The notes under the pieces: model-generated
What the model was told of the DNA's origin: nothing
The model's input: only the letters and a program-made list of their open reading frames with translations
The model's database searches: none
IMG/VR virus record: IMGVR_UViG_3300042558_002668
Location: 1-64,000 of that record
Strand: one strand, 5' to 3'
Length of the DNA stretch: 64,000 nucleotides
Source: a virus
Translations under genes and position numbers: made by a program
Shown here: positions 1 to 64,000 of the stretch, piece after piece
How positions within the stretch are numbered: the first letter of the stretch is position 1
Layout: the number at the start of each line of letters is the position of its first letter

Positions 1-272
1 CAAGCCTTGATTGTGTGATAGTTGCTGTAGCTTTCTATTGGGAATGAATCCTGGATCCAACCTGTGGTGTGCTTGAGTGCCTCAATTGTGTTGCCGGGGT
101 GACTCGACTGCACGGCCCGCATAAAGTCATTGGCCAGTACCGCTGACCAAAACGATCCCGGTTCAAATCCATGGACTAGATAGTTGTACAAGGGATCAAA
201 GTACTCGCGAGGCACTGACCAACGAGTAGCACTCAGCATCATGCGATTACGACTGAATTTGGTTAGTGTCAC
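1..272 (-). CDS. Conserved phage protein, C-terminus outside window
   Basis: Function not recognised. About 90 codons lie inside the window and the frame is open through base 1, so the C-terminus is missing. The GTG start at 272 is chosen because an AAAGGAG box sits seven bases upstream and the GTG overlaps the stop of the preceding small gene (GTGA). The visible part is soluble and rich in aromatic residues; the segment YLVHGFEPGSFWSAVLANDF resembles a short uncharacterised protein that I recall from many large myophages. It is the last visible gene of the operon that starts at the promoter near 1450. Confidence 0.75.
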   Translation of the reverse strand, partial: MTLTKFSRNRMMLSATRWSVPREYFDPLYNYLVHGFEPGSFWSAVLANDFMRAVQSSHPGNTIEALKHTTGWIQDSFPIESYSNYHTIKA

Positions 273-400
273 GATTCAACTCCTTTAGTACAAGATATTT
301 TATCCGGGCTGTACATTAGCACAAAGTTGCCAACATTCATGGTGCCTAGCACGGCCAGAAATACTACAAATCCACCAACTACAGCAAACATTGTTTTCAT
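269..400 (-). CDS. Small single-pass membrane protein (43 aa)
   Basis: Tiny gene translated as MKTMFAVVGGFVVFLAVLGT and onwards, ending in CTKGVES. Residues 4-20 form one hydrophobic helix followed by a short polar tail, so it should sit in the inner membrane. GGAG seven bases before the ATG, and ATGA overlaps with the genes on both sides, make it a genuine member of the small-gene operon. No family recognised. Confidence 0.65.
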   Translation of the reverse strand: MKTMFAVVGGFVVFLAVLGTMNVGNFVLMYSPDKISCTKGVES

Positions 401-651
401 TCTTCAACTCCGAACTTGTGTTTAATCTCTGCTACACAATCTCTGCGAAACGAATCCTCGATCTGATTGCGATAATCATCGTAGCCCGGGCTTAGACCTT
501 CTACAATGTTCACACATTCTCGCACAATCAACTCGGCGAACTTTTCTAGCCCGTTGCCAAAGACAATATTTTTAACTTCATCGCCTGATTTAAAATCTTT
601 TGCCTGTGTAAGATCAGCCTGTAGAGCAAGTTCTTTAATTCGTTCGTTCAT
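397..651 (-). CDS. Conserved phage protein (84 aa)
   Basis: Start at 651 (MNERIKEL) is preferred over an upstream in-frame ATG because GGAG lies eight bases before it and the start overlaps the stop of the upstream gene. Soluble, helical and charged, with one Cys (VRECVNIVEG) in the middle and another near the end. Similar short proteins are common in T4-like cyanophages, but no function is known to me. Translationally coupled to its neighbours on both sides. Confidence 0.65.
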   Translation of the reverse strand: MNERIKELALQADLTQAKDFKSGDEVKNIVFGNGLEKFAELIVRECVNIVEGLSPGYDDYRNQIEDSFRRDCVAEIKHKFGVEE

Positions 652-767
652 AAAAACCACTCCATGTAAATCCAGGCCACAATGCAAGCAACATTAAACC
701 ATACAGCAAACAATACCATGTAGAGCATCACCTGAGCCCGCCGTCCTGCTTGTTCAGCCTCGTTCAT
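648..767 (-). CDS. Small single-pass membrane protein (39 aa)
   Basis: Encodes MNEAEQAGRRAQVMLYMVLF and onwards, ending in IYMEWFL. A short polar N-terminus with two arginines precedes one hydrophobic helix (about residues 14-38), so a cytoplasmic N-terminus is likely. Its TGA overlaps the next ATG (ATGA) and its own ATG overlaps the stop of the gene upstream. No clear Shine-Dalgarno, which suits coupled translation. Function unknown. Confidence 0.55.
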   Translation of the reverse strand: MNEAEQAGRRAQVMLYMVLFAVWFNVACIVAWIYMEWFL

Positions 768-871
768 AGGTGCCAACTTTCATTTGGATCTTTTGGTGAA
801 AATAACAATGCTAGTCCAACTACAGAGACAACAATGCTATACCCTATCAACACTAATTCATTAATTGTCAT
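764..871 (-). CDS. Small single-pass membrane protein (35 aa)
   Basis: Encodes MTINELVLIGYSIVVSVVGL and onwards, ending ESWHL: one hydrophobic helix, then a polar tail beginning SPKDPN. TAGGAG stands seven bases before the ATG, and ATGA overlaps tie it to the HD-domain gene before it and the next tiny gene after it. It is one of several one-helix proteins in this operon; such runts are typical of phage early regions and may act on the host membrane, which is inference only. Confidence 0.55.
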   Translation of the reverse strand: MTINELVLIGYSIVVSVVGLALLFSPKDPNESWHL

Positions 872-1410
872 TCTTCAACTCCTACGTACCGGCTTGCCTC
901 GGCGTGCAAACCTGCGTCACCCCGAGTCATCACAGCCAACAACAATCTCTTTTCTTCCAAGTAGGTCCTAGCGAAAGCAGGGTCATGTTCCATGATGCTT
1001 CGGCTGTTGCTGATCAAATCTGCCAACTTGATGGTCTGTGCTTCGGCAGGTGCTTCGGCAGTGTGAGCACGGTCCACGGCCTTACGATAAGCACGGTTGC
1101 CATCTTCGGGCCTGGAAACGTCAGTGAGCCAGCCAACCAAGGCAGCGATGTCAGCACCAAAGGCCACGTGCACATCAGTGAAAGTGCAATCAGTGTCTTC
1201 CACAACATCGTGCAACCAAGCAGCCGCAACCATGTCGGGTGTAGCACCTGGAACACCAGCCACGATCCGGGCAACTTCGGCAGGGTGGACGATGTAGGGT
1301 TCGCCGGTGTACTTACGCTTCTGTCCAACTGCGGCGTGAGCAGCCATGGCATATACTTGTGCCTTACGCACAATATCCATGCCACTTTGATCCATTGTAA
1401 AATCTTCCAT
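868..1410 (-). CDS. HD-domain (p)ppGpp hydrolase-like protein (small alarmone hydrolase)
   Basis: 180 aa. It matches the hydrolase half of RelA/SpoT and the stand-alone MESH1 family: a GQKRKYTGEPYIVHP motif, a metal-binding HDVVEDTD motif, a stretch after it like the SpoT FGxxVAxLV region, and QTIKLADLISN, which corresponds to the KLADRxxN metal/substrate motif. Known members remove pyrophosphate from (p)ppGpp using Mn2+. No synthetase domain is present. The start at 1410 is set by AAGGAG six bases upstream; an ATG 15 bases earlier contains this box within its codons. A strong sigma-70 promoter lies just upstream, so this is the first gene of an early operon. It might lower alarmone levels during infection (inference). 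Other HD-fold substrates are possible. Confidence 0.8.
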   Translation of the reverse strand: MEDFTMDQSGMDIVRKAQVYAMAAHAAVGQKRKYTGEPYIVHPAEVARIVAGVPGATPDMVAAAWLHDVVEDTDCTFTDVHVAFGADIAALVGWLTDVSRPEDGNRAYRKAVDRAHTAEAPAEAQTIKLADLISNSRSIMEHDPAFARTYLEEKRLLLAVMTRGDAGLHAEASRYVGVEE

Positions 1411-1438
1411 ACTGCTCTCCTTCATTGTCTATGTGTAT

Positions 1439-1467
1439 ATTATAGCAGATCGGGAGATTTTGGTCAA
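1439..1467 (-). promoter_or_regulatory. Sigma-70 promoter (TTGACC-17-TATAAT)
   Basis: Reading minus: TTGACC at 1467-1462, a 17-bp spacer, TATAAT at 1444-1439. It drives the HD-domain gene and the run of small genes down to base 1. The -35 context GGTTGACCA is shared with the promoters at 8.8, 9.2, 10.1 and 40.5 kb, and a hairpin lies just upstream, as in those copies. Confidence 0.8.
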
Positions 1468-1476
1468 CCAAAAGAT

Positions 1477-1494
1477 AAGCCCCTTTCGGGGCTT
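1477..1494 (-). terminator. Hairpin terminator after the TylF-like gene
   Basis: Seven-base-pair GC-rich stem AAGCCCC/GGGGCTT with a four-base loop, 13 bp beyond the stop of the methyltransferase gene and directly before the next promoter. The T-run is short, so termination may be partial. The same stem recurs with a good T-run at 16821-16843. Confidence 0.6.
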
Positions 1495-1506
1495 AAAATG
1501 TAGTAC

Positions 1507-2250
1507 TCAAGTATTACCAAGTACGCGAATTGCAACTTTTTGATGCCGACTCACTCGCCCAATATACTCATACCGGATCTTGTGCTGTGCAACAAACTCT
1601 TGCCATGCTCGGAATTCATCCAACTGCCAGCCTGGGTAGTTCATGTACTCATCAAAAATAATCACTGTGCCGGGCACAATGTTGTTTTTTAAGTTGTCCA
1701 AAATTGTAACTGTGCTAGAATACAAATCACAATCCACATGCAACAATTGCACAGGCCTAGATCCTTGTTCTTGCACAAAGCTTGGCAGTGTCTGATCAAA
1801 CCAACCCACATGCAATTCACAGTTGCCACGAACTCGGGGAAGCTTGCTTCTTGCAAAGAAACCTTTGCGCATCCTTGATGTCCAGTCTTCGGGCAGGCCT
1901 TTGAAGCCATCAAATCCATGCACAATTTTGTGCGGCAACCAGTAAGCAAATTGATTCAGTGTGCGCCCAGTGGCCACCCCAAACTCAAGCACCATGCCAC
2001 GTAGGCCAAGATGGTTGGCTAACTGTGTTTTGCACACCCACTCATGCAAATCATAGTCAGTATCAAAGTTAGGAACTGCCCGCATGTGCTCTAGCACATA
2101 ACGAGCAGATTCTTCGCTGGCTAATCGAACTGCGGTAAACTCAGTGTCGATGACATCAGTATACAGTCCAAGTAGTTGTTTTTGTACAGTGGTGGGCTGT
2201 GGGTAGCGCCACCACTCTTCAATTCTATCCAATAGTCTATGTAAGTTCAT
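1507..2250 (-). CDS. TylF/MycF-type O-methyltransferase
   Basis: 247 aa. SAM-dependent methyltransferase of the macrocin O-methyltransferase family: VLEFGVATGRTLNQFA is the SAM-binding motif I, followed by VHGFDGFKGLPEDW, then LLHVDCDLYSSTVTIL (acidic metal/substrate-binding strand) and GTVIIFDEYMNYPGW. These enzymes methylate sugar or polyketide hydroxyls; phage relatives are thought to modify surface glycans or small molecules, but the substrate here is unknown. There is no Shine-Dalgarno. Instead a TTGATT-17-TATACT promoter ends six bases before the ATG, so the message may be leaderless. Monocistronic, with a hairpin after the stop. Confidence 0.85.
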   Translation of the reverse strand: MNLHRLLDRIEEWWRYPQPTTVQKQLLGLYTDVIDTEFTAVRLASEESARYVLEHMRAVPNFDTDYDLHEWVCKTQLANHLGLRGMVLEFGVATGRTLNQFAYWLPHKIVHGFDGFKGLPEDWTSRMRKGFFARSKLPRVRGNCELHVGWFDQTLPSFVQEQGSRPVQLLHVDCDLYSSTVTILDNLKNNIVPGTVIIFDEYMNYPGWQLDEFRAWQEFVAQHKIRYEYIGRVSRHQKVAIRVLGNT

Positions 2251-2256
2251 CTAGCA

Positions 2257-2285
2257 AGTATAACAGATCACTTGAAGAAAATCAA
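2257..2285 (-). promoter_or_regulatory. Sigma-70 promoter placed for a leaderless transcript
   Basis: Minus strand TTGATT at 2285-2280, 17-bp spacer, TATACT at 2262-2257, then six bases and the ATG at 2250. The expected +1 coincides with the A of the start codon. It overlaps the 3' end of the upstream membrane-protein gene. Confidence 0.65.
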
Positions 2286-2573
2286 CACCATAAGACTACT
2301 TTGAACAATAAATCCAAAAGCAATGGTCACAATGTTTAGGAAGTTGCGCTGTACCACTGCTTGAGCAAACATAGCAGTAAGTCCTGACCAGACCAACAAT
2401 ACCATGTCCACACTGGGCATTTTGTCGCTGAGACCAGTCAGCACTGCAATCAGAGTCGGCAAGGTTGCCGAGTGCAATAAAATCACTGCCAACCAACTCA
2501 ACGTTGCCGCTGAAATGGGTGCAATATAAGATTGCAGTGTTGTTACAGTTTGTTCAATGTCAAAGTTTTTCAT
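2268..2573 (-). CDS. Integral membrane protein (101 aa), unknown
   Basis: About three hydrophobic helices: residues 19-45, 55-74 and 79-100, with a soluble N-terminus MKNFDIEQTVTTLQ. It lies seven bases downstream of the SleB-type wall hydrolase gene in the same direction, so a holin-like role beside an endolysin is possible on position and topology alone. No sequence signature of a named holin family is visible. Upstream GTGAG is a weak ribosome site, so expression probably depends on read-through from the hydrolase gene. Confidence 0.65.
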   Translation of the reverse strand: MKNFDIEQTVTTLQSYIAPISAATLSWLAVILLHSATLPTLIAVLTGLSDKMPSVDMVLLVWSGLTAMFAQAVVQRNFLNIVTIAFGFIVQSSLMVLIFFK

Positions 2574-2580
2574 TTAGATC

Positions 2581-3141
2581 TCACTTGTAAAAAATGTGTC
2601 GGCCAATTTTGGCCACTTGCTTCTTGTTCCATTGCGGGTTAACATAGTCAGCATGATAGTATAGTGCGTCTTTGAGTTCAGGAATTCTAAACCCATCAAA
2701 CATCACCATCTTTGCGGCTTCTTCACTTTCAAGCCAGAGCTTTTTGTGAATAGGCCGTGTCTTGAAATTCTGCTCACAGTACCAAGAGAATTGACACAGT
2801 ACTCGTTCGTACACCACATTCTTCTGGTGCACAACTTGGCATGGATCATTGGGAAATTTTCCACTCTCCACGCGATTCATAACCACCTGTGCCACTGCTA
2901 GTTTGCCCTCTGCAGGCTCACTAGCGGCTTCCCAGTAGATGTTTTGAGTCATGCATTGTAGACGGCGTTCTTTGTCCTTGACAGCCGCTTTGAACTCACT
3001 AATAGTGGTTACTGTGCTAGCATCAAAGTCTGCCAGGCGGGTTAGTTTGTTTTGAGTTACTGCATTAATCAGTGCTATGCCAAAAGTGGCAACTATTAAA
3101 AACACCACGGTGTGTAGTGATAATTTAATATATTTTTCCAT
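2581..3141 (-). CDS. SleB-type cell wall hydrolase with N-terminal anchor
   Basis: 186 aa. Residues 5-27 form a hydrophobic signal-anchor. The rest matches the Hydrolase_2/SleB family of peptidoglycan hydrolases: CMTQNIYWEAASEPAEGKLA with the catalytic-type Glu, AQVVMNRVESGKFP, DPCQVV, CQFSWYC and a C-terminal YYHADYVNPQW. Known relatives act as spore-cortex or phage-type lytic enzymes. Export as a signal-anchor endolysin would suit a lysis role (inference). AAAGGAG lies eight bases before the ATG. A promoter at 3282-3310 precedes it, leaving a leader of roughly 130 nt. Likely co-transcribed with the membrane protein at 2268-2573. Confidence 0.85.
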   Translation of the reverse strand: MEKYIKLSLHTVVFLIVATFGIALINAVTQNKLTRLADFDASTVTTISEFKAAVKDKERRLQCMTQNIYWEAASEPAEGKLAVAQVVMNRVESGKFPNDPCQVVHQKNVVYERVLCQFSWYCEQNFKTRPIHKKLWLESEEAAKMVMFDGFRIPELKDALYYHADYVNPQWNKKQVAKIGRHIFYK

Positions 3142-3281
3142 TAGTTTCTCCTTTGGGTTAATGCAACAGTTCTGCCTAACTACAGCAGGTCTATCACACC
3201 AAGGACTTCAAATATACAAAAGCCCCTGTGTTGTTTACGCCTACTTTTTCAAGAGCGTAAGTTTATGTATGCCATCTAGCT

Positions 3282-3312
3282 ATTGTAACAAACTTGACTT
3301 TATTTGTCAAGT
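3282..3312 (-). promoter_or_regulatory. Sigma-70 promoter with palindrome over the -35
   Basis: Minus strand TTGACA (3310-3305), 17-bp spacer, TACAAT (3287-3282), driving the wall hydrolase. The -35 lies inside an inverted repeat ACTTGAC-7-GTCAAGT (3292-3312), a possible operator or a terminator stem for the gene ending at 3325. The leader between here and 3142 shows no other gene. Confidence 0.7.
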
Positions 3313-3324
3313 GATCTAGATAAA

Positions 3325-3561
3325 TTAGCACCACTTCAAGCAAAAAGCGGCACAGTCTCGATCCGAATCAAAGTAAAAAGCATACTTCCCTGGACGAGTG
3401 TCAGTGCTGACATCAATCAGAGACCATCGCCAATCAGACTGACATTCAGTTTTGCACCACTCAATTATGGGGTCAAGTCCCCCGTGCGGTTTAACAATCT
3501 CTCTAGCATATTCAAAACTTTCTCTGTTACGAGTATGCAGATGGGGCATTGTGCCAATCAT
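3325..3561 (-). CDS. Conserved phage protein (78 aa)
   Basis: Soluble, Trp- and Cys-containing; the motif WRWSLIDVSTDTRPGKYAFY and the end FDSDRDCAAFCLKWC match a short family that I recall from T4-like cyanophages and large myophages, of unknown function. The start overlaps the upstream stop (ATGA); AAGGAG stands ten bases upstream, so an internal ATG four codons later (MPHLHT) is an alternative start. Confidence 0.65.
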   Translation of the reverse strand: MIGTMPHLHTRNRESFEYAREIVKPHGGLDPIIEWCKTECQSDWRWSLIDVSTDTRPGKYAFYFDSDRDCAAFCLKWC

Positions 3562-3872
3562 CTTGGTTGGTCTCCTTGTCGTTTGGATGTGATCAAATCA
3601 TCTGTGCAACCATTACACCTAGGTAGATTACAAATTGCCTGCTCTTCTAATTCAAACCCAGTTAATGCATGCCCAAGATGTTGATTTTTGCATTCACCTC
3701 CATACACATTCAATTCTTTGTCAATGAACAATCGAGTGGATCCAGTTTCGCACAACCAACCTTGCCAATGGTCTTGATTGTTGTTGTGCAACCAATTGGA
3801 ATAGATCAAGAACTCTTGCCCGTCGTCAGTTGTGACTCGACAGTTGTAGTTGGAGTGATTAGTTAAATTCAA
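3558..3872 (-). CDS. C-terminal half of a radical-SAM protein (SPASM-like), in a separate frame
   Basis: 104 aa, readable from a TTG at 3872 that lies inside the end of the radical-SAM gene upstream. It contains VYGGECKNQHLG and CNLPRCNGC, cysteine patterns like the auxiliary Fe-S-binding tail of SPASM/twitch radical-SAM enzymes. The frame is +1 relative to the upstream gene, and the two together (about 310 aa) equal the length of the intact radical-SAM protein at 51746-52693 (315 aa). So it is either half of a split enzyme, the product of a +1 frameshift, or a sequencing indel. No good ribosome site of its own. Confidence 0.6.
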   Translation of the reverse strand: MNLTNHSNYNCRVTTDDGQEFLIYSNWLHNNNQDHWQGWLCETGSTRLFIDKELNVYGGECKNQHLGHALTGFELEEQAICNLPRCNGCTDDLITSKRQGDQPR

Positions 3873-4482
3873 AATCTTGCCTGCCCTTTCTCACATAAAA
3901 ATCTCTTGTGCCCAGCTTGTAGTTGATTCTGTTTGTGCTGTGACTGATCTTGTGTTGAGTAAAAAATTCCTCGTACAACTTGATGCGATCCTGATTCCAG
4001 TACTCGTCCATGATGTTGACATGAAAACTCTTGCGTGGTCGAACCATTAGGCGATTGACTGCTAGTACTTTTTTAAAAAATTCAGTTTCATTCATGTACT
4101 CTGAATGTGTGCTGAAGCTTATGGCTTCTACCTGAGCTGCAAGTTTTCGATAATAGTTCAAACTAGCACTGCCATTTGTGGTCAGTATGATCATGGCAAT
4201 TTCGGGAAATTCTCGGCGCAACCACTGTATCAAGGGCAAGAAGTTTTTGTTGGCAGTTACCTCGCCACCAGTAAAACTTATTTTATAAGGCAGTTGTTTG
4301 TGCTTTGTTTTTTCATATATATTGGTCCATACTTTTTGCATGGTCGCAAGATCATGGGGTTTACTAGTGGTATCATGTAAATCAGCTGGACAATACATGC
4401 ATTCATAGTTGCATCTTGAACCCAGCATCCATCCCAAAGAAAAGTGTTTTGGCTCAGGGTCAACTCTAATTATTTTGTGCAT
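3859..4482 (-). CDS. Radical SAM protein, N-terminal core
   Basis: 207 aa from the start MHKIIRVDPEP. The cluster motif CNYECMYCPA (CxxxCxxC) binds the [4Fe-4S] cluster; YKISFTGGEVT is the GGE SAM-binding motif, and IILTTNGS and ISFSTHSEY are typical later barrel strands. The family makes a 5'-deoxyadenosyl radical; the substrate is unknown. The start at 4482 is chosen over an upstream ATG (4533) that would overlap the previous gene. The protein ends just where a SPASM-like tail should begin, and that tail is in the next frame (3558-3872). Confidence 0.8.
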   Translation of the reverse strand: MHKIIRVDPEPKHFSLGWMLGSRCNYECMYCPADLHDTTSKPHDLATMQKVWTNIYEKTKHKQLPYKISFTGGEVTANKNFLPLIQWLRREFPEIAMIILTTNGSASLNYYRKLAAQVEAISFSTHSEYMNETEFFKKVLAVNRLMVRPRKSFHVNIMDEYWNQDRIKLYEEFFTQHKISHSTNRINYKLGTRDFYVRKGRQDFEFN

Positions 4483-4493
4483 GTTATAGTTTA

Positions 4494-4745
4494 TCACCGA
4501 ACAACATAGTGCTTTAAAATATATTGTTTGCAATTGTCCGGTCGATCGTCAAACCATAGTATGTTGTCAAACACACAAAATGTATTGCAAAAATCACGCC
4601 CGTATCTTGTGCCACGCAGAGTGGCAAATATCTGTTGATGATGCCAAGTATCAAACTGCTGACTGCTAATCTTGGATGTGGGCTTGTCTGATTCCAACGG
4701 ACGTTGTATCAATTGATCTATTATGAATTGTGATGGCACCGGCAT
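4494..4745 (-). CDS. Hypothetical protein (83 aa)
   Basis: No family recognised. Start MPVPSQF at 4745 overlaps the upstream stop as TGATG, so it is coupled to the 239-residue protein before it; longer in-frame starts would overlap that gene heavily. It contains WHHQQIFATLRGTRYGRDFC and a Trp/Asp-rich stretch ILWFDDRPDN. It fills the gap before the radical-SAM gene. Confidence 0.5.
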   Translation of the reverse strand: MPVPSQFIIDQLIQRPLESDKPTSKISSQQFDTWHHQQIFATLRGTRYGRDFCNTFCVFDNILWFDDRPDNCKQYILKHYVVR

Positions 4746-5464
4746 CAATCCCACAGCGCCTGATAGTACTTGCCAAACAAGCGGAATCCGTTTTGAATAC
4801 GAGTCTCTACCACTCGCATGCCGTCGTAATCGCACTTGTAGGTGTTTTTTGGACCATCCTTCATTTGGTAGTACTTGTGGTCGCCCTTGGGTACTTCGTT
4901 GCCGTGCACATCCACAGGTACCCAAATCATGTCAATGTCACCTTCACGGAAAGCATCTTCCCAGGAATCATCAACTTTGCACTCGAACGCAAAGATCATT
5001 TCCGACATGACCCAGTCCCAACGCTTGAAGTGGTTGGCATCAGTATCCCACTCGTTTTCTTTGGCAGGTGCCTCTGTACTGCGCAGGCCAAGACCTTCAG
5101 GCACATCTTCGTCATCTACCAAGGGGCTACCGTGCTTTTTTTCTTTCAGTTGTTTCAGCATGGGCAGGATAATGGGACTCAGGGTATGATCCATGCTCCA
5201 GGTATCCCAGTAGTCAATTTTCACATAGTCGATCTTTGGATGCACCCGATCCAGCACCCACTGGATACCCCGGCTGATGGGCTCAAGTCGGTCACTCCAC
5301 TTTTCCACCCATTCAGGATGCTCAACATATTTCTTTTCATCATCAAAGCCGCGAAAGCTCTTGTCACGACTGCACTTGCTCCAGTCGGTCCAGAAGAACA
5401 TGTAGTCCAACATGGTGTAGGGGCTGATCCAGTGATAGCGAGGTTTACCAATGTAGATTTTCAT
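4745..5464 (-). CDS. Conserved T4-like phage protein (239 aa), unknown function
   Basis: Begins MKIYIGKPRYHWISPYTMLD, a start I associate with an uncharacterised family found widely in T4-like cyanophages and pelagiphages. Very rich in Trp and Asp (for example WVEKWSDRLEPISRGIQWVL), no membrane segment, no catalytic motif that I can name. AAGGAA six to seven bases before the ATG supports the start. Middle gene between the cupin-like gene and the radical-SAM pair; all run in the same direction. Confidence 0.75.
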   Translation of the reverse strand: MKIYIGKPRYHWISPYTMLDYMFFWTDWSKCSRDKSFRGFDDEKKYVEHPEWVEKWSDRLEPISRGIQWVLDRVHPKIDYVKIDYWDTWSMDHTLSPIILPMLKQLKEKKHGSPLVDDEDVPEGLGLRSTEAPAKENEWDTDANHFKRWDWVMSEMIFAFECKVDDSWEDAFREGDIDMIWVPVDVHGNEVPKGDHKYYQMKDGPKNTYKCDYDGMRVVETRIQNGFRLFGKYYQALWD

Positions 5465-5497
5465 ATTAATTCCTTGACTGATTAAACAATTTATCTC

Positions 5498-5938
5498 TTA
5501 CTTGGGCAAGTATTGATCGTGTGCTACCCATTTATTTTTGACCAGGAAGCCCCACTCGCGTTTTTTTGCGCCTGGCATAAAAAGTGTCCAACATTCCACA
5601 GCAGGATCTAATTCAATGCGATGATAGCTAGTGGCACTGCTAATGCGAAAATGACCCGGCTTGCGCCAGTGTGCAATCTCTCCAAATTTCTCCCCTTTGT
5701 CATTGAACTGCGGAATCCATTCCCAGTAGCCGCCTTTCAAAATAAGTGTAGCATAAGGCCAGGGATGATCATGCACGTCATCGGGATCACTCTTTAAAAA
5801 CTTGTGAACAAAAATGTTGAACGGGAACCAGGCACGCTCTTTAAGAAACACATAGTAGCGTTCCAGATAAGGATCCTGTCCCTGGCGATCTAGAATGACT
5901 CGTTGTCGTCCTAGTTTTTTCATGATCTTTTTAAACAT
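5498..5938 (-). CDS. Cupin-like conserved phage protein
   Basis: 146 aa from MFKKIMKKLG. The segment SDPDDVHDHPWPYATLILKG has the HxH...G arrangement of a cupin metal site, and ATSYHRIELDPAVECWTLF supplies a second-motif histidine on the following strand; the fold is therefore probably a small metal-binding beta barrel. Short cupin-like proteins of this type occur in several T4-like phages without a known substrate. The ATG at 5938 stands six bases after a TATAAT box and has no Shine-Dalgarno, so leaderless translation is likely. Confidence 0.65.
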   Translation of the reverse strand: MFKKIMKKLGRQRVILDRQGQDPYLERYYVFLKERAWFPFNIFVHKFLKSDPDDVHDHPWPYATLILKGGYWEWIPQFNDKGEKFGEIAHWRKPGHFRISSATSYHRIELDPAVECWTLFMPGAKKREWGFLVKNKWVAHDQYLPK

Positions 5939-5944
5939 GTATTT

Positions 5945-5973
5945 ATTATACGACAAATCTATTTATTGGACAA
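5945..5973 (-). promoter_or_regulatory. Sigma-70 promoter placed for a leaderless transcript
   Basis: Minus strand TTGTCC (5973-5968), 17-bp spacer, TATAAT (5950-5945), six bases, then the ATG at 5938. It follows directly after the terminator at 5976-6000, giving a hairpin-then-promoter arrangement like other sites in this window. Confidence 0.7.
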
Positions 5974-5975
5974 TG

Positions 5976-6000
5976 AAAAAGGTCACCTGGTGACCTTTTT
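5976..6000. terminator. Bidirectional intrinsic terminator
   Basis: Perfect 12-bp inverted repeat AAAAAGGTCACC/GGTGACCTTTTT around one base, with T-runs on both strands. It ends the transcript of the helix-turn-helix gene at 6033-6302. Confidence 0.85.
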
Positions 6001-6032
6001 ACCATATGCTCTAGTGAGCTATGCAGTTGATA

Positions 6033-6302
6033 TTAAACCAGGCCAAGTGCCATGGCTTTGTAGCCTGCGGCCACAATCTTGCGACTTGGCTTGCCCATAA
6101 CATACTCTGTCACAGTCACGCCATTGCCGGCCTTGCGGGTGTTTGCATACACTGCAAAACCGTGCTGGCGGATGCGACTGGCTTCTGCTGCCAAGTTGCC
6201 AACGCTAAAACGCTTCTTGGCTTCAGCTGGGGTCAATGCTTCGCCGTTTTTGAGTGCGGTAAAAACTTTGTATGTTTTGGTTTCTGTGTTAATCAATTTC
6301 AT
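6033..6302 (-). CDS. Small winged-helix DNA-binding-like phage protein (89 aa)
   Basis: Starts MKLINTETKTYKVFTALKNG; the segment LTPAEAKKRFSVGNLAAEAS followed by RIRQHGFAVYANT reads as a helix-turn-helix with a wing, a type of small protein common in large phages. A regulator or DNA-binding accessory role is likely but no target is evident. The start at 6302 is set by AAAGGAA about seven bases upstream; longer in-frame starts lie within the promoter. Monocistronic between a promoter and a strong terminator. Confidence 0.7.
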   Translation of the reverse strand: MKLINTETKTYKVFTALKNGEALTPAEAKKRFSVGNLAAEASRIRQHGFAVYANTRKAGNGVTVTEYVMGKPSRKIVAAGYKAMALGLV

Positions 6303-6350
6303 CTCTGTTTCCTTTAAGTTAATTCGATGTGTTACTGACATCGTGCTACT

Positions 6351-6379
6351 AGTATATGATATTGCTGTGGTAAAAACAA
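6351..6379 (-). promoter_or_regulatory. Sigma-70 promoter for the winged-helix gene
   Basis: Minus strand TTGTTT (6379-6374), 17-bp spacer, TATACT (6356-6351). The -35 is weak; the spacing and position upstream of an orphan gene support it. Confidence 0.5.
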
Positions 6380-6397
6380 GCTGTTTGGCAACATATT

Positions 6398-6619
6398 CTA
6401 GATTACTCTGCCCAGACCCAACCAAATAAGCTGATCAAGTTCCGCTTGGTAGTCTCGACCAAGCCTACGTTTTTCGTAGATGGTTTGTAAAATTTCTTTA
6501 CCATCGCCAAACTCACCGGTGCCGGCACCACGATTTTCCAATTCCTCAATTAGGTCATCGGTATCGAAGTCTGACAAGTCAACGTCAACTTCAACTTCGG
6601 TATAAATGGTCTTGTACAT
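6398..6619 (-). CDS. Conserved acidic phage protein (73 aa)
   Basis: Very acidic first half (EVEVDVDLSDFDTDDLIEEL), then a helical basic/aromatic tail ending QLIWLGLGRVI. Similar acidic proteins are widespread in large phages, with no known role. Its ATG overlaps the stop of the SWIM-motif gene (TAATG), so translation is coupled. Confidence 0.65.
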   Translation of the reverse strand: MYKTIYTEVEVDVDLSDFDTDDLIEELENRGAGTGEFGDGKEILQTIYEKRRLGRDYQAELDQLIWLGLGRVI

Positions 6620-6975
6620 TATTTGTATTCCTGTGTGATAGATTCAGTGTGCTTGCAGTTTCCCCTAAACTTGAAACCACTGCAAGTACATGTCATGCCG
6701 TTTTCTGTCTTTTCCACTGTGTATTTGTTACCTTTACTGCCCGTCACAGTCCATTGTGGGTTAACCGGTGCATCCCGATCCTCAAAATTCCACCGATTTG
6801 GCACTTCCAAAAACTTGCGTCCACGTGTGTCAATCCGTATGGGTTTTTTAAATTTAAACACAATGTCGGTGCCGTGCTTGACATAGGCAAACATCTTGCT
6901 TTTGCTGTTGTCCAAAAAGTACACATGATTGTGTGTGGGAGTGTCCCACACTGTGGTTTCTTGAAATGCTTTCAT
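6619..6975 (-). CDS. SWIM-type zinc-finger protein (118 aa)
   Basis: The C-terminal segment CTCSGFKFRGNCKH is a SWIM zinc finger (CxC...CxH), a fold used for nucleic-acid or protein contacts. The N-terminal part contains DIVFKFKKPIRIDTRGRKFL, basic and beta-rich. Short SWIM proteins of this shape are known in other large phages; none has an assigned task that I recall. The ATG overlaps the stop of the membrane protein upstream (ATGA), and the stop overlaps the next start. Confidence 0.75.
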   Translation of the reverse strand: MKAFQETTVWDTPTHNHVYFLDNSKSKMFAYVKHGTDIVFKFKKPIRIDTRGRKFLEVPNRWNFEDRDAPVNPQWTVTGSKGNKYTVEKTENGMTCTCSGFKFRGNCKHTESITQEYK

Positions 6976-7199
6976 TTGGAAATAAACAATCCTATAATAT
7001 ACAATCCCAACAACACGCCATTGACCACTATAAGATTTCGTTCACCAATACGTATTGACCATACCAAGTACAATGCGGCACCTAGATTCAAAAAATAAAT
7101 GTTCATTGGATCAATGCGAAAACTAGTCAACAAAGCACCTATGCATACTGCAACACAACCTAGCCATTTTAAAATATCATCAATTTGACTTCGAGTCAT
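6972..7199 (-). CDS. Integral membrane protein (75 aa)
   Basis: Two to three hydrophobic helices (about residues 12-28, 33-47 and 53-73). Start at 7199 (MTRSQIDD) is preferred because AAAGG lies eight bases before it; a TTG five codons upstream overlaps that box. First gene of a three-gene unit with the SWIM protein and the acidic protein, behind a good promoter at 7229-7257. Function unknown. Confidence 0.65.
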   Translation of the reverse strand: MTRSQIDDILKWLGCVAVCIGALLTSFRIDPMNIYFLNLGAALYLVWSIRIGERNLIVVNGVLLGLYIIGLFISK

Positions 7200-7228
7200 G
7201 TCATAGCCTTTCAACAGTTAGTGCATAC

Positions 7229-7257
7229 ATTATAGCAAACAAGTCTTTACTAGCCAA
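7229..7257 (-). promoter_or_regulatory. Sigma-70 promoter (TTGGCT-17-TATAAT)
   Basis: Minus strand TTGGCT at 7257-7252, 17-bp spacer, TATAAT at 7234-7229, drives the membrane/SWIM/acidic protein unit. The spacer end TTTGC and the perfect -10 match the other phage early promoters. Confidence 0.7.
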
Positions 7258-7261
7258 CCAC

Positions 7262-7495
7262 TTATTTCTGCGACTTTTTTAAGCAGAAAAACGTGGCATC
7301 TGAATTGTTACGAAAATACAATACCAGTTTTAATTTTGCATTTCGTCCTTTTCTGCGCCACTCTGCGGCAGGAATTATCATACGATAAAACCAACGTCGG
7401 CCTGTCTGTGTGCCCGGAGCACCAAATAATTGATTGGTTAGGTAAGTGAGATCGCCATTATAATAATAGCCGCAGTCAACTCGTGTGGATTTCAT
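7262..7495 (-). CDS. Conserved phage protein (77 aa)
   Basis: Basic, aromatic-rich protein with RRWFYRMIIPAAEWRRKGRN and LKLVLYFRNNSDATFFCLKK, a layout I recall from uncharacterised proteins of T4-like cyanophages. An AGGA-type box lies rather far (about 13 bases) from the ATG. Last gene of the unit running down from 8792; its stop sits directly before the promoter at 7229-7257. Confidence 0.6.
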   Translation of the reverse strand: MKSTRVDCGYYYNGDLTYLTNQLFGAPGTQTGRRWFYRMIIPAAEWRRKGRNAKLKLVLYFRNNSDATFFCLKKSQK

Positions 7496-7504
7496 TGTTG
7501 GATA

Positions 7505-8002
7505 TCAACTTCCTGTGGACAACACCAAAACAGTGGCATCGTCTTTGCTGGGCTTAAAATCTTCGATATACGTGTGATGGGTGTCACCGCTGTCACGGAT
7601 GGCAGCATTAGCGGCCACGTACAATGCGGCCCAGGTCAAGCCATTGATTGGCACTTGCACTTTACTTGTGTGCCCCCAGTGATCCGTGTACAGCACCGTG
7701 GTAGCACCTGTGTAGGAATGACGCTCACCAAGATCATCAACTTGGTATATGCTCCACACCGCAGAAAGTCCTAGTTCTTCCCGAATGCGTTCATAGTGAG
7801 CTGACTTGGACTCAAATGCACTATCATCTTGCTCGTATGCATTGTCAAGACCTCGACGAATCTCACTGACTCCATGAAGCAGTCGCTTTAGAAGTTCTGG
7901 ATCAAGCACACCTTCGAGGTGTTGAATCGCACCATTGAGTTCGCAGATGCCGTTGTGAATAGTTTTGAATTCGTCGGCTGTTAGAGTAGGATTGCAGTTC
8001 AT
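7505..8002 (-). CDS. Hypothetical phage protein (165 aa)
   Basis: No family recognised. The first half is helical (residues 1-75, ending in LDNAYEQDDSAFES); the second half is beta-rich and includes a stretch SYTGATTVLYTDHWGHTSKV. The start at 8002 overlaps the upstream stop as TAATG; a longer in-frame start would run deep into the previous gene. Part of a tight five-gene run. Confidence 0.65.
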   Translation of the reverse strand: MNCNPTLTADEFKTIHNGICELNGAIQHLEGVLDPELLKRLLHGVSEIRRGLDNAYEQDDSAFESKSAHYERIREELGLSAVWSIYQVDDLGERHSYTGATTVLYTDHWGHTSKVQVPINGLTWAALYVAANAAIRDSGDTHHTYIEDFKPSKDDATVLVLSTGS

Positions 8003-8181
8003 TATAAACCTATTTCTTTCCACATGTTTTCACGGCGCTCAAGTTCTTGAACATAAAATTCTTGCATGGCTTCGTCCTGCGGGCTTTTTGACAGTGAGTC
8101 TCTCAGCACCAGCCAGGCCTGCTCAAGCTCTGAATATGTCATTGCTTTTAGTTCAACATCCAAGTCACTCATTCGACTCAT
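8002..8181 (-). CDS. Small helical protein (59 aa)
   Basis: Encodes MSRMSDLDVELKAMTYSELE and onwards, ending NMWKEIGL; predicted all-helical and acidic, with two Trp. GGAGG stands four bases before the ATG at 8181, which also overlaps the upstream stop (ATGA); the TAA overlaps the next start. A start three codons later (MSDLD) is possible. Function unknown. Confidence 0.55.
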   Translation of the reverse strand: MSRMSDLDVELKAMTYSELEQAWLVLRDSLSKSPQDEAMQEFYVQELERRENMWKEIGL

Positions 8182-8453
8182 GCTGCCTCCAGCATGTTGG
8201 CGGGAACCTTGAACAGAAGTTGACCAGTATCAACTGTCACAAACTTGATGGCAATTTTACGAACGGTGCCACGATAAGTCACACCGTTTCGGTTACTGGT
8301 AAACTTCACAGTGTCGCCCAACATGAGACTGCGTTTGGTCTTCTGTGTGAGCTGAGCTCGGGCAAAGCGAATTGCATCACCAATGCTGGTGAGTTGATCA
8401 TTTGTAAACGATCCAGAAAGAATTGCACGATTGATGTCTTGAATAGTGGTCAT
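8178..8453 (-). CDS. Small KOW-like conserved phage protein (91 aa)
   Basis: The C-terminal half (LMLGDTVKFTSNRNG, then YRGTVRKIAIKFVTVDTG) looks like a KOW/SH3-like beta barrel of the kind that binds RNA or ribosomal partners; the N-terminal half is helical. The family is common in T4-like phages and uncharacterised. Start at 8453 is chosen from GGAG six bases upstream. Similar barrel-like small proteins occur at 37964-38206 and 38199-38465. Confidence 0.65.
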   Translation of the reverse strand: MTTIQDINRAILSGSFTNDQLTSIGDAIRFARAQLTQKTKRSLMLGDTVKFTSNRNGVTYRGTVRKIAIKFVTVDTGQLLFKVPANMLEAA

Positions 8454-8465
8454 TGTTGTCTCCAA

Positions 8466-8792
8466 TTAGTCTGCACGAGAATTCATGTAAGCGTCAATGC
8501 CATGTTCACGCAGAACTTTGGCATAGGCTTCAGCACCAGCTTCTTTGATGTCCATGCTTTGTGTAAAACTACCACCAGGATTCCAAAAGCTTAGACCGCC
8601 GCCGTATTCTTTGCGGAACCCCACGGTCTTGAGTGCACGGCCCAGTTTGGTTGATGCTTTTTCACGCACTACAACCCAGGCAAATCCACAGTAGCCAGGC
8701 TCGCCGTGACGGGCACGGAACTCGTTCTCGGCTTGGATAGCGGCCTCTCGGGCAGTGTTATGAATAGATTCCAAGTTATCTAAAGCAATCAT
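8466..8792 (-). CDS. Conserved phage protein (108 aa)
   Basis: Contains ARHGEPGYCGFAWVVVREKA and LKTVGFRKEYGGGLSFWNPG, an uncharacterised family that I have seen described in many large phages. Soluble alpha/beta protein. Start at 8792 follows AAGGAG; the longer in-frame start lies inside the promoter. First gene of the run to 7262, behind the promoter at 8823-8851. Confidence 0.7.
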   Translation of the reverse strand: MIALDNLESIHNTAREAAIQAENEFRARHGEPGYCGFAWVVVREKASTKLGRALKTVGFRKEYGGGLSFWNPGGSFTQSMDIKEAGAEAYAKVLREHGIDAYMNSRAD

Positions 8793-8798
8793 CTCTCG

Positions 8799-8854
8799 CT
8801 CCTTTTTGTTTACAATACAAGTATTATAGCAAATGATCAGATTCTGGTCAACCA
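8799..8854 (-). repeat. 56-bp promoter/leader repeat, copy A
   Basis: Identical to 9130-9185. It covers the ribosome-binding region, leader, -10 and -35 boxes, so two adjacent operons share the same control sequence. Confidence 0.9.
8823..8851 (-). promoter_or_regulatory. Sigma-70 promoter (TTGACC-17-TATAAT)
   Basis: Minus strand TTGACC at 8851-8846, 17-bp spacer ending TTTGC, TATAAT at 8828-8823. The -35 overlaps the stop codon of the preceding gene. Drives 8466-8792 and the following genes. Confidence 0.85.
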
Positions 8855-9123
8855 AATTCGTACATGAATTTGGACATATTTGGATCCAATTTGACTAGAT
8901 CCTTAGCGGCCGCTGTCAGGGCACGATAGCGAGCTTGAACTTGGCTACGGGGCAACTCACCATCGCAAGAAAGATTTTCTGGGCTCAAGGCACAATCAAT
9001 AGCCTCAGCCACTCGTTTCCGTCCTGCGGCAGTTTGAATTTCGTACAAGGGTTCGGTACGCTGACCTTTGAACAAACTAGCCCAGCGATTTTGTTGATCA
9101 ACCCAGGTGTTAAGTGCTTGCAT
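8848..9123 (-). CDS. Hypothetical helical protein (91 aa)
   Basis: All-helical by eye, with LTAAAKDLVKLDPNMSKFM near the end and a Trp-rich N-terminus (WVDQQNRWASLF). AAGGAG precedes the ATG by seven to eight bases. Behind its own copy of the repeated promoter (9154-9182). No family known to me. Confidence 0.65.
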   Translation of the reverse strand: MQALNTWVDQQNRWASLFKGQRTEPLYEIQTAAGRKRVAEAIDCALSPENLSCDGELPRSQVQARYRALTAAAKDLVKLDPNMSKFMYEFG

Positions 9124-9129
9124 TTCTGA

Positions 9130-9185
9130 CTCCTTTTTGTTTACAATACAAGTATTATAGCAAATGATCAGATTCTGGTCAACCA
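9130..9185 (-). repeat. 56-bp promoter/leader repeat, copy B
   Basis: Identical to 8799-8854; see that entry. This copy additionally has the TGTTGTA hairpin just upstream (9193-9210). Confidence 0.9.
9154..9182 (-). promoter_or_regulatory. Sigma-70 promoter (TTGACC-17-TATAAT)
   Basis: Minus strand TTGACC at 9182-9177 and TATAAT at 9159-9154 with a 17-bp spacer; drives the gene at 8848-9123. Confidence 0.85.
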
Positions 9186-9192
9186 GAATCTG

Positions 9193-9210
9193 TGTTGTAT
9201 TTTTACAACA
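9193..9210 (-). terminator. Hairpin TGTTGTA-AAAA-TACAACA before a promoter
   Basis: Seven-base-pair stem with an A-rich loop, just after the stop at 9216 and just before the next promoter. The same hairpin-promoter pairing recurs at 10050-10106 and 40522-40579. Confidence 0.65.
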
Positions 9211-9215
9211 ATTAT

Positions 9216-9416
9216 CTAGGCTCGTACTAGGTCAAAAATTGAATTCTGCAGGCGGGCCACATCTTCGTTGTCAACATAGAAGTCGGTACGTGGATCCCAG
9301 TACTCGCCTGCCTTTGGATCATAATACAACACCTGACCGTTGGGATAGTGAAAAGGTCCTTCAAGTCCTGCACGTGGACCGTATTCATTGCCGTGTTTGA
9401 AAACTCGATATCCCAT
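9216..9416 (-). CDS. Conserved phage protein (66 aa)
   Basis: Beta-rich and aromatic: MGYRVFKHGNEYGPRAG, then YYDPKAGEYWDPRTDFYVDN. The start at 9416 is chosen because AAGGAG stands eight bases upstream; a GTG three codons earlier is also in frame. Resembles short uncharacterised proteins of large myophages. Downstream gene in the unit that begins at 10017. Confidence 0.65.
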   Translation of the reverse strand: MGYRVFKHGNEYGPRAGLEGPFHYPNGQVLYYDPKAGEYWDPRTDFYVDNEDVARLQNSIFDLVRA

Positions 9417-9421
9417 GTTAT

Positions 9422-9574
9422 TCACTCCTTGACAAATTTCACGCCAGATGCCATGACCATCAACCCAAACGATGATATCAATGCTGAATAAAACAAATCA
9501 AGGTCAGACAGACTTTTTTCAATTCCGCCCACGCCCGACATCACTATAATCAATCCAAGAATAATTCGAATCAT
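9422..9574 (-). CDS. Small membrane protein (50 aa)
   Basis: Encodes MIRIILGLIIVMSGVGGIEK and onwards, ending GVKFVKE. Two hydrophobic segments (residues 3-17 and 27-42) separated by an acidic turn, a hairpin in the membrane. Its ATG overlaps the upstream stop (ATGA), and its 3' end carries the AAGGAG used by the next gene. No family recognised. Confidence 0.6.
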   Translation of the reverse strand: MIRIILGLIIVMSGVGGIEKSLSDLDLFYSALISSFGLMVMASGVKFVKE

Positions 9575-10017
9575 GATGCCTCCGCTACTTTGATTGACTC
9601 CAGTGCTTGGCTCAACAACACCAAGCGACCTTTGAACTCGCCGTACATGCTACCACAGTACCATTCACCATTTTCCATGATGTAGTAATACTCTCCGCCA
9701 CAATTGTCTACCTGTTCCAGAAATTCAGCAAAAGTGTGTGCCACTTTAAAGTCGGTACCAGTCTCACCGCGGTCACGACCGTAAAACACTGTGGTGCCAG
9801 GCAAGGGCTTTTCAAAACTGTGATCAACGCCATCGGGAACCAGGATGTTTTCGCGCAGAGTAGACAAATCACCCAGTGCCACCAGGTGATTGGCTTTGGC
9901 GCTGTTATAGTGCTCTTGCAGGATTGTCCCATTGTGCTCCAAGTAGCCGTCCCAGTGACAGTAGACTGACTTGCAAACTGTACCATGCATGACACCAATT
10001 CTTGAACGTGTACCCAT
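9571..10017 (-). CDS. Conserved phage protein (148 aa)
   Basis: MGTRSRIGVMHGTVCKSVYC and CHWDGYLEHNG mark a family present in many large phages and some prophages, of unknown function; the rest is alpha/beta with a Tyr-rich segment GGEYYYIMENGEWYCG. AGGAG seven to eight bases before the ATG and a strong promoter at 10050-10078 make it a first gene. Coupled to the small membrane protein downstream. Confidence 0.75.
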   Translation of the reverse strand: MGTRSRIGVMHGTVCKSVYCHWDGYLEHNGTILQEHYNSAKANHLVALGDLSTLRENILVPDGVDHSFEKPLPGTTVFYGRDRGETGTDFKVAHTFAEFLEQVDNCGGEYYYIMENGEWYCGSMYGEFKGRLVLLSQALESIKVAEAS

Positions 10018-10049
10018 CTTGAGCTCCTGTTTTGTTACTGTATGTTTCT

Positions 10050-10078
10050 ATTATAGCAAATGGAGCATTTCTGGTCAA
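10050..10078 (-). promoter_or_regulatory. Sigma-70 promoter (TTGACC-17-TATAAT)
   Basis: Minus strand TTGACC at 10078-10073, spacer of 17 bp, TATAAT at 10055-10050. Spacer nearly identical to that of the promoter at 40522-40550. Confidence 0.85.
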
Positions 10079-10088
10079 CCAAAATTTG

Positions 10089-10106
10089 TGTTGTATTTTT
10101 ACAACA
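10089..10106 (-). terminator. Hairpin TGTTGTA-AAAA-TACAACA after asparagine-synthetase-like gene
   Basis: Same hairpin as at 9193-9210 and 40562-40579, one base after the stop codon at 10108 and immediately before a promoter. Confidence 0.65.
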
Positions 10107-10107
10107 T

Positions 10108-11220
10108 TTAGAAAATCAAGGGTAAATTTCTGCGAGAATTGAGATTTTTAGTGGGTGCAACCAGTGCAAGATATTCAGGATTAATTCGTCCAATAATCTG
10201 TTTGCATATACTAGCATCAATAATGTGTTTGATTAACTCATCAATGGGTAACTGAAGCATTATCTTGGTTAATTCTATATCCTTAAATGGAGTGTGAGTT
10301 AATGTATTACCCAAGTGCCAGTATTGATAATCGTTGATATTGGCATCTAGTATTTGTCGAACCAGGTGCATGTATGTGGGATATCTATCACGAATTTCAT
10401 GCCTGTTTGAATATGCGTCTTGGAATATTTTTAAATTTTTAGGCTTGTTAAAATACCCCACATGGTATCCGGTTGACTTTGCTAGTATGTCAACAATGTC
10501 AATATCCTGCCAAGCACACCAGGTGGCTAGGGTATTTGGTCCACGGAGCAGAAACTCGTCTCCACATGCTCCAGTCAATAACATTGTGGGACTACGCCAA
10601 TGATGTATCTGTCCGTAACCCCAGTGCCGGGCTCGAATGTCTTCCCAATTAGCATTGGTAAAGGCGTCATACTCAAAGTGTTCATAGTCAACCACATCAT
10701 GAACAACCCTGTGTTGTCGTGACAGAGCCAGTATTAATGCAGTATCAATCCCGCCAGACACAAATAATTTTTTTGGCAGATTGGCATAATCTTGTGCAAG
10801 GGCCACAAACTTTGTGCGCAGGTTTTGTTCAATTGCATCCAGACCCTGTTCAAGAGTCAACGATCCAGATCGTAGTTGACCCAGGGCTGGGTGCTTTTTA
10901 AATTGTATTCCAGTTGGTTCAAGAGTAATTTGAGTAGCAGTCCATACCGGTTGCCCAGATCCCAAAAGGTTGGTCAATGTTTCTGTAACGTCATTGTACC
11001 ACAACGGAAATGAACGTTCAGCTTCGTGCACAAGCTGTATAGTTTCACCACTGACTGCTAGTTCTAGAAAATTGCCGCCAGGCAAAGTGTTGTGTCTATA
11101 GCCCTTGAACCAACCGCTGGCAGTGAGAGACCACCCATTATCATGACTGAACCACCAAGAGGCCAGGCGGTCATGATTGGGCAATCTCTGATCCGGTTGT
11201 CGGCTCAGGGTAAAAAACAT
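10108..11220 (-). CDS. Asparagine-synthetase-like ATP-pyrophosphatase, glutaminase part degenerate
   Basis: 370 aa, against about 550 for AsnB. LFVSGGIDTALILAL is the SGGxDS/T PP-loop that binds ATP, and LLTGACGDEFLLRGP carries the GDE motif of the AsnB/beta-lactam-synthetase synthetase domain. The N-terminal region is short and begins MFF with no Cys at position 2, so the glutamine amidotransferase nucleophile is missing; ammonia or another nucleophile would be needed. Known relatives form amide bonds through acyl-AMP. Start at 11220 overlaps the clpP stop (TAATG), so the two genes are coupled. The substrate is unknown; surface glycan or small-molecule amidation are options. Confidence 0.75.
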   Translation of the reverse strand: MFFTLSRQPDQRLPNHDRLASWWFSHDNGWSLTASGWFKGYRHNTLPGGNFLELAVSGETIQLVHEAERSFPLWYNDVTETLTNLLGSGQPVWTATQITLEPTGIQFKKHPALGQLRSGSLTLEQGLDAIEQNLRTKFVALAQDYANLPKKLFVSGGIDTALILALSRQHRVVHDVVDYEHFEYDAFTNANWEDIRARHWGYGQIHHWRSPTMLLTGACGDEFLLRGPNTLATWCAWQDIDIVDILAKSTGYHVGYFNKPKNLKIFQDAYSNRHEIRDRYPTYMHLVRQILDANINDYQYWHLGNTLTHTPFKDIELTKIMLQLPIDELIKHIIDASICKQIIGRINPEYLALVAPTKNLNSRRNLPLIF

Positions 11221-11840
11221 TAGCGTTTGGCCAAAATCTTGTCAGCAAGCCCGTATGCCACAGCTTCTTCTGCACTCAAGAACGTGTCAAACTTCATGGT
11301 GTTAAATAACTCGTCGTATGTTTTGCCTGCTGTGTTGTGACGCACATACAATTCTGTCAGACGCTTGTTAATACGAACGCTTTCTTCAAAGATACGTTTG
11401 GAATCTTCAAACTGCAAATCTTGTACATGCACTGATCCACGGGTGCCGGGCGTACCTGAACTAACACGGTGAATCATTGTGCGAGATTCAGGCAGCACAA
11501 TACGTTTGCCGGGGGCGCCGGCTTGTGCTAGAAAACTGCCCATGCTGGCAGCTTGGCCCATTACAATGGTTTGCACGTCGGGTTTGATAAACTGCATGGT
11601 GTCGTAAATGGCCAGACCCGCTGTGACATTTCCGCCAGGGCTATTGATGTAAAAACTAATGTCTTTTTCTGGATCTTCGCTTTCCAAAAACAACAACTGC
11701 GCCACCAGTAGGCTGGCAGTGTGCTCGTTCACATCGGTATCTAGCATGATGATTCGATCTTTGAGCAAGCGACTGTAAATATCGTAACTGCGTTCACCTT
11801 TTGCAGTTTGTTCAACAACCATGGGGATTAAACTTGGCAT
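11220..11840 (-). CDS. clpP: ClpP protease (first copy)
   Basis: 206 aa, the same size as bacterial ClpP. Catalytic triad by alignment: Ser99 in [10 protein letters not shown], His124 in [10 protein letters not shown], Asp185 in [16 protein letters not shown]. The SPGG oxyanion region and the helix ELYVRHNT are also present. ClpP forms a double heptamer that degrades substrates delivered by ClpX or ClpA; clpX and clpS are both in this window (33484-35839). AAGGAA seven bases before the ATG, and a TTGCGC-17-TATAAT promoter at 11885-11913. The next gene is coupled. Whether it mixes with host ClpP is open. Confidence 0.95.
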
Positions 11841-11884
11841 TGTGTTCCTTGTAAATAATGCGGTCTCTAGTAGACTGTGAAGTA

Positions 11885-11913
11885 ATTATACATGATTTTT
11901 GCAGTCAGCGCAA
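11885..11913 (-). promoter_or_regulatory. Sigma-70 promoter for clpP
   Basis: Minus strand TTGCGC (11913-11908), 17-bp spacer, TATAAT (11890-11885), 45 bp upstream of the clpP start. Confidence 0.65.
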
Positions 11914-11941
11914 TAGTTTCACTGCTCATATAGCTCAAAAC

Positions 11942-11949
11942 AATAAATA
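11942..11949 (+). promoter_or_regulatory. T4-type late promoter candidate (AATAAATA)
   Basis: AATAAATA followed by seven bases and the ATG at 11957, with no Shine-Dalgarno. One of several TAAATA boxes placed 6-7 bases before a start codon. Confidence 0.45.
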
Positions 11950-11956
11950 CTCTACT

Positions 11957-13336
11957 ATGCAAATAACAGATCTAACCGAAGCATCACTTGCTGCCTCCGA
12001 AATCCCCCCAAACAAGGCCAGTGCAGTTGCCAACCCAAAAACTGGCAAACCATTCACTCGCACAGAATTGTTTCTATACAAAGTAATGAGTGGATCACCA
12101 TTTACCAAGGTAAGCGGCGGTGAAGTAACCATTGATCCCAAAGAAGCAAAGAATGTCAAGACTTGGCTGCAAACCGGGCCTAGGGGCGTGATAAAACTCA
12201 ACACTATTGATCCAGCAACCAAGCAGGTGAATGGTCAGATTAAAAATAACGAATTACAAAAAACTGTGGAGTTTGGCAGCAAAGAGAGCGAAGGCATCCC
12301 TGTTAAACCTGCAGATGTATTTCCCAGTCAGGACGTGGATCCAGAAAAATTAGAAACTGGTGTTGCTAGCATACTAGATTACGGTGGCTTTCCTGCCAGC
12401 GAGTTGTACAATAAAATTGTCAATTCTCACTTGAAAGATCTAGGACAAGTTGGCGATGCTGTGATTGCCATGGCCAAGCAAATTTCTCAAAAGCAGGTAC
12501 CAACAGTGCCACAAAATCTCAGTGCACAAGAACAAAAGGCCATTGAGCTCTATGCCAGCGAATTTCTTGGTGTGATGAGTGTGTTAAATGGCGTGGCAGA
12601 TTTTCCCAAGCGTGATGCATTCTTGGACTGGGTGGGTCAAGACCTGGGCAGTTTACTATTGTATTTTCCCAAGAACACCAGTAACCCCATTGCGGATAGT
12701 TATGGCTTGTTGAATAGACAAACCGGTAATGCTCTTGCCATGAGCAGCAAGGCTGCCGGCAAAGGAGCGCCGCCTGCACTGACTTCCTTAAAGGTGCCAC
12801 CATTCTTGGCAAAGAAATATCCTGAAGCCTACAGTTTCATCAAAGAAGCACAAGACCCATCACTTAGTGGTGTGTCACAACCGTTTGCATTGATGAACTG
12901 GTTGTATCAATACAGCCCCGAATTGGTACCTGAAGTATGGCGTCCATATTTGCCTTGGCAACCCGACGAAGTGCAAGACATTGTGACCAGTTTTAAAAAA
13001 CAGGGAGGAAGTTTACCTCCAAAATTGATGAAGGCAGCCAGTGCTAGATTGAGTCCGCAAGTGGCAAATGGCAATGCCACAGATGGTGGCAAAGTATACT
13101 ATGCAGTGATTAATGATGTTATGAAATTGGTCAATGCTGGGGCAGTGCCCAATTTCCGCGAAGCTGTCTTGACCAGCTTGGGATTCAACTTTGTTCAAAT
13201 TTACAGCAATATCAAGAATGGTAAATTGATCACAAAGGCCTTCTGGCCAGCCAAGGTTGATGGAAAGGTTTCACTCAAGACCAAGAGTTCGGCCCAGGAA
13301 GACAAGGGCAAAATTAGTTATCAGGTCAGCGACTGA
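11957..13336 (+). CDS. Large phage protein (459 aa), probably late/virion associated
   Basis: One of few plus-strand genes, set between the two oppositely directed clpP genes. Start MQITDLTEASLAA at 11957 is inferred from the late-promoter-like box just before it; further upstream codons lie in the promoter region. N-terminal part (residues 20-100) includes KPFTRTELFLYKVMSGSPFT and a repeated beta pattern ending KTVEFGSKESEG; the centre is helical (ELYASEFLGVMSVLNGVADF); the C-terminal part ends with KAFWPAKVDGKVSLKTKSSA. No catalytic motif recognised. Its last 11 bases overlap the end of the second clpP (convergent). A structural role is suggested only by its length and late-type promoter. 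Confidence 0.65.
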   Translation: MQITDLTEASLAASEIPPNKASAVANPKTGKPFTRTELFLYKVMSGSPFTKVSGGEVTIDPKEAKNVKTWLQTGPRGVIKLNTIDPATKQVNGQIKNNELQKTVEFGSKESEGIPVKPADVFPSQDVDPEKLETGVASILDYGGFPASELYNKIVNSHLKDLGQVGDAVIAMAKQISQKQVPTVPQNLSAQEQKAIELYASEFLGVMSVLNGVADFPKRDAFLDWVGQDLGSLLLYFPKNTSNPIADSYGLLNRQTGNALAMSSKAAGKGAPPALTSLKVPPFLAKKYPEAYSFIKEAQDPSLSGVSQPFALMNWLYQYSPELVPEVWRPYLPWQPDEVQDIVTSFKKQGGSLPPKLMKAASARLSPQVANGNATDGGKVYYAVINDVMKLVNAGAVPNFREAVLTSLGFNFVQIYSNIKNGKLITKAFWPAKVDGKVSLKTKSSAQEDKGKISYQVSD

Positions 13337-13913
13337 CCGGGCGGCTCACACTTGCCACTAGATCGCAGATGCCATGAGTCAGTGCTTCTTGTGCCGACAA
13401 ATACACATCTTGCGGTGGCAGTAACACTCGTTGAATTTCTTCAAGAGATAGGCCTGTGCAAGTCTTGTACAGTTCTATCATTCTCTGTTGTGTAAGTTCA
13501 AATTCTTTCACTGTGGCAAACAACTCATGTACCTTGCCCGAACTTCCCCAGCTGAACTGATGACTCAGGATACTGGTATTGGGTGTTAGAATTCTGCGTC
13601 CGGGAGTGCCGGCAATAAAAATACAAAGTCCAGCACTGGCAATCTGTCCCAGGCCCACTGTCTTGATGGGAATCGATGATGAATTCATCACGTCAATCAA
13701 TGCAAATGCAGATGACAAATCCCCACCCTCACTACAGATCATCAACAATAATTCCTTGTGTTTCTTCTTGCGAACAAGGGTTTCATGTAATATCCACTCT
13801 ATCACTGGACGAACACTGTCATCTTCAATTTGATCCATAAGGACCATGATTCCCGAATCATTCAAGGATTGAGTGTGTGTTTCAAATGCTGGAAGTTCTT
13901 TTTCTTGAGTCAT
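13326..13913 (-). CDS. clpP: ClpP-like protease (second, divergent copy)
   Basis: 195 aa. ClpP/crotonase-fold serine protease with the triad kept: Ser93 in GQIASAGLCIF, His118 in SILSHQFSWG, Asp169 in PPQDVYLSAQEAL. The Gly-rich oxyanion strand reads CSEGGDLSSA instead of the usual SPGG, and the N-terminal gating segment differs from the first copy, so the two are distant paralogues. Two-ClpP organisms often build mixed rings; the same could apply here, or it could pair with host ClpP. No Shine-Dalgarno: TTGATT-17-GATTAT ends seven bases before the ATG, compatible with a leaderless message. Confidence 0.85.
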   Translation of the reverse strand: MTQEKELPAFETHTQSLNDSGIMVLMDQIEDDSVRPVIEWILHETLVRKKKHKELLLMICSEGGDLSSAFALIDVMNSSSIPIKTVGLGQIASAGLCIFIAGTPGRRILTPNTSILSHQFSWGSSGKVHELFATVKEFELTQQRMIELYKTCTGLSLEEIQRVLLPPQDVYLSAQEALTHGICDLVASVSRPVSR

Positions 13914-13920
13914 GGTCTAT

Positions 13921-13949
13921 ATAATCTACGTGTGGTTGGGCTAAATCAA
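13921..13949 (-). promoter_or_regulatory. Sigma-70 promoter for the second clpP, leaderless type
   Basis: Minus strand TTGATT at 13949-13944, 17-bp spacer, GATTAT at 13926-13921, seven bases, ATG. The -10 is imperfect. Confidence 0.45.
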
Positions 13950-14010
13950 TATTTTACAGCATGTCCAATATTTCTTCTAGTACTTATGTGGTCAATAAGT
14001 GTAGCTCTGA

Positions 14011-15048
14011 CTAACAACGCCCATTTCGAATAACCTGTATTTCAATCCGGTCCAGGTCCTGGGCTGGATTTTTGCCCAAATCCACCGACACAATGAATCT
14101 TTTGCTACGCACTGAATCAATATGCACTTCTTGCCCACCAATTTCTGCATAATACCAAGGTGCATACTGGGCATGAGATAATTCAGCCACAGCAAAGCAG
14201 TGCTGATATTGCACTGTGTTTTGTGTGTCCTTGATGGAGACCTGCACTCGCGGCCCCGACAATATCATTTCTCGTTGAATCAAATCGTACACCGCAGTAT
14301 CATCATAAAAACTGGTGGCACGGCCCAGGACAGATACTACACTGGTGGTTTGACATTGGATAAACCACTTGCCGCAATCACTTCTTTGATTGGTGGCTTT
14401 CACAGCCTCGGCCAGACTGTTGATGTATTTTGAATTCCACGATATTGTGAATGGTATTTGTAAATGTCCTTGGTGACCAGGAACAACCAGCACTTGTGTT
14501 TTTCCAATAACAATATCAAATGCACGAGCAGGATAGTCAGCCAGCACAGATCCCAATAGGGTCATTGCAGTTGTTCTCTCTTGCTGGATAGTGTGTAATT
14601 GTACACTGACCCGATTTCCGTCAACGGTTCCTGCATCACGACTGACATTTAGCAACCGTTTGCTCAGTGCACTGTGACTGACCCAGACACGCATTGACAT
14701 GCGCACCTGATTGCCCACCTGTTGCTGGTTTAATATTTCATAGTCACTCACATAGCCAGCGGCGTATGTAATAATTTCATTGCGTCGAATACGAGACTGT
14801 TCAACTTCAGTTTCACTTGTGACAATGGTTCCAACTGCACGTTCCACTGCCATTTGGAATCCAGTTTTACGTGCTTGATCAACTGTGACACCGGTGGACG
14901 TTACGTCAACTTGAAACACCCTCTGGCGATCCTTGAGAACCCATTGCGCCAAAGTGATGCCAACTCCCAATGGGGTTGGTTGGTAAGATATACCGGCATC
15001 TGCATAGATGCTGACTGCGCACAGCAGACCAGCAATTGTGCGCTTCAT
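14011..15048 (-). CDS. Exported protein, LPP20/FlgT-like region
   Basis: 345 aa with a Sec signal peptide (MKRTIAGLLCAVSIYADA, cleavage near residue 18). Residues 45-115 (VDVTSTGVTVDQARKTGFQM... IITYAAGYVSDYEIL) resemble the N-terminal domain shared by LPP20-type lipoproteins and the flagellar protein FlgT, which sit in the periplasm or outer membrane. The C-terminal half is beta-rich with paired Cys (SDCGKWFIQC). It follows the lipoprotein gene upstream by two bases, so the two products may work together at the envelope. Function during infection unknown; superinfection exclusion is one speculation. Confidence 0.65.
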   Translation of the reverse strand: MKRTIAGLLCAVSIYADAGISYQPTPLGVGITLAQWVLKDRQRVFQVDVTSTGVTVDQARKTGFQMAVERAVGTIVTSETEVEQSRIRRNEIITYAAGYVSDYEILNQQQVGNQVRMSMRVWVSHSALSKRLLNVSRDAGTVDGNRVSVQLHTIQQERTTAMTLLGSVLADYPARAFDIVIGKTQVLVVPGHQGHLQIPFTISWNSKYINSLAEAVKATNQRSDCGKWFIQCQTTSVVSVLGRATSFYDDTAVYDLIQREMILSGPRVQVSIKDTQNTVQYQHCFAVAELSHAQYAPWYYAEIGGQEVHIDSVRSKRFIVSVDLGKNPAQDLDRIEIQVIRNGRC

Positions 15049-15049
15049 G

Positions 15050-15727
15050 TCATTGACTCATCAATGTTCGTAAATTTTGACGGATAGGAGTGTGTTTCTC
15101 ATCCCACCGATACACAACTCGCACAGTTTTGCCGTTGTTGATTATATCGCTTTCGACCAGGTACAGGCCGCCAAGAATACCTTGATTGCGTACTGAAATG
15201 TTTGTTCGCACACGACTGGCAATACTCAGGGCATCGTTGCGGATGGCCACATTTTGTTCTGAATTAAGTTCACCTTTGTTGTCCGAATCATCATCACTGG
15301 CAATACTTGCAACTTCATCACGACTCTTGTTTGTTGCAAATTTGTTTGTTTTGTTGTCGCGAGCCTTTTCCAAGTTGCGGCTGATCATCAACACTGAAGT
15401 AGAACTGGTGATAGTTTCCTTGTTGATAAAATCATTCAGTGCTTTCTTGGCTTCAAGTTCGGCAACTCTAAATGCCTCACGCGATGCATTCTGACTTCCG
15501 CCCCAGACTGGTGCATATCCTGTGGTTTCAATTGCTTCCAATTTGCCCGACCAAGAATACACAATTTTGACCCCTTGACGCTTGAAGTTATTTGTGAGTT
15601 TCTGTTCACTGATGGCCTGCTGTGGACCAGCCGGGATAGCATCCTTTGATGATACGTCAGCTAACCTGGTTGATCCACAAGCGGTCAACATAGCAACAAC
15701 AGGTATTAGCAATAGAGTTTTTTTCAT
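15050..15727 (-). CDS. Envelope lipoprotein, LPP20-like
   Basis: 225 aa from MKKTLLLIPVVAMLTACGS, a lipoprotein signal with the lipobox LTAC. The mature part contains SREAFRVAELEAKKALNDF and the end GKTVRVVYRWDEKH, like LPP20-family lipoproteins. The start at 15727 is used because the upstream in-frame codons overlap the entericidin-like gene and GGGAAAA precedes it. Third gene of the exported-protein operon behind the promoter at 16020-16048. Confidence 0.7.
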   Translation of the reverse strand: MKKTLLLIPVVAMLTACGSTRLADVSSKDAIPAGPQQAISEQKLTNNFKRQGVKIVYSWSGKLEAIETTGYAPVWGGSQNASREAFRVAELEAKKALNDFINKETITSSTSVLMISRNLEKARDNKTNKFATNKSRDEVASIASDDDSDNKGELNSEQNVAIRNDALSIASRVRTNISVRNQGILGGLYLVESDIINNGKTVRVVYRWDEKHTPIRQNLRTLMSQ

Positions 15728-15728
15728 T

Positions 15729-15851
15729 TTATTTTCCCGACATTTTGTCTTTAGTATAATCAGCAACTGATGAAATATCTTTGCCAAGCCCCGACACAGT
15801 TGAGCATGCGGCTAGTGTACTCGACAACACAAGTGCTATAAAGATTTTCAT
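15729..15851 (-). CDS. Entericidin-like small lipoprotein (40 aa)
   Basis: Encodes MKIFIALVLSSTLAACSTVS and onwards, ending YTKDKMSGK. A signal peptide ends in the lipobox LAAC, followed by STVSGLGKDISS, closely matching the entericidin pattern (lipobox Cys, then NTxxGxGKD). Entericidins A/B are small membrane lipoproteins acting as a toxin/antidote pair in enterobacteria. AGGA nine bases before the ATG; the ATG overlaps the previous stop (ATGA). Phage use could be membrane stress or superinfection control, which is inference. Confidence 0.7.
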   Translation of the reverse strand: MKIFIALVLSSTLAACSTVSGLGKDISSVADYTKDKMSGK

Positions 15852-15976
15852 TTTGCTAGATCCTGACTATGTGTTTTAACTGTGTCAACACCCTTGTCCA
15901 GCATCCGAGCAATACCAGAAAACCCCACTGTGGCCAAAATTAGCCCAAAAACTGTGCCAACAATAAAATTACGCAT
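15848..15976 (-). CDS. Small single-pass membrane protein (42 aa)
   Basis: Encodes MRNFIVGTVFGLILATVGFS and onwards, ending THSQDLAK: one hydrophobic helix (4-22) and an amphipathic charged tail. AAGGAG seven bases before the ATG gives strong support. First gene of the envelope operon that continues with the entericidin-like lipoprotein and the LPP20-like proteins. Confidence 0.65.
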   Translation of the reverse strand: MRNFIVGTVFGLILATVGFSGIARMLDKGVDTVKTHSQDLAK

Positions 15977-16019
15977 GATGCATCTCCTTGGTTACTAAAG
16001 AAAAAATCCTGTTATGCGT

Positions 16020-16048
16020 ATAATAGCACAACAGGATTTATTTGTCAA
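16020..16048 (-). promoter_or_regulatory. Sigma-70 promoter of the envelope operon, with flanking inverted repeat
   Basis: Minus strand TTGACA (16048-16043), 17-bp spacer, TATTAT (16025-16020). Arms AAATCCTGTT and AACAGGATTT (about 16005-16038) flank the -10, an arrangement expected for an operator or a 5'-end hairpin. Confidence 0.8.
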
Positions 16049-16068
16049 GTGCTCTTAAAGAGCACTGG
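16047..16068 (-). terminator. Hairpin after phasin gene
   Basis: Stem AGTGCTCTT/AAGAGCACT two to five bases past the phasin stop. No T-run follows, so it is a weak terminator or an mRNA-end stabiliser. It directly precedes the promoter at 16020-16048. Confidence 0.5.
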
Positions 16069-16072
16069 GTTA

Positions 16073-16348
16073 TTACTTTTTGGTTGTAGTAGCTGTGTAA
16101 GCTTTCATGATACCTTCACCAAATTTGGTGTAGTCGAACTTCATGGCATTCTGGCTTGCTTTGACCATTTCAGAACTGATTGTGGTAAATGTATCAATAC
16201 CAACTTTTGCAGCCTTTTTGGTGTAGTCTGCTTGGGCGTCAATGAACTCATTCATGGCCTTGGCTGCTGTTTCGTTTTGTACAAAAGTCTTGACAAAAGT
16301 CTTTTTACCGGTTTGAACGGTGTCGATGATTGCGTCTGCTGTAAACAT
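16073..16348 (-). CDS. Phasin-like protein (91 aa)
   Basis: All-helical, amphipathic, with the phasin-type pattern VQNETAAKAMNEFIDAQADY and an Ala/Lys/Thr-rich tail. Phasins coat polyhydroxyalkanoate granules; other short helical phasin-like proteins act as chaperones. AGGAG six to seven bases before the ATG, its own promoter and a hairpin after the stop suggest strong, monocistronic expression. The phage could control the host's carbon granules during infection (inference). A DNA- or virion-coating helical protein is an alternative. Confidence 0.7.
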   Translation of the reverse strand: MFTADAIIDTVQTGKKTFVKTFVQNETAAKAMNEFIDAQADYTKKAAKVGIDTFTTISSEMVKASQNAMKFDYTKFGEGIMKAYTATTTKK

Positions 16349-16408
16349 ATAATTCTCCTATTAAGCGAGTTTACTACAGGACCCGGCCTATCCAGCGTCC
16401 TATGTACT

Positions 16409-16441
16409 ATTATATATGATATCTATGTTGCATTGCAACAT
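16409..16441 (-). promoter_or_regulatory. Sigma-70 promoter for the phasin gene, with palindrome
   Basis: Minus strand TTGCAA (16438-16433), 18-bp spacer, TATAAT (16414-16409). A 17-base palindrome ATGTTGCATTGCAACAT (16425-16441) covers the -35, a plausible operator. Confidence 0.6.
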
Positions 16442-16488
16442 AAATTTCTAGTGTTTGATCACTAATTTTTGGTATAAACCTTGTGAAC

Positions 16489-16496
16489 AATAAATA
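16489..16496 (+). promoter_or_regulatory. T4-type late promoter (AATAAATA)
   Basis: AATAAATA 18 bases upstream of the ATG at 16515, with AGGAG in between; drives the Lys/Ala/Pro-rich protein. Confidence 0.6.
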
Positions 16497-16514
16497 AAAA
16501 CATAGGAGAACACT

Positions 16515-16820
16515 ATGTTTAACAAAATTAAAGAATTATTGTTTGGTAAACCAGCTCAGACTGTTGCTGAAGTACCTTACAAGGTTGAAACACCTGTGGT
16601 GGACACTGCTGATATTGCTCTGGCACAACTGCCTGCCGGCGGCGCAGAAATTGCAGACCGAACTACTCAAGCAGTGGTTGAAGGATCTACAAACAGGGTA
16701 GAAAAACCTGCGGCCAAGGCAGCATCACCTGCGGCCAAGGCACCTGTCAAGAAGCAACAGTTTGAAAAGAAAGCAGCGCCACCAAAACCTCGAGTACCCC
16801 GAAAACCTGTTGCAAAATAA
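16515..16820 (+). CDS. Basic Lys/Ala/Pro-rich protein (101 aa)
   Basis: Short amphipathic start MFNKIKELLFGKP, an acidic/neutral middle and a histone-H1-like tail rich in Lys, Ala and Pro (EKPAAKAASPAAKAPVKKQQ). Such tails bind DNA or polyanions non-specifically. Monocistronic on the plus strand: late-type promoter, AGGAG five to six bases before the ATG, strong terminator after the stop. The position next to the phasin-like gene recalls PHA-granule-to-DNA linker proteins such as PhaM, but a virion internal protein is equally possible. Confidence 0.65.
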   Translation: MFNKIKELLFGKPAQTVAEVPYKVETPVVDTADIALAQLPAGGAEIADRTTQAVVEGSTNRVEKPAAKAASPAAKAPVKKQQFEKKAAPPKPRVPRKPVAK

Positions 16821-16843
16821 AAAGCCCCGAAAGGGGCTTTTTT
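16821..16843 (+). terminator. Strong intrinsic terminator
   Basis: AAAGCCCC-GAAA-GGGGCTTT stem followed by T's, directly after the stop at 16820. Its core stem is the same as at 1477-1494. Confidence 0.9.
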
Positions 16844-16900
16844 ATAAGTGCTGGTTACGCAAATCCAGCGACACGCTATTTTGTGTCCGATTTCTAAGTA

Positions 16901-17656
16901 TTAATCAATTGCTTGGCTGACTAGATGCGCCCAGGCTCGATTGGTTTCAATGCCCGGATGGAATTTATCACCGTTGTAGTCGTTGGCTGCATAAGCCATT
17001 TCATAGATACCGTTGCGTTGCGAATCAGAGAAAATCCATCTTGCCCAGTCTATGTCATGAATCAAGGGCTGTAGTTCTGGATATTTCAGCACACCAAAAT
17101 CTCCATTGGGACTACAATGATCTTGATGGTGCCAGTAGTTCACATAGCTCATGAAATGGTAGGGTATGCCCCGAGCTTTGAGAAAATTCTGAGTTTTAAC
17201 AATCTCCAGGAGATTGGTATGAGCCAGACTGAGATTTGAGCTAACACGATACATAGGCTTGAACAAGTCTGTAGCATCTGAATTCAATGTCCAGGGACCA
17301 AGAAACCCACCACTAAAAATATAGCCTAGGGTATTAGGGCCTGACTCCATCCGTCGATAAAACTTGTATCTATCAAACAGTGCATGCAAGCTGGGTGTGC
17401 TGATGTCAGTTAAAAAATCTAACCTGCTAACGCCCGACCACATGATCAGCACATGATCTGTTGTGCCAGGATTTTGTAACACGTGCCTAACTACACTGTT
17501 GGCTATGTACAGGTTGCCTGCGCCAGGCTCAGCTAGATTAGTAATCTCAAAATCTGGGCGCAGTTGTTGTAATGGAGTGGGCCAACATACATTTTTCGGA
17601 CTGCCTGGATGTTCGGGCCAGTGTGTAAAACTGCAACCAGATATGAGTATTTGCAT
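16901..17656 (-). CDS. SGNH/GDSL-type hydrolase
   Basis: 251 aa. Start MQILISGCSFTHWPEH: the SGCSF segment is block I with the nucleophilic Ser; EPGAGN supplies the block II Gly and Asn; the Asp/His block V is likely GDKFHPGIETN. The family comprises esterases and acyl-hydrolases, often acting on O-acetylated glycans. In-frame codons before 17656 run into pstS, so this start, 13 bases after the pstS stop, is preferred. Probably co-transcribed with pstS from the Pho promoter. One of four clear SGNH proteins in this window. Confidence 0.7.
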   Translation of the reverse strand: MQILISGCSFTHWPEHPGSPKNVCWPTPLQQLRPDFEITNLAEPGAGNLYIANSVVRHVLQNPGTTDHVLIMWSGVSRLDFLTDISTPSLHALFDRYKFYRRMESGPNTLGYIFSGGFLGPWTLNSDATDLFKPMYRVSSNLSLAHTNLLEIVKTQNFLKARGIPYHFMSYVNYWHHQDHCSPNGDFGVLKYPELQPLIHDIDWARWIFSDSQRNGIYEMAYAANDYNGDKFHPGIETNRAWAHLVSQAID

Positions 17657-17669
17657 TTTTGTGTTTGAT

Positions 17670-18674
17670 TTACTTGATCTGTGTCCAAACACGCTCACGG
17701 ATCTGTTTTGTCAAACTGTCCGGCAATGCTACATAGTCTAAGTCTGCGGCATCTTTCTTGCCGTTCTTAAATGCCCAATCAAAGAACTTTAGTACTTCAT
17801 CACTGTTAGCTTTGTTGGCAGGAGTCTTATACATGATAATGAAACTTGCTGAACTCACAGGCCAAGCATTAGGATTCTTTTGATCCACAATACTCAGGCC
17901 CATACCAGGCACGCTAAACCAATCAGCACCATCTGCGGCTGCGGCAAATGTTAAGTCATCTGGACTAACATACTTGCCACTCTTGTTCTGTAGTTGTAGG
18001 AATGTCATATTGTTTTTCTTAACATACGCATATTCTACATAACCTATTGAACCTTTGATGCGGTTCACGTTGGCAGCAACACCTTCATTGCCCTTGCCAC
18101 CCACTGAACTAGCAGCAGGCCATTTAACAGCAGCGCCACGACCTACACGTTGTAGCCACTCAGGACTTACTGTGGCCAAATAGTCTGTCCAATTGAATGT
18201 TGTTCCACTACCGTCTGCACGATGTACAATGGTGATGTTTTCGTTAGGCAGGTTCTTACCTGGATTCAATGCTGCTAATTTAGGATCATTCCACTTGGTG
18301 ATGTTGCCCATAAACACTTCGGCCATGACTGGTCCAGTGATGCGTAGTTCGCCTGGCTTGAAACCGTCTAAGTTGACAACAGGAACTGTTCCGCCAATGA
18401 TGGCAGGAAACTGTACTTGTCCCATCTTGTCTAAGTTCTCACCACTGACAGGTGCGTCTGTAGCACCAAAGTCTACGGTCTTTGCGTTGATTTGTCTAAT
18501 ACCACCTGAACTACCGATGCTTTGATAGTTCATACCAGTACCTGTGGCTTTTTTGTAGCCTTCAGCCCACTTGGCATAGATCGGAAATGGGAAGGTAGCG
18601 CCTGCTCCAGTAATGTCTGCGGCTTGTGCTGACATTGTTAATGCGGCTAATAAAATTGCTAGTAATTTGTTCAC
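17670..18674 (-). CDS. pstS: Phosphate-binding periplasmic protein PstS
   Basis: 334 aa with a signal peptide (MNKLLAILLAALTMSAQA). ADITGAGATFPFPIYAKW is the PstS N-terminus; SIGSSGGIRQI and DFGATDAP line the phosphate site; HRADGSGTTFNWTDYL is the second loop. It captures phosphate for the PstCAB transporter, which must come from the host since no other pst genes are visible. GTG start with AAGGAG seven bases upstream. Between it and the glycosyltransferase gene lies a Pho box with a -10 at fixed spacing. Phage pstS under PhoB control is established for cyanophages. Confidence 0.97.
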   Translation of the reverse strand: MNKLLAILLAALTMSAQAADITGAGATFPFPIYAKWAEGYKKATGTGMNYQSIGSSGGIRQINAKTVDFGATDAPVSGENLDKMGQVQFPAIIGGTVPVVNLDGFKPGELRITGPVMAEVFMGNITKWNDPKLAALNPGKNLPNENITIVHRADGSGTTFNWTDYLATVSPEWLQRVGRGAAVKWPAASSVGGKGNEGVAANVNRIKGSIGYVEYAYVKKNNMTFLQLQNKSGKYVSPDDLTFAAAADGADWFSVPGMGLSIVDQKNPNAWPVSSASFIIMYKTPANKANSDEVLKFFDWAFKNGKKDAADLDYVALPDSLTKQIRERVWTQIK

Positions 18675-18700
18675 GGTGAATCTCCTTGTTGTGACAAACT

Positions 18701-18735
18701 TATTTAGGCTAAATCATGTTACAATTTTGTTACAA
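18701..18735 (-). promoter_or_regulatory. Pho box and promoter of pstS
   Basis: Minus strand: two direct repeats TTGTAAC (18735-18729 and 18724-18718) 11 bp apart, separated by AAAA, then exactly 11 bp to TAAATA (18706-18701). This is the spacing of PhoB sites upstream of PhoB-dependent promoters. The same architecture occurs at 20362-20396. Confidence 0.8.
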
Positions 18736-18737
18736 AA

Positions 18738-19454
18738 CTATGACCAGTATTTAGATGAATCTAACCGGTCCCAATATGCTTTATTGTTACGGTTGACAAA
18801 ATTTTTGATTAGGTATTTGCCCATGCCAAGATATCCCATCTTTTTGAATCTACGACTATCCTGCCCAAAGTGATGACGAACAATTCTAAACTTTTTAGGA
18901 CTGTATTTGCGACTTAAGAAGAAATCTTCGCTGGTGGAAAACTGTTCAGGGAAGCCGCCAAACTCTTCAAAACGATCTCTGCGTGTTAGCATAAATGCTC
19001 CAACGGCAAAAGGGGAGAAGAATTTTAGTGTGTGATTGATTACGTTAAATGCTGTAAATCCAATCATGGCTCTTGGGTCTCGATCATAACATTTGATGTT
19101 TAATCCAATGAGGTCTAGATTCCTAGACTCTATCATATTAACAGCATCGTGGATAACAGTATCCTTGAAGAAGCGAACATCAGCATCAATGAACAAGATG
19201 TAAGGAGTAGTGACTAGCTTGGCTCCGCGGTTCTTTGCAACAGATACAGGACCACCGTCGATAACTTCAACATTCAGTTCACCTTTCATTATTTGAATAA
19301 CTTCGCGTGTGTTGTCGGTTGAGCAGTCAGCAATGATAATTCTGGTGTTGCCTATGGATTGCTGACGCAAGTGCATTAGCAAATGTGCAATGTAGTTTTC
19401 CTCATTCTTGCAAGGAACTACAATGGTAATTTTATCGCTTATTGTCGTTTGCAT
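18738..19454 (-). CDS. Family 2 glycosyltransferase
   Basis: 238 aa. GT-A fold with VPCKNEENYIAHLL (nucleotide-sugar strand), IIIADCSTDNTREVI, FIDADVRF (DxD-type metal site), and GGFPEQFSTSEDFFLSRKY (acceptor ED motif). Residues 125-155 are hydrophobic and may contact the membrane. It lies 21 bp after the PlcP-like gene in the same transcript; in phosphate-starved bacteria PlcP is paired with a glycosyltransferase that turns diacylglycerol into glycolipid, so that role is proposed here. Glycan-modifying activity is an alternative. AAGGACA precedes the ATG. Confidence 0.85.
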   Translation of the reverse strand: MQTTISDKITIVVPCKNEENYIAHLLMHLRQQSIGNTRIIIADCSTDNTREVIQIMKGELNVEVIDGGPVSVAKNRGAKLVTTPYILFIDADVRFFKDTVIHDAVNMIESRNLDLIGLNIKCYDRDPRAMIGFTAFNVINHTLKFFSPFAVGAFMLTRRDRFEEFGGFPEQFSTSEDFFLSRKYSPKKFRIVRHHFGQDSRRFKKMGYLGMGKYLIKNFVNRNNKAYWDRLDSSKYWS

Positions 19455-19475
19455 TGTCCTTCTACCTTAAAATTA

Positions 19476-20357
19476 TTAAACTTTAGCTGCCATTTCATTG
19501 ACGCCAAGGTCATCTCGCAACTTAGTTGATCTTTGAATGTTAGTTCTATTCTTCCGGGAATGTCCTGAGGGTTGTTCACGTGAACTGCTATCAGTATCAG
19601 TAGCCACATTGTCTTTCTCCTTGGTCCAAGTTATAATTTCCCAACGACCGTCCCAGTGTTCCACCAGTGCTGTACAGGATTCAACCCAATCACCGTCATT
19701 CATATATGCTACGCCGTTGATCTCTTTGATCTCTGCATGATGTATGTGTCCACAGATGACACCATCAAATCCACGTTTCTTGCAGTAGTTGGCCAAGTTT
19801 TCTTCAAACTTGAACACAAAGTCTACTGCTTTTTTAACCTTGTACTTAAGATAACGGCTAAGGCTCCAGTAGCCAAACCCCAAGCGACGACGTACCCAAT
19901 TAAACTTATTGTTGAGTTCAAGAACAAAGTCATACGCTTTATCTCCCAGAAATGCTATCCATGGTGCCAGACGGGTAATGCCATCAAACAAGTCTCCGTG
20001 TACCACAAGATAGTGCTTACCGTCTGCACCTATGTGCTCTGTCTGATTGTGTATTTCTATTAGGCCAAATGAGAAACCATACGGTATCATGGGTCTTAAG
20101 AACTCATCGTGATTACCAGCAATGTACACAACGCGAGTACCACGCTTGGCATGCCCCAGTACTCTACGTACCACATTGGTATGACTTTGTTTCCAACGCC
20201 ATTTGTTTTGCTGTATCTTCCATGCATCTATTATATCACCTACTAGATATAATGTATCACATGAGTTGTGTTTGAGAAAGTTGTTGAGACGATCGGCTTG
20301 ACAATCTTTGGTTCCAAGGTGGACATCACTGACAAAGATTGATCGATAAGTCTTCAT
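19476..20357 (-). CDS. plcP: PlcP-like metallophosphoesterase (phospholipase C of Pho-type lipid remodelling)
   Basis: 293 aa. Calcineurin-like motifs in order: SDVHLG (10-15), VGDIID (39-44), GNHDE (81-85), VVHGDLFDG (about 117-125) and GHIHHAEI (about 207-214), then YMNDGDWVESCTALVEH. This full pattern is that of the COG2908 subgroup annotated as LpxH-like but shown in Sinorhizobium and marine bacteria to be PlcP, which removes phosphate head groups from phospholipids. Context supports PlcP over LpxH: a Pho box directly upstream, a glycosyltransferase after it and pstS next. The C-terminal 45 residues are charged and disordered. No Shine-Dalgarno; TAAATA ends four bases before the ATG. Confidence 0.8.
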   Translation of the reverse strand: MKTYRSIFVSDVHLGTKDCQADRLNNFLKHNSCDTLYLVGDIIDAWKIQQNKWRWKQSHTNVVRRVLGHAKRGTRVVYIAGNHDEFLRPMIPYGFSFGLIEIHNQTEHIGADGKHYLVVHGDLFDGITRLAPWIAFLGDKAYDFVLELNNKFNWVRRRLGFGYWSLSRYLKYKVKKAVDFVFKFEENLANYCKKRGFDGVICGHIHHAEIKEINGVAYMNDGDWVESCTALVEHWDGRWEIITWTKEKDNVATDTDSSSREQPSGHSRKNRTNIQRSTKLRDDLGVNEMAAKV

Positions 20358-20361
20358 CTAG

Positions 20362-20396
20362 TATTTAAGACAAAGACTGTTACAACTTTGTTACAA
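20362..20396 (-). promoter_or_regulatory. Pho box and promoter of the plcP-glycosyltransferase pair
   Basis: Minus strand TTGTAAC at 20396-20390 and 20385-20379 (11-bp period), 11 bp to TAAATA at 20367-20362, then CTAG and the ATG. Layout identical to the pstS promoter; the transcript would start at or next to the start codon. Confidence 0.78.
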
Positions 20397-20417
20397 ATTC
20401 ACAACGTAACAGAATAT

Positions 20418-21263
20418 CTACTTTTGACTCAGGTGTTCTTTTGCCCGAGTTGCCACCCAATCAGCAGTGATTAAATCAAAGTGATGGCCATCACGTGCAC
20501 GATCTCGAGATTTAACTGGCACAACTGTGGCATACACTGATTGACGTTTTGCCAAATTGTCTCTGAGTTCGTCTAGTCTTCCGTGTAAATTTTCTAGCTC
20601 GTGTAATATCCAATCCGGTAATGAATTTAATTCTTCTACAGTAGCTGGAAAATTTACTGGCCAATCTGAGCCACGCATTGACTCCCAGGCATCAAGAATT
20701 GAATTACGGCAAAAAAAAGGTATTGCAAACTGCACAGAGTTTGCAATCAAATCAACTCTTTTTTTGCAATCTAAAAAATTTACCCAGTCGTCGTGATCAG
20801 TGCTGTCAATATTGTGAATTCTTCGAAGCTCGTCACTGAGTAACGTATTGGCATTTTCCCGACGATGCGTGTAACTCCACATTATTGCAATCTGCGTAGG
20901 ATCTATAGCGTGAACAATGTTTTCTGTGATTCTTGCAATCCATTCATTACTGGCACCATCCATTGATACATTTATGATACGTTGATTGGCAGCAGTTGAC
21001 AACAGATATGGCCAGGTGTGTTCTAAAGGAGAACCCAGCCCCACAGTAAAGCTGTCACCAATACACCACACAGCGTCACGCAGGTCTTGCATGTTATCTG
21101 GCCATTCTTGATCACGAAAGCCGCGACTGTTGTAGTTGTATGTTATGCTATGTGGATAAGATAAAAAGTGATTCTTATCCTTGCAATGATCAAAAGAATC
21201 TATTCCTGAAAATTCACAGTGCTGATTTACACGACTAGACAGTACTAAATTGTGCAATATCAT
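20418..21263 (-). CDS. SGNH/GDSL-type hydrolase
   Basis: 281 aa. AVWCIGDSFTVGLGSP is block I; NVSMDGASNEWIARI has the block II/III Gly and Asn; ARDGHHFDLITADWVA carries the Asp-His pair. An N-terminal region of about 60 residues ends in YNYNSRGFRDQEW, the NSxGFR segment seen before block I in many SGNH proteins. A TTGTAAC/TTGTGAT pair abuts the ATG (21264-21281), so Pho control is possible. Between ahpD and plcP, same direction. Substrate unknown. Confidence 0.75.
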   Translation of the reverse strand: MILHNLVLSSRVNQHCEFSGIDSFDHCKDKNHFLSYPHSITYNYNSRGFRDQEWPDNMQDLRDAVWCIGDSFTVGLGSPLEHTWPYLLSTAANQRIINVSMDGASNEWIARITENIVHAIDPTQIAIMWSYTHRRENANTLLSDELRRIHNIDSTDHDDWVNFLDCKKRVDLIANSVQFAIPFFCRNSILDAWESMRGSDWPVNFPATVEELNSLPDWILHELENLHGRLDELRDNLAKRQSVYATVVPVKSRDRARDGHHFDLITADWVATRAKEHLSQK

Positions 21264-21281
21264 ATCACAATTTTGTTACAA
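21264..21281 (-). promoter_or_regulatory. Possible third Pho box
   Basis: TTGTAAC (21281-21275) and TTGTGAT (21270-21264), 11 bp apart with an AAAA linker, just before the ATG at 21263. No good -10 follows at the 11-bp distance, so it may be a relic or act differently. Confidence 0.45.
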
Positions 21282-21284
21282 TGC

Positions 21285-21791
21285 TCAACTGTTCAACACC
21301 TTGGCAACACTATTCATAACACTGGCAATACGCCCGATATCACGTAGGTTTTCTACAGTATAGCCTTCTTGTTTGAGTGTTTCGTAATGTGCTTTCACAC
21401 AGAAGTGACACTTGCCCACAATACTTGCTGCCAAACTGAATGCTTCAAAGTTGCTCTTAGTTGTACCGCCATGGCTAGCAATGGCATTCATTCTCAACTG
21501 TGCTGGCAAACCTTTTAGAGCAGGATCGTCAACCATCTCAATGTAGGGATACCATACATTGTTCTGTGCCATGATGCTGGCAGCAGTCATTGCTGACTCT
21601 GCATGTACTGGTGCGTCTGCTAGCAAGATGCTTAGAACTTTGCCATTGCCAGTTGCTGCCAGTGCGGCCACAGCACAACCCATGGCCACATCAGCATCTA
21701 GAGTACTGCGAACTAGAACAGCATCCAAATTTAACTTGGTGTCCTTGGCATAATCTGGCAATGCACCTTTTACTGATTCAATAAAACTCAT
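21285..21791 (-). CDS. AhpD-like alkylhydroperoxidase
   Basis: 168 aa, near the usual AhpD length. The CxxC peroxidase site is KCHFCVKAHYETL with the conserved His, preceded by FEAFSLAASIVG, typical of the carboxymuconolactone-decarboxylase fold. AhpD reduces AhpC; an AhpC-type peroxiredoxin is encoded at 23464-24003 in the same run, so a complete small peroxidase pathway is carried. Start overlaps the upstream stop (ATGA). Confidence 0.88.
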   Translation of the reverse strand: MSFIESVKGALPDYAKDTKLNLDAVLVRSTLDADVAMGCAVAALAATGNGKVLSILLADAPVHAESAMTAASIMAQNNVWYPYIEMVDDPALKGLPAQLRMNAIASHGGTTKSNFEAFSLAASIVGKCHFCVKAHYETLKQEGYTVENLRDIGRIASVMNSVAKVLNS

Positions 21792-22420
21792 TTTCTTTCC
21801 TCTATATTATAAAACCAATCATCCCCGGCTGTCCACTTGCGTGTGCCATCCACTGTGAATATGGTCTGAGCAGCCTTGAAATCGGGGAATTTCACTGCAC
21901 TGGAAATCAAACTTTGATCATACCACAAACAACGATTGTTGGGTTGGCAAGCAAACTGCCCATTTTCCAATCGGATAAAGTTAAAGCTCTTGTGTTCTTC
22001 AGCCACTTCAGTAAAGCCTGTGTCCACATCCATGCCGTCGGCACAGAAGTCTACTGTGAACAAATAGGTTCCGTGATGCCATTCTTTGTCTTTGCCCAGG
22101 AACTTCACTCCTAAATTACGCAGGCCTATTTTTTCAATGATAGTAAAACGATAGCCCATACAATCCCAGAGCTGTAGCGTATCTATAGGCAAATTGCCTG
22201 TGTGGTTTTCTTGCCACACATAAGCATGAATAGGCAATTTGTCGTACAGTGCTCCGTAGTTGGGTAACAAACTTTCAATACGAAACACCTGCCCTCGCAA
22301 GGCTTTGAGACTGACCCAGATAGCGGGTTCCAATTCACCGTGACCTTTTTCAAAGTTATAAAGAAACTCACGTTTTACCCAACACTTGACAGGAGGCAAT
22401 GATCCTACAATGTAACTCAT
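21788..22420 (-). CDS. Conserved phage protein (210 aa), unknown
   Basis: Aromatic-rich, beta-dominated protein beginning MSYIVGSLPPVKCWVKREFL; includes DTLQLWDCMGYRFTIIEK and LFTVDFCADGMDVDTGFTE, and ends with TAGDDWFYNIEERK. I associate it with an uncharacterised protein of T4-like cyanophages. No enzymatic motif. Coupled by overlaps to the small SGNH gene before it and ahpD after it. Confidence 0.7.
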   Translation of the reverse strand: MSYIVGSLPPVKCWVKREFLYNFEKGHGELEPAIWVSLKALRGQVFRIESLLPNYGALYDKLPIHAYVWQENHTGNLPIDTLQLWDCMGYRFTIIEKIGLRNLGVKFLGKDKEWHHGTYLFTVDFCADGMDVDTGFTEVAEEHKSFNFIRLENGQFACQPNNRCLWYDQSLISSAVKFPDFKAAQTIFTVDGTRKWTAGDDWFYNIEERK

Positions 22421-22827
22421 TTTGTTTTCTCCGCTATTGTTTTATAACCCTTGTATGTAGGATGCACTTGATCCAGACTGGTATCATGCTTTTTAGCATC
22501 GATTACAAAATCCTTGTACTTGTCTGCTATTGCAAGAACTGCTCGTCTTTTATCTTCTTTTATGTTAGGCACAATCCAATAAACACGATCAGCCTCAACA
22601 AGTTGCCTGATTGTATCTAATTCTTCAAATGTGTTTATCTTTGCTGTGTCGTTTGACCCTAAACTAATAATCACAGTTTTTGCTTTGGTGTTTCCTTGTG
22701 TGTATAACACATGACGATTCACATAGTCATAACTGTTAATACCACCCTTAGCGTAAGTGGCACATTCAGTTCTAATCTGTCCTATACCAACTGCTAGGCT
22801 ATCGCCTAGAATCAAACATTCTAACAT
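22417..22827 (-). CDS. Minimal SGNH hydrolase (136 aa)
   Basis: Complete compact SGNH set: LILGDSLAVGIG (Ser), AKGGINSYDYV (Gly), ISLGSNDTA (Asn), LDQVHPTYKGYK (Asp-His). At 136 aa it is among the shortest versions of the fold. Esterase or lipase-like activity expected. Start lies two bases after the stop of the aldolase-like gene and has no strong ribosome site. Confidence 0.75.
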   Translation of the reverse strand: MLECLILGDSLAVGIGQIRTECATYAKGGINSYDYVNRHVLYTQGNTKAKTVIISLGSNDTAKINTFEELDTIRQLVEADRVYWIVPNIKEDKRRAVLAIADKYKDFVIDAKKHDTSLDQVHPTYKGYKTIAEKTK

Positions 22828-22828
22828 G

Positions 22829-23464
22829 TTAATATTTCCCTGATGCTAAAACAATTTGGCAAATGTGTTCTAATCGTTCGATGTGCTCAAACGCACGCCA
22901 TGGTGTTGTGTCAATAGCAACTACACCGTGACCCTTAATACCCACAATGTCAAAACCAATTGTTCCATCTTTTTGTAGCCACAAATTTTCATGACAACGA
23001 TCAGCAAGTTCTTGACTGATAGGTGGAACATCGCCAACGTTCTTGGCCACTCGTGTATAGCGGCTAAGTTCTGGAAAGTCATCAACAATGGTACTCAAAT
23101 CAATTCCGGCGTGCATGGCTGCAACACAGTAAGTAGGATGCAGGTGAACCACCACTCTAACATCGTTACTGTGCTGTCCCATGTTCTTCTGCAAACCAAA
23201 GTGCAATGGTAGTTCACCGCTTGGCTTTAGATTAGCACTGATATCAGTATAAGGAAGCTCGATTGCAGTAGGAGTAGTGTGACTGCCATTGCTGATACCA
23301 ATCTTCTTAAACTGATCAGGTTGCATGGTCTGCTTACGGACGCCACTGGGTGTGATATAAAAGTGATCACGGTCGTGATGACGAATACTCACATTGCCAT
23401 CACGACTGGTAATCCAGTTGCGTCTATATGCTTCAACAAGTGTGTCGCATATAGTTTCTAACAT
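22829..23464 (-). CDS. Class II aldolase/adducin-family protein
   Basis: 211 aa. SRDGNVSIRH and YITPSGVRK form the phosphate/substrate loop, KPSGELPLHFG has the catalytic acid, VVHLHPTYCVAAM is the HxH zinc site, and IKGHGVVAI carries the third His. Family members are fuculose-phosphate or ribulose-phosphate aldolases/epimerases and methylthioribulose dehydratase (MtnB-like). The exact reaction cannot be chosen from sequence. Start overlaps the peroxiredoxin stop (TAATG), so it belongs to the peroxiredoxin transcript. Confidence 0.8.
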   Translation of the reverse strand: MLETICDTLVEAYRRNWITSRDGNVSIRHHDRDHFYITPSGVRKQTMQPDQFKKIGISNGSHTTPTAIELPYTDISANLKPSGELPLHFGLQKNMGQHSNDVRVVVHLHPTYCVAAMHAGIDLSTIVDDFPELSRYTRVAKNVGDVPPISQELADRCHENLWLQKDGTIGFDIVGIKGHGVVAIDTTPWRAFEHIERLEHICQIVLASGKY

Positions 23465-24003
23465 TACAGTGTCTCGCCGCCCACTGTGCGGTTGCAAGCA
23501 CACAGTTCGCCTGTTTGCAATGCGTCCAATACACGAAGCGTTTCTTCTGGGCTACGACCAACGTTCAAGTTGTTAACAGTAACGTGTTGGATTTCATTGT
23601 TTGGGTCAACAATGAATGTTGCACGAAGTGCGGCACCTGCTGGAGCATAGAATACACCCAACTGCTCAATCAAGCTCAACTCACCACGCTGTGTATCAGC
23701 AAACTGGTGGTGTGTGATTTTACGCAAGTCATCGTGACTCTTTTGCCAGGCCACTTTGCAGAACTCATTGTCTGTTGAACCTGTTAGCAACACTGCATCA
23801 CGATCAGCAAAGTCTTGTGCCAACTTGTCGTAGGCCACAATTTCTGTGGGGCAAACAAATGTGAAATCCTTGGGGTAGTACACAATTACTTTCCACTTGC
23901 CAGGGAAGCTGGTTGCGGTGATGTCATAAAATGCATCATCAGGTTGTCCGGGCTTGACGCCTGTGACTGTGAATGGGGCCAATTTATCGCCAACTGTTTT
24001 CAT
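23464..24003 (-). CDS. AhpC-type peroxiredoxin
   Basis: 179 aa, typical 2-Cys peroxiredoxin length. KDFTFVCPTEIVAY contains the peroxidatic Cys in the PxxxTxxC context; TGELCACNR contains the C-terminal resolving Cys; RATFIVDP and RSPEETLRVLDAL are also family-typical. Reduces H2O2 and organic peroxides in the cytoplasm; electron donor may be the phage AhpD (21285-21791). AAAGGAA seven bases before the ATG and its own promoter at 24057-24085. First gene of an apparent run of five to six genes. Confidence 0.95.
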   Translation of the reverse strand: MKTVGDKLAPFTVTGVKPGQPDDAFYDITATSFPGKWKVIVYYPKDFTFVCPTEIVAYDKLAQDFADRDAVLLTGSTDNEFCKVAWQKSHDDLRKITHHQFADTQRGELSLIEQLGVFYAPAGAALRATFIVDPNNEIQHVTVNNLNVGRSPEETLRVLDALQTGELCACNRTVGGETL

Positions 24004-24056
24004 TTTAGTTTCCTTTGTGTTAAAATGTTGAGTCTCAGTGTTTGTACTGAATGTTT

Positions 24057-24085
24057 ATTGTAATAGTATATATCTATGAAATCAA
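24057..24085 (-). promoter_or_regulatory. Sigma-70 promoter of the peroxiredoxin operon
   Basis: Minus strand TTGATT (24085-24080), 17-bp spacer, TACAAT (24062-24057), 54 bp before the start codon. An A/T-rich inverted repeat (ATTTTTCC...GGAAAAAT) between it and 24138 may end the upstream transcript. Confidence 0.7.
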
Positions 24086-24137
24086 GTAAATCTTAGATTT
24101 TTCCTATTGAATTTTTCTATAAGGTCAATTGGAAAAA

Positions 24138-24425
24138 TTAATACAGCATACGAATTAACCCTATGCTGTCAATTGTGGTCAGCAGAATATAGTTAGCGAG
24201 CATGCCAAAAGATTTCCTAGTCCAACTAGCCCAAGCATACATAGAACACCCAAGAATCCAAGCGGGATAAAGAGCAAGAAGCGGTGGAGTGGGGACTGTG
24301 AGTGCCATAGTAACACTGCAACCAATGCTAATAGCCCAAGCAAGCAACTCAATAACAAAACGAATTCTGTTAGATTTAAAGTCATCTCGAATCCAATCAA
24401 CGGTGGGTTTTAAAAATTCATTCAT
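24138..24425 (-). CDS. Integral membrane protein (95 aa)
   Basis: Start MNEFLKPTVDWIRDD at 24425 overlaps the amidinotransferase stop (ATGA). Three hydrophobic segments (about residues 23-40, 45-61 and 72-92) with a basic turn TRKSFGM. The shape, ending in LLTTIDSIGLIRMLY, recalls small transporter-like or PnuC/YgjV-like helices, but no firm family can be named. Confidence 0.65.
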   Translation of the reverse strand: MNEFLKPTVDWIRDDFKSNRIRFVIELLAWAISIGCSVTMALTVPTPPLLALYPAWILGCSMYAWASWTRKSFGMLANYILLTTIDSIGLIRMLY

Positions 24426-25570
24426 GTTCTGTCGGGGAAAAAATCCTGCATCACACCTTCTCGATGCAAGTCCATGGTAACACAATGTATGCCGCCATCC
24501 CAGAAATATCTATGACGGAAAGGTACTATGTGCGGAGTCATGCCATATCGGTCTAGTGCATCAAAAACTTGTTTGTTGTAGTTGAATACTATAACGTTCT
24601 TTGGGTCAATAATCAACATGTTGACATCAAACACGGTTTCTTCAACGTACCCTGTCCAATTATCCAACCAAGTCTCTACTGTTTCCACAACATCGTTGTC
24701 GTGTTCAAATCCTGGGATCCACCACTTGCCTTTGTTTTTCTCTTTGAGAATCATAAAAGGTTTTACTTTTTCCCAGCTTTGGTTTTCCAAATAAATCACT
24801 TCCCAGCCCGGGAATGTGTTTTTGTAAGTGGGCACATCATTGAGACTGACTATCAATCCTGGACACACTGGGCAGTATACTGCATCGCCGTGGCCACCAG
24901 TGTTGACAATATGATTGCGAGTTTTGGGGAATCTTGAATTTACAAATTTCTGTTGTTCAACAATATTGTCAGTGTAGTTTTTTGTGGCAAAATACAAATC
25001 CTTGCCAATTCGAGATATCATTGCACCGTTGATCAGTAGGGGATTGTTTGAGTAATCAATTACTGGGTTTCCTTGCTGCCGAATATGGTCAAATATATGA
25101 TCGTATCCAGACCTCTGATTCATCCAGGCTCGTTCGCGATCAAACCCAAATTGTTGTATGCATTCAAGCCGAATACGATCAGGTAATTTATCAAAGTCCT
25201 GCCAAGTCTCGCAGTCAGGCCAGCTGGCATCACGAATAGTGTTATAGAGTTTTGCAACTGTAGTTGGCGCATAAGACTGATAAAAATCATTACCAACCAT
25301 GACCATAAAATCTCGTGGGGTCATTGGCGGCGGAGTAAACTTGCCATTCACAGTTTCAATCTGCTCCGGCAAGTTGGGCCGCATCACAGTGATTCCAAAA
25401 CTTTTTAATTTTTGAATAATTGCCTGGTAGTCTTCTTCAGTTTCAATTGCAATTTTTTCAAACAAGGATCGAACATGTGGTATTTGAATCCAACTGTAAA
25501 ATTCCGGAGGATAGCTTTGGCCAACCACACAGACTTTGAGTGGATCCCAGTGCTGATAAACATTATACAT
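24422..25570 (-). CDS. Amidinotransferase-fold enzyme (first copy)
   Basis: 382 aa. Pentein fold of the glycine/inosamine amidinotransferase and arginine-deiminase type: opening WDPLKVCVVGQS, central GGHGDAVYCPVCPG with the catalytic His, and C-terminal WDGGIHCVTMDLHREG with the nucleophilic Cys. Known enzymes move an amidino group from arginine to an amine. Its length is close to that of GATM. It overlaps the uvdE stop by eight bases. A shorter paralogue lies at 28349-29269. Product unknown; guanidinylated sugars or polyamines are possibilities. Confidence 0.85.
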   Translation of the reverse strand: MYNVYQHWDPLKVCVVGQSYPPEFYSWIQIPHVRSLFEKIAIETEEDYQAIIQKLKSFGITVMRPNLPEQIETVNGKFTPPPMTPRDFMVMVGNDFYQSYAPTTVAKLYNTIRDASWPDCETWQDFDKLPDRIRLECIQQFGFDRERAWMNQRSGYDHIFDHIRQQGNPVIDYSNNPLLINGAMISRIGKDLYFATKNYTDNIVEQQKFVNSRFPKTRNHIVNTGGHGDAVYCPVCPGLIVSLNDVPTYKNTFPGWEVIYLENQSWEKVKPFMILKEKNKGKWWIPGFEHDNDVVETVETWLDNWTGYVEETVFDVNMLIIDPKNVIVFNYNKQVFDALDRYGMTPHIVPFRHRYFWDGGIHCVTMDLHREGVMQDFFPDRT

Positions 25571-26585
25571 TTATAAATTTATTTGCAAAGGCATGACTAG
25601 CTAGATTTTTACCCTTGGCCTCGCACTGAATATCAAACTGTTCACTAAACTCGGCAGCCCAAGTGCTCACAGCGTCATTCCAATAAAAGTCGCTGTGTGC
25701 TCGGAGCTTTTGCTTTTTATAACCTCTAGCAAGAAGTTCAGCAAGATCGGGTCTAGTTCCCCGATCATGGTCCACCAAAACGTCTTCGCGACTAACTGAG
25801 TAGTGAAGACCAGGACGAGTACCGCGCCAAGAGTCAATAACCCGCTTGACACGATCGTCCTGCGGGGAGATGTATTCTCCTGAGTTGATCCAGTGGTGGT
25901 GTAGATCCAATACCAGAGCCACATGCTGAGCCACAGCCAAAGTAGTGTCAAGTCCATTTGTCATCTCATCATTCTCGATGGTAATTAAGTTTCTTGCTTC
26001 GGGACTGAGCCTACCCAGTGTACGCAAGAATTTAGTGGCACCACCTTTGCCACTTAAATGTACGTTGATCTTGAATCCATGATCATGCCATGTCGAACCA
26101 TAGCCCATCCAACGAGCCATGTCTGCATGATACTCAAATTCCAAGATTGAACGTTCTACAATTTCATCTGCTTCGCTTGCCAGCACACAAAATTGCCCAG
26201 GATGAAAGGATAATCTAACACCAAGTCTGCGAGCAGCTTCACCAACTGGTGCAAAAATTTTAGCACAATGATCTTGCACATCCTTTTGTTTCCACCAGTT
26301 GATCCACGAAGGCTCTGTATAGCCCTGCAACATTTCGCTGCCTAGTCGTACCATGCGCAGGTGCTCAGGTAAACTGCCCACACGCTCAACCATTTTAAGT
26401 GCGGCAGAGGCATTGTGATTCATAATGTCCCACTGGCGCTGTTCAGCTTCGTCTTTGTGCTCACGAAGCCAGCGCATTGTAGTTGATCGCCCGTTAAGGT
26501 CTCGATCTACTGCATTGACTTTCATGCCGCCACATTCACTTGGATCATTAAGCCATTTGCAACAGAATCCAACACGAGGTACCAT
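25563..26585 (-). CDS. uvdE: UV damage endonuclease UvdE/UVDE
   Basis: 340 aa. TIM-barrel nuclease of the UVDE family: VPRVGFCCKWLN start, RLSFHPGQFCVLASE, ILEFEYHADMARWMG, HDHGFKINVHLSGKGG, ITIENDEMTNG and LVLDLHHHWINSGEY, together giving the His/Glu/Asp metal ligands. It nicks 5' to pyrimidine dimers and starts excision repair. ATG at 26585 (MVPRVGF) has GGGA six bases upstream and avoids the 43-base overlap of the longer frame. Likely protects phage DNA in sunlit water. Confidence 0.92.
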   Translation of the reverse strand: MVPRVGFCCKWLNDPSECGGMKVNAVDRDLNGRSTTMRWLREHKDEAEQRQWDIMNHNASAALKMVERVGSLPEHLRMVRLGSEMLQGYTEPSWINWWKQKDVQDHCAKIFAPVGEAARRLGVRLSFHPGQFCVLASEADEIVERSILEFEYHADMARWMGYGSTWHDHGFKINVHLSGKGGATKFLRTLGRLSPEARNLITIENDEMTNGLDTTLAVAQHVALVLDLHHHWINSGEYISPQDDRVKRVIDSWRGTRPGLHYSVSREDVLVDHDRGTRPDLAELLARGYKKQKLRAHSDFYWNDAVSTWAAEFSEQFDIQCEAKGKNLASHAFANKFINV

Positions 26586-26602
26586 AGCAATTCCCGGTAA
26601 AG

Positions 26603-27160
26603 TTATTTTGTTAGTAATTGTAACACGTTTTCCATTATATCGCAAGTGAGATTTGGCAATTCTTGGTAATGTTTACCAAGATCAACAGCGTGATCTACCA
26701 GAACGTATTGTGTAGTAGGGTTATTCTGGAACAAACTGCGCATGAGTCCATGATAATTTTGTAGTTGTTCAACTTGGTCAGATGATTCTAATTTCTGACC
26801 CAACCCAAGATCAAACCCCAACATCAGTATGATGCTGTTGGTTTGGCTGGCCAAGTGCAATGATATAATGTCATCAAATCTGTGAACTGGATGGTTGTAC
26901 TCACCATCATATGCTTTGAGGCCTGGCTGGCTACCAATTTTTAGATATACATCACGAGCAACGTAAAAATTGCACACAGCATGAAATGCCTTGGAAATTA
27001 ATGCATTTGCCTCAGCTGAGTCTGAGCAAACTACATTGTCTGTTTGATTGTTTTTCCAGGTGCGCCACGATCCCCAGCTGGGACCAATTGACTTGATGGC
27101 TGCTGTGTCAACCAATATGTTTGGTTGATATGTTGATGCATATACCCAACTTATTTGCAT
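26603..27160 (-). CDS. Hypothetical phage protein (185 aa)
   Basis: Start MQISWVYASTYQPNI overlaps the fibre-like gene stop (TAATG). Contains IKSIGPSWGSWRTWKNNQ, CNFYVARDVYLKIG and ILMLGFDLGLGQK, a Rossmann-like alternation of strands and helices, but no cofactor motif that I can name. Coupled position between the fibre-like protein and uvdE. Confidence 0.65.
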   Translation of the reverse strand: MQISWVYASTYQPNILVDTAAIKSIGPSWGSWRTWKNNQTDNVVCSDSAEANALISKAFHAVCNFYVARDVYLKIGSQPGLKAYDGEYNHPVHRFDDIISLHLASQTNSIILMLGFDLGLGQKLESSDQVEQLQNYHGLMRSLFQNNPTTQYVLVDHAVDLGKHYQELPNLTCDIMENVLQLLTK

Positions 27161-28356
27161 TATACTGCCCTTAAAGGATTCCACTGAAAGGATCCCAGGC
27201 AAACCCAAGCAAATGGTGCATCGATCTGAGGATCATTATTCAGCACTAGATCGCCACGAGTACCAGCCCAGCCCGGCACTGCATTAGAATGAGAAATTCT
27301 CCAACGGTCAATTCGTAACTTTGGTGCTACCACAAGACCGTCTGATTCAATACTGAGGTGGCGTCCACGGTTAACACCCAAAGACAATGTGCCCGGGCGG
27401 GCCGTTCCAATGTATGCAGTGTCTTTGGCCAGCTTGCCAACAATCACGGTGGTTTCTTCGTCCCACACTGTCAGTGCCATTTCTGGGTGGTTGGTATTGA
27501 TACCAACACGTTTATTAGTCACTGCAAGAGTATCATTAAATGCTGCCGGACCAGCAACATCTAGTTCTCTCAAAATTCCAAGTGCTTGTATGTTTGTGTC
27601 AGTGATTGCCGAACTCAATTGGTTGCCAGTCACTAACGGTTGTCCATTAACAAGCACTTCAGAAAAATCAATACCTTGTGATTTACTTAATTCTAAAACC
27701 TGTACTACCAGTGACTGTTTCCAGTCCTCAGTAATTTGATTTAGAGTTTTGGCTGCGGTCTTGTCAATAACTTCGTCCCATGCTGTGTTGTCAACATTGA
27801 CTACTCCGCGAACTGCAAGATTATTCACTGATAAACTGCCGCCCACTGTGATATCTTTAGTTACATCAATGTCAGTTGCCGACACTTTGTGTGCTACATT
27901 TATACCATTGTCATCAATTGTCAATTGTAATTCTGTTGCAGTATCAGTAATACCCAGTGTTTTAAAATCTTTCTTGAACCGATCTCTCCAGCGATCAATG
28001 CCGGCGTCGATTTGACCAACTAGCAAACTGTTAAGATCAATATTACTAATTTGTGACAGCAACCTTTGTGTCATTTGTTGATTGACTTGTGTTTCAATCT
28101 TGTTGATCCAGGCTTGGTCCAAAATCAAGTTATCAATAGTGGCAGACACCATGGTCTGTACCGCGCTATCAACAGCTTGAGTCATTGTAGAGATACTAGA
28201 AAATCTAGCAGATATTTTTTCTTCTACGAATTTAGTAATTTGTTTTTCAAGATCAGTTTGCCAATTTTTGTCAGATGTGATATCTTCAACGTGTTTATTA
28301 ACTGATCGAATAAGTTCTTGTTCAACAAGCGTTGGTAATAAGTTAGGGTCAAGCAT
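27160..28356 (-). CDS. Tail-fibre-like structural protein (398 aa)
   Basis: N-terminal 130 residues are helical and coiled-coil-like (KHVEDITSDKNWQTDLEKQI); the middle has repeated short beta strands (DITVGGSLSVNNLAVRGVVN); the C-terminal half holds NKRVGINTNHPEMALTVWDE, the xVGIGTxxPxxxLxV pattern found before fibre and chaperone-like tips. It is therefore probably a trimeric fibre or whisker. GGAGAAACC precedes the ATG. Set among metabolic genes rather than in the main structural block. Confidence 0.7.
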   Translation of the reverse strand: MLDPNLLPTLVEQELIRSVNKHVEDITSDKNWQTDLEKQITKFVEEKISARFSSISTMTQAVDSAVQTMVSATIDNLILDQAWINKIETQVNQQMTQRLLSQISNIDLNSLLVGQIDAGIDRWRDRFKKDFKTLGITDTATELQLTIDDNGINVAHKVSATDIDVTKDITVGGSLSVNNLAVRGVVNVDNTAWDEVIDKTAAKTLNQITEDWKQSLVVQVLELSKSQGIDFSEVLVNGQPLVTGNQLSSAITDTNIQALGILRELDVAGPAAFNDTLAVTNKRVGINTNHPEMALTVWDEETTVIVGKLAKDTAYIGTARPGTLSLGVNRGRHLSIESDGLVVAPKLRIDRWRISHSNAVPGWAGTRGDLVLNNDPQIDAPFAWVCLGSFQWNPLRAV

Positions 28357-29269
28357 GGTTTCTCCATAAATCTAATGTTACACAATGGAACCCACCGCCC
28401 AGTGTGCGACTGTGTCGCAGTTCAAGAGGAACAACTTTAAACTTTGATAATTCTAACAACTTTATCAACGCTGTTTGGTGCTGGTCTACAATAACTGTAT
28501 TGGGATCCACTACTAACATATTTAAGGCAATCCACTTGCTGGCATATGGATACTGATAAAAGTCTTGTTCAACCACTTGGTCAACCCAGATCACTTCCCA
28601 ATTTTTAAAACATTTGGGCAACATTTCTGTTGAAACTCTAGTGGCGTTGATTAGCACCAGGCCTTCGCGCAAAGGCACAATTGTAGAATCAATGTGTACC
28701 CCAGAGTAAAAATTACACATTTCTATGTCAACTTCGGGAAATTGTTGACATAACCAATTGTAGGCTGCTTTGTTGCCACTGGCTGATTCTAAAAACAACA
28801 TGTTGGTTGGGCCAAGACGTAGCACATTGGCAGCATCTAGTACTAATCCAGCACGTCTGGGCATTTCAATTATGGTGTCAGCTTCGTTGAATACGTCAGC
28901 AAGGCATTGACTCTCCATGTCTCGGCAAGGGTACATCATGGCTGGATCAACTACTGTGGTTCCGTGTACTAGTAATCGGTCTCGGGGACAATAGTTGTAC
29001 ATACCATCATGAGTTTGAAAATTCATGGGGTCTGGCCTAACAACTTGCACTCCAAGCAACACAAGAGTATCGGCTAGACGCTGTAGATCTTGATTTGCTT
29101 CGTCGATTATCCAGTCGGGCACAGGCCCCGAAGGTACCGGTGTTTCTTTCCACAGTGTTTTTTCACTTTCTTTACTAAACACTGGATCATAGCGAGGCCA
29201 ATTAGCAAAGGAAGCATCACCAACCACTACCTTGCGCAGTGGATCCCATTCATTATAAGAATTAATCAT
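28349..29269 (-). CDS. Amidinotransferase-fold enzyme (second copy)
   Basis: 306 aa. Opening NEWDPLRKVVVGD, NYCPRDRLLV, FYSGVHIDSTIVPL with the His, and LGGGFHCVTLDL with the nucleophilic Cys, so the pentein active site is intact. About 75 residues shorter than the first copy, missing the long inserted middle. Its ATG overlaps the stop of the dioxygenase-like gene before it (ATGA). Two copies with different lengths may act on different acceptors in one pathway (inference). Confidence 0.85.
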   Translation of the reverse strand: MINSYNEWDPLRKVVVGDASFANWPRYDPVFSKESEKTLWKETPVPSGPVPDWIIDEANQDLQRLADTLVLLGVQVVRPDPMNFQTHDGMYNYCPRDRLLVHGTTVVDPAMMYPCRDMESQCLADVFNEADTIIEMPRRAGLVLDAANVLRLGPTNMLFLESASGNKAAYNWLCQQFPEVDIEMCNFYSGVHIDSTIVPLREGLVLINATRVSTEMLPKCFKNWEVIWVDQVVEQDFYQYPYASKWIALNMLVVDPNTVIVDQHQTALIKLLELSKFKVVPLELRHSRTLGGGFHCVTLDLWRNHA

Positions 29270-29784
29270 TTGTGTCCAGTAATCTGAAGAGTGTATCTAG
29301 GAGTAGTTCCTAGATTGGCTGCCAGGTGTGGTGTATCATACGACCACTCAACAACATCTCCAGCACGCCAATTTATATAGGGTTTGCCATTGCCTTCAAA
29401 GTAATGCCCCGACTGCCAATCTTCTAGAAATATAATTGCTCTCCGAATTGACTGTTCTTGTCCTTGAAGATTAAACAAGTCAATATATTTCAGATATAAA
29501 TCACTGTGCGTAGGAAGTATGGTGCCAGTGCCCATTCTGTAGTAACTTGTGCCAATATCTTTCCAGCCCAGTAATGTGTAAAAGTCAATAAAAAGATTGT
29601 TCCACTTTGGTTGCCGGCTACGCATATCACACATGTCACCAGTAAACTTATTGGTGTATCCTAACGACAGCCAGTTTTCGAGACTGACCGAGTCGTTGAA
29701 TGTTTCGTTGATATACTCTAAGTGTTTAAATTCATCATCCCAAAAAGCAGGAATGTGATACTTAACTAACTCGTGTGTTGCCAT
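29266..29784 (-). CDS. 2OG-Fe(II) dioxygenase-like protein
   Basis: 172 aa. Double-stranded beta-helix features: ILPTHSDLYLKY gives HxD, DTPHLAANLGTTPRYTLQIT gives the distal His and the 2-oxoglutarate-binding Arg; WRAGDVVEWSYD is the strand before the distal His. Members hydroxylate amino-acid side chains or small molecules. Substrate unknown. Overlaps the UDP-glucose dehydrogenase gene by 23 bases and the next gene by four. Confidence 0.65.
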   Translation of the reverse strand: MATHELVKYHIPAFWDDEFKHLEYINETFNDSVSLENWLSLGYTNKFTGDMCDMRSRQPKWNNLFIDFYTLLGWKDIGTSYYRMGTGTILPTHSDLYLKYIDLFNLQGQEQSIRRAIIFLEDWQSGHYFEGNGKPYINWRAGDVVEWSYDTPHLAANLGTTPRYTLQITGHK

Positions 29785-31012
29785 AATGAATCACAGTTAT
29801 TCCTGGAATATTGGCAATTTTGCGCCAGGGGTCAACAACAACTGATCCGGGTTTGATATCACAATACGGCTGGGTGTCTTCTTGATCACCGGTGTATTCG
29901 TAAGTGATTTTACGGTTGTGTGCCCAAAGAAACACAGCAGGAGTATCAACAGCAGTAACCACATCAGCAGGATCGTCAGCTAAAGGATCTACATATTTGA
30001 CCTGTACTCCCAGTTGTTTGAGATAGTGTCCAACCAAAGTGCTGTAGCTGCCAATACAGTATGGCACATCGGGTTTGTAGGCTTTGCCGTGAATCACAAT
30101 GGGCAAGATCTTTTGGTCCTGGGTGGCAGTGTCAAACAAAAATTTGGCAAGATTTTTTGCTTGAATTTCTCTAGCATGCATCACAGTATCAAATAGGTCG
30201 TAGCCGATGTCGTACTCTTGTGCCAGCCAACGCAGTGCAATGTTGTCACGTGGATGGCAAGCACCTGCATCGCCCATGCCAGCTGTCATGTACTTAGGCC
30301 CCATGATACGCATAGTACTACGAGCTAGTGCATCGGTTACAACATCAACATTGATGTGACCAATTTTCATAGCAAAGTCTTGAATCATGTTGACCAAGCC
30401 AACCTTGGCGCTGATAAATGTGTTGTAGAATATTTTAATGGCTTCGCATTCATCCCAGGTACCAATCTCATAGCGCGGATTGTTCTGCATTATGCTCTTG
30501 TAGATCTCCACAAGCTCGTTGGCCAATGCATTGGGATTGCCGTCCTCGGTTCCGATCATGATCATTTCTGGATTGACCATGTCCCACTTAACTGACCCCA
30601 TGGCAATCAAATACGGATTGTATAAAAATTGATGTTTTTTATCCAACAATGGCACAAAGTGTTTCCGAGTAGTTCCGGGTAGTACAGTGCTGATCAGCAC
30701 AATCTTCTTGGGAGTTGTTGCGTGGGCATTGATTTTCTCAATAGCATCTTTAACAGCATCATGTCCAAAGTCTTTTGGAGTCATGTGACTAGATGGAACA
30801 CTGCCATCATACCCTTCTTGGTGTGGGGTTGGTACTGCTATAAAGATCCAATCACTGTTGTTTATGGTGTCTTCAATGCTGCAAACTTCTACCTGGTCAC
30901 TTTGTCTTGGGTAAATATCATACCCGAAAACTTTATATTTCTCTGCAAATACTTCTGCACAATCTAGGCCAAGTTTGCCAAGACCAATAAAACCCACTTT
31001 GATATCGTTCAT
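29762..31012 (-). CDS. UDP-glucose/GDP-mannose dehydrogenase family protein
   Basis: 416 aa. NAD-binding GFIGLGKLGLDCAEVF at the start; IFIAVPTPH and LISTVLPGTT in the first domain; GMGDAGACHPRDNIALRW contains the catalytic Cys (GxxCxxxD-type); VIHGKAYKPDV opens the C-terminal domain. It oxidises a UDP-hexose to the uronic acid in two NAD-dependent steps. UDP-glucuronate could feed surface glycans or, if the glycosyltransferase at 18738-19454 makes lipids, glucuronosyl lipids (speculative). AGAGGAA seven bases before the ATG. The start codon overlaps that of the divergent gene at 31011. Confidence 0.87.
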   Translation of the reverse strand: MNDIKVGFIGLGKLGLDCAEVFAEKYKVFGYDIYPRQSDQVEVCSIEDTINNSDWIFIAVPTPHQEGYDGSVPSSHMTPKDFGHDAVKDAIEKINAHATTPKKIVLISTVLPGTTRKHFVPLLDKKHQFLYNPYLIAMGSVKWDMVNPEMIMIGTEDGNPNALANELVEIYKSIMQNNPRYEIGTWDECEAIKIFYNTFISAKVGLVNMIQDFAMKIGHINVDVVTDALARSTMRIMGPKYMTAGMGDAGACHPRDNIALRWLAQEYDIGYDLFDTVMHAREIQAKNLAKFLFDTATQDQKILPIVIHGKAYKPDVPYCIGSYSTLVGHYLKQLGVQVKYVDPLADDPADVVTAVDTPAVFLWAHNRKITYEYTGDQEDTQPYCDIKPGSVVVDPWRKIANIPGITVIHYGNTRVS

Positions 31013-32327
31013 GAATGTTCCTCTTAATCAAATTTATAACTACCTCGAAGGGCTCGTCGGAGTTAATAGTACATTAATTTATCGTTTTGATCCACCGGGT
31101 AGTAAAAAAATTGGCAGTCTAACTGGGTCTAAACCTGTTACCATACCCTGGACTGAATACCAACGACTTATTGTCACTGTAATGCACGATCAAGAGCCGT
31201 TGAATTTTGATTTGTACACTGAATCTAGCATTGGGTCTGAATTATTTCAATGGTTCCGCGATCATCGCAACGGTCAAGATGCATGGTTTACTTCCACTAT
31301 GTATAACGAAATTTGCAATCGCAATCTTGGGTTTGTGTATCATGGATCTACCACCTATGATCGAAACATCTTGGTACACAGTGAAAAACGCAGTACTGAA
31401 TTGCAAAAGTACAGCAATATTGGGCTGGAGCCAGTGTATTGGTGGAGTCATGCCCTAATTGCACGTGACTGGTACCGATATGCAGAAATAGATCCGTTGT
31501 TGTTGCAACTGCCCACCGATTACAAGTATGACTTTAATGTCTACAATCGAGCTTGGTCTGGCACCCGAGAATATCGATTAAAATTTACTGATCTCGTAAT
31601 TGACCAAGATTTAGTACACAATTGTAATATCGCATTTAATCAATTTGACAACAATGTGCACTATCAGAACTATGAGCTATGCAACAAGGCGTTTGCCCCA
31701 GATCATGATTTAACAGTTTTGCCCAGCAATGCCGCTAGTTCAGCTTCTAGTGCAGATTACGATTGTTATGATTATTCAATCTCTTGGTTTGATGTGGTTC
31801 TAGAAACACTATTTGATGATCCAAGGCTTCATCTGACTGAAAAAATTCTGCGACCAATTGCATGTGGCAAACCATTTCTATTGGCTGCAACACACGGCAG
31901 CTTGCAGTATCTCAGGGACTATGGGTTCATGACGTTTGGTGACTTCATTGACGAATCGTATGATCTAATACAAGACCCAGTGCTTAGACTAAGAGCTCTA
32001 GTCGAGACCATGAAACAAATATCAGCACTGAGTCTTGCGCAAAAAAGATCACTAAAACAAAATATCAAACACATAACTCAGCATAACCGAGCTAGATTTT
32101 TCTCTCAAGACTTTTTCAATCAAGTCACTCAGGAATTTGTGCACAACCATCAACACGCACGTGAAATCTGCCAGAGCCACAATCTAGGCCAAAACTACGT
32201 TGATTATCGAAAAGTAGCAAAAACTGTGCCAGCCTTGCGTGATATACTAACCTCAGACGATCAATATCGTAGCCGGACTGATCTAGCAGTGCTGTTACAA
32301 GAAATACGAAAACACCAGGGACGTTAA
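31011..32327 (+). CDS. Glycosyltransferase-like protein (exostosin/fucosyltransferase-type C-terminus)
   Basis: 438 aa from MNVPLNQIYNYLEG. The part LHLTEKILRPIACGKPFLLA and GSLQYLRDYGFMTFGDFIDE matches the nucleotide-sugar-binding end of GT10/GT47-type transferases (TEKxxxPIxxGxPF). The N-terminal half has HDQEPLNFDLY and no metal motif. Plus-strand gene whose ATG shares bases with the ATG of the divergent dehydrogenase (CATG). No ribosome site is visible. The dehydrogenase may provide its sugar donor. Its stop overlaps the convergent neighbour by four bases. Confidence 0.7.
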   Translation: MNVPLNQIYNYLEGLVGVNSTLIYRFDPPGSKKIGSLTGSKPVTIPWTEYQRLIVTVMHDQEPLNFDLYTESSIGSELFQWFRDHRNGQDAWFTSTMYNEICNRNLGFVYHGSTTYDRNILVHSEKRSTELQKYSNIGLEPVYWWSHALIARDWYRYAEIDPLLLQLPTDYKYDFNVYNRAWSGTREYRLKFTDLVIDQDLVHNCNIAFNQFDNNVHYQNYELCNKAFAPDHDLTVLPSNAASSASSADYDCYDYSISWFDVVLETLFDDPRLHLTEKILRPIACGKPFLLAATHGSLQYLRDYGFMTFGDFIDESYDLIQDPVLRLRALVETMKQISALSLAQKRSLKQNIKHITQHNRARFFSQDFFNQVTQEFVHNHQHAREICQSHNLGQNYVDYRKVAKTVPALRDILTSDDQYRSRTDLAVLLQEIRKHQGR

Positions 32328-32680
32328 CTTCTTGTCACAATTCCAGTCCAGTCACTGCCTGGGTCAACAATTTCAAAATCTTTAATTCGATCCAGCAATG
32401 TATCATAGAAGCTGTCCAATTCACCTCGCCATTTGCCTTGCAAATGTTCAATTGCATCACGACAGTATTTCCAATTCTTCAATCGATAATTGATCATGAG
32501 ATTATGGTGCAAGTCGGTGAATTGCGTAATGGTCAACATTTCAGTCAGCGGTATCTGTTCCATCACACAATACGCTGTGACTGGTGCATCGCTGTTGGGG
32601 AATTGCATGGTATCTAATTCTAATACCATGTAGCGATCATCTAGTGATGAAAAATTCTCTTTGCCAAAAATTATATTCAT
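32324..32680 (-). CDS. Conserved T4-like phage protein (118 aa)
   Basis: MNIIFGKENFSSLDDRYMVL and AYCVMEQIPLTEM plus LQGKWRGELDSFYDTLLDRI match a family that I recall as common in T4-like cyanophages; function unknown. AAAGGAA eight bases before the ATG. Convergent with the glycosyltransferase gene and divergent from the metallophosphoesterase gene, a single gene between two plus-strand genes. Confidence 0.75.
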   Translation of the reverse strand: MNIIFGKENFSSLDDRYMVLELDTMQFPNSDAPVTAYCVMEQIPLTEMLTITQFTDLHHNLMINYRLKNWKYCRDAIEHLQGKWRGELDSFYDTLLDRIKDFEIVDPGSDWTGIVTRS

Positions 32681-32693
32681 GTGTAATTTCCTT

Positions 32694-32700
32694 TTAAATA
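32694..32700 (+). promoter_or_regulatory. Late-promoter-like box (TTAAATA)
   Basis: TTAAATA, seven bases, then the ATG at 32708; no Shine-Dalgarno between. Same layout as before 11957 and 37374. Confidence 0.35.
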
Positions 32701-32707
32701 TGTATTG

Positions 32708-33487
32708 ATGAAACTAGCCTTTGACCTTATTTCTGACTTGCATGTCAGCTCGCATACCGAGTTTGATTGGACCAGTCAAGCCACCAGCCCCATTTGTGTA
32801 GTCGCCGGAGATGTAGCGCATGATCACAGCGAACTTAGACGAGTGCTTAAACATTTGGGTAAAAATTACCAAGCAGTATTTTATATTGACGGGAACGATG
32901 AACATCGACATGCACTTGAGACACTAGACACTAACTACGCTGCCGTGCGAGCCGCAGTTGAAGGTATTGATAACGTCACATACATGCATGATCATGTTGT
33001 TATCATCAATGGGGTAGCAATTATTGCCACCAATGGTTGGTGGAGCTTTGATTGGTCCAAGCAATTCACAGTTGAGGAAACCAAGGCAGGTGTTGAGAAT
33101 CATTATGGCATAACCAATATTGGAACATCGTTGATAGAATCTATTGCCAACAGTGATTCATTGTATCTGGATCGAAGCATAGCTAGATTACAAACCTTTA
33201 ATGATGTCAAACGAATAGTTATAGTAACACACACTGTTCCCCGGGGAATATTTTTACAACACGACCCTGATCTCGCAAACTACAGAATCAATTCTTCTAT
33301 CAATAGCAACATCACCATGGGATTGAGTAGTGACACTGAGAAAAAAGTAACCACCTGGTGCTTTGGGCACTATCACTGGCCTGTTGACCAAGTGATTGAC
33401 AATGTCAGATACGTGTCTAATCCACGTGGCAGAATAGACTCGCCCTGGCATCGTAACCCATATTTTCCCATACGGATAGAAGTTTAA
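32708..33487 (+). CDS. Calcineurin-like metallophosphoesterase (259 aa)
   Basis: Motifs in order: LISDLHVSSH, VVAGDVAHDHSE, YIDGNDEHRH (Asn kept, His replaced by Asp in the usual GNHE), IVIVTHTVPRG and WCFGHYHWPVD. Metal ligands of a di-metal phosphatase are thus mostly present. Distinct from the PlcP-like protein at 19476: shorter and without the GHIHH signature. The substrate could be a phosphorylated sugar, a nucleotide or a phosphodiester. Ends convergently with clpS, sharing four bases. Confidence 0.8.
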   Translation: MKLAFDLISDLHVSSHTEFDWTSQATSPICVVAGDVAHDHSELRRVLKHLGKNYQAVFYIDGNDEHRHALETLDTNYAAVRAAVEGIDNVTYMHDHVVIINGVAIIATNGWWSFDWSKQFTVEETKAGVENHYGITNIGTSLIESIANSDSLYLDRSIARLQTFNDVKRIVIVTHTVPRGIFLQHDPDLANYRINSSINSNITMGLSSDTEKKVTTWCFGHYHWPVDQVIDNVRYVSNPRGRIDSPWHRNPYFPIRIEV

Positions 33488-33798
33488 CCACCATCTGGCT
33501 CAAGTTTGATTTGCAACGGAAATCCTTTTTCCCTTGCACTAACTGTGATTTCAATTCCCTTTTGTTCGGCAATCTCGTAGGGCAACACTGCCACTGTGGC
33601 TGCACCAGCTTCGTGAATACTTTGTGTTATATTCTCTGCTGTTGTAACAGAATAATCAAAATGTTCGATCAAACTTTCAATTACAAAATCCACTGGAGTT
33701 GAATTGTCATTGATATAGATCACTCGATACAACGGTGGTTCTTTAAGAGATAAGTTGGTTTTTACTCGTACTCGAGTTTTAGGGTCAGCTTGTGACAT
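33484..33798 (-). CDS. clpS: ClpS adaptor
   Basis: 104 aa, the size of bacterial ClpS. PPLYRVIYINDNSTPVDFVI carries the Asn30-Asp31 that hold the alpha-amino group of N-degrons, and SIHEAGAATVAV carries His62 of the same pocket; the last helix-strand unit EIAEQKGIEITVSAREKGFP is also typical. ClpS hands N-end-rule substrates to ClpA (or a ClpX/ClpC relative) and ClpP. No ClpA is visible here, so it may act with host ClpA or with the phage ClpX. AAGGAA before the ATG; preceded by the hsp20 terminator. Confidence 0.92.
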   Translation of the reverse strand: MSQADPKTRVRVKTNLSLKEPPLYRVIYINDNSTPVDFVIESLIEHFDYSVTTAENITQSIHEAGAATVAVLPYEIAEQKGIEITVSAREKGFPLQIKLEPDGG

Positions 33799-33810
33799 AA
33801 TATTCCTTGA

Positions 33811-33836
33811 AAAACTGGGGGCAATGCGCCCCCAGT
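33811..33836 (-). terminator. Intrinsic terminator after hsp20
   Basis: ACTGGGGGC/GCCCCCAGT stem with a five-base loop followed by TTTT on the minus strand, between the hsp20 stop and the clpS ribosome site. Confidence 0.85.
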
Positions 33837-33841
33837 GTTAT

Positions 33842-34300
33842 TTACGTTGGTGAAGAGTTTTCGTAAGCAATAGCAATGCTCTTGGGTTTCATTGCTTCTG
33901 GCACACGTTGCTCCAATCGTACAGTTAGGATACCGTCACGTGCGATAGCGTCCACAACTTCAACGTAATCGCCTAGTGGCCAACTACGTAAAAATTTGCG
34001 AGCACTGATGCCTTGATAATAGTACTCATGCCCAGCTGGCAATGTAGATACACGTTTTTCGCCCACAATATTAATAACGCCTTCGCGCACAGTGATATCA
34101 ATTTCACCCTGAGTAAAACCAGCCACAGCCAGTTGTAATTCAAAAGTGTGTTCACCAGTCTTGATGATGTTATAAGGGGGATAGTTTGTACCCGATGTTG
34201 CCGATGTTTCAATTTGATTGATAATTCTATCAAACAAGCGATCAACACCAATAGAAGTACGATACAAGGGGGATAGATCGAAAGCTGTAATTTTAGTCAT
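33842..34300 (-). CDS. Small heat-shock protein Hsp20 (IbpA-like)
   Basis: 152 aa. FDLSPLYRTSIGVDRLFDRI is the IbpA/IbpB N-terminus, YPPYNIIKTGEHTFELQLAV starts the alpha-crystallin domain, and GILTVRLEQRVPEAMKPKSI ends it with the IxI-like tail KSIAIAY. ATP-independent holdase that keeps client proteins soluble; T4-like cyanophages also carry hsp20. AAAGGAG seven to eight bases before the ATG and a perfect TATAAATA box 60 bp upstream point to late expression. The leader contains a stem-loop at 34325-34356. Confidence 0.95.
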   Translation of the reverse strand: MTKITAFDLSPLYRTSIGVDRLFDRIINQIETSATSGTNYPPYNIIKTGEHTFELQLAVAGFTQGEIDITVREGVINIVGEKRVSTLPAGHEYYYQGISARKFLRSWPLGDYVEVVDAIARDGILTVRLEQRVPEAMKPKSIAIAYENSSPT

Positions 34301-34324
34301 TTGTTTTCTCCTTTAATAAGCAAG

Positions 34325-34356
34325 TTGACTTTTTGTAGCCCGACTGTCGGCACTAC
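34325..34356 (-). promoter_or_regulatory. Stem-loop in the hsp20 leader
   Basis: TTGTAG...CTACAA outer arms with inner CCGA/TCGG, between the late promoter and the ribosome site. It does not cover the AAAGGAG itself, so a thermometer role is uncertain; it may stabilise the message. Confidence 0.4.
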
Positions 34357-34361
34357 AAGTG

Positions 34362-34369
34362 TATTTATA
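34362..34369 (-). promoter_or_regulatory. T4-type late promoter (TATAAATA)
   Basis: Exact T4 late consensus TATAAATA on the minus strand upstream of hsp20. Confidence 0.75.
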
Positions 34370-34382
34370 ACACATTTTTTAA

Positions 34383-34652
34383 TTATGTACGATTGTTTAG
34401 GTCTGACACCACACGAAAATTTATCCAATCATGCGCTTGATTCCAACTTTTGGGATTCCAGGTCAGCACAAATAATGTGTAGTTACGGTCGTCCTCAAAT
34501 GTCAATCTGTGTTTGTTTTTTATTGTTTTTTGCTTGGATGACACTGGGTATTTTTCCAACCAACTGTGTATTTCTTCACGTATGATCGTCAAGGCATAGT
34601 AGGTATATTGATTGTCCTTGCCCGACTGTGGCAAACTGAATTCGATGTACAT
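34383..34652 (-). CDS. Hypothetical phage protein (89 aa)
   Basis: Small alpha/beta protein with YTYYALTIIREEIHSWLEKY and a basic middle KQKTIKNKHRLTFEDD; ends in a Trp-rich segment LTWNPKSWNQAHDW. Its ATG overlaps the clpX stop (TAATG), so it is made with ClpX. That coupling raises the possibility of an adaptor or regulator of ClpX, with no sequence evidence for it. Confidence 0.6.
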   Translation of the reverse strand: MYIEFSLPQSGKDNQYTYYALTIIREEIHSWLEKYPVSSKQKTIKNKHRLTFEDDRNYTLFVLTWNPKSWNQAHDWINFRVVSDLNNRT

Positions 34653-35839
34653 TAAAGTGCATTGGGAATCTTGACTAGCTCAGCATCAATAGTAAGCGAT
34701 CCGCGCCCTTCATCTCTATAACGAATCAAATCAAACATGTGCGGCATAAGCACACGTTCAAGTTCACTGTGCAATGCTCGGGCCCCGGTGCCGGATACTA
34801 TGGCTCGATCAACCAATGCTTCTAGTGCATCAGGTGTGATAATGACTTCAACATTGTCTTTTTTGAATAGCCATTTGTACTGATCAATGTAGTTGTTGCG
34901 CACTTCAGTCAACACCCGAATCAAATCCTTACGATCAAGATGGTTGAGTGTGACCATTGTTGGAAATCGACCTACAAATTCTGGAATAAGACCAAAGCGA
35001 ACCAAATCGTCAGGTACCACTTGTGTCAGTTCAACATCTCTTGTGGTTGTTACTGGGGAAGTGAATCCCATAGACGAGCCGTTGACTCTATTTTTAATAA
35101 CTTGTTCTAGGCCAACAAATGCGCCTCCGGCAATAAACAATATATTGCTTGTGTCAATTTCAATTATTTCGCCTGCAGGATTTTTACGACCTCCCCCAGA
35201 CGGTATACGACAAACTGTGCCTTCAACCAATTTAAGCAGTGCTTGTTGAACACCTTCTCCGGATACATCTCGAGTGATGCTGGAGCTTTCGCTTTTGCGA
35301 GCAATTTTATCAATTTCATCCACAAAAACAATGCCACGTTGTGTTTTTTCAACACTGTTGCCCGATGCTGTGTACAATCGACCTATCAAGCTTTCCACAT
35401 CATCGCCCACGTAACCTGCTTCGGTGATGCTGGTGGCATCAGCAATCACAAATGGTACGTCGAGGTATCGTGCCACACTTCGTGCCAGCAATGTTTTGCC
35501 CGACCCAGTGGGGCCTAGCACAAGAATGTTTGCCTTGGTAACTTCAGGATCACTGTCCAGTCGTTGAATACGTTTGTAGTGGTTGATTACTGCAACCCCC
35601 AAAACTATTTTGGCATTTTCTTGACCAATAACATACTGATCTAGATATTTCTTTAATAGTCTTGGATCAGTCAACTCTTGATCTAATTTTAAAACTTCCT
35701 CTGCTGGGTCAAGTAATAAATCCTGACACAGCTGAACGCATTCGTTGCATATTGCACTGCGATCACTAACAATGAGTTTTTGCACACTATCTTTGTGCTT
35801 GTTGCAAAAGCTACATGTATCGGTAATATTATCTGCCAT
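34652..35839 (-). CDS. clpX: ClpX unfoldase
   Basis: 395 aa (bacterial ClpX about 420). Zinc-binding domain Cys9, Cys12, Cys31, Cys34; Walker A GPTGSGKT (109-116); pore loop GYVG (142-145); Walker B IVFVDEID with Asp174-Glu175; [16 protein letters not shown]; sensor-2 [15 protein letters not shown]. The ClpP-docking loop reads SSMGFTSP, keeping Gly-Phe but with Met in place of Ile of the IGF motif. It unfolds tagged proteins and feeds ClpP; two phage clpP genes are at 11220-13913. AGGAA precedes the ATG. Follows the membrane-protein gene with a one-base overlap. Confidence 0.95.
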
Positions 35840-37374
35840 TAAATTTCCTGTCGAAGTCGTTGTTCAATTTGTAAACGTTCACTATCTGTTAAGAGTTCAG
35901 GGTCGTATTCGCCCGAACTCACTCGATCAATTAAGCTTGTGATATATGCAGAATTGTAAGAATAAGTATCGCTGTTGTTTTTGTCAACCTCTATCCATGA
36001 TGTACCATTGTATTTGTAAAGCTTGGTTGGGATAGACACAGTGTCTATAAACATATCTCCCTTGATTGGGAATTCTGGAAATTCTTTTCCGTAAGACATT
36101 TCAGGACCGTCAAGGTATACCTCCCACGGCAATCTTTTGATAATGCCACGTGCCAATAACTGTCTCTGAACTTTTAATGTATCAGTTGGATGCAATGATT
36201 TCCAACGATTTTTAGCTGCCTTGACTTCGGGTTCATCGGACTCCTCGTCATGATCAACTTCATTGTTGTGTGTGTTGGCAGTTACTTCTTGACTGGGACT
36301 AGGCTGTGCTGTTGCTGGTGGGGGATACACCATGGGCTTGAGATCTTCAAAATGCTTGAATGGTTGATTCAAGTATGGGTGTTGTTCAAGTAACGATTTC
36401 TCAGGTTCTACTTTTTCTACTGGATCTGGTTCAGGAAGAGGTTGTTCAACAACAGAGTCTTGAGTTATCTTGTCATCAAAATCTTTAGGATGCTCACCTG
36501 GGTCAACAAACTTCATTCCTGTTTCTTTTATTTCTTCAACTGGTTCTTGTATATTTTTTGGTGGTTCAGGCACTTGTGCAACATGAGTGGGTTGAGGAAG
36601 TTCTATTTCCTCTTTTGGTTTTCTGTACCACTTGCGACTTTCTGTTGCTGCCAACAACATCATGATAGCCAAAGGATCAAACACAGCAACAATGATGATG
36701 ATAACCCAGGTCACTGCCTTTTCCAACAAGTTAGCATCGGGATCGTTCCCGTAGATAAACGCCGCAATGTATTTTAACGGACCAACTTCTGCTTCCACCT
36801 TGCGTACTTCAGCGGCGATGGGTGCCCGTTCTTCACTAAGTTGAGTAATTGTTTTCTGTTCGGCTGTAATCTCAGAAAGTAGTCTAGTGCGTTCTTTGGC
36901 CTGCGCCTTGCGCAACGCAACTGCTTTGTCCGCACCTTTTTCATCTTGACTTCGACCCATAACTTGGTCCACAGACTCATCCATCTGTTTGAGTACTCGG
37001 CGATTAGCATCAATGTTTTCCTTTGCTACTTTAATCTTTTCGTCATACACAGCAATCTTTGCCTGTACATCTCCACCCACCAGACTTTGATCTGAGTGTG
37101 CTTTGCTCAAGAAGCCAAAGATGCCCATGCTGGTAATCAACATCAGCATGCCCACAGCAGGCACTAGATACACCTTCATTGTGAGTCTGCATCGATCCCA
37201 GTACTCGTGTAACCACACAGTTACAACAAGCTTGGCCACTTCCAAGATACTGCCCATGATAACAATAGGAACCACAGCCGCGGCAAAGATAGCGGTTAAA
37301 CCCACTATAGAATAAAAAGCAGCCACAGCAGATAAGCATATGGCAACTATAAACATCAATGCAGTTAGTATCAT
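35839..37374 (-). CDS. Large membrane/coiled-coil protein of T4-like marine phages
   Basis: 511 aa. Residues 1-90 hold three to four transmembrane helices ([38 protein letters not shown]), then a long coiled coil (about 105-200), another helix ([20 protein letters not shown]), and a Pro/Glu-rich disordered tail ending in a small conserved domain ([13 protein letters not shown]). I recall this architecture from T4-like cyanophages and pelagiphages, without a known role. ATAAATA lies six bases before the ATG with no Shine-Dalgarno. Confidence 0.75.
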
Positions 37375-37379
37375 TTGAA

Positions 37380-37667
37380 TTATTTATCGACTCCGTTAGG
37401 GGCTCTGATAGTGATTTGCACTGCCATCTTGGTAGCTACCCAAGTGGCCCATCTCGGGTCTGGTACATCAAACCAAACATAAATGCCTGCTTTGCTAGTG
37501 CTTGCTTGTAACCTTCTTTTAACTTTGGGCTGACAGCGCCAGTTCCTGTGGAACCATTGCTGTGCTTCGTGAATTATCTGATACCACTGATTGGTAGAGT
37601 TAACCTTTATCCAGAATCGGTGTAGCTCGGGGGTCGTTTCTTTAAGCGGATCAATTATCGTTGACAT
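37380..37667 (-). CDS. Hypothetical phage protein (95 aa)
   Basis: Start MSTIIDPLKETTPELH at 37667; a longer frame reaches back into the gene-free region and is less likely. Trp-rich and basic, with NSTNQWYQIIHEAQQWFHRN and GIYVWFDVPDPRWATWV; resembles uncharacterised proteins of T4-like phages. No ribosome site; CTAAAT lies just before the ATG. Confidence 0.55.
   Translation of the reverse strand: MSTIIDPLKETTPELHRFWIKVNSTNQWYQIIHEAQQWFHRNWRCQPKVKRRLQASTSKAGIYVWFDVPDPRWATWVATKMAVQITIRAPNGVDK
37381..37387 (-). promoter_or_regulatory. Late-promoter-like box (ATAAATA)
   Basis: ATAAATA, then ATTCAA, then the ATG at 37374: spacing that would give a leaderless late message. Confidence 0.5.
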
Positions 37668-37963
37668 AAAATTTAGAGATCTCTGAATTGATACATCGTA
37701 ATACGTTGCTTTACACCTCACTGCACTTTTATTGGCCTACCAATCAGTAGCGGTACCCTAAAGGTACATTTCTGAAGTTTTAACACAGAATTCAGCAGTT
37801 GTTTTTCTGCATCAAGCAGGTGCCGCACCTCGAGGAATTAAACAGTACTTGCCACGGTCTCTTACCTCTTTTGATTCGAATAATAAGACCTAACTACCAC
37901 CCCAGTTCCCCTTTGCTACACTCACATAATAACAGAATGTAATAAATTTAACAATACTTTTGG
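37668..37963. other. Gene-free stretch (about 300 bp) with several hairpins
   Basis: No coding sequence seen. On the minus strand it holds short stems in a row: AGGTG-CGG-CACCT (near 37826), GTACC-TTTAG-GGTAC (near 37760), ATTGG-TAGG-CCAAT (near 37738) and GCAG...CTGC (near 37800). A TTCGAATC sequence near 37868 is not flanked by a tRNA T-stem. It could be a structured RNA, a long leader or an unrecognised regulatory region. Nothing matches tmRNA or RNase P by eye. Confidence 0.4.
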
Positions 37964-38206
37964 TTAATTGTTTTTGTTTCTCAGCAAGTACATTGTGACT
38001 TCGCTGCCGGATACCTTGACCAGTTCTTGCGGATACTTGTTGCAGTCGGCCCACCGATTGCTCACGCCTTTGACCCCTACCATTTTGGGATTGAGTTTGG
38101 CCACGGTGCCCACGTTCATGCTGTTGCTTCGCGGGTAAACCACACAGTCGCCTATGTCCAAGGGTTGGCCAAACAGGTCTGAATGTTGAACCGGCACTTT
38201 AGACAT
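37964..38206 (-). CDS. Small beta-barrel-like phage protein (80 aa)
   Basis: LDIGDCVVYPRSNSMNVGTV and KMVGVKGVSNRW suggest a KOW/SH3-like barrel. AAAGGAC precedes the ATG, which overlaps the previous gene by eight bases. Common, uncharacterised family in T4-like phages; neighbouring 38199-38465 is a similar barrel type. Confidence 0.65.
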   Translation of the reverse strand: MSKVPVQHSDLFGQPLDIGDCVVYPRSNSMNVGTVAKLNPKMVGVKGVSNRWADCNKYPQELVKVSGSEVTMYLLRNKNN

Positions 38207-38465
38207 CTGTGTCCTTTAGAAGTTCTTTGAGTTTTCTGACATCTTTGTGCTTGGGGAAAATAAAAGTATGATGCCAGACGTTGTTGTATTTGATAGGCAA
38301 GTCGTTGAACACTGTTAATCTTGGCCCTTCTGTTTCATTGATCACCGTATCATTACCTACTGTGCCAACAAAAGGAATCTTGTTCCATGTGCCAGCCACG
38401 CGATCGCCAATCTGATATCTTGCTTTGTATCTATTTGCGGCAAAGTATTCGGCTAGATTTGCCAT
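38199..38465 (-). CDS. Conserved small phage protein (88 aa)
   Basis: YQIGDRVAGTWNKIPFVGTV and GPRLTVFNDLPIKYN, again barrel-like, followed by a basic helical tail. I recall it from many T4-like cyanophages and large myophages without a function. AAAGG ten bases before the ATG. It lies just after the DNA ligase gene and is probably co-transcribed with it. Confidence 0.7.
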   Translation of the reverse strand: MANLAEYFAANRYKARYQIGDRVAGTWNKIPFVGTVGNDTVINETEGPRLTVFNDLPIKYNNVWHHTFIFPKHKDVRKLKELLKDTDV

Positions 38466-38482
38466 GCTATTTTACCTTTTGA

Positions 38483-39856
38483 TTAGAGTTTTTCGCCAGC
38501 TTCAAATCCACGGAATCGCTTGTGACGGGGGAATCTCAGTGAGTATGTTCCGTCTTGGTTTTGCGTAACTGCATCAGCTTCGACTTCACCGATGACACCA
38601 AGTAACTGATCCCGTGCGGCCCAAAACTCATCGCGATCGCTATCGCTATAACCAGTACCAACATTAACCCGAATATTTCGTTCATTGTCAACTCCTTCGT
38701 AAATTATAGCACCCAACCGGCCCTGATTGCGACCAGTACCTTCTTCAAAACCCACAATGGTCAAGTCCACAGTGATAGTGGGTTTCCATTTCATCCATGA
38801 GTCGCTACGCTTGCAGATGTAAGGTGCATCCAGATTCTTGATCATGATGCCTTCGTAGCCCTGTTCCACCGATGCTTCGGCAAAACGGCGCATGACGTCA
38901 TGCCCTTCTGCTGTGTCCAGGTCCACATCCATGCCCGGCATGATACGCAGGTTGTCAGTCTCTTCTAGAGCTGATTTGGCACTGTCAAGCCACTCCAGCC
39001 GTTTGTGCTGTTGCACATTCCAGTGACCTTCTTTAAGGGCATCCAAGGGCAACACATCAAAAATGTGATACACCATGCCCGAAGTTTCAGCATCACTCTT
39101 GCGGTGTGCCTGTTTCATGAGCTTTTGAAAAGTCTCGCCCACAATCTCACCGTCCAGCACAAATTGGCCACCAGTACCGCGCCCGTATTGAAACGCCTTG
39201 CGGTTGACTTCAATGGCTTCGGCAATCTGCGGAAAGTTTTCAAACACCTTGCCATTGCGGCTGTACAGTGTGCAAACATCACCTTGTACCACAGCCACCA
39301 CACGAACACCGTCCAGTTTGACTTCCAGGCGCTTGATGCCCTTCATCTTTTTGGGTTGATCAGCACTGTCCTGTGCCAACTGCACACTGAACACTGGAAT
39401 CCGCCACTCTGTATTGCCCACAACTTTGTTGATGGTCTTTTCAGAGATACCGCAACGCAGGTCCTTGATGATCACTCTGCGGGCCAAGTTATTCCACTCG
39501 TCTGAGTCAAACTGTTCGGCTACTTCTTGAATACGATCACGAGCACGGTGTCCTGTGATACCACGGGTACGTAGATTTTCCAACAGGGCCCAGAACACTG
39601 GCCAAGGATTGTCGCGGCCAGTGAGGCCCGACGTTTCTGGCACTTGCCTTACATTGAATGTGTAGAAAGGATTGTAGGCCTGATAGCAGTTGAACAAGAA
39701 AATCTGTGCGTTGGCGCTCCCCAGCTGAGAGGCCATTAATGCTTTCTCGATCACTTTTTCTTTATGAAGTCTGCTGTCGCTACTTTCTAGGTCGCGAATC
39801 CAATCTGCCGCCACTTTGATCCCATTATATTCTGGTGATGTTAAATCACGTATCAT
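38483..39856 (-). CDS. ATP-dependent DNA ligase (T4 gp30-like)
   Basis: 457 aa (T4 ligase 487). Adenylation motif I is EVKLDGVRVV with the nucleophilic Lys; FVLDGEIVG is motif III, EGIMIKN motif IV and WMKWKPT motif V; an N-terminal helical domain of about 170 residues precedes them and an OB domain ends the chain. Seals nicks in replication and repair. AGGAG seven bases before the ATG, own promoter with a palindrome over the -35 at 39895-39924. Confidence 0.95.
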   Translation of the reverse strand: MIRDLTSPEYNGIKVAADWIRDLESSDSRLHKEKVIEKALMASQLGSANAQIFLFNCYQAYNPFYTFNVRQVPETSGLTGRDNPWPVFWALLENLRTRGITGHRARDRIQEVAEQFDSDEWNNLARRVIIKDLRCGISEKTINKVVGNTEWRIPVFSVQLAQDSADQPKKMKGIKRLEVKLDGVRVVAVVQGDVCTLYSRNGKVFENFPQIAEAIEVNRKAFQYGRGTGGQFVLDGEIVGETFQKLMKQAHRKSDAETSGMVYHIFDVLPLDALKEGHWNVQQHKRLEWLDSAKSALEETDNLRIMPGMDVDLDTAEGHDVMRRFAEASVEQGYEGIMIKNLDAPYICKRSDSWMKWKPTITVDLTIVGFEEGTGRNQGRLGAIIYEGVDNERNIRVNVGTGYSDSDRDEFWAARDQLLGVIGEVEADAVTQNQDGTYSLRFPRHKRFRGFEAGEKL

Positions 39857-39894
39857 TTCAAGCTCCTGTAATACTTACTCAATTTGCAACAACT

Positions 39895-39924
39895 ATTATA
39901 CAACATGTTGATTTTAAAATCAAC
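39895..39924 (-). promoter_or_regulatory. Ligase promoter with 18-bp palindrome over -35
   Basis: Minus strand TTGATT (39923-39918), 17-bp spacer, TATAAT (39900-39895). GTTGATTTTAAAATCAAC (39907-39924) is a perfect palindrome containing the -35, a likely operator. Confidence 0.75.
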
Positions 39925-39925
39925 C

Positions 39926-40216
39926 TTAATCACCACTGTCAATTTGATACTGGTCATCGCAGTGACTGCATCGATAATTGGTCAAACAACGACCAGCATT
40001 AGAGCTTTGGTAAAGATGTGTGCAAGGTTCGCCTTGTTTGTTTAGACGAACGTCACCTCGCGGGTTTCCAAACATGTACTGGCCACCACAATTGTTGCAA
40101 GCAAGGGTATCGGTAGATTTATCATACCCTGAATAAACATGTTTGTATTTTTGTTGCTCTGGACTGAGAGGTACTCGGCAAGAGCCGTTGCAAACTGGAC
40201 AAATTCCTCGAGACAT
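39926..40216 (-). CDS. Zinc-ribbon phage protein (96 aa)
   Basis: Three CxxC pairs: CPVCNGSC, CNNCGG and CSHCDD, plus an isolated Cys near CTHLYQ, so two zinc sites are likely. Small zinc-ribbon proteins of this kind are frequent in large phages and can bind DNA, RNA or polymerase. AAAGGA eight bases before the ATG. Between 40227-40490 and the ligase promoter. Confidence 0.7.
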   Translation of the reverse strand: MSRGICPVCNGSCRVPLSPEQQKYKHVYSGYDKSTDTLACNNCGGQYMFGNPRGDVRLNKQGEPCTHLYQSSNAGRCLTNYRCSHCDDQYQIDSGD

Positions 40217-40226
40217 TTTTATCCTT

Positions 40227-40490
40227 TCAGCGGCTAAGATTCATAACACGAGCATCAAATTCCATAAAGCTGACTTCGAATGGCACAAAGACTTCTTTAC
40301 CAACGCGGCCCTTGTCTTCGCTGTCACTCCAACTGTCCTTGGTGACTACAATCACAAAGCAGTCGTAACCTTTGTTGTCAATTTTTTCAACAACACCCTC
40401 AACAAAACAATCATCTCGGCCCAACATGGGTTTGAAATCGTATGCACGGATTGTGTCGCCAACTCGGGCAATATTTGCAAATTTCAGCAT
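40227..40490 (-). CDS. Conserved small phage protein (87 aa)
   Basis: IARVGDTIRAYDFKPMLGRD and EGVVEKIDNKGYDCFVIVVT indicate a small beta barrel; family known from large myophages, no function. AAAGGAG seven bases before the ATG, behind the repeated TTGACC promoter, so an early gene. Confidence 0.7.
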   Translation of the reverse strand: MLKFANIARVGDTIRAYDFKPMLGRDDCFVEGVVEKIDNKGYDCFVIVVTKDSWSDSEDKGRVGKEVFVPFEVSFMEFDARVMNLSR

Positions 40491-40521
40491 CTTCAGCTCC
40501 TTTGTTTCTTACTATACTTGT

Positions 40522-40550
40522 ATTATAGCAAATGGAGCATTTCTGGTCAA
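40522..40550 (-). promoter_or_regulatory. Sigma-70 promoter (TTGACC-17-TATAAT)
   Basis: Minus strand TTGACC at 40550-40545 and TATAAT at 40527-40522. Matches the 10050-10078 promoter almost base for base although 30 kb away, and is also preceded by the TGTTGTA hairpin. Confidence 0.85.
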
Positions 40551-40561
40551 CCAGAATTAGG

Positions 40562-40579
40562 TGTTGTATTTTTACAACA
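40562..40579 (-). terminator. Hairpin TGTTGTA-AAAA-TACAACA before a promoter
   Basis: Third copy of this hairpin; forms a hairpin-promoter cassette with 40522-40550. Confidence 0.6.
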
Positions 40580-40599
40580 AAATTGTGTATTTTTATCCT

Positions 40600-40627
40600 A
40601 AAAAAGTAGTACTTTGTATTACTTTTT
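40600..40627 (-). terminator. Terminator after the 668-residue virion protein gene
   Basis: AAAAAGTA...TACTTTTTT stem with T-run on the minus strand, directly after the stop near 40633. Confidence 0.65.
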
Positions 40628-40632
40628 AAAAA

Positions 40633-42639
40633 TCAAGTGCCCGGAAGCTGTGTGTCCATGTCAATGTTGGCGTCTTGTAGAGCCGCTAGATTGCGACCTT
40701 CTCGCAAGCTTGCAATTATACATTGACCACTCAGCGTAGACATGTTGGCCAGTGCAGTCAAAACCTCGTTGGCCTGGCCTGGTTCAACTTCAGTTCCGTA
40801 TTGATGCAACCCGCTGGCAAAACTCAGTCCTGATGAATTTGAACTTTGTGAACTATAAATTGTACCAAAGTTTATCAAAGCTTTTTGTTGATTGCTAGCT
40901 TCACGTGCCAATTCAGTAGTTATATCAGTCCAGGTAGTATTAGTAGAGCTCACTGTAGCTGGATTGGCATTTGCTATGTTTGCAATTGCAGAGTTTGCTG
41001 CCGGTATTAGTCCTGCAGAAAATGCATCATCTAAACTGCTATAGGTTCCGGCTGCTGGCCCAGTTGGAATTGTGATTGTGGTTGCTGGATCTGGATCATT
41101 GTAATCGCCGGCTTGGGTGTTGGCCATGTACTGGTAGACGCTTGACAAGGCAGCTGTGTTTGTGTTTGTGATTGAATTAGCCGCAGATGTAAATCCCAGG
41201 GTAAAAATTGAACTTGTTAACACTCCCAGGACATCAGTTAACAGCAGTGTTCCGCGAGGTCCCGAGCCGCTGCCTAGCCCAGATGTATATGTTGTTTTTA
41301 CTGAATCTGGAACTGGAGTGGTCAGTGCATTCACAGCCGGCAAATCTGTATTGGTTTCTACCAGAGCCATTGCTTTAGAAAATGTTGGCAAAGTAGAATT
41401 GGTGATTCCTTTAATTTGCTGTAGTCCACGAGTGAAGGCCTTGGCAGCTAGAGCCTGGTCAGGTGGTATCACAAACTTCATCACTTGGTAACTGTCTTGA
41501 TTGTTGGGACCAGTGTAGGCTTGAACAATGCTGTTGTCAACTACTGGTATTAGATCTGAATTGACTGTGTTGTTGGCTAGATATACCGGCAGTAACACAT
41601 CGTTATTGGGGCATACTAGTGTGCGATAACTACCGGGCAAAATGTAAACCAGATTCAACAACTGTGCCATATTGGTTAACCCAGTTGTGGTCACTCCTAG
41701 CAATGCGAGCATCTGATCCAGTGCGCTTCCAACAATTTTTTCCATTGCTGAATATGCCAACTTCTCCTCGCTAGGGCTCAATGGATTTACACCGGATGCC
41801 AATAACAATATTTGAGATTCAGAAATACCAGCGCCAATCAATAAAACCGCAATTGATGGTGGAATGCCACCGCATGTTTTACCCACCTGTGCCAACAGTG
41901 TGCCAGGCAAGCCAAAACTGTTGAGTGCTGTTAAATCTATCAATTTTCCTAGTTTGATTAGGTCAGCTGACAGTGCCACTAGATCAGTGCTTACTTGATT
42001 GAGTGCCCCAGTGGTCAATGTTGTCATTCCGCCCTTGGCCACATCAAATGTTGTGACCAATATATCACTATTGTTTACAGCATTTATGTTGTAATTGGAT
42101 TGTGAAACATATCCCTGGGCACCACTAAACACCTGACAGAACACATCAAGGTCGCCATTGCCCAACAAGGCATTTGCATCTGTTGTTACTATGCCTGGCA
42201 GAGAGTAAACATCAATGTTGATATCCCAGAAAGCTGAATTTGCAGTTGGTGTTTCATCTTGCGATTCAGCAGTTGCCACAAACACATTGCCAGTATAGGA
42301 CACTGTATTTCCAACTACATATTTTACAGTATTATCGTATCCAAGATACAATCCATTGACCACTAGACTCAGCAGTGGGGTAGAGGATGGTACCACACCA
42401 GTGACTGCCGGAAAATTATTGGCGCCCATGGTCAACAAAGATACAAATGTGGATTGTGTTAGAGAATTGCCAACATTGCCCCAGATGCCTTGCAATTGCG
42501 AAATAATCGGCACACTGGTGTATGCGCTGACAGCATTGGCAAGTGCTGTGGGAATGGCCAATGCAACTCCCACATCAGCCGGGGGGTTAGGCAAGAGGCC
42601 GGCCCCTGCAATAGTCATAACTGGAGATAATACAGACAC
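40633..42639 (-). CDS. Large virion protein next to PAAR tip (668 aa)
   Basis: GTG start two to three bases after the PAAR gene. Ala/Ser/Thr-rich, low in charge, as typical for phage structural proteins. Residues about 108-138 (YVVGNTVSYTGNVFVATAES then SAFWD) resemble a small carbohydrate-binding module of the CBM5/12 type. The rest is helical with Asn/Thr-rich linkers. Position beside PAAR suggests a baseplate or spike-adaptor part, or a passenger carried by the tip. Not seen outside T4-like large phages as far as I recall. Confidence 0.7.
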   Translation of the reverse strand: MSVLSPVMTIAGAGLLPNPPADVGVALAIPTALANAVSAYTSVPIISQLQGIWGNVGNSLTQSTFVSLLTMGANNFPAVTGVVPSSTPLLSLVVNGLYLGYDNTVKYVVGNTVSYTGNVFVATAESQDETPTANSAFWDINIDVYSLPGIVTTDANALLGNGDLDVFCQVFSGAQGYVSQSNYNINAVNNSDILVTTFDVAKGGMTTLTTGALNQVSTDLVALSADLIKLGKLIDLTALNSFGLPGTLLAQVGKTCGGIPPSIAVLLIGAGISESQILLLASGVNPLSPSEEKLAYSAMEKIVGSALDQMLALLGVTTTGLTNMAQLLNLVYILPGSYRTLVCPNNDVLLPVYLANNTVNSDLIPVVDNSIVQAYTGPNNQDSYQVMKFVIPPDQALAAKAFTRGLQQIKGITNSTLPTFSKAMALVETNTDLPAVNALTTPVPDSVKTTYTSGLGSGSGPRGTLLLTDVLGVLTSSIFTLGFTSAANSITNTNTAALSSVYQYMANTQAGDYNDPDPATTITIPTGPAAGTYSSLDDAFSAGLIPAANSAIANIANANPATVSSTNTTWTDITTELAREASNQQKALINFGTIYSSQSSNSSGLSFASGLHQYGTEVEPGQANEVLTALANMSTLSGQCIIASLREGRNLAALQDANIDMDTQLPGT

Positions 42640-42642
42640 TAG

Positions 42643-42933
42643 TTATCCACCAATAAAGGTATTAAAGCTACCAGATGCAATGGCTGTGCACATCAGCAAC
42701 TTGTCTCCAAGTCTGGCAGCCGGCCTGCCTTCAATAAACACTGTTGCACTGCCGGATATGATAGATGCAGTGTGAGGACGACATCTTCTAGCAGGTTGAA
42801 GATGAGGTGTTACACTGTCACCAAGTCTGGCTGCTGGTCTGCCATTGATAAGGACAGTTGTTGCCCCTGTCATAATAGACATTGGGCTACAGTGCGGAAT
42901 GCACGAATCGCCTAATCTTGCTGCTGGACGCAT
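42643..42933 (-). CDS. PAAR-domain tail-spike tip protein
   Basis: 96 aa. Three RPAARLGD repeats (residues 2-9, about 32-39 and 70-77) with SCIPHCSP and TPHLQPARRCRPH supplying His/Cys zinc ligands. PAAR proteins cap the gp5/VgrG-type spike and sharpen it for membrane piercing in contractile tails, so this phage should be a myovirus. Overlaps the previous gene by 22 bases; followed by the 668-residue protein. Confidence 0.92.
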   Translation of the reverse strand: MRPAARLGDSCIPHCSPMSIMTGATTVLINGRPAARLGDSVTPHLQPARRCRPHTASIISGSATVFIEGRPAARLGDKLLMCTAIASGSFNTFIGG

Positions 42934-43124
42934 GTGGCTCTCTCCAATAATTGTTCAAACTTACTATTCCACGAATCAATTTCTTCGTGTTGTTCATGAG
43001 TATGCGGTCCAGGGGGTATTTCGGGCAAAAATGCAACCAGGTGTTCAAACACCTGCGGTACATCGTCATACCTGGTGTAGGTACAGAGTTTGCCATTTAA
43101 AATAATGTCAAACCGGTGTGCCAT
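42912..43124 (-). CDS. Conserved T4-like phage protein (70 aa)
   Basis: VFEHLVAFLPEIPPGPHTHE and EIDSWNSKFEQLLERAT are shared with an uncharacterised short family of T4-like cyanophages. Starts just after the stop of 43126-43422 (TAA-A-ATG). Located with tail-tip genes, so baseplate assembly is one possibility. Confidence 0.65.
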   Translation of the reverse strand: MAHRFDIILNGKLCTYTRYDDVPQVFEHLVAFLPEIPPGPHTHEQHEEIDSWNSKFEQLLERATCVQQQD

Positions 43125-43125
43125 T

Positions 43126-43422
43126 TTAACCAGTTAATATTTGTTTGCCCACGGCAATTCCTGTTGTGGCTTGAATATAGCTATTGGCCACATCCTCACG
43201 AGTTTCGGCCACCATGGCCCAACTAGAATTATTTAGCCTTACAGTTTTGTCAATATTTGAGCTAAACAAGCTGGGCATCATTTGTAGACCCTGTGGACTA
43301 ACAACACAGCAAATTGGCTGCTTGATCATCATGTAAGTGTCGTGAAGTTCTATAATTTTGGCAACAATTTCTTCGCCAGTGATAAGTTTGAAAGTGTAAA
43401 TTTCATTGCATGCAGGTGTCAT
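43126..43422 (-). CDS. Conserved T4-like phage protein (98 aa), Sm-like start
   Basis: FKLITGEEIVAKIIELHDTY and the PQGLQMMPSLF and NSYIQATTGI motifs match a family common in T4-like marine phages; the first half looks like an Sm/Lsm-type barrel. Function unknown. ATG overlaps the glutaredoxin stop (ATGA). Confidence 0.7.
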   Translation of the reverse strand: MTPACNEIYTFKLITGEEIVAKIIELHDTYMMIKQPICCVVSPQGLQMMPSLFSSNIDKTVRLNNSSWAMVAETREDVANSYIQATTGIAVGKQILTG

Positions 43423-43682
43423 GGTGTTCCTAAGTTAGAGTTTAAACGTGCTTGAAGTTCATCAACGCTAAGTTTACTTAACCCCTCAAAGCCACCCTCA
43501 ACAAATAATTTGCCGTCTTTGTAAATTTGAGGCACAGTTCGATGTCCTGCACCCACAATAAATTCACGAGCATCACTGTCCTCGTCAATTTTAATTTCTT
43601 CAAACGCAATGCCTTTTTGATCTAATAGATATTTTGCCTTGACGCAAAAAGGACAATTATTTTTACTGTAAACTGTTAACAT
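43419..43682 (-). CDS. Glutaredoxin
   Basis: 87 aa. CPFC active site at the N-terminus (YSKNNCPFCVKAKYLL), TVPQIYKDG cis-Pro loop and EGGFEGL helix. Reduces ribonucleotide reductase using glutathione; encoded directly after nrdB with a one-base overlap, as in T4-like phages. Confidence 0.95.
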   Translation of the reverse strand: MLTVYSKNNCPFCVKAKYLLDQKGIAFEEIKIDEDSDAREFIVGAGHRTVPQIYKDGKLFVEGGFEGLSKLSVDELQARLNSNLGTP

Positions 43683-44809
43683 TATAAACTAAATCCTGTA
43701 AATGTATTGCTATCCACATCTTGTTTGGTACCACCAATGATGTAGCTGGAAATTTCTGTTTCTTGTGGAGCCACTTGTACATCTGCTCCTGCGATCCATT
43801 TGGCTGTCCACGGTAATGGGTTTGAGCCGGTCTTGACTGTGGTTGGGAGACCAATTGCAGTCATGCGTTTGTGTGCAATCCAATCCACGTAGTCGCACAA
43901 CAACTGTTTGTTGAGTCCAATCATGGACCCATCTTTAAACAAGTATTCAGCCCATTTTTTCTCCTGGGCCACAGCACCATTGAACATTGCTACCAACTCA
44001 TCTCGAGTTTCTTCCTTGATTCGAGCAAAATCAGGATCATCAGATGGCAATAGTTTGATCAGTGTCTGTGTACTAGCCAAGTGCACATTTTCATCACGTG
44101 CAATCAATTTGATAATCTTGGCGTTGCCTTCCATTTTTTTCAATTCAGCAAATGCCCATGAGCAAGCAAACGACACATAAAATCTTATACCTTCAAGAGC
44201 GTTGACAGAATTTATTGCCAACCACAACTTTTTCTTGAGATCATACAAGTTGACGACAATTTCCTTTCCGTTGACCTTGTGGGTTCCTTCGCCTAAGGTT
44301 TGATACCACAGACTGGATTCAATTAGTGAATCATAATATTTGGTGATATCAATGGCACACTCTGAAATTTCTTCAATGTCCAACATCTCATCAAAGATTT
44401 TGCTTGGGTCACTGTACACATTGCGAATAATGTGTGTGTAACTACGACTATGAATTGTTTCGTTAAACGTCCATGTTGTGATCCATGTTTCTAACTCGGG
44501 TATGGATACCAGTGGTCCAAATGCTAAATTGGGACTGCGGCCTTGAACACTGTCTAGCAGTATCTGTCGTTTTAGATTGCTGGTAAAAATGTGTTGTTCA
44601 AAATCTGTCAAGTCCTTGAAGTCCTTGGCATCACGCAACACATCTACTTCTTCTGGTCGCCAAAAAAACCCCAACTGCTTGTCAGTCAGTTTGTCAAATT
44701 GTCGATATTTAAGTGTGTCAAATCGTTGCATACCAACTGACCCTTGTGGGTCAAGGAAAGCAAGACTGGTGGTATGATCGCGATTTTTCCGTAAATTTAA
44801 TGTGCTCAT
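43682..44809 (-). CDS. nrdB: Ribonucleotide reductase class Ia small subunit
   Basis: 375 aa from MSTLNLRKN. Iron ligands and radical Tyr: DFEQHIF (Asp/Glu), FNETIHSRSYTHII (Glu, His and the radical Tyr), LEGIRFYVSF (Glu), ARDENVHLA (Glu, His). Forms the diferric-tyrosyl radical used by NrdA. C-terminus TFTGFSL would dock into NrdA. Start at 44809 lies 11 bases after the nrdA stop; a further ATG upstream would overlap nrdA. Confidence 0.96.
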   Translation of the reverse strand: MSTLNLRKNRDHTTSLAFLDPQGSVGMQRFDTLKYRQFDKLTDKQLGFFWRPEEVDVLRDAKDFKDLTDFEQHIFTSNLKRQILLDSVQGRSPNLAFGPLVSIPELETWITTWTFNETIHSRSYTHIIRNVYSDPSKIFDEMLDIEEISECAIDITKYYDSLIESSLWYQTLGEGTHKVNGKEIVVNLYDLKKKLWLAINSVNALEGIRFYVSFACSWAFAELKKMEGNAKIIKLIARDENVHLASTQTLIKLLPSDDPDFARIKEETRDELVAMFNGAVAQEKKWAEYLFKDGSMIGLNKQLLCDYVDWIAHKRMTAIGLPTTVKTGSNPLPWTAKWIAGADVQVAPQETEISSYIIGGTKQDVDSNTFTGFSL

Positions 44810-44820
44810 TTTTATCTTTC

Positions 44821-47133
44821 TTAAATCTTGCAACTGTCACAGTCTGCATCATCTGCCAGAGTGTTATCAACTGATTCTGATAGAACAGCGCGACCAGTCA
44901 TGCGATCAATGTCAATCTCGCCCTGTCCATCATATGTGTTAAAGTAATACAACTGTTTGCCACCGTATTTGTAAAAAGTAATCACGTGCTTTAGCATTTC
45001 ACTCATTGGTATCTTTTCATCCTCGTAGAATTGAGGATTGTAGCTGGTGTTTACGCTGATGCCCTGGTCGATATATTTTTGCAAAATTGCCATGATGTTC
45101 AAGTAGCCTTCGGGGCTTTTTTGATCCCACAACAACTCGTACTTGTTTTTTAGTCTTCTATACTCTGGCACCACTTGTTTTAACACACCATCCTTGCTTT
45201 GTTTGATTGATACATAGCTACGGGGAGGCTCGATACCATTGGTACTGTTGCTAATTTGTGCGCTGGTCTCAGCTGGCATCAGAGCCATTAGTGTGCTGTT
45301 TCGAATCCCTGTTCGGCGCAATTGTTCGCGGAGACCTTCCCAATCCACACAATCAGTATGCGGTAACAACTCATCAACTTCTTGCTTGTACGTGTCAACT
45401 GGCAACACGCCATCATGATATTTTGTTTCGTTGCTCTTGGGACATGCACCAAATTCTGCTGCCAGGTCAGCACTGGCCTTGATCAAATAATAACTCCAGT
45501 GCTGGGCCCAACGATCTACTTCAGCTAGAGATGCAGGATTGCTGTAACTTAGATCATGCTTGGCCAACCAGTAAGCAAAGTTAATAATACCAACGCCAAG
45601 TGGCCTACGTGCTTCGGTGGCCATCTGTGCTGCCAGAATTGGATAATGTTGATAACTCAACAGTGCATCAAGACCGCGCACTGCTAGATTGCAGGCCTTT
45701 TGCATGTCCTCGGGATTACGAAACACACCCCAATTCAATGCACTAAGAGTACACAATGCAATTTCACCATCGGTGTCATTGACATCATTTAACGGCTTGG
45801 TTGGCAGTGTGATTTCACAGCAGAGATTGCTCATTTTAACTGGTGCCAAATCAGACTTGAAGCTGCTGTGAGTGTTGGCATGATCAACGTTTTGTAAATA
45901 TACTCGTCCGGTATCCTTGCGCTCTTGCATGAAAGTAGTAAACAGATCAATTGCCTTGAGTTTTTTCTTTCTTAGCTTGGTACTGCGTTCAGCTGACTCG
46001 TACAATTCACGGAATCGATCTTGATCGTTAAAAAATGCTTCGTACATTTCTGGCACATCATGTGGGCTGAACAATGTGATATCTCCACCTGACAGCAAGC
46101 GTTCGTACATTAACTTGTTGAACTGCACACCGTAATCCATGTGGCGCACACGATTATCTTCTGTACCTTTGTTGTTTTTTAACACCATCAAGTCTTCAAC
46201 TTCAAGGTGCCATATGGGATAATACATGGTGGCAGCACCGTTACGAACCCCACCCTGACTGCAACTACGAGTGGCGGCTTGGAACATCTTGTAAAAAGGA
46301 ACCACGCCAGTGTGATAAGCATCGCCGTTGCGTATGGGACTTCCAAGTGCTCGGATGCGCCCGCCCCCGATGCCAATGCCGGCTTTTTGGCTCACATACT
46401 TGACAATGCTAGAAGTTGTGGCATTGATGCTGTCTAGGCTATCACCAGTTTCAATCAACACACATGAACTGAATTGACGTTGCGGAGTTCGCACACCTGC
46501 CATGACTGGAGTTGGTAAACTGATTTGATGTGTGCTAATTGCATCGTAATAGTCTCTGACGTAGGCCAAGCGGGTGCTGGCTGGATACTTACTGAACAAT
46601 GTGGCAGCAATCAACACATACGCCACTTGTGGGGTTTCGTATATGGTTTTGGTAACACGATTTTGCACCAGGTACTTGCCACGGAATTGTTCCATGGCAG
46701 CATAGGTAAGATTTTCGTCACGTTCGTGGCGTACAAAACTATTGATGCGATCCCACTCGTCTGCTGAGTAAGTGGTCAATAGTTCAGCATCGTAGAACCC
46801 ACGCTCAACATTGAGCTTGACCAGTTCATGCAAATGGCATGGAGTGAATGTGTTGTACACTTGTTTGCGTATGTGATAGCAAATCAAGCGGCCAGCAACA
46901 TACTGATAATTTGGAGTATCCTCGCTGATTAGATCAGCTGCACTTTTGATCAAGGTCTCTTGAATGTTTGCAGTTGGGATACCATTATAAAATTGCAGTT
47001 GGCTTTTGATTTCAACTTCAGATGCTGATACTCCTGTGATTCCTTGTGTGGCCCAAAATACCACTTTATGTAATTTTTCAATGTTTAATGGCTCGCGATT
47101 GCCGTTGCGTTTTTGTACTTGTGTTTGTGTCAT
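44821..47133 (-). CDS. nrdA: Ribonucleotide reductase class Ia large subunit
   Basis: 770 aa (E. coli 761). N-terminal ATP-cone (QKRNGNREPLNIEKLHKVV), FSSCVLIETGDSLDSI with the first active-site Cys, MSNLCCEITLP with the Cys/Glu radical site, GEIALCTLSALNWG with the second redox Cys, and the C-terminal CDSC tail that exchanges with glutaredoxin. Reduces NDPs to dNDPs. Forms the block nrdA-nrdB-grx. An AGG-type ribosome site precedes the ATG; the gene before it ends four bases upstream. Confidence 0.97.
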   Translation of the reverse strand: MTQTQVQKRNGNREPLNIEKLHKVVFWATQGITGVSASEVEIKSQLQFYNGIPTANIQETLIKSAADLISEDTPNYQYVAGRLICYHIRKQVYNTFTPCHLHELVKLNVERGFYDAELLTTYSADEWDRINSFVRHERDENLTYAAMEQFRGKYLVQNRVTKTIYETPQVAYVLIAATLFSKYPASTRLAYVRDYYDAISTHQISLPTPVMAGVRTPQRQFSSCVLIETGDSLDSINATTSSIVKYVSQKAGIGIGGGRIRALGSPIRNGDAYHTGVVPFYKMFQAATRSCSQGGVRNGAATMYYPIWHLEVEDLMVLKNNKGTEDNRVRHMDYGVQFNKLMYERLLSGGDITLFSPHDVPEMYEAFFNDQDRFRELYESAERSTKLRKKKLKAIDLFTTFMQERKDTGRVYLQNVDHANTHSSFKSDLAPVKMSNLCCEITLPTKPLNDVNDTDGEIALCTLSALNWGVFRNPEDMQKACNLAVRGLDALLSYQHYPILAAQMATEARRPLGVGIINFAYWLAKHDLSYSNPASLAEVDRWAQHWSYYLIKASADLAAEFGACPKSNETKYHDGVLPVDTYKQEVDELLPHTDCVDWEGLREQLRRTGIRNSTLMALMPAETSAQISNSTNGIEPPRSYVSIKQSKDGVLKQVVPEYRRLKNKYELLWDQKSPEGYLNIMAILQKYIDQGISVNTSYNPQFYEDEKIPMSEMLKHVITFYKYGGKQLYYFNTYDGQGEIDIDRMTGRAVLSESVDNTLADDADCDSCKI

Positions 47134-47137
47134 TTAT

Positions 47138-47563
47138 TCAGCCTAGATGTTGATGTAAAATTGAACTATCCAGCTGGCGTTGGATGGTGAGTTGTGTGGA
47201 TTCGATATTTAACACTACCCTGGGTGCCCAATTCATTATATATTTCCCATGTTCAATTAGGACTAAATTATCAGTTTTTGTTTGAACAAGTGATGCGTGT
47301 ATGTCTGTTAGGTTGTTAATCATCAACATAGTATACAGCATTCCAAGCCCGCGAGCAAGCTCACAATAGGTGTTGTCGGCCAATAGATCCCAGGGGCCGG
47401 GCCAGTTTTTGACCTCGTCCCATTTTAAATGTCTAGCAACTATTGGTACGCGAAACCACCAGTCATTGATCACTGCCACTTGAGTTGCAATGTCAGCGGT
47501 GGCAAGATTAGTACGCAGTTGGTGCCAATCTGCCAACTGTTCTTCAAACGTGTTTGGCCACAT
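47138..47563 (-). CDS. Conserved T4-like phage protein (141 aa)
   Basis: Trp-rich: INDWWFRVPIVARHLKWDEV and NWPGPWDLLADNTYCELARG. I recall this from T4-like cyanophages between structural genes; function unknown. ATG overlaps the stop of the spike-like gene (TAATG). Confidence 0.7.
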   Translation of the reverse strand: MWPNTFEEQLADWHQLRTNLATADIATQVAVINDWWFRVPIVARHLKWDEVKNWPGPWDLLADNTYCELARGLGMLYTMLMINNLTDIHASLVQTKTDNLVLIEHGKYIMNWAPRVVLNIESTQLTIQRQLDSSILHQHLG

Positions 47564-49119
47564 TAGGATAGGTGTGAAATAGAGTAAGTTAAAGTTCCGT
47601 CTACACCAGTGTTAGATGATGTAAACAACACCGATATCTGATTTCCAGCTTGTGTAGCCGACAAAGTGATGCCGGTGCTAGAATTTTCAGTATAGTCGTC
47701 GTTGTAATTACCACCGTTGCCGGTCACGGTCAAAATACCGTAACGAATATTGCTGTCGCGTTGAATAGAGTACTGCATTTGAAACGCCTTGGTATACAAT
47801 TGATTAACAGATAAAATAGTCTGATTGACCACGTTGTTGACCAATGTGACTGTTTTACCTGTTTCTCTAGTGTATGCTCCCATCTGCAACTGAGTGCCAC
47901 CCGACATGGTCTGCCCAGCTGTAATAATTTCTATTCGGGGGATTGTGTAGGCATCTGCATCTGATCTAGTGAACAAGTCATGCACCGACACATTGTTGTC
48001 ATTGTTAAAGGTAATAACCGGTGATATTGGACCAGTGTTGCTGATACCAAAGCCTACATTGTTAAACGCATTATACGCCGACACGTTGAGATTGATATCT
48101 CCATATGAAATTGCTTCTGCGTAGATATTGTCAAACACATTGTGTAGTGCACGGAAGTTGCTGGGGTTGACGTCTAGTACAATGCCTTGATATAATATGT
48201 TAAACAAACTGTTGGACACAGTGATTCCGTACATGCCTGCGGTGGTGTTAAATGCATAAGTGGTATTAGTAAATCCGCATTTGTCAAATGTAATGTCAGT
48301 ACAGGTTAACACTCCGTCGCTGGCGAATCTCACCGCAGCATTGTTTGGTAATGGGGTAATTCCTGAGTTCTCAACGTCTGTCAAGGACAAGGCACCAACA
48401 AAATACACACTGTCAAACCAACACTGCGATGCGCGATCAACTAGGAAAACATCAGTTGATTCAGCTGATTGAAAAGTCATTGAATTTATCTCAATGTGCT
48501 TTGGCGGCGTTGCTCCGTTGGTGCCAATGTTTACCCCAGTCTGTTGTAAACTATCACCATACTGTGCCACATACGCAGGTACACTGCTGTCTTGTGTGTC
48601 TAAATAAATGATTGAACAGTCGGCGCCTTCACCAATTAGTTTGGCATAGGTAGGAATTACAATGGGTGAACTGGTTCTATAAGTACCGGCTGGGAAAAAC
48701 AAACTTCGACGAATCTGCGTATTGGTCTCTCGGCAATACAATTGAAACAAGGCTCGGTTGATTGCCGCAGTGTCATCAGCTAGTCCGTCACCAATAGCAC
48801 CAAAATCTCGCACACTAGCATAGTCATCCAGCGTGGCTTGTAGTGTACGCACAATCGGGCTTGATGGTGACTCGCCGGTTTGAGCCTCGTATCCCACTGC
48901 TATGTCTTTGTAGGTGTAATTGGTGAGAACTGTGATGTCTGAGAATTCAGTCAGTACCTCGGTGTTGCCAATAACCGGGGCACCATCTTGTAAGGTACCG
49001 TTACCAATGAATAGCTGGCGTGTGTCTAGGCACCAGCCCAATTCAGCGCCGGCCAACTGCGGCAGGTCTTCGGAGTACCCTTTTCTTTGCGTAATCTGGG
49101 AGATTTGTACTATAGCCAC
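47563..49119 (-). CDS. Tail spike with pectate-lyase-like beta helix
   Basis: 518 aa. N-terminal 50 residues (SQITQRKGYSEDLPQLAGAE then FIGNGT) are the phage-tail head-binding type; VRDFGAIGDGLADDTAAINR is the signature opening of pectate-lyase-3 parallel beta helices, followed by rungs such as ADCSIIYLDT and ITFDKCGFTN. Probably binds or cleaves a host surface polysaccharide. GTG start with AGAGGAA seven bases upstream and a CTAAATAC late box at 49141-49148. Confidence 0.85.
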   Translation of the reverse strand: MAIVQISQITQRKGYSEDLPQLAGAELGWCLDTRQLFIGNGTLQDGAPVIGNTEVLTEFSDITVLTNYTYKDIAVGYEAQTGESPSSPIVRTLQATLDDYASVRDFGAIGDGLADDTAAINRALFQLYCRETNTQIRRSLFFPAGTYRTSSPIVIPTYAKLIGEGADCSIIYLDTQDSSVPAYVAQYGDSLQQTGVNIGTNGATPPKHIEINSMTFQSAESTDVFLVDRASQCWFDSVYFVGALSLTDVENSGITPLPNNAAVRFASDGVLTCTDITFDKCGFTNTTYAFNTTAGMYGITVSNSLFNILYQGIVLDVNPSNFRALHNVFDNIYAEAISYGDINLNVSAYNAFNNVGFGISNTGPISPVITFNNDNNVSVHDLFTRSDADAYTIPRIEIITAGQTMSGGTQLQMGAYTRETGKTVTLVNNVVNQTILSVNQLYTKAFQMQYSIQRDSNIRYGILTVTGNGGNYNDDYTENSSTGITLSATQAGNQISVLFTSSNTGVDGTLTYSISHLS

Positions 49120-49140
49120 TTGGAATTCCTCTATTTGTCA

Positions 49141-49148
49141 GTATTTAG
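49141..49148 (-). promoter_or_regulatory. T4-type late promoter (CTAAATAC)
   Basis: About 22 bases before the GTG of the tail spike, at the end of the nuclease gene. Confidence 0.55.
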
Positions 49149-49855
49149 CTGACCAAGTAATACATTTCAACCCGTTTGAGCCACTCGTTATGCCAGTGTG
49201 CAAATTCATCGTCTTTGATCACATACTCTGTATACACAGGTTTATCCAGTGATCCGTCGGGTAACTCAGCTGGCTGCATGGCCATCATGATCACCCCTGT
49301 TTTTATGTCTGTGCCATGAGTGTGATTGTGTGCGGCTGCATAGGCTGCAAGTTGAATAAAATAGTCGTCAATCCACTCACGTTTTTTGGGCTTGTTTGTT
49401 TGCTTAAAATCAATAATTGCAGGTTGCCCTTTCCAAATACCAAGGCAGTCTGTTGTGCCAGCGTAAAGCCCACTGTAGTACACAGGAACTTCTACTCCCC
49501 AAAATTCATCCACATTGCACAAGCCTTGTAGAATAACTTCTGCGGCCATGAACCAACTGGGATGAGCAAAGGGATTACCAGGCAAGGGCTTCATATCTGT
49601 TTGCAATGCATAGTGCTCAAGATAAGCATGCATTCGTGTGCCTCGGCTGGCTGCTTCTGTGGTAATTTCTTGCGCCTTGACTTCGCCTACTCTCTTTTTC
49701 CAGTTAGCAAGAGCTTGACGTTTTTCCTCAGGCTTGGTGCGATCTAGGATGGTAGTAACGCTGGGCACTTTAGAACCGTCAGGCAAACAATAGTGTCGCT
49801 TTCCTTCAACAGTTGTTCGATTAAGCGGTGCATAGTTATATCTTGTGTTGATCAT
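49145..49855 (-). CDS. PD-(D/E)XK exonuclease (Cas4/RecB-like)
   Basis: 236 aa. YAGTTDCLGIWKGQPAIIDF then KQTNKPK gives the D...(D)xK nuclease core; ASRGTRMHAYLEHY at the N-terminal side is the conserved helix with the first His/Arg; YFIQLAAYAAAHN is the motif after the core (QLxxY). Such nucleases occur in T4-like cyanophages, likely for recombination or host DNA breakdown. Overlaps the SGNH gene before it by 20 bases. Confidence 0.85.
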   Translation of the reverse strand: MINTRYNYAPLNRTTVEGKRHYCLPDGSKVPSVTTILDRTKPEEKRQALANWKKRVGEVKAQEITTEAASRGTRMHAYLEHYALQTDMKPLPGNPFAHPSWFMAAEVILQGLCNVDEFWGVEVPVYYSGLYAGTTDCLGIWKGQPAIIDFKQTNKPKKREWIDDYFIQLAAYAAAHNHTHGTDIKTGVIMMAMQPAELPDGSLDKPVYTEYVIKDDEFAHWHNEWLKRVEMYYLVS

Positions 49856-50534
49856 ATTTTTTTAAAAAAGTTCTGGCCATTTCAGCATGCCATTGTGGTC
49901 CCGGGTGGTCGTCTCGTCCTTGGTCATGAATGCTCATGTCAAAGTCATGTATGTTGTGTTCGTAGACTGTGTAATTATTAACTGTGGCAAGTAGTCCTAC
50001 CATGGCACGATTTCTCTGTCGTATGTTATTAAAATTTTCATCTGTTAACATTGTTGGAGTGTATCCATTTTGCACATGTGGATACACTGTTGCTATTTTT
50101 AATTCTTGATATTGTTCGTACCTGTAGATATCTGTCCATAGCACAAATACAATGCTGGGAGTGATTACTCCACTGATATTGTATAATGTGCGAGCAACTG
50201 CATCACCTGAGCTTCCGCCAACCCCAAAATTATAAACTACGTGTTGTGGGAAATTCTTTTCAATCTGTGCAACCCAACTGTCTTCGTAGTTTATTCCTAT
50301 TGCTTCAGTAAAGCTACATCCTATGCAAATAATACTTGGAATTGAATTGGTTAGGTCAAACTCTCTAGTACGATATCCATAGCTGTTGTATTTGTAAACA
50401 ATGGAGGTTTTGGTGTATCCAGGCTTGGGAGATTTTTTAAAGTTTTCCTCAGTATCAGTTCCAGACCAAAACAAAGTGGCACCGCACCTAGAAGATATTT
50501 TGGGTATATATCCGCGTTGCCAGTAATTGTTCAT
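49836..50534 (-). CDS. SGNH/GDSL-type hydrolase
   Basis: 232 aa from MNNYWQRGYIPKIS. IICIGCSFTEAIGI block I; YNFGVGGSSGDAVART block II; VFVLWTDIYRYE; GRDDHPGPQWHAEMAR carries Asp-His. NSYGYR precedes block I as in the other large SGNH proteins of this window. ATG overlaps the iscA stop (ATGA), so it is transcribed with the Fe-S genes. Substrate unknown. Confidence 0.75.
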   Translation of the reverse strand: MNNYWQRGYIPKISSRCGATLFWSGTDTEENFKKSPKPGYTKTSIVYKYNSYGYRTREFDLTNSIPSIICIGCSFTEAIGINYEDSWVAQIEKNFPQHVVYNFGVGGSSGDAVARTLYNISGVITPSIVFVLWTDIYRYEQYQELKIATVYPHVQNGYTPTMLTDENFNNIRQRNRAMVGLLATVNNYTVYEHNIHDFDMSIHDQGRDDHPGPQWHAEMARTFLKKYDQHKI

Positions 50535-50857
50535 TTCACTCGAAAACTTTCTCCACAGCCACAACGGTCACGTTCATTTGGATTGCTAAATTCAAATCCC
50601 TCATTTAGTCCGTTGCGCACAAAATCAATAACTGTTCCGTCAAGATACGGCTTGTTTTTGGGATCTATAAAAATTCTCACACCATTGCTGTCATAATGTT
50701 GAACACAGTGCAAATGAGGATTGTCCACGTATTCCAACACATAGGCAAGGCCCGAACAACCAGTAGTGCGGACGCCAACTTGTATGCCCAGGCCTGATCC
50801 ACGCTTGGCCAAAGATGTTTTAATTTTGCAAGCTGCCTTGTCAGTTATTGAAATCAT
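50531..50857 (-). CDS. iscA: IscA/ErpA-type Fe-S carrier
   Basis: 108 aa. Cys in TTGCSGLAYVLEY and the C-terminal CGCGESF pair are the three metal-binding cysteines. Delivers or stores Fe-S clusters or iron. Start overlaps the iscU stop (TGATG). With IscU it gives half of an ISC pathway; no cysteine desulphurase is visible, so the host must supply sulphur. Confidence 0.93.
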   Translation of the reverse strand: MISITDKAACKIKTSLAKRGSGLGIQVGVRTTGCSGLAYVLEYVDNPHLHCVQHYDSNGVRIFIDPKNKPYLDGTVIDFVRNGLNEGFEFSNPNERDRCGCGESFRVK

Positions 50858-51234
50858 CAGTGTTTGCTTCTGTAATCGGCCACTGCGGCCTTGATAGCAT
50901 CTTCTGCTAGAATACTACAATGTATCTTGACTGGGGGAAGGGCTAGTTCTTCGGCGATTTGGGAATTTTTGATTGATCCTGCTTCGTCGAGTGTTTTTCC
51001 TTTGACCCATTCTGTAACGAGGCTTGAGCTCGCGATAGCCGATCCGCAGCCATACGTTTTAAATTTTGCATCTGTAATAACACCTGTAACATGGTCAACC
51101 TTTATCTGTAGTTTCATTACATCACCGCAAGCAGGTGCACCAACCATGCCAGTGCCCACAGTATCATCAATATCCATTTTGCCCACATTGCGTGGGTTTT
51201 CGTAATGATCAACTACTTTTTCACTGTAAGCCAT
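50857..51234 (-). CDS. iscU: IscU Fe-S scaffold
   Basis: 125 aa, the usual length. Ligand set complete: APACGD, KTYGCGSAIASSS, and LPPVKIHCSILAED with the LPPVK motif read by HscA. Assembles [2Fe-2S]/[4Fe-4S] clusters. AGGAG seven bases before the ATG. Potential phage clients are the radical-SAM proteins at 3859 and 51746. Confidence 0.96.
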   Translation of the reverse strand: MAYSEKVVDHYENPRNVGKMDIDDTVGTGMVGAPACGDVMKLQIKVDHVTGVITDAKFKTYGCGSAIASSSLVTEWVKGKTLDEAGSIKNSQIAEELALPPVKIHCSILAEDAIKAAVADYRSKH

Positions 51235-51249
51235 TGTGCTCTCCTGTTA

Positions 51250-51654
51250 TTAGTTACTGTTAAATGTTTGAGTAAACATTCGTCCGCGATAGTTAAATGT
51301 AACTATTTCACCTTGTTGAATTTGAACAGGAGTAAATCGGCACACTTGTCTTTGTTCTATTCTATTTGAATCTCGCCCAACTTCATTGCCAATGGCGCCG
51401 CCTATCAATGCTCCAATCACAGTGCCTGCCACTTGATCATTTCGATTGCTACCAAGTGTGCTGCCTAGCAATCCTCCAGCCACGGCTCCAATGGTACCAG
51501 AGCCTGTGTTGCTTTCGCGATAAAATTCCTGAACATGACATTGTTGTTGTTGCACAGTGACAAATCTTGGTTGCACGTTTACCACATAGACATCTTGTGC
51601 TGTTGCCAGTGATGCAGATACCAATAATGACAATGCTAAAAGTATTTTTTTCAT
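51250..51654 (-). CDS. Exported glycine-zipper protein (YcfJ-like)
   Basis: 134 aa with a signal peptide (MKKILLALSLLVSASLATA). GTIGAVAGGLLGSTLG and AGTVIGALIGGAIGNEVG are two glycine-zipper helices, as in YcfJ/17-kDa surface antigen proteins of the outer membrane. CRFTPVQIQQGEIVTFNYRG ends it. AAAGGAA seven to eight bases before the ATG and own promoter (51685-51713). May alter the envelope or block superinfection (inference). Confidence 0.8.
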   Translation of the reverse strand: MKKILLALSLLVSASLATAQDVYVVNVQPRFVTVQQQQCHVQEFYRESNTGSGTIGAVAGGLLGSTLGSNRNDQVAGTVIGALIGGAIGNEVGRDSNRIEQRQVCRFTPVQIQQGEIVTFNYRGRMFTQTFNSN

Positions 51655-51684
51655 AACGTTTCCTTTAAAAGGCTGCTAGCTACA

Positions 51685-51713
51685 AGTATACTACCTGCCG
51701 ACTACAAAGTCAA
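51685..51713 (-). promoter_or_regulatory. Sigma-70 promoter (TTGACT-17-TATACT)
   Basis: Minus strand TTGACT (51713-51708), 17-bp spacer, TATACT (51690-51685); drives the glycine-zipper gene and possibly iscU-iscA. Confidence 0.75.
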
Positions 51714-51745
51714 CCATCTTGGGCGACAATCAGTATGTGTATTTA

Positions 51746-52693
51746 CTACTTGGGTCGTTTGGATTTTTGTACTGGGTGAATCATTATTGATTTGCCAGCA
51801 ACTGGGCAAAATTTGCATTGAGGTATTACGTTATCAATGTTGGCCAAAAACTCACGCCCAGACTGGTCAAATTCATCAATGGTAAGGGGCCGGTAGCTGT
51901 GTAACAATTCCCGGTCCGAATCTGACAATGTTAGTTTGTGTTGAAGGTCAAATTCTGGCATCAGTGCCACTGGGCCGCATTTGTACAACGCACCGCGTAT
52001 GAAATGATAATTTTTGTTCGTAGCAAACCCACATCCGTCATGTGCCTGAATTGGGTTGTTGTTGCAAACTGAATAACTACCGTCAGGATGTTTGGTTATT
52101 GCACTTGGCAAAAACTCATTCTGAATCCAGACTGGAATTCTAATCTTATTCTCATTATCTACGTAACAGTAGTCGGCATTGAAGGGATTTAAATCACGCC
52201 CAATAAGAACCTCAGCCCGACCTTGCAGAAATTGTCTAATTATTTTATCAATGTCGTCAAATTCTGCCATGTTGTGTAAACTGACACCTAGCCAGTTGCC
52301 CATGGTGTGATTGGATCGAGTGTGTAGGTTACGCACTGCTGAATACTCACTTTTGTTTTTTAAAAACAATTGATATAACCCACTGACATGATTGAGACGA
52401 TACCCGTTTGTTAATATTTGTACGTTGCAATCCCAAATAGCATTGATTCCAGTTACCCACTTGATTAGAGATGGGTTTAGCAAAGGCTCGCCACCGAGTA
52501 TGACTATTTGCTCAGGTTTGATTTTGGTGGCCCATTTAGAGTAAGTCTCAGCATAGTCATCCCAGTTTTGCCAACCTTTGAAATCAAAGTCGTTGAAACG
52601 ATTACAACTTGGACAAGCCAAGTTGCAAACATTTGTGATATAAAATTCTAATTTGGGTATTATTACCCGGTCTGCGTCAAGATTTAGCTGCAC
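51746..52693 (-). CDS. Radical SAM protein with C-terminal Cys-rich domain
   Basis: 315 aa. TNVCNLACPSCNRF is the CxxxCxxC cluster site, IVILGGEPLLNP the GGE motif, VQILTNGYRL a later strand; the tail has CGFATNKNYH, ALYKCGPVAL and CKFCPVAGK, suggesting auxiliary Fe-S ligands. Same overall design as the split protein at 3558-4482. GTG start inside the end of the previous gene. Substrate unknown. Confidence 0.8.
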   Translation of the reverse strand: MQLNLDADRVIIPKLEFYITNVCNLACPSCNRFNDFDFKGWQNWDDYAETYSKWATKIKPEQIVILGGEPLLNPSLIKWVTGINAIWDCNVQILTNGYRLNHVSGLYQLFLKNKSEYSAVRNLHTRSNHTMGNWLGVSLHNMAEFDDIDKIIRQFLQGRAEVLIGRDLNPFNADYCYVDNENKIRIPVWIQNEFLPSAITKHPDGSYSVCNNNPIQAHDGCGFATNKNYHFIRGALYKCGPVALMPEFDLQHKLTLSDSDRELLHSYRPLTIDEFDQSGREFLANIDNVIPQCKFCPVAGKSIMIHPVQKSKRPK

Positions 52694-53009
52694 GTTTGGC
52701 CATCTTATCTACCGTGGCCCGGGCTTGGTCAACACTCATGTCAGAATCGTCAACCTCGGGTTCGGCACCACGAAACTGTATTTCATTTGGTTCAACATTG
52801 GCTATCACCCCACTCAGCGGAGGTTGTTGGCTCAATGTCATCAGTTGCTGACGTGATAAACTAATACCCATGCCGTGAGCCAATTGAATAAATGCATCAG
52901 TTGAAATTGTTTTGGGGGCATCTGAATCAGATGCTCTTCCTAGCAAAAATTCAGCTAATGCAGCCAGTCTGGCAGAATCAACAGGGGCTGTTAGTTCATC
53001 TATTCGCAT
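52677..53009 (-). CDS. Conserved T4-like phage protein (110 aa)
   Basis: ALAEFLLGRASDSD, ISTDAFIQLAHGMGISLSRQ and an acidic/basic tail ending KMAKRAAKS. Similar small proteins accompany structural genes in T4-like cyanophages. Start overlaps the stop of 53009-53845 (TAATG). Role unknown. Confidence 0.65.
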   Translation of the reverse strand: MRIDELTAPVDSARLAALAEFLLGRASDSDAPKTISTDAFIQLAHGMGISLSRQQLMTLSQQPPLSGVIANVEPNEIQFRGAEPEVDDSDMSVDQARATVDKMAKRAAKS

Positions 53010-53845
53010 TATCGGCGCTCACGACCTAGTGACGATTTAACTTCGGTGTTGTCATCAGGTTCAGGCTCAACATCAACATCAACTTCTGCGTCAATTTCTG
53101 CATCAGGGGCTGCCATAGGATCCAATGCAGAAAAATCAGTATCTCCCGCGGCGTCATCCTCACCAGGTACAATTGGAGCTGTACCAGTAATTGATGCTTG
53201 AGCTGCTTCAAGTTGTGTTTTGCCTTGCTGTACTGCGCTGAGCAATGTACTAAGTGCCGCACTTGCTTGTGCTTGGAATGCAGTGGCCTGTTCAGTGCCC
53301 ATGTCGTTTTTGATACTATCAGTCAATGCTGGCAAGTCTTTAAACTGCATTTCAGAAATTTCTTCAGTCATTTTTTGCACACGATCCAACATGTCCTGAC
53401 TGGCCAAAACAACTTGTGCAGTTTGAATTTCGCTTTCCTTGACCATGCGCTTTGTTTTTGCGCCTTCCTTTTTCATGAGAGCAATTGCAGTCATGGTTTT
53501 TTGCTCTTCAGGATTTAGCGTTTGACCATTGCTGGCTTTTTGTATAGTCTGCTTGGTCTTGGCATCGTTGACATCAATTGCCATTGGTGCTTCTCCCACT
53601 TCAGCTAGATGACTTTGCAGAGCTTGCTCCATCATGATTAGCTTTAGGTAGCTAGGATCTTGTTGACTTTGATAAAAGTCCGGAGTAGATCTGGCTTCTT
53701 TCACCAGTGAACGTACACGGCGCAACATGTGTTGTGCCTGCATAGGGTTCATAGATTCGACCGCCAGGCGTTTACCTAGGTGTGTTTCGAATACTTTGGC
53801 GATTGTCTTTGTTTGACGCAGGGCGCCTAGTTCGTTCAATTTCAT
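53009..53845 (-). CDS. Coiled-coil virion-associated protein (278 aa)
   Basis: Starts MKLNELGALRQTKTIAKVFE, almost wholly helical (MLRRVRSLVKEARSTPDF; DMLDRVQKMTEEISEMQFKD), with an acidic disordered tail (AEIDAEVDVDVEPEPDDNTE). Resembles a structural-region protein of T4-like cyanophages that may be internal or scaffold-like. CTAAATA late box at 53869-53875 and AGAGGA before the ATG. Confidence 0.7.
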   Translation of the reverse strand: MKLNELGALRQTKTIAKVFETHLGKRLAVESMNPMQAQHMLRRVRSLVKEARSTPDFYQSQQDPSYLKLIMMEQALQSHLAEVGEAPMAIDVNDAKTKQTIQKASNGQTLNPEEQKTMTAIALMKKEGAKTKRMVKESEIQTAQVVLASQDMLDRVQKMTEEISEMQFKDLPALTDSIKNDMGTEQATAFQAQASAALSTLLSAVQQGKTQLEAAQASITGTAPIVPGEDDAAGDTDFSALDPMAAPDAEIDAEVDVDVEPEPDDNTEVKSSLGRERR

Positions 53846-54299
53846 CGTTAAATCCTCTTATTTGCCAATATTTAGCCAAATCGGCACATTTGTCTAGTCC
53901 GATTTCAACTGTCTTTAAAAGCCCTTTTTTAGCTTCTAATTTGGTTAGTGCAGTTTCGCGTATTTCTGGATTACGAAACGTTTTTGTTAACTGGGAAGAA
54001 AAACTCACATCGTCTCTGAGACGGCGGCGTTTAGTGTCTAGCAGAGTGATTTCATCTGCTAGACGATGTTGTCTATATTTGTCTGCAATGCACCAGCTCA
54101 GGGCTGTTCTGATATTGTTAAAACACAGTGTCTCACCGTGACGTTTTTTAACTTCAACTGTGTCGATATTTTTAATAATAGTATATCGATCAAAGACTTC
54201 GTATCCTTGACCAGTGTTGATAATCATGTTGTTCTTGGCCAACTCATAGTCGGCAGACAAAAGCTGTTCTAGGCGGTTGAATGTTGTCTGAGTGATCAT
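53772..54299 (-). CDS. Conserved T4-like phage protein (175 aa)
   Basis: Contains GYEVFDRYTIIKNIDTVEV and NNIRTALSWCIADKYRQH, then a basic helical region (LLDTKRRRLRDDVSF). Recalled from T4-like cyanophages next to structural genes. Its last 74 bases overlap the start of 53009-53845 in another frame. No function known. Confidence 0.7.
   Translation of the reverse strand: MITQTTFNRLEQLLSADYELAKNNMIINTGQGYEVFDRYTIIKNIDTVEVKKRHGETLCFNNIRTALSWCIADKYRQHRLADEITLLDTKRRRLRDDVSFSSQLTKTFRNPEIRETALTKLEAKKGLLKTVEIGLDKCADLAKYWQIRGFNDEIERTRRPASNKDNRQSIRNTPR
53869..53875 (-). promoter_or_regulatory. T4-type late promoter (CTAAATA)
   Basis: About 23 bases before the ATG at 53845, inside the 3' end of 53772-54299. 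Confidence 0.5.
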
Positions 54300-54307
54300 T
54301 GGTGTGA

Positions 54308-54571
54308 TTATTTAAACACGTACTGGGTCAACAGATATGAACATGCTGCAACCAAAATGCCAATGATACCAACTCCCCAGGTAACAACACGATCATTGTT
54401 TTTAGATGCCATTGCTTCAACTGTATGTTGTACTGACGATATAGACGCTACCAAACTTGAAATTTTTCCTTCAAGAGACTCTAGTTTTTCTTCAATAAAC
54501 CGATACCTCTCGGCACAGAGCTCAACATGGGCTTCAAGGTTTTTCTTCTCTATTTCTGTAGCATCAGACAT
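54308..54571 (-). CDS. Coiled-coil plus C-terminal membrane helix (87 aa, XhlA-like)
   Basis: AHVELCAERYRFIEEKLESL and the following heptads form a coiled coil; residues 65-85 (WGVGIIGILVAACSYLLTQY) are one transmembrane helix. The layout matches XhlA/hemolysin-type phage membrane proteins, sometimes part of holin systems. AAGGA before the ATG and a CTAAATA box at 54587-54593. Confidence 0.65.
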   Translation of the reverse strand: MSDATEIEKKNLEAHVELCAERYRFIEEKLESLEGKISSLVASISSVQHTVEAMASKNNDRVVTWGVGIIGILVAACSYLLTQYVFK

Positions 54572-54585
54572 ACAAATCCTTTTTT

Positions 54586-55023
54586 TTATTTAGCGGGATT
54601 ACACCAGAACCATATATTCGGATTGACACCGTCGGGTACTAGAGTAGAGACAATTTGACTAGATTCTGTTAGATCCAGAATCATAGGAACATCACGGCAG
54701 TCTTGAATCAGTGCGCCCACTGGATTGTCTGCTAATGTAATGGTTTCAATTGATTCAATAACAAAATCAAATTGCCAGTATTGTGTGGTATCGTGCGTGA
54801 CAATCACCGGATTTGTTATGTCATCTGGTAACACTCGCAACGAGATCAATTGGTTTAATGTTTCCCAATTTCGTTGTTGATTTCTAGCATGATGCCAGTC
54901 ATCGATATTGCTGATGGTGGTTCCGCTATCATCAACAAAGGGTATGCGTGAACTTTTGTAGTGACTTCTCACCCCGGTTGCGGTGATGTCAAAAAGTGTT
55001 TTGCATTTTATTTGATGGGCCAT
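54586..55023 (-). CDS. Conserved T4-like phage protein (145 aa)
   Basis: LFDITATGVRSHYKSSRIPF and HHARNQQRNWETLNQLISLR are characteristic of an uncharacterised family in T4-like phages, placed among structural genes. GTTAAATA ends six bases before the ATG with no strong ribosome site, and the preceding gene is closed by a terminator, so it starts a new late unit. Confidence 0.7.
   Translation of the reverse strand: MAHQIKCKTLFDITATGVRSHYKSSRIPFVDDSGTTISNIDDWHHARNQQRNWETLNQLISLRVLPDDITNPVIVTHDTTQYWQFDFVIESIETITLADNPVGALIQDCRDVPMILDLTESSQIVSTLVPDGVNPNIWFWCNPAK
54587..54593 (-). promoter_or_regulatory. T4-type late promoter (CTAAATA)
   Basis: Overlaps the stop codon of 54586-55023; 15 bases before the ATG at 54571. 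Confidence 0.5.
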
Positions 55024-55029
55024 GGCCTG

Positions 55030-55036
55030 TATTTAA
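55030..55036 (-). promoter_or_regulatory. Late-promoter-like box (TTAAATA), leaderless type
   Basis: TTAAATA, six bases (CAGGCC), ATG at 55023. Confidence 0.45.
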
Positions 55037-55044
55037 CGGCCAAG

Positions 55045-55074
55045 AAAAACCCTGGAATTAATCCAGGGTTTTTT
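55045..55074 (-). terminator. Strong intrinsic terminator after 55091-55555
   Basis: AAAAACCCTGGA/TCCAGGGTTTTTT stem-loop with a T-run, 16 bases past the stop. Confidence 0.92.
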
Positions 55075-55090
55075 ATCAATTTAGAATTGA

Positions 55091-55555
55091 TTAGGCTAGT
55101 TTGAAGCCTGGGTTTGTGACCAATGTGCCGGACACGTTAACACCAGTAACTGTGCCATCGCTAGAAGTGATCTGCACGTTGCCCAATGCCTGCAGGCTGG
55201 TTTGCAATGTGGCCGCAGTCCAAGCACCGCTTGGGTACACGCCAACAGAGATTTGACCTGTGTTGTCGCCTTCGACCTGGTACATAGCAATAGTAGCTGT
55301 CTTCTGAATGTCTTGGTTGATTTGAACCACAACACCCGGAGTGAACACGCCGCCCGAATAGGTACCAAGTTGGTCACGCAAATCAATTGCGCCAGCAGAA
55401 CCGTCTTTGACTAGAATTTTGAAAAAGTCTAGTTTAGGACCAGCCATCTGCACTAGTGCATCAGTAGCGCCGATGTTACCGGTCTGAGGACCGTTGTTGA
55501 TGTCTAGCGCAAATACTGGTTGCGCATCACCATTGAAAGGTGGAAAATATGCCAT
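55091..55555 (-). CDS. Small virion protein, probably abundant (154 aa)
   Basis: Ala/Gly/Thr/Val-rich, all-beta by eye: MAYFPPFNGDAQPVFALDIN, then PSGAWTAATLQTSLQALGNV. Flanked by an exact TATAAATA late promoter (55596-55603), AGGAG before the ATG and a strong terminator, the control set expected for a highly expressed structural protein such as a decoration or tail component. Similar short proteins occur in T4-like cyanophages. Confidence 0.75.
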   Translation of the reverse strand: MAYFPPFNGDAQPVFALDINNGPQTGNIGATDALVQMAGPKLDFFKILVKDGSAGAIDLRDQLGTYSGGVFTPGVVVQINQDIQKTATIAMYQVEGDNTGQISVGVYPSGAWTAATLQTSLQALGNVQITSSDGTVTGVNVSGTLVTNPGFKLA

Positions 55556-55595
55556 TTTGAATCTCCTAATTGTTAATGGGCCTTAGCCCTACACT

Positions 55596-55603
55596 TATTT
55601 ATA
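55596..55603 (-). promoter_or_regulatory. T4-type late promoter (TATAAATA)
   Basis: Exact T4 consensus, about 40 bases before the ATG at 55555. Confidence 0.75.
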
Positions 55604-55621
55604 CCAGATATCAAAAAACAC

Positions 55622-57565
55622 TTACTTGGGGTTGTTTTGTGCGGCGTTTCCTGCTGAAAATACGCCACGATTTACTAACTTTACCAATCCAGTTTTTGTT
55701 GGCACAACAAAGCCCTCACCCTCGGCAGCACCAGCTGTGCTTTGGCCAAGTCCTTGCACTTGTTGTTCCAGTTGCTGGGCTAGATTCAATTTTAAATTAT
55801 AAATTGCATTCCATATAGCCAACAACCCTACATGGGCTTGACTTGGTACCGGTTTATTTGCTGCATCTAGTGTGTATAACTTGCCTGGAACATTATTAGT
55901 TTTGGCATTGTATTGCCCACTTGCATCTGGGTTACCTGTAACCAGGTCGCTGTATTGTTTAGCACTGGATTTTGTTTTTAACCAGTTGGGCATGCTGAGA
56001 GTTGTGCCCCCAATGATGCGCTGATTAAAGTATGTTTGCATTTGAGCTCGTGTGCTGGCTGGAAGAGAATTCAACAAGTTGTCCACTGCTGTGCCATAGG
56101 TGCTGACTGCTTGCTTGGCCGAGTTGATCAATCCAGGTGGTGCAGTTAATTTGAATGTGATACCAACATTGGGCTTGATAATATCAACGCCACCTTGCAC
56201 ATTTTGCAGACCCTTGCCGTCCCAAACTTGCGCTGTTTGATCGCCGAGATTGGCAAACTGTTGGTGTACAACTATGCCCCCAGTTTTGCCGGGGATAGTC
56301 TGCCCAAGTTCGCTATTAGCGGGCACTGTGTATTGCACAAGATTGGGTTTGAATGTGTAGTTGCCACCTTGTGGTTTCAACTCGCCGGCCCACATTAGAT
56401 CGCCCCAGTAGAATCCTGGACCCACTGTGGCTGCATCCAGGCCTGGCCATATTGCTTTGAGTTTGGGATACAGGTCTGTTCTTAAGTTGCCAGATTTTTT
56501 CTGTTGATCATACTTGACCCAGTCCTCGGGACTCTGTGCCGGATACTTGGCATCAAACATGTACTTGTCCATTACAGCCAAGCGGCCATTGGGCAATCGT
56601 CCCCAGATCAAGGCAGGTTTACCGTCCCACTTGATGGTAGTTTTGCTGGCATTGGCAATTGCCCCTTGAAGGTCTTGTATGGCTTTGCTGGCCGCAGTAC
56701 TGCCGCCTAGAAAAAACGCATCTTCGGGGTGTGGTATTCTAGGGTCTTTTTTCTTGACAGGTGCTTCATCTTCAATGATAATGTGGTATCCTTGATTGAT
56801 AATTCTGTCACGCAGACGTGCCATGAAACCGCCTTCACTCTCTTGTACCTGTCCGGGTTCTTTCAATCCCTCACGAGCAAGATATTCGCGGAAGTCTGTT
56901 AACTTGGCATCTCGATTTGGATCCTTGTCTAGAGTGGCGTAGATACTCTCAACATTTTTAAGATTATCTTTTGTGGCATTGTTGCCCAGTATGGTTCGAG
57001 CCAATTGATCAGGATCCAGCGACACCACTTGATTTGTTTGTCGATCAATCACTCCATTAGCGCCAACCTTGAGTCCGCTGTGCTTGGCTAGGCTACTCAA
57101 CAACACGTTTCGAGTCATGCCCTTGTAGACTGAATTTGTGCCGCCACCATAGTAGAACACTCCCCAGTCTACGTTGGGGAAAAACATAAAATCTGTTTGA
57201 ACATACCCTTGCTTGGGGTCTCCATTGATGGGAGTTCTCAAATGAACCTCGCCACCTTTTTTGATCCAAAGCTTGGGATCTTGACCCATGCTTGTGACCC
57301 ATTTGTTTAGTCTTGCAAATACTTCATCTTTAGAGATTTCGTTGCTGTCTACAGCAAGATCCATGTCGCCTGATGTGGGTGCTTTTCCAGTACTGCCCAA
57401 CCACTTGACTGGCATCTGTGTTTCTTGATCAATTGCACTGGAAAAATCAAGACCGCTTATTTTTTCCAACCAGTTGACTGTGCCCGGTACATCGGCTTTG
57501 TTGATGCGCTGTGTCAGTGGCTGACCGCTTGCGTCTTTAAATACATTTCCGCCTTCAGCTAGCAT
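55622..57565 (-). CDS. Two-domain nucleotidyltransferase/ligase-like phage protein (647 aa)
   Basis: N-terminal part: TSGDMDLAVDSNEISKDEVF has the GS..DxD look of a polymerase-beta-type nucleotidyltransferase. Central part: TIKWDGKPALIWGRLPNGRL has KxDG, motif I of the ATP-grasp-like ligase/capping superfamily, followed by FYWGDLMWAGE and a basic stretch. I recall the KxDG half as a common uncharacterised family in T4-like cyanophages. Start at 57565 (MLAEGGNVF) has AGGAAA six bases upstream; a longer frame overlaps the previous gene by 65 bases. RNA/DNA end modification is plausible but unproven. Confidence 0.65.
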   Translation of the reverse strand: MLAEGGNVFKDASGQPLTQRINKADVPGTVNWLEKISGLDFSSAIDQETQMPVKWLGSTGKAPTSGDMDLAVDSNEISKDEVFARLNKWVTSMGQDPKLWIKKGGEVHLRTPINGDPKQGYVQTDFMFFPNVDWGVFYYGGGTNSVYKGMTRNVLLSSLAKHSGLKVGANGVIDRQTNQVVSLDPDQLARTILGNNATKDNLKNVESIYATLDKDPNRDAKLTDFREYLAREGLKEPGQVQESEGGFMARLRDRIINQGYHIIIEDEAPVKKKDPRIPHPEDAFFLGGSTAASKAIQDLQGAIANASKTTIKWDGKPALIWGRLPNGRLAVMDKYMFDAKYPAQSPEDWVKYDQQKKSGNLRTDLYPKLKAIWPGLDAATVGPGFYWGDLMWAGELKPQGGNYTFKPNLVQYTVPANSELGQTIPGKTGGIVVHQQFANLGDQTAQVWDGKGLQNVQGGVDIIKPNVGITFKLTAPPGLINSAKQAVSTYGTAVDNLLNSLPASTRAQMQTYFNQRIIGGTTLSMPNWLKTKSSAKQYSDLVTGNPDASGQYNAKTNNVPGKLYTLDAANKPVPSQAHVGLLAIWNAIYNLKLNLAQQLEQQVQGLGQSTAGAAEGEGFVVPTKTGLVKLVNRGVFSAGNAAQNNPK

Positions 57566-57812
57566 CACTTTTCCTAACACTGCGGGTAAATTTTGTTGAA
57601 TCACGATCCCGGATAGCATTCAACAACTTTCGAACTAGATTCTCGGCTTGATCTTCCGAGTAAGATTCCTCAATCTGTTCAATTAATCGTATGGCCGAGG
57701 CAATAACATTACTCGCACGACTTTCAATGATGTATTGGCGATCTCGATTTGCATTGCGTTCAACGTAAATAGCGTCTAGTTCTTCTAGAATGCTGCGAGT
57801 TTTCTTTTGCAT
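57555..57812 (-). CDS. Conserved small helical T4-like protein (85 aa)
   Basis: MQKKTRSILEELDAIYVERN, IESRASNVIASAIRLIEQIE and LLNAIRDRDSTKFTRSVRK: an all-helical family seen in T4-like cyanophages, next to the KxDG protein, so the two may be partners. Late box at 57834-57840 and AAGG before the ATG. Confidence 0.7.
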   Translation of the reverse strand: MQKKTRSILEELDAIYVERNANRDRQYIIESRASNVIASAIRLIEQIEESYSEDQAENLVRKLLNAIRDRDSTKFTRSVRKSDAS

Positions 57813-57833
57813 AATAACCAAAACCTTTTTTTT

Positions 57834-57840
57834 ATTTATG
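57834..57840 (-). promoter_or_regulatory. T4-type late promoter (ATAAATA)
   Basis: About 22 bases before the ATG at 57812, followed by an A-run and AAGG. Confidence 0.5.
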
Positions 57841-57871
57841 GGATAATATTTAATATTAGGAATTGTTTAAA

Positions 57872-59323
57872 TTATGATTGTTTGATTTGTCCCAGCAATT
57901 GTTTGAGCTTGCTGCTCTGCACTTCGGCTGCAACTTTGGGTGCTTGTTCCCAGGCCGGTGTGCCTGTTGCCTTTTCCCAGGTTGATTTACTACTAGCATT
58001 GCCTTCAACTTCATCGGCGGCCTTGGCTTGACTCTTGGCCTTGATAGACTCGTATATGCTGGGTTTATTAAAAAATCCGCCACTGTTTTCTTGGTCGCCG
58101 CCTTCGTCTGTAATGCGCATGGTTTCAATGTTGTATTCCAAATCAATTTTTTGTCCTACACCTGTTGAACTACGACTCTTCATACACTGAATCTGATACT
58201 TGCCACGTTCTTTCATGGCACGTGACGTAAAGATGCCAAACACATTATCTGCTGTGTTAATCTTTGAAATGCCGCCTGAAATGTGTGAGTGATCAAACTC
58301 AATTTCTTCCACCGCACTACGATTCAACTGACTTGCTGTGACCAGCAATATGCCAAGTTCCTTGGCCAAGTTTCGTAATTCCTCACTTACATATTTGTCC
58401 TTGACAAACAAGTCGTTGGGACTGACCTTTGCACTCACTGGCATCAACAAATCAAGATAGTCAACCATCACAAAGTCCACTTTGATACCAGTTTGCACTT
58501 GTACTTCTTTCAAGTAACTGCGCACATCATTGATGTTGCTTTGTGCTGGCAAACCTTTTACTCGATACTGCCCCGACTTCTTCCCCACCATTTTAACCTT
58601 GAGTTCGGTGGTATCAATGTCTTTGCGAATGTCTTTGGTGCTCATACTGGTCAACATAGCGTCAGTTCTCAGAGAAGTTAACTCTTCTGACAGTTCCAGC
58701 GTGATGTACACACCGCTGAGTCCTTGTTGCAACCAGTTCAGCGCAATGTTCATCATCACAAGTGACTTGCCTGATCCAGAGCCACCTGCAAAAATATTCA
58801 ACTCGCCTCGACTAAAGCCACCGTACAACAATCTGTCTAGTTGTGGCCAACCTGTGCTAACTTGGCCGCCTGAGTTGAAATACTTTTCAATACGGGCCTT
58901 GGGGTCAGCAAAATAATCTGTACCCATGTCCTTGGTAAGCGAAATTTGCACTGCGTCTTTGATTAGTTTCTCAACAGGATCAAAGTCTCCTTTCTCAAGC
59001 ATGTCTGCTGCCTTGAGAATCGCACGTTCTAACTCTTGTCGTTTGGTAAATGATTCAAATTCTGCCATGAACCATTCAAAATGCCCCTCGTTCAAGTCGG
59101 GCACATGTGCCAACGTTACATTGCATGCGGCTGCAATTTGTGATCGGTCAGGTAATGTCTTGTATGTGTTGCTGTGTTCTTTAATAAACTCTGCGGCTTT
59201 GCGCAAACTTTTATCAAAGTTTTCTGGGTTGTAGATATTTTGTACGCGAACATAACTGGCCGCATCCTCTAACATCATTTCTAAAAATAATTTTTGGACA
59301 TCAAGTCCGTACTCTTTTAACAA
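57872..59323 (-). CDS. Replicative DNA helicase (T4 gp41/DnaB-like)
   Basis: 483 aa (T4 gp41 475). N-terminal domain about 160 residues, then RecA-like core: GGSGSGKSLVMMNIALNW (Walker A), VDFVMVDYLDLL (Walker B), LVTASQLNRSAVEE and SGGISKINTADNVF. TTG start at 59323 with AAGGAAA upstream. Unwinds DNA at the fork with the primase encoded two genes upstream. The C-terminal tail is Ala/Lys/Gln-rich. Confidence 0.93.
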   Translation of the reverse strand: MLKEYGLDVQKLFLEMMLEDAASYVRVQNIYNPENFDKSLRKAAEFIKEHSNTYKTLPDRSQIAAACNVTLAHVPDLNEGHFEWFMAEFESFTKRQELERAILKAADMLEKGDFDPVEKLIKDAVQISLTKDMGTDYFADPKARIEKYFNSGGQVSTGWPQLDRLLYGGFSRGELNIFAGGSGSGKSLVMMNIALNWLQQGLSGVYITLELSEELTSLRTDAMLTSMSTKDIRKDIDTTELKVKMVGKKSGQYRVKGLPAQSNINDVRSYLKEVQVQTGIKVDFVMVDYLDLLMPVSAKVSPNDLFVKDKYVSEELRNLAKELGILLVTASQLNRSAVEEIEFDHSHISGGISKINTADNVFGIFTSRAMKERGKYQIQCMKSRSSTGVGQKIDLEYNIETMRITDEGGDQENSGGFFNKPSIYESIKAKSQAKAADEVEGNASSKSTWEKATGTPAWEQAPKVAAEVQSSKLKQLLGQIKQS

Positions 59324-59336
59324 GTTGTTTCCTTAA

Positions 59337-59969
59337 TCAAGTCAACCCAAGCACATGGGTATCTATTATTGTTTTTACTTCCTGATAATTTGTGCACAAA
59401 TTAGAGTAATTTATGTCTGCATGCACAAAATTAAAATTCTGTTGAACTACAGTTTTTCCCAAAATTAGTTGTGGAACATTGTTCAAATATAAATCGTAGT
59501 CAAATATATCGTATGGTATCTGGTGTGATTTTAAATCAGCAATAACTTGATGATACCGACGATGTTCAGCAAGCCAAGAATTTAAAAAATTCATGTTGAC
59601 GGTAAATTCAACTGGTTCAACTGTTTCAAATCGCGAGTAGTGAAACTTATCAACCACCTGCTCAGCATAGTAAAGACTGGCACAACAATCAACTAGATTA
59701 TTTCGTGTTGTTACTACTAACTGCATTGGTACTTCTGCAAGCAACTTAATTATGTCAACAGCAGTGGTATTGTGTTGATATAAATTGGTGCTCAATAGTT
59801 TCATCACTGAAGATTTTTGTCCGGCTGCCCAGGTATAGACATCATGTGCAATTTCGTCTCCACAGAACGGTTCGTTTAAATTTTTAAAATTAAACAATCT
59901 AGCCAATGTAAGCTGTAGCACCGTTGTGGCAGTTCTTGGCAATCCAAAGATTAGTATGCTAGCTGTCAT
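59337..59969 (-). CDS. Sulfotransferase-like protein (210 aa)
   Basis: ILIFGLPRTATTVLQLTLAR is the 5'-phosphosulphate loop of PAPS-dependent sulfotransferases, and VVTTRNNLVDCCASLYYA matches the 3'-phosphate-binding R...S helix. The acceptor is unknown; glycans or lipids are typical. Inserted between the primase and helicase genes, overlapping the primase by 11 bases. Confidence 0.75.
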   Translation of the reverse strand: MTASILIFGLPRTATTVLQLTLARLFNFKNLNEPFCGDEIAHDVYTWAAGQKSSVMKLLSTNLYQHNTTAVDIIKLLAEVPMQLVVTTRNNLVDCCASLYYAEQVVDKFHYSRFETVEPVEFTVNMNFLNSWLAEHRRYHQVIADLKSHQIPYDIFDYDLYLNNVPQLILGKTVVQQNFNFVHADINYSNLCTNYQEVKTIIDTHVLGLT

Positions 59970-60954
59970 GCTGTGTCAACTTTTTCAACAGTTGCTTTTT
60001 GCGCATTTCAATTTTGATCTTGCTAGTTTCTCTAGCTTGCATGATCATTACCAATGTTGCCAGCTTACCATGTGCTATTACAGAATCGTTTACATCTTTG
60101 CAATTGCCCCAGTTGGGAATACTAACTGCCCAGCCCAGTTCCACTGCACGGTCAATCAAGTCAATCCCGGCCTTGTCCTGGTCAGGGATCACAGTGACTT
60201 GTTTACCCAAATTGCGTATAAGCCTTGCCTGTGTATCACTGATTGTGCTGTGCATCACAGCCAAGCCCGATATAGATAGTGCACAAAACACACCTTCCAT
60301 GACCAGCACATGTTCCCAATCAGAATGTTGTAAGTCAGTACCAAATACATATCCCGGTTGTGTATGATTGATGTACTTAGGGATTTTGTTATCCAGCATC
60401 CTAGCACTCCACCCAACTACTGTGTTATCCCATGTAAAGGGAATGATCACTTGTGGGCGTGTCCAGTGGATGTTGTCGTTTTGCACTGCTGTTAAAAACG
60501 GGTAATCATCTGGTGCACATCTTGATCTCAGGTACTCCCACTGAACCTGATGCTCGGGGCTCACTGGTTCGGCATAGGGAGGAAACTCGTCAAACTCTTC
60601 AAATTTGATGTCTGCTAGATTGTTAACTATGCGTTGGCGATCTTCCAGTATGCCATGTATATTTTTATACTTCAAACTTTCAAGATTCAAATGCTCAATC
60701 TCGCTGTCGGGCACTCCCAGCCAACTCAACAGTTTCTTGGCCTTGTATGATACGTTGCGTCCCAGAATAAAACTGGCTTTGTAGCCACAGTTGAAACAAT
60801 GATAACTCCAGCCTTGCTCATTAGCTTTGAGCCCACCACGTTGACGCTTGTCTTGTTTTTCCCCGTTATGGGAACAACAAACTGCATTGAAACTAATCCA
60901 GCCCGATGGAGTTTGCTTTCTCTTACCTGGCAAGTATTGGACTATATCTATCAT
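59959..60954 (-). CDS. DNA primase (T4 gp61-like)
   Basis: 331 aa (T4 gp61 342). N-terminal zinc finger CCSHNGEKQDKR then YHCFNCGYKA; catalytic Toprim-like segment HVLVMEGVFCALSI and VTVIPDQDKAGIDLIDRA. Synthesises RNA primers with the helicase at 57872. The ATG at 60954 lies six bases after a TATACT box, with no Shine-Dalgarno, so leaderless. Promoter TTGATT-17-TATACT. Confidence 0.92.
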   Translation of the reverse strand: MIDIVQYLPGKRKQTPSGWISFNAVCCSHNGEKQDKRQRGGLKANEQGWSYHCFNCGYKASFILGRNVSYKAKKLLSWLGVPDSEIEHLNLESLKYKNIHGILEDRQRIVNNLADIKFEEFDEFPPYAEPVSPEHQVQWEYLRSRCAPDDYPFLTAVQNDNIHWTRPQVIIPFTWDNTVVGWSARMLDNKIPKYINHTQPGYVFGTDLQHSDWEHVLVMEGVFCALSISGLAVMHSTISDTQARLIRNLGKQVTVIPDQDKAGIDLIDRAVELGWAVSIPNWGNCKDVNDSVIAHGKLATLVMIMQARETSKIKIEMRKKQLLKKLTQHDS

Positions 60955-60960
60955 CAAACA

Positions 60961-60989
60961 AGTATAACACACTTGCCCCGGGAAATCAA
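60961..60989 (-). promoter_or_regulatory. Sigma-70 promoter placed for a leaderless primase transcript
   Basis: Minus strand TTGATT (60989-60984), 17-bp spacer, TATACT (60966-60961), TGTTTG, ATG. Same boxes and spacing as at 2257-2285. Confidence 0.7.
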
Positions 60990-61004
60990 CTCCTCTCGGG
61001 CAAA

Positions 61005-61790
61005 TTATCTATATGTGATGAGATCAACGTTGCCGTTGTTGATTCCAAGTTCCAATCGCAAATAAGGATGATATCCTTCAACGTTGATGCCGCGACGATC
61101 AGTAGCATTGGTAAATGTTAATTCGGACACAGTATTGCCAGATTGCAAGTCTTCAAAGGGAATAGAATACCATTCCACAGTGTTTGAAGTTGCATCTGTT
61201 GCACCCTGAACTGCAACTGTCCCAGTAAAATCAACTGGATCCAGTTGGAATGTGGTCAAGCTAGAGCCATCGGTGGTCAAGGTACTGGTGTAGTAAATTG
61301 AGCTGTCAGGTGCTTGACTGGGAATAGTCAGCACTTGACTTGCAACAAACGCTGGGAATACAGAATTAACAATGTTGATGTCTCCCCTGGCTCCACTGTA
61401 GTCATCAGTAAACACTGCTTGGTTTAACACCCCCGATGAAATTTCAATGCTCCAGCTTGCTGGTTGTGCTTGAAAATACGCTGTGTCCGCAGCTGGTATG
61501 GTTACTTTGGATCGACCCAGCGTGTTGCTGAGACTTACAAGTTCTTTTGCGTACAAAAGATTTTGCCCATCCTGACTGATAATACGGAACGTGAAAGTCG
61601 CTCCGGTGATGTTCACGGGCTTTTGATCTTGATTTTGGAACTGGAACAATATCACATTGTCCACCCCAAGGTTAAGGGTTAATGATTTTGCGTACACTGG
61701 CTTCCATCTCCGATCGAAATAGGCCCCCGTAACGTCAACCAAAAGTACGGTCTGAATTTGCTGATATAAATAGGCTGTGGTTGCATACAT
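61005..61790 (-). CDS. T4-like virion structural protein (261 aa)
   Basis: MYATTAYLYQQIQTVLLVDV, NLGVDNVILFQFQNQDQKPV and SWSIEISSGVLNQAVFTDDY match a family I recall from T4-like cyanophages and pelagiphages as a structural (probably tail/baseplate) protein; all-beta. GGAG seven bases before the ATG at 61790 and an ATAAATA late box at 61806-61812. Confidence 0.78.
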   Translation of the reverse strand: MYATTAYLYQQIQTVLLVDVTGAYFDRRWKPVYAKSLTLNLGVDNVILFQFQNQDQKPVNITGATFTFRIISQDGQNLLYAKELVSLSNTLGRSKVTIPAADTAYFQAQPASWSIEISSGVLNQAVFTDDYSGARGDINIVNSVFPAFVASQVLTIPSQAPDSSIYYTSTLTTDGSSLTTFQLDPVDFTGTVAVQGATDATSNTVEWYSIPFEDLQSGNTVSELTFTNATDRRGINVEGYHPYLRLELGINNGNVDLITYR

Positions 61791-61805
61791 AGGAATCTCC
61801 AACAA

Positions 61806-61812
61806 TATTTAT
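61806..61812 (-). promoter_or_regulatory. T4-type late promoter (ATAAATA)
   Basis: Fifteen bases before the ATG at 61790; it overlaps the ATG of the divergent plus-strand gene at 61811. Confidence 0.5.
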
Positions 61813-62188
61813 GGGCGAAAATGTCTTTAAGACTCTAACAGAGCGATACCCTTTTATCACGCTATGCGTGTACGCAGACGCTGAATATCTGGGTGTGGTA
61901 CAAAACCGAGACGAGGTGGTTACCACCATCTATGACTTTGGTATGATAGTTGATCCAGTTCAGAAAAAAGTGTTTCTTGAGCTGGCATCTGTCTGGTGGT
62001 GGGAAAGCAATCGTAGCATACCTATCAATATATTTCTTAAAAATGAGTGGGATCCGTTCCGTTTGTATCTAAGAACGTTTGCCAACAAGGATCTTGAAAT
62101 CTTGCATGGGCCAGTGTGCAGCCTTAACGATATCTCTCGTAGAAAAAGCAAACGCAGATCCATTACTCTGGTCAAACGCCCAGATTAA
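61811..62188 (+). CDS. Conserved T4-like phage protein (125 aa)
   Basis: LGVVQNRDEVVTTIYDFGMI, SVWWWESNRSIPINIFLKNE and a basic end SRRKSKRRSITLV are recalled from T4-like cyanophages; function unknown. Plus-strand gene divergent from the structural protein at 61005 with start regions almost touching. No ribosome site visible. Confidence 0.72.
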   Translation: MGENVFKTLTERYPFITLCVYADAEYLGVVQNRDEVVTTIYDFGMIVDPVQKKVFLELASVWWWESNRSIPINIFLKNEWDPFRLYLRTFANKDLEILHGPVCSLNDISRRKSKRRSITLVKRPD

Positions 62189-62199
62189 CAACGCTACCA

Positions 62200-62760
62200 T
62201 CAATTAAGCAGATTCATGTGCAAAGCCACCAAGGCTGCATAACTCACTGCATGCGACTTTTTAAAAGTATACCCTCGGGTAGAGTTGCCGTCCCAAACTT
62301 CATCAAAAATTTGATCCCAGCTTTTGTTTTGTAAATGTGCTTTGCCCGGGCGTATCAACGAGATAAATGCTGCCATTCTAGGGATACTGTCCGGTTTCAT
62401 GCTCTGTAATAAATTGGTATAATTTCCCACGTGCACCAGCTGCTGACTCCATTCGGGATCTAGCCATAGCCTAGTCCACGGGGGTGTGGCTGTTAACATT
62501 TGTTGATAGTGCGCAGGGCTGTTTATCAATTGATACACACCCATGTTTAAAAAATCTATTTTAAAATACCCACGGTGTTCAGCTTCCTCATATTCAATTG
62601 CCGAACACTGGTTCACAGGATCATAAGGTATGTCTGTTACATACACCCCGGAGTTGTGACGTCGCACCTGCTCCTGCACAACTTGCGCGGCTGGAGTGTG
62701 CTGAATCAAGGACAATATCTTGTTTCTGTCAGCAAAATCAATGTCAATGTCTGCGCTCAT
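62200..62760 (-). CDS. Miniature DnaE-like protein (186 aa)
   Basis: SADIDIDFADRNKIL resembles the PDxDxDF catalytic motif of bacterial Pol III alpha, GYFKIDFLNMGVYQLI resembles its third-Asp strand (KxDFLGL), and GYTFKKSHAVSYAALV resembles the NKSHAxxYA helix. These motifs are spread over 1160 residues in DnaE but here over 186, with no PHP, fingers or beta-clamp regions. Similar short proteins occur in T4-like cyanophages. A polymerase remnant, a regulator of host Pol III or a small nuclease are possible. Overlaps the gene upstream by four bases. Confidence 0.65.
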   Translation of the reverse strand: MSADIDIDFADRNKILSLIQHTPAAQVVQEQVRRHNSGVYVTDIPYDPVNQCSAIEYEEAEHRGYFKIDFLNMGVYQLINSPAHYQQMLTATPPWTRLWLDPEWSQQLVHVGNYTNLLQSMKPDSIPRMAAFISLIRPGKAHLQNKSWDQIFDEVWDGNSTRGYTFKKSHAVSYAALVALHMNLLN

Positions 62761-63752
62761 GGTGTCTTATTAAAGTACTGGTGTATTTGACTGCTGTGAG
62801 TAAACCACTGTGTTTGCTCAAATGGCAACTCTTTGTTGTAATGTAGTTCTAGTTTAGCACTTAGATAACTTTCTTGCAAGAGGTCCAGGCCAGATATCAC
62901 AAAACTTTCACCAGTTACTATACTGTTAAACAAAAAGTCACACTCGGTCTTGGTGTACTTGTAGGGCTGTCGTTTTAGGAACTCGTTGTGTACAGATATA
63001 AATTCATGACTGGGAACAAAGTCAAACCCAAAAGTTTGGGCAACTTTTTTTAATTGTTCTGCAAACAAATCAGTTTTGTAAAAACTTGTGTATGGAATTA
63101 CAAAAACATTACCGTTTGTGTTGTAATTCATTTGCTGTTGTATTAACATTGGCCATGACTGATCTGGGATCTTGAATGCCAGCTTAAAAAATTCTCGTAG
63201 AATATATCTAGGACAGTCTGGCTGCTCACTGGTCAGTGTCAACAATTTCAAGTTGTGTGTGGTCATACACTCGGTTTGTATCCAGGCCGGCAACTGATTG
63301 AATTCATCTACAGTAGCAATATCTGGCCAGGATTCATCTTTGACTGCTTGATAACTATCTCGAAGTTGATTTTTAAAAAACTTGTCAATAATGTTATCCA
63401 GGGCGGGTTTGTAACTAGAGTTGTTGAGCTTGTGGAATGTGTTTTGTTCCAGCAACTCATTGTCAATGCCAAGCCCGCCTGCTCGCAACAAACATATAGA
63501 CATCAACGGCAATAGGTCATCGGGCAATAGCTGAATTGACAACATGTTGTAGTCATTGGGCAAGATTGATAAATCAGTGTAATGGTGCCCTGACAAAAAT
63601 TCCACTGGTGATCCCGGTATGTGCCAGCTGCCATGCGATGATCCTTTTGTATCAAAGGGCGGTCCATTTGTGTCCAGGCCAGCAATAAAGTGATTGCACA
63701 CATACTCTAGATAAGCGCCATGGGCACCTGGTTGGAAGTCGATATAAATCAT
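62757..63752 (-). CDS. Hypothetical protein (331 aa), P-loop-like start
   Basis: MIYIDFQPGAHGAYLEYVCN opens like the nucleotide/PAPS loop of sulfotransferase-related proteins (PGxxGxYLE), and QLRDSYQAVKDESWPDIATV is helical and polar. No second sulfotransferase motif is clear, so the call stays open. Start overlaps the upstream stop as TGATG. Confidence 0.6.
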   Translation of the reverse strand: MIYIDFQPGAHGAYLEYVCNHFIAGLDTNGPPFDTKGSSHGSWHIPGSPVEFLSGHHYTDLSILPNDYNMLSIQLLPDDLLPLMSICLLRAGGLGIDNELLEQNTFHKLNNSSYKPALDNIIDKFFKNQLRDSYQAVKDESWPDIATVDEFNQLPAWIQTECMTTHNLKLLTLTSEQPDCPRYILREFFKLAFKIPDQSWPMLIQQQMNYNTNGNVFVIPYTSFYKTDLFAEQLKKVAQTFGFDFVPSHEFISVHNEFLKRQPYKYTKTECDFLFNSIVTGESFVISGLDLLQESYLSAKLELHYNKELPFEQTQWFTHSSQIHQYFNKTP

Positions 63753-64000
63753 CACCAGCCTGTTTGTTTTAAAATATTTCGCACATAGTCAACTTCATCT
63801 GGATTGTCCTTGAACTTTTTGCTCCAAAAGTCTGTATCAATGCATGACCATATTATGGCCAATTGACTTGGATTTATACGTGCTAGAAATTCGTTGCCCG
63901 AATCACAATTGTACAAAATCCAGGCACTAACACGCCCGGTACTCACCGCATAACACAAGGCATTGTCATTGCCATACCGCAAGTAGTCTGCTAGTGGGTT
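63752..64000 (-). CDS. C-terminal part of an SGNH-like protein, start outside window
   Basis: The frame is open to the window edge, so the N-terminus is missing. The visible part has CDSGNEFLARINPSQLAIIW, which resembles the block II/III region of the SGNH protein at 20418-21263 (GASNEWIARI then IAIMWS). Ends NILKQTGW. Identity as an SGNH hydrolase is tentative. Confidence 0.5.
   Translation of the reverse strand, partial: NPLADYLRYGNDNALCYAVSTGRVSAWILYNCDSGNEFLARINPSQLAIIWSCIDTDFWSKKFKDNPDEVDYVRNILKQTGW

Follow-up and report, generated by a model that had tools for sequence, protein, structure and literature searches.

We identified a cassette, carried by a large virus of aquatic bacteria whose host is not identified, that combines a PlcP-type phosphoesterase, a GT2 glycosyltransferase and the phosphate-binding protein PstS. 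We consider it likely that the cassette serves lipid remodeling and phosphate uptake under promoters that join PhoB sites to a phage sigma element, and that it feeds phage DNA synthesis; the enzyme activities, the diacylglycerol acceptor, PhoB binding, the use of gp55 and the benefit to the phage are inferred in this reading. The identities of the genes, the separation of PlcP from LpxH, the geometry of the Pho boxes and TAAATA elements, the exchange of GT2 for GT4 and the phosphate-starvation context of the SAR86 homologs were observed in silico.

The window (the whole stretch of DNA that was analyzed, 64,000 nucleotides) is part of an 80,138-base IMG/VR virus record. All three ORFs were found on its minus strand in the layout proposed in an earlier sequence-only reading of this DNA (Table 1). 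That reading had described a three-gene cassette, and all of its members are present here; pstS, however, proved to be an optional neighbor, located near plcP in 18 of 85 distinct relatives. The contig also codes for ribonucleotide reductase, a DnaB-like helicase, primase, DNA ligase, head proteases, tail proteins, UvsX and a UvsW-like helicase. The nearest cultured relatives of its helicase were PA5oct-type Pseudomonas jumbo phages and Agrobacterium phage Atu_ph07 (46% identity). Since cassette-bearing relatives reach up to 340–367 kb, we infer that the 80-kb contig is probably a piece of a jumbo phage.

Table 1. Positions of the cassette genes and their putative control elements in the window.
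Feature	Position	Strand	Basis or remark
plcP-type calcineurin-like metallophosphoesterase, 293 aa	19476..20357	-	Pfam, motifs, tree, glycosyltransferase neighbor in relatives
GT2 (GT-A type) glycosyltransferase, 238 aa, 21 bp behind plcP	18738..19454	-	Pfam, motifs, SAR86 operon, GT4 slot exchange
pstS, periplasmic phosphate-binding protein, 334 aa, signal peptide, GTG start	17670..18674	-	NCBIfam, motifs
Shine-Dalgarno sequence AAGGAG of pstS	18682..18687	-	sequence
Putative Pho box of plcP, TTGTAAC AAAG TTGTAAC	20379..20396	-	repeat scan, conservation
TAAATA element of plcP, 11 bp after the box, 4 bp before ATG	20362..20367	-	sequence, hexamer enrichment
Putative Pho box of pstS, TTGTAAC AAAA TTGTAAC	18718..18735	-	repeat scan, conservation
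TAAATA element of pstS, 11 bp after the box	18701..18706	-	sequence, hexamer enrichment
Weaker third repeat, TTGTAACAAAATTGTGAT	21264-21281		adjoins the start codon of ORF 20418-21263, no room for TAAATA

The 293-aa protein matched the Pfam family Metallophos (41.7 bits over cut-off) and conserved the metal-ligand motifs of the phosphoesterase (DVH, GD, GNHDE, HGD and GHIH). Its scores against LpxH models remained below both cut-offs (44.9 bits versus 134, and 33.7 bits versus 190.35). In a phylogenetic tree of 63 proteins, comprising 17 LpxH and a PlcP-type set of phage, SAR86, pelagiphage and 30 bacterial sequences, LpxH and the PlcP-type set were split with 100/100 support, and the phage protein fell on the PlcP side. 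All LpxH in this set contained GNRDF, whereas PlcP-type proteins had GNHDE or, in a few cases, GNHDD. LpxH identity is therefore ruled out by the model cut-offs, the absence of GNRDF and the tree, and the earlier proposal of PlcP rather than LpxH withstood this check. A further hallmark of PlcP, an operon with a glycosyltransferase for non-phosphorus lipids and an upstream Pho box, was met, though with a glycosyltransferase that is not of the Agt type. We predict that the protein is a phospholipase C acting on membrane phospholipids; cleavage of PE or PG to diacylglycerol is inferred. The plcP-type family is common in bacteria (149 of 398 sampled Pseudomonadota genomes), and GT4 was next door in 7 of 9 sampled flanks readable around plcP. 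Those GT4 neighbors that were examined contained the Agt motifs, which corresponds to the published plcP-agt arrangement (PMC4796936, PMC9239053).

The 238-aa protein behind PlcP matched Glycos_transf_2 of Pfam (68.3 bits over cut-off) and kept the GT-A hallmarks, as did its SAR86 homologs: DxD at residues 90–92 (FIDADVRF) and SED at 175–177. Agt, the known lipid-remodeling glycosyltransferase, belongs to GT4 and is marked by the motifs GRVAxEKN and FPSxTDTFG (PMC8231724). The phage protein cannot be assigned to Agt, as its family is wrong and both motifs are absent. Membership in TIGR04283, its best NCBIfam match, was also rejected (65.3 versus a cut-off of 182 bits). The AlphaFold model was weak (pLDDT 62) and says no more than GT-A fold, and a fold search with it retrieved generic GT2 enzymes, including GtrB and dolichyl-phosphate mannose synthase. 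Without Agt motifs, and with a weak model and generic fold matches, the prediction that this protein glycosylates diacylglycerol rests on context, and the activity itself is inferred.

The main evidence that GT2 may do the job of Agt came from comparison of related phage loci. For 90 distinct plcP genes of related phages, the flanking sequence was long enough to be assessed: the slot after plcP was occupied by GT2 in 63 and by an Agt-like GT4 in 27; no locus had both and none had neither. The share of GT2 is inflated because some of these loci were drawn from the GT2 query. An independent scan starting from GT4 yielded 80 phage loci, of which 72 adjoined plcP, 4 were ~1 kb away from it and 4 were truncated, and GT2 was present in none. 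Motifs of the phage GT4 (SRVSKEKN and FPSxWETFG) are Agt-like. When mapped on the plcP tree, the GT2/GT4 label required 19 changes compared to a shuffled mean of 23.7, and well-supported branches alone require at least 3, which suggests that the glycosyltransferase partners were swapped repeatedly, the exact number being uncertain. In IMG/VR as a whole, 443 viral stretches matched the search patterns with GT2 and 417 with the Agt-like enzyme.

Cellular homologs provided a second line of context. A two-pattern scan of 84,980 GTDB species genomes, with two conserved GT2 peptides as query, detected clear relatives only in two SAR86 genomes and in one 3-kb MAG contig. Within the SAR86 order, GT2 was present in 5 of 203 genomes and was adjacent to plcP in all five. 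It is 61–64% identical to the phage GT2, but the operon is cellular, its gene order is reversed, with GT2 first and overlapping plcP, and no pstS is adjacent. A divergent phoX gene lay beside GT2-plcP in all four genomes in which that flank was inspected, and phoD was near the operon in at least one; phoX was Pfam-confirmed in one genome, and the others, like further phoD-like ORFs, were recognized by sequence likeness. True LpxH is encoded elsewhere in these genomes (281–287 bits), in contrast to the GT2-linked paralog, whose ~41 bits are near the value of the phage protein. No O-antigen genes were recognized beside GT2 in SAR86. The gene order of SAR86 was also found on contigs of marine phages, whose GT2 is 80% identical.

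The sequence-only reading had regarded the glycosyltransferase as the lipid partner of PlcP and had named grouping with O-antigen enzymes as a possible refutation. No O-antigen context emerged: the close cellular homologs adjoin plcP and phoX, and an Agt-like GT4 fills the slot in other phages. The partnership is thus favored by the slot exchange and by the SAR86 context, whereas membership in the Agt family did not hold. That GT2 does the job of Agt without being a member of its family is supported by these two lines of context, and its activity is inferred. A GT-A enzyme of GT2 in place of a GT-B enzyme of GT4 leads us to predict a different, beta linkage. The protein is a candidate for a new family of diacylglycerol glycosyltransferases, with beta versus alpha linkage as a sharp prediction.

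The third protein, PstS, exceeded curated NCBIfam cut-offs (400.2 versus 339 bits for NF008171 and 369.5 versus 205 bits for TIGR00975) and contained the phosphate-binding motifs GAGATFP, IGSSGG and RADGSGT. Upstream of both pstS and plcP, a tandem repeat lies exactly 11 bp before TAAATA, so that the identical promoter layouts noted earlier were confirmed except for the spacer between the repeats, which differs in its last base at plcP. The pattern YTGTNAY-N4-YTGTNAY occurred four times in the window versus 0.47 expected, and 0 of 100 shuffles reached four; one of the four matches was a palindromic overlap on the opposite strand. The third repeat in Table 1 was rejected as a Pho box, being located at a start codon without the spacing to TAAATA, and is probably due to chance.

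We further checked these elements in distinct relatives, counting a box when at least 13 of 14 positions matched at the fixed 11-bp spacing to TAAATA. Such boxes preceded pstS in 50 of 55 cases and plcP in 62 of 151, leaving ~59% of plcP relatives without a full tandem box at this spacing. None occurred directly before the glycosyltransferases (0/69 for GT2 and 0/77 for GT4). Among the 384 other ORFs preceded by TAAATA, a box was present in 23. Of these 23 ORFs, some are small genes located nearby, and others may be alternative reading frames behind the same promoters. Half-sites of the pstS promoters included TTGTAAC, TTGTAAT, TTGTCAC and CTGTCAT, the last of which is the half-site of the E. 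coli Pho box. Sequence criteria for a PhoB promoter, i.e., two 7-bp repeats, an 11-bp period, a fixed distance to a −10-like element and conservation, were all met.

Of all hexamers in front of the genes of these phages, TAAATA showed the strongest strand bias toward the sense orientation (277 of 1004 in sense and 67 in antisense orientation), and TATAAT formed a separate class (166 versus 64). TAAATA resembles the T4 late promoter element, TATAAATA; at the plcP and pstS promoters the full TATAAATA is absent and only the TAAATA core is found. Being phage-type and T4-late-like, the element was not accepted as a host sigma-70 −10 box. The gp55 late-sigma family (phrog_234) was detected in 10 of 12 large relatives, a count that does not cover the 80-kb contig. 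On the basis of the T4-late-like TAAATA and of gp55 in the relatives, the two promoters look like host PhoB sites fused to a phage late-type element, i.e., host-PhoB/phage-sigma hybrids, in which PhoB binding, the response to phosphate and the use of gp55 are inferred. The sequence-only reading had not recognized this possible hybrid design. Some Pho boxes predicted in phages were not functional and failed EMSA (PMC10976474). TAAATA precedes the plcP start codon so closely, here and in relatives with a plcP box (a gap of 1–8 bp in most), that a leaderless or near-leaderless plcP mRNA is predicted.

These features suggest the following mechanism. In a phosphate-starved host, phosphorylated PhoB would bind both tandem Pho boxes and recruit RNA polymerase, probably carrying a gp55-like late sigma factor of the phage, to TAAATA. 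Two transcripts would result, one for PlcP and GT2 and the second for PstS. PlcP would convert phospholipid to diacylglycerol and a phosphate-bearing headgroup, and GT2 would transfer a sugar from a nucleotide sugar to diacylglycerol, the product being a glycolipid without phosphate that would preserve membrane integrity. Phosphate captured by PstS would pass through the host PstCAB transporter and, like that of the headgroups, could be used for phage DNA synthesis. PlcP yields phospho-headgroups, so further hydrolysis by the host would be needed before their phosphate is free. The switch to phosphate-free lipids proposed in the sequence-only reading is accordingly favored by the identity of PlcP, the context of the glycosyltransferase and the conserved boxes, but a direct release of free phosphate is not. 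As a rough estimate, a 350-kb genome contains ~7x10^5 phosphates and a small cell several million phospholipids; thus, the gain could cover several genomes. A more far-reaching version is possible but tentative, and we place it somewhat below an even chance: that these phages couple a host PhoB site directly to their gp55-type late promoter, so that a phage sigma factor is activated by the two-component regulator of the host, and that, in addition, a soluble GT2 family without previous assignment adds a beta-linked sugar to diacylglycerol and can stand in for Agt in moving phosphate from phospholipids into phage DNA.

The same enzymes would suffice for a change of the envelope unrelated to phosphate economy, which could serve chiefly to keep competing phages from adsorbing or from getting their DNA into the cell, or to tune the physical state of the membrane for lysis or assembly, with Pho control only marking the state of the host in which such a change matters. 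In Caulobacter, glycolipids made under phosphate starvation change phage adsorption (PMC6445935), and an effect of lipid remodeling on adsorption in P. aeruginosa was mentioned as unpublished (PMC9804370). However, the recurrent pairing with pstS and the common promoter type point to phosphate supply, and PlcP and the glycosyltransferase are predicted to be cytoplasmic, which makes the inner membrane their first target; we therefore regard this explanation as unlikely. Somewhat less credible still is constitutive expression with late genes through TAAATA, the repeats being relics or sites of another regulator. Many plcP relatives do have TAAATA, a general phage promoter element, without the full box (112 of 151 have TAAATA and 62 have both), but in 50 of 55 distinct pstS promoters both half-sites are retained at fixed spacing though the sequence of the half-sites varies.

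A surface target, in which an LpxH-like hydrolase and an O-antigen-type glycosyltransferase modify lipid A, O-antigen or another surface glycan of the host, is suggested by database records that label phage homologs UDP-2,3-diacylglucosamine hydrolase and by some weak, GtrB-like matches of GT2. It is contradicted by the exclusion of LpxH by tree, motif and cut-offs, by the exchange with Agt-like GT4 and by the SAR86 operon, which lies beside phoX without recognized O-antigen genes, and we consider it very improbable.

Lipid remodeling by PlcP and Agt is known from phosphate-starved SAR11, roseobacters, Agrobacterium and Pseudomonas (PMC4796936, PMC8231724, PMC9239053). The phage cassette shares with these systems an upstream Pho box and a glycosyltransferase gene immediately behind that of a PlcP-type phosphoesterase; it differs in having GT2 instead of GT4, a phage TAAATA promoter and an attached pstS. 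Cyanophage pstS genes (P-SSM2, S-PM2d) are under control of host PhoBR (PMC10976474) and likewise combine a phage pstS with a host PhoB-responsive promoter, although the response is only predicted for the present phage. However, some cyanophages pair pstS with phoA and not with the lipid-remodeling pair, and the cyanobacterial Pho box differs from the TAAATA-coupled tandem box. Pelagibacter phage Mosig EXVC030M (MT647606) carries a phosphoesterase gene of this family (50% identity) that diverges from the gene of a phosphate-binding protein, but it has no adjacent glycosyltransferase and is annotated as a lipid A enzyme; neither phosphate nor lipid is mentioned in its genome announcement. The sequence-only reading had known of no phage with the complete set. 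No published phage plcP-glycosyltransferase pair was found in the full-text literature, with most subscription papers and bioRxiv outside coverage, but a plcP near pstS, without the glycosyltransferase, was already public in Mosig. In a survey from 2024 of the genes that soil phages carry for phosphorus acquisition, plcP goes unmentioned (PMC10987575), and lipid remodeling within infected cells has been described as little known (PMC12282109).

The predicted replacement of phospholipids by sugar lipids under control of the host starvation sensor suggests that the virus may draw phosphate from host membranes. If this is true, the host membrane is a phosphate store tapped by phages, and such tapping is widespread in IMG/VR. 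The promoters make it possible to ask whether a phage sigma factor can be driven by a response regulator of the host. A UDP-glucose dehydrogenase ORF (29762-31012) had also been proposed to supply UDP-glucuronate for the lipid. This role was unsupported: the ORF is ~9.4 kb away, has no Pho box and scores below its NCBIfam cut-off (141.7 versus 189.8 bits), and it is co-localized with the cassette without a shown linkage. Seven of the 12 large relatives have this gene, and each of the seven also contains cassette genes.

Pho-like boxes, resembling the tandem 7-bp repeats predicted to bind PhoB, were not confined to plcP and pstS. Two small gene families of unknown function, represented by a 217-aa protein (MRFEDLAARLVAVEAKL type) and a 117-aa protein (MCHKHTNHKELKMK type), lie directly behind the plcP-glycosyltransferase pair in relatives, and each has a Pho-like box and TAAATA promoter element of its own, which suggests that the predicted phage Pho regulon may be wider than the cassette. 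The plcP start codon is located 4 bp past the end of TAAATA (window 20355-20367) with similar spacing among relatives, implying that the plcP mRNA would be leaderless or near-leaderless.

Among the three SGNH/GDSL-like neighbours of the cassette, only the 136-aa protein matched a Pfam GDSL family. The UDP-glucose dehydrogenase-like protein, which the sequence-only reading had considered a possible source of UDP-glucuronate, matched a different NAD-binding family in its N-terminal stretch; its gene is kept in 7 of the 12 large relatives, mostly 5-10 kb from the cassette genes.

Additional features and their coordinates
Feature	Location	Strand	Basis
Small unknown genes with Pho-like box and TAAATA	Compared loci L052:6807-7463, L137:7990-8643, L097:7930-8283	+	
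SGNH/GDSL-like proteins adjoining cassette	Window 16901-17698, 20418-21263, 22417-22827		Look of sequence
UvsE-like UV damage endonuclease homologue	Window 25563-26645		90 vs 124 bits, below family cut-off
UDP-glucose dehydrogenase-like protein	Window 29762-31012		Score below NCBIfam cut-off

A single phage contig, L075, apparently carries two plcP-GT2 cassettes (2163-3785 and 8293-9783), the second of which is diverged (51% and 68% identity). A SAR86-type GT2-plcP pair was also present in two marine viral contigs, L341 and L342, and is flanked in L341 by a hemE-like and a CHASE2/adenylate-cyclase-like gene (flanks identified by sequence inspection only). Several bacterial genomes (loci L296-L298) contain distant GT2 homologues (~30% identity) that immediately precede a gene for a DedA-like membrane protein (so identified by sequence inspection), a neighbour that may represent a lipid link.
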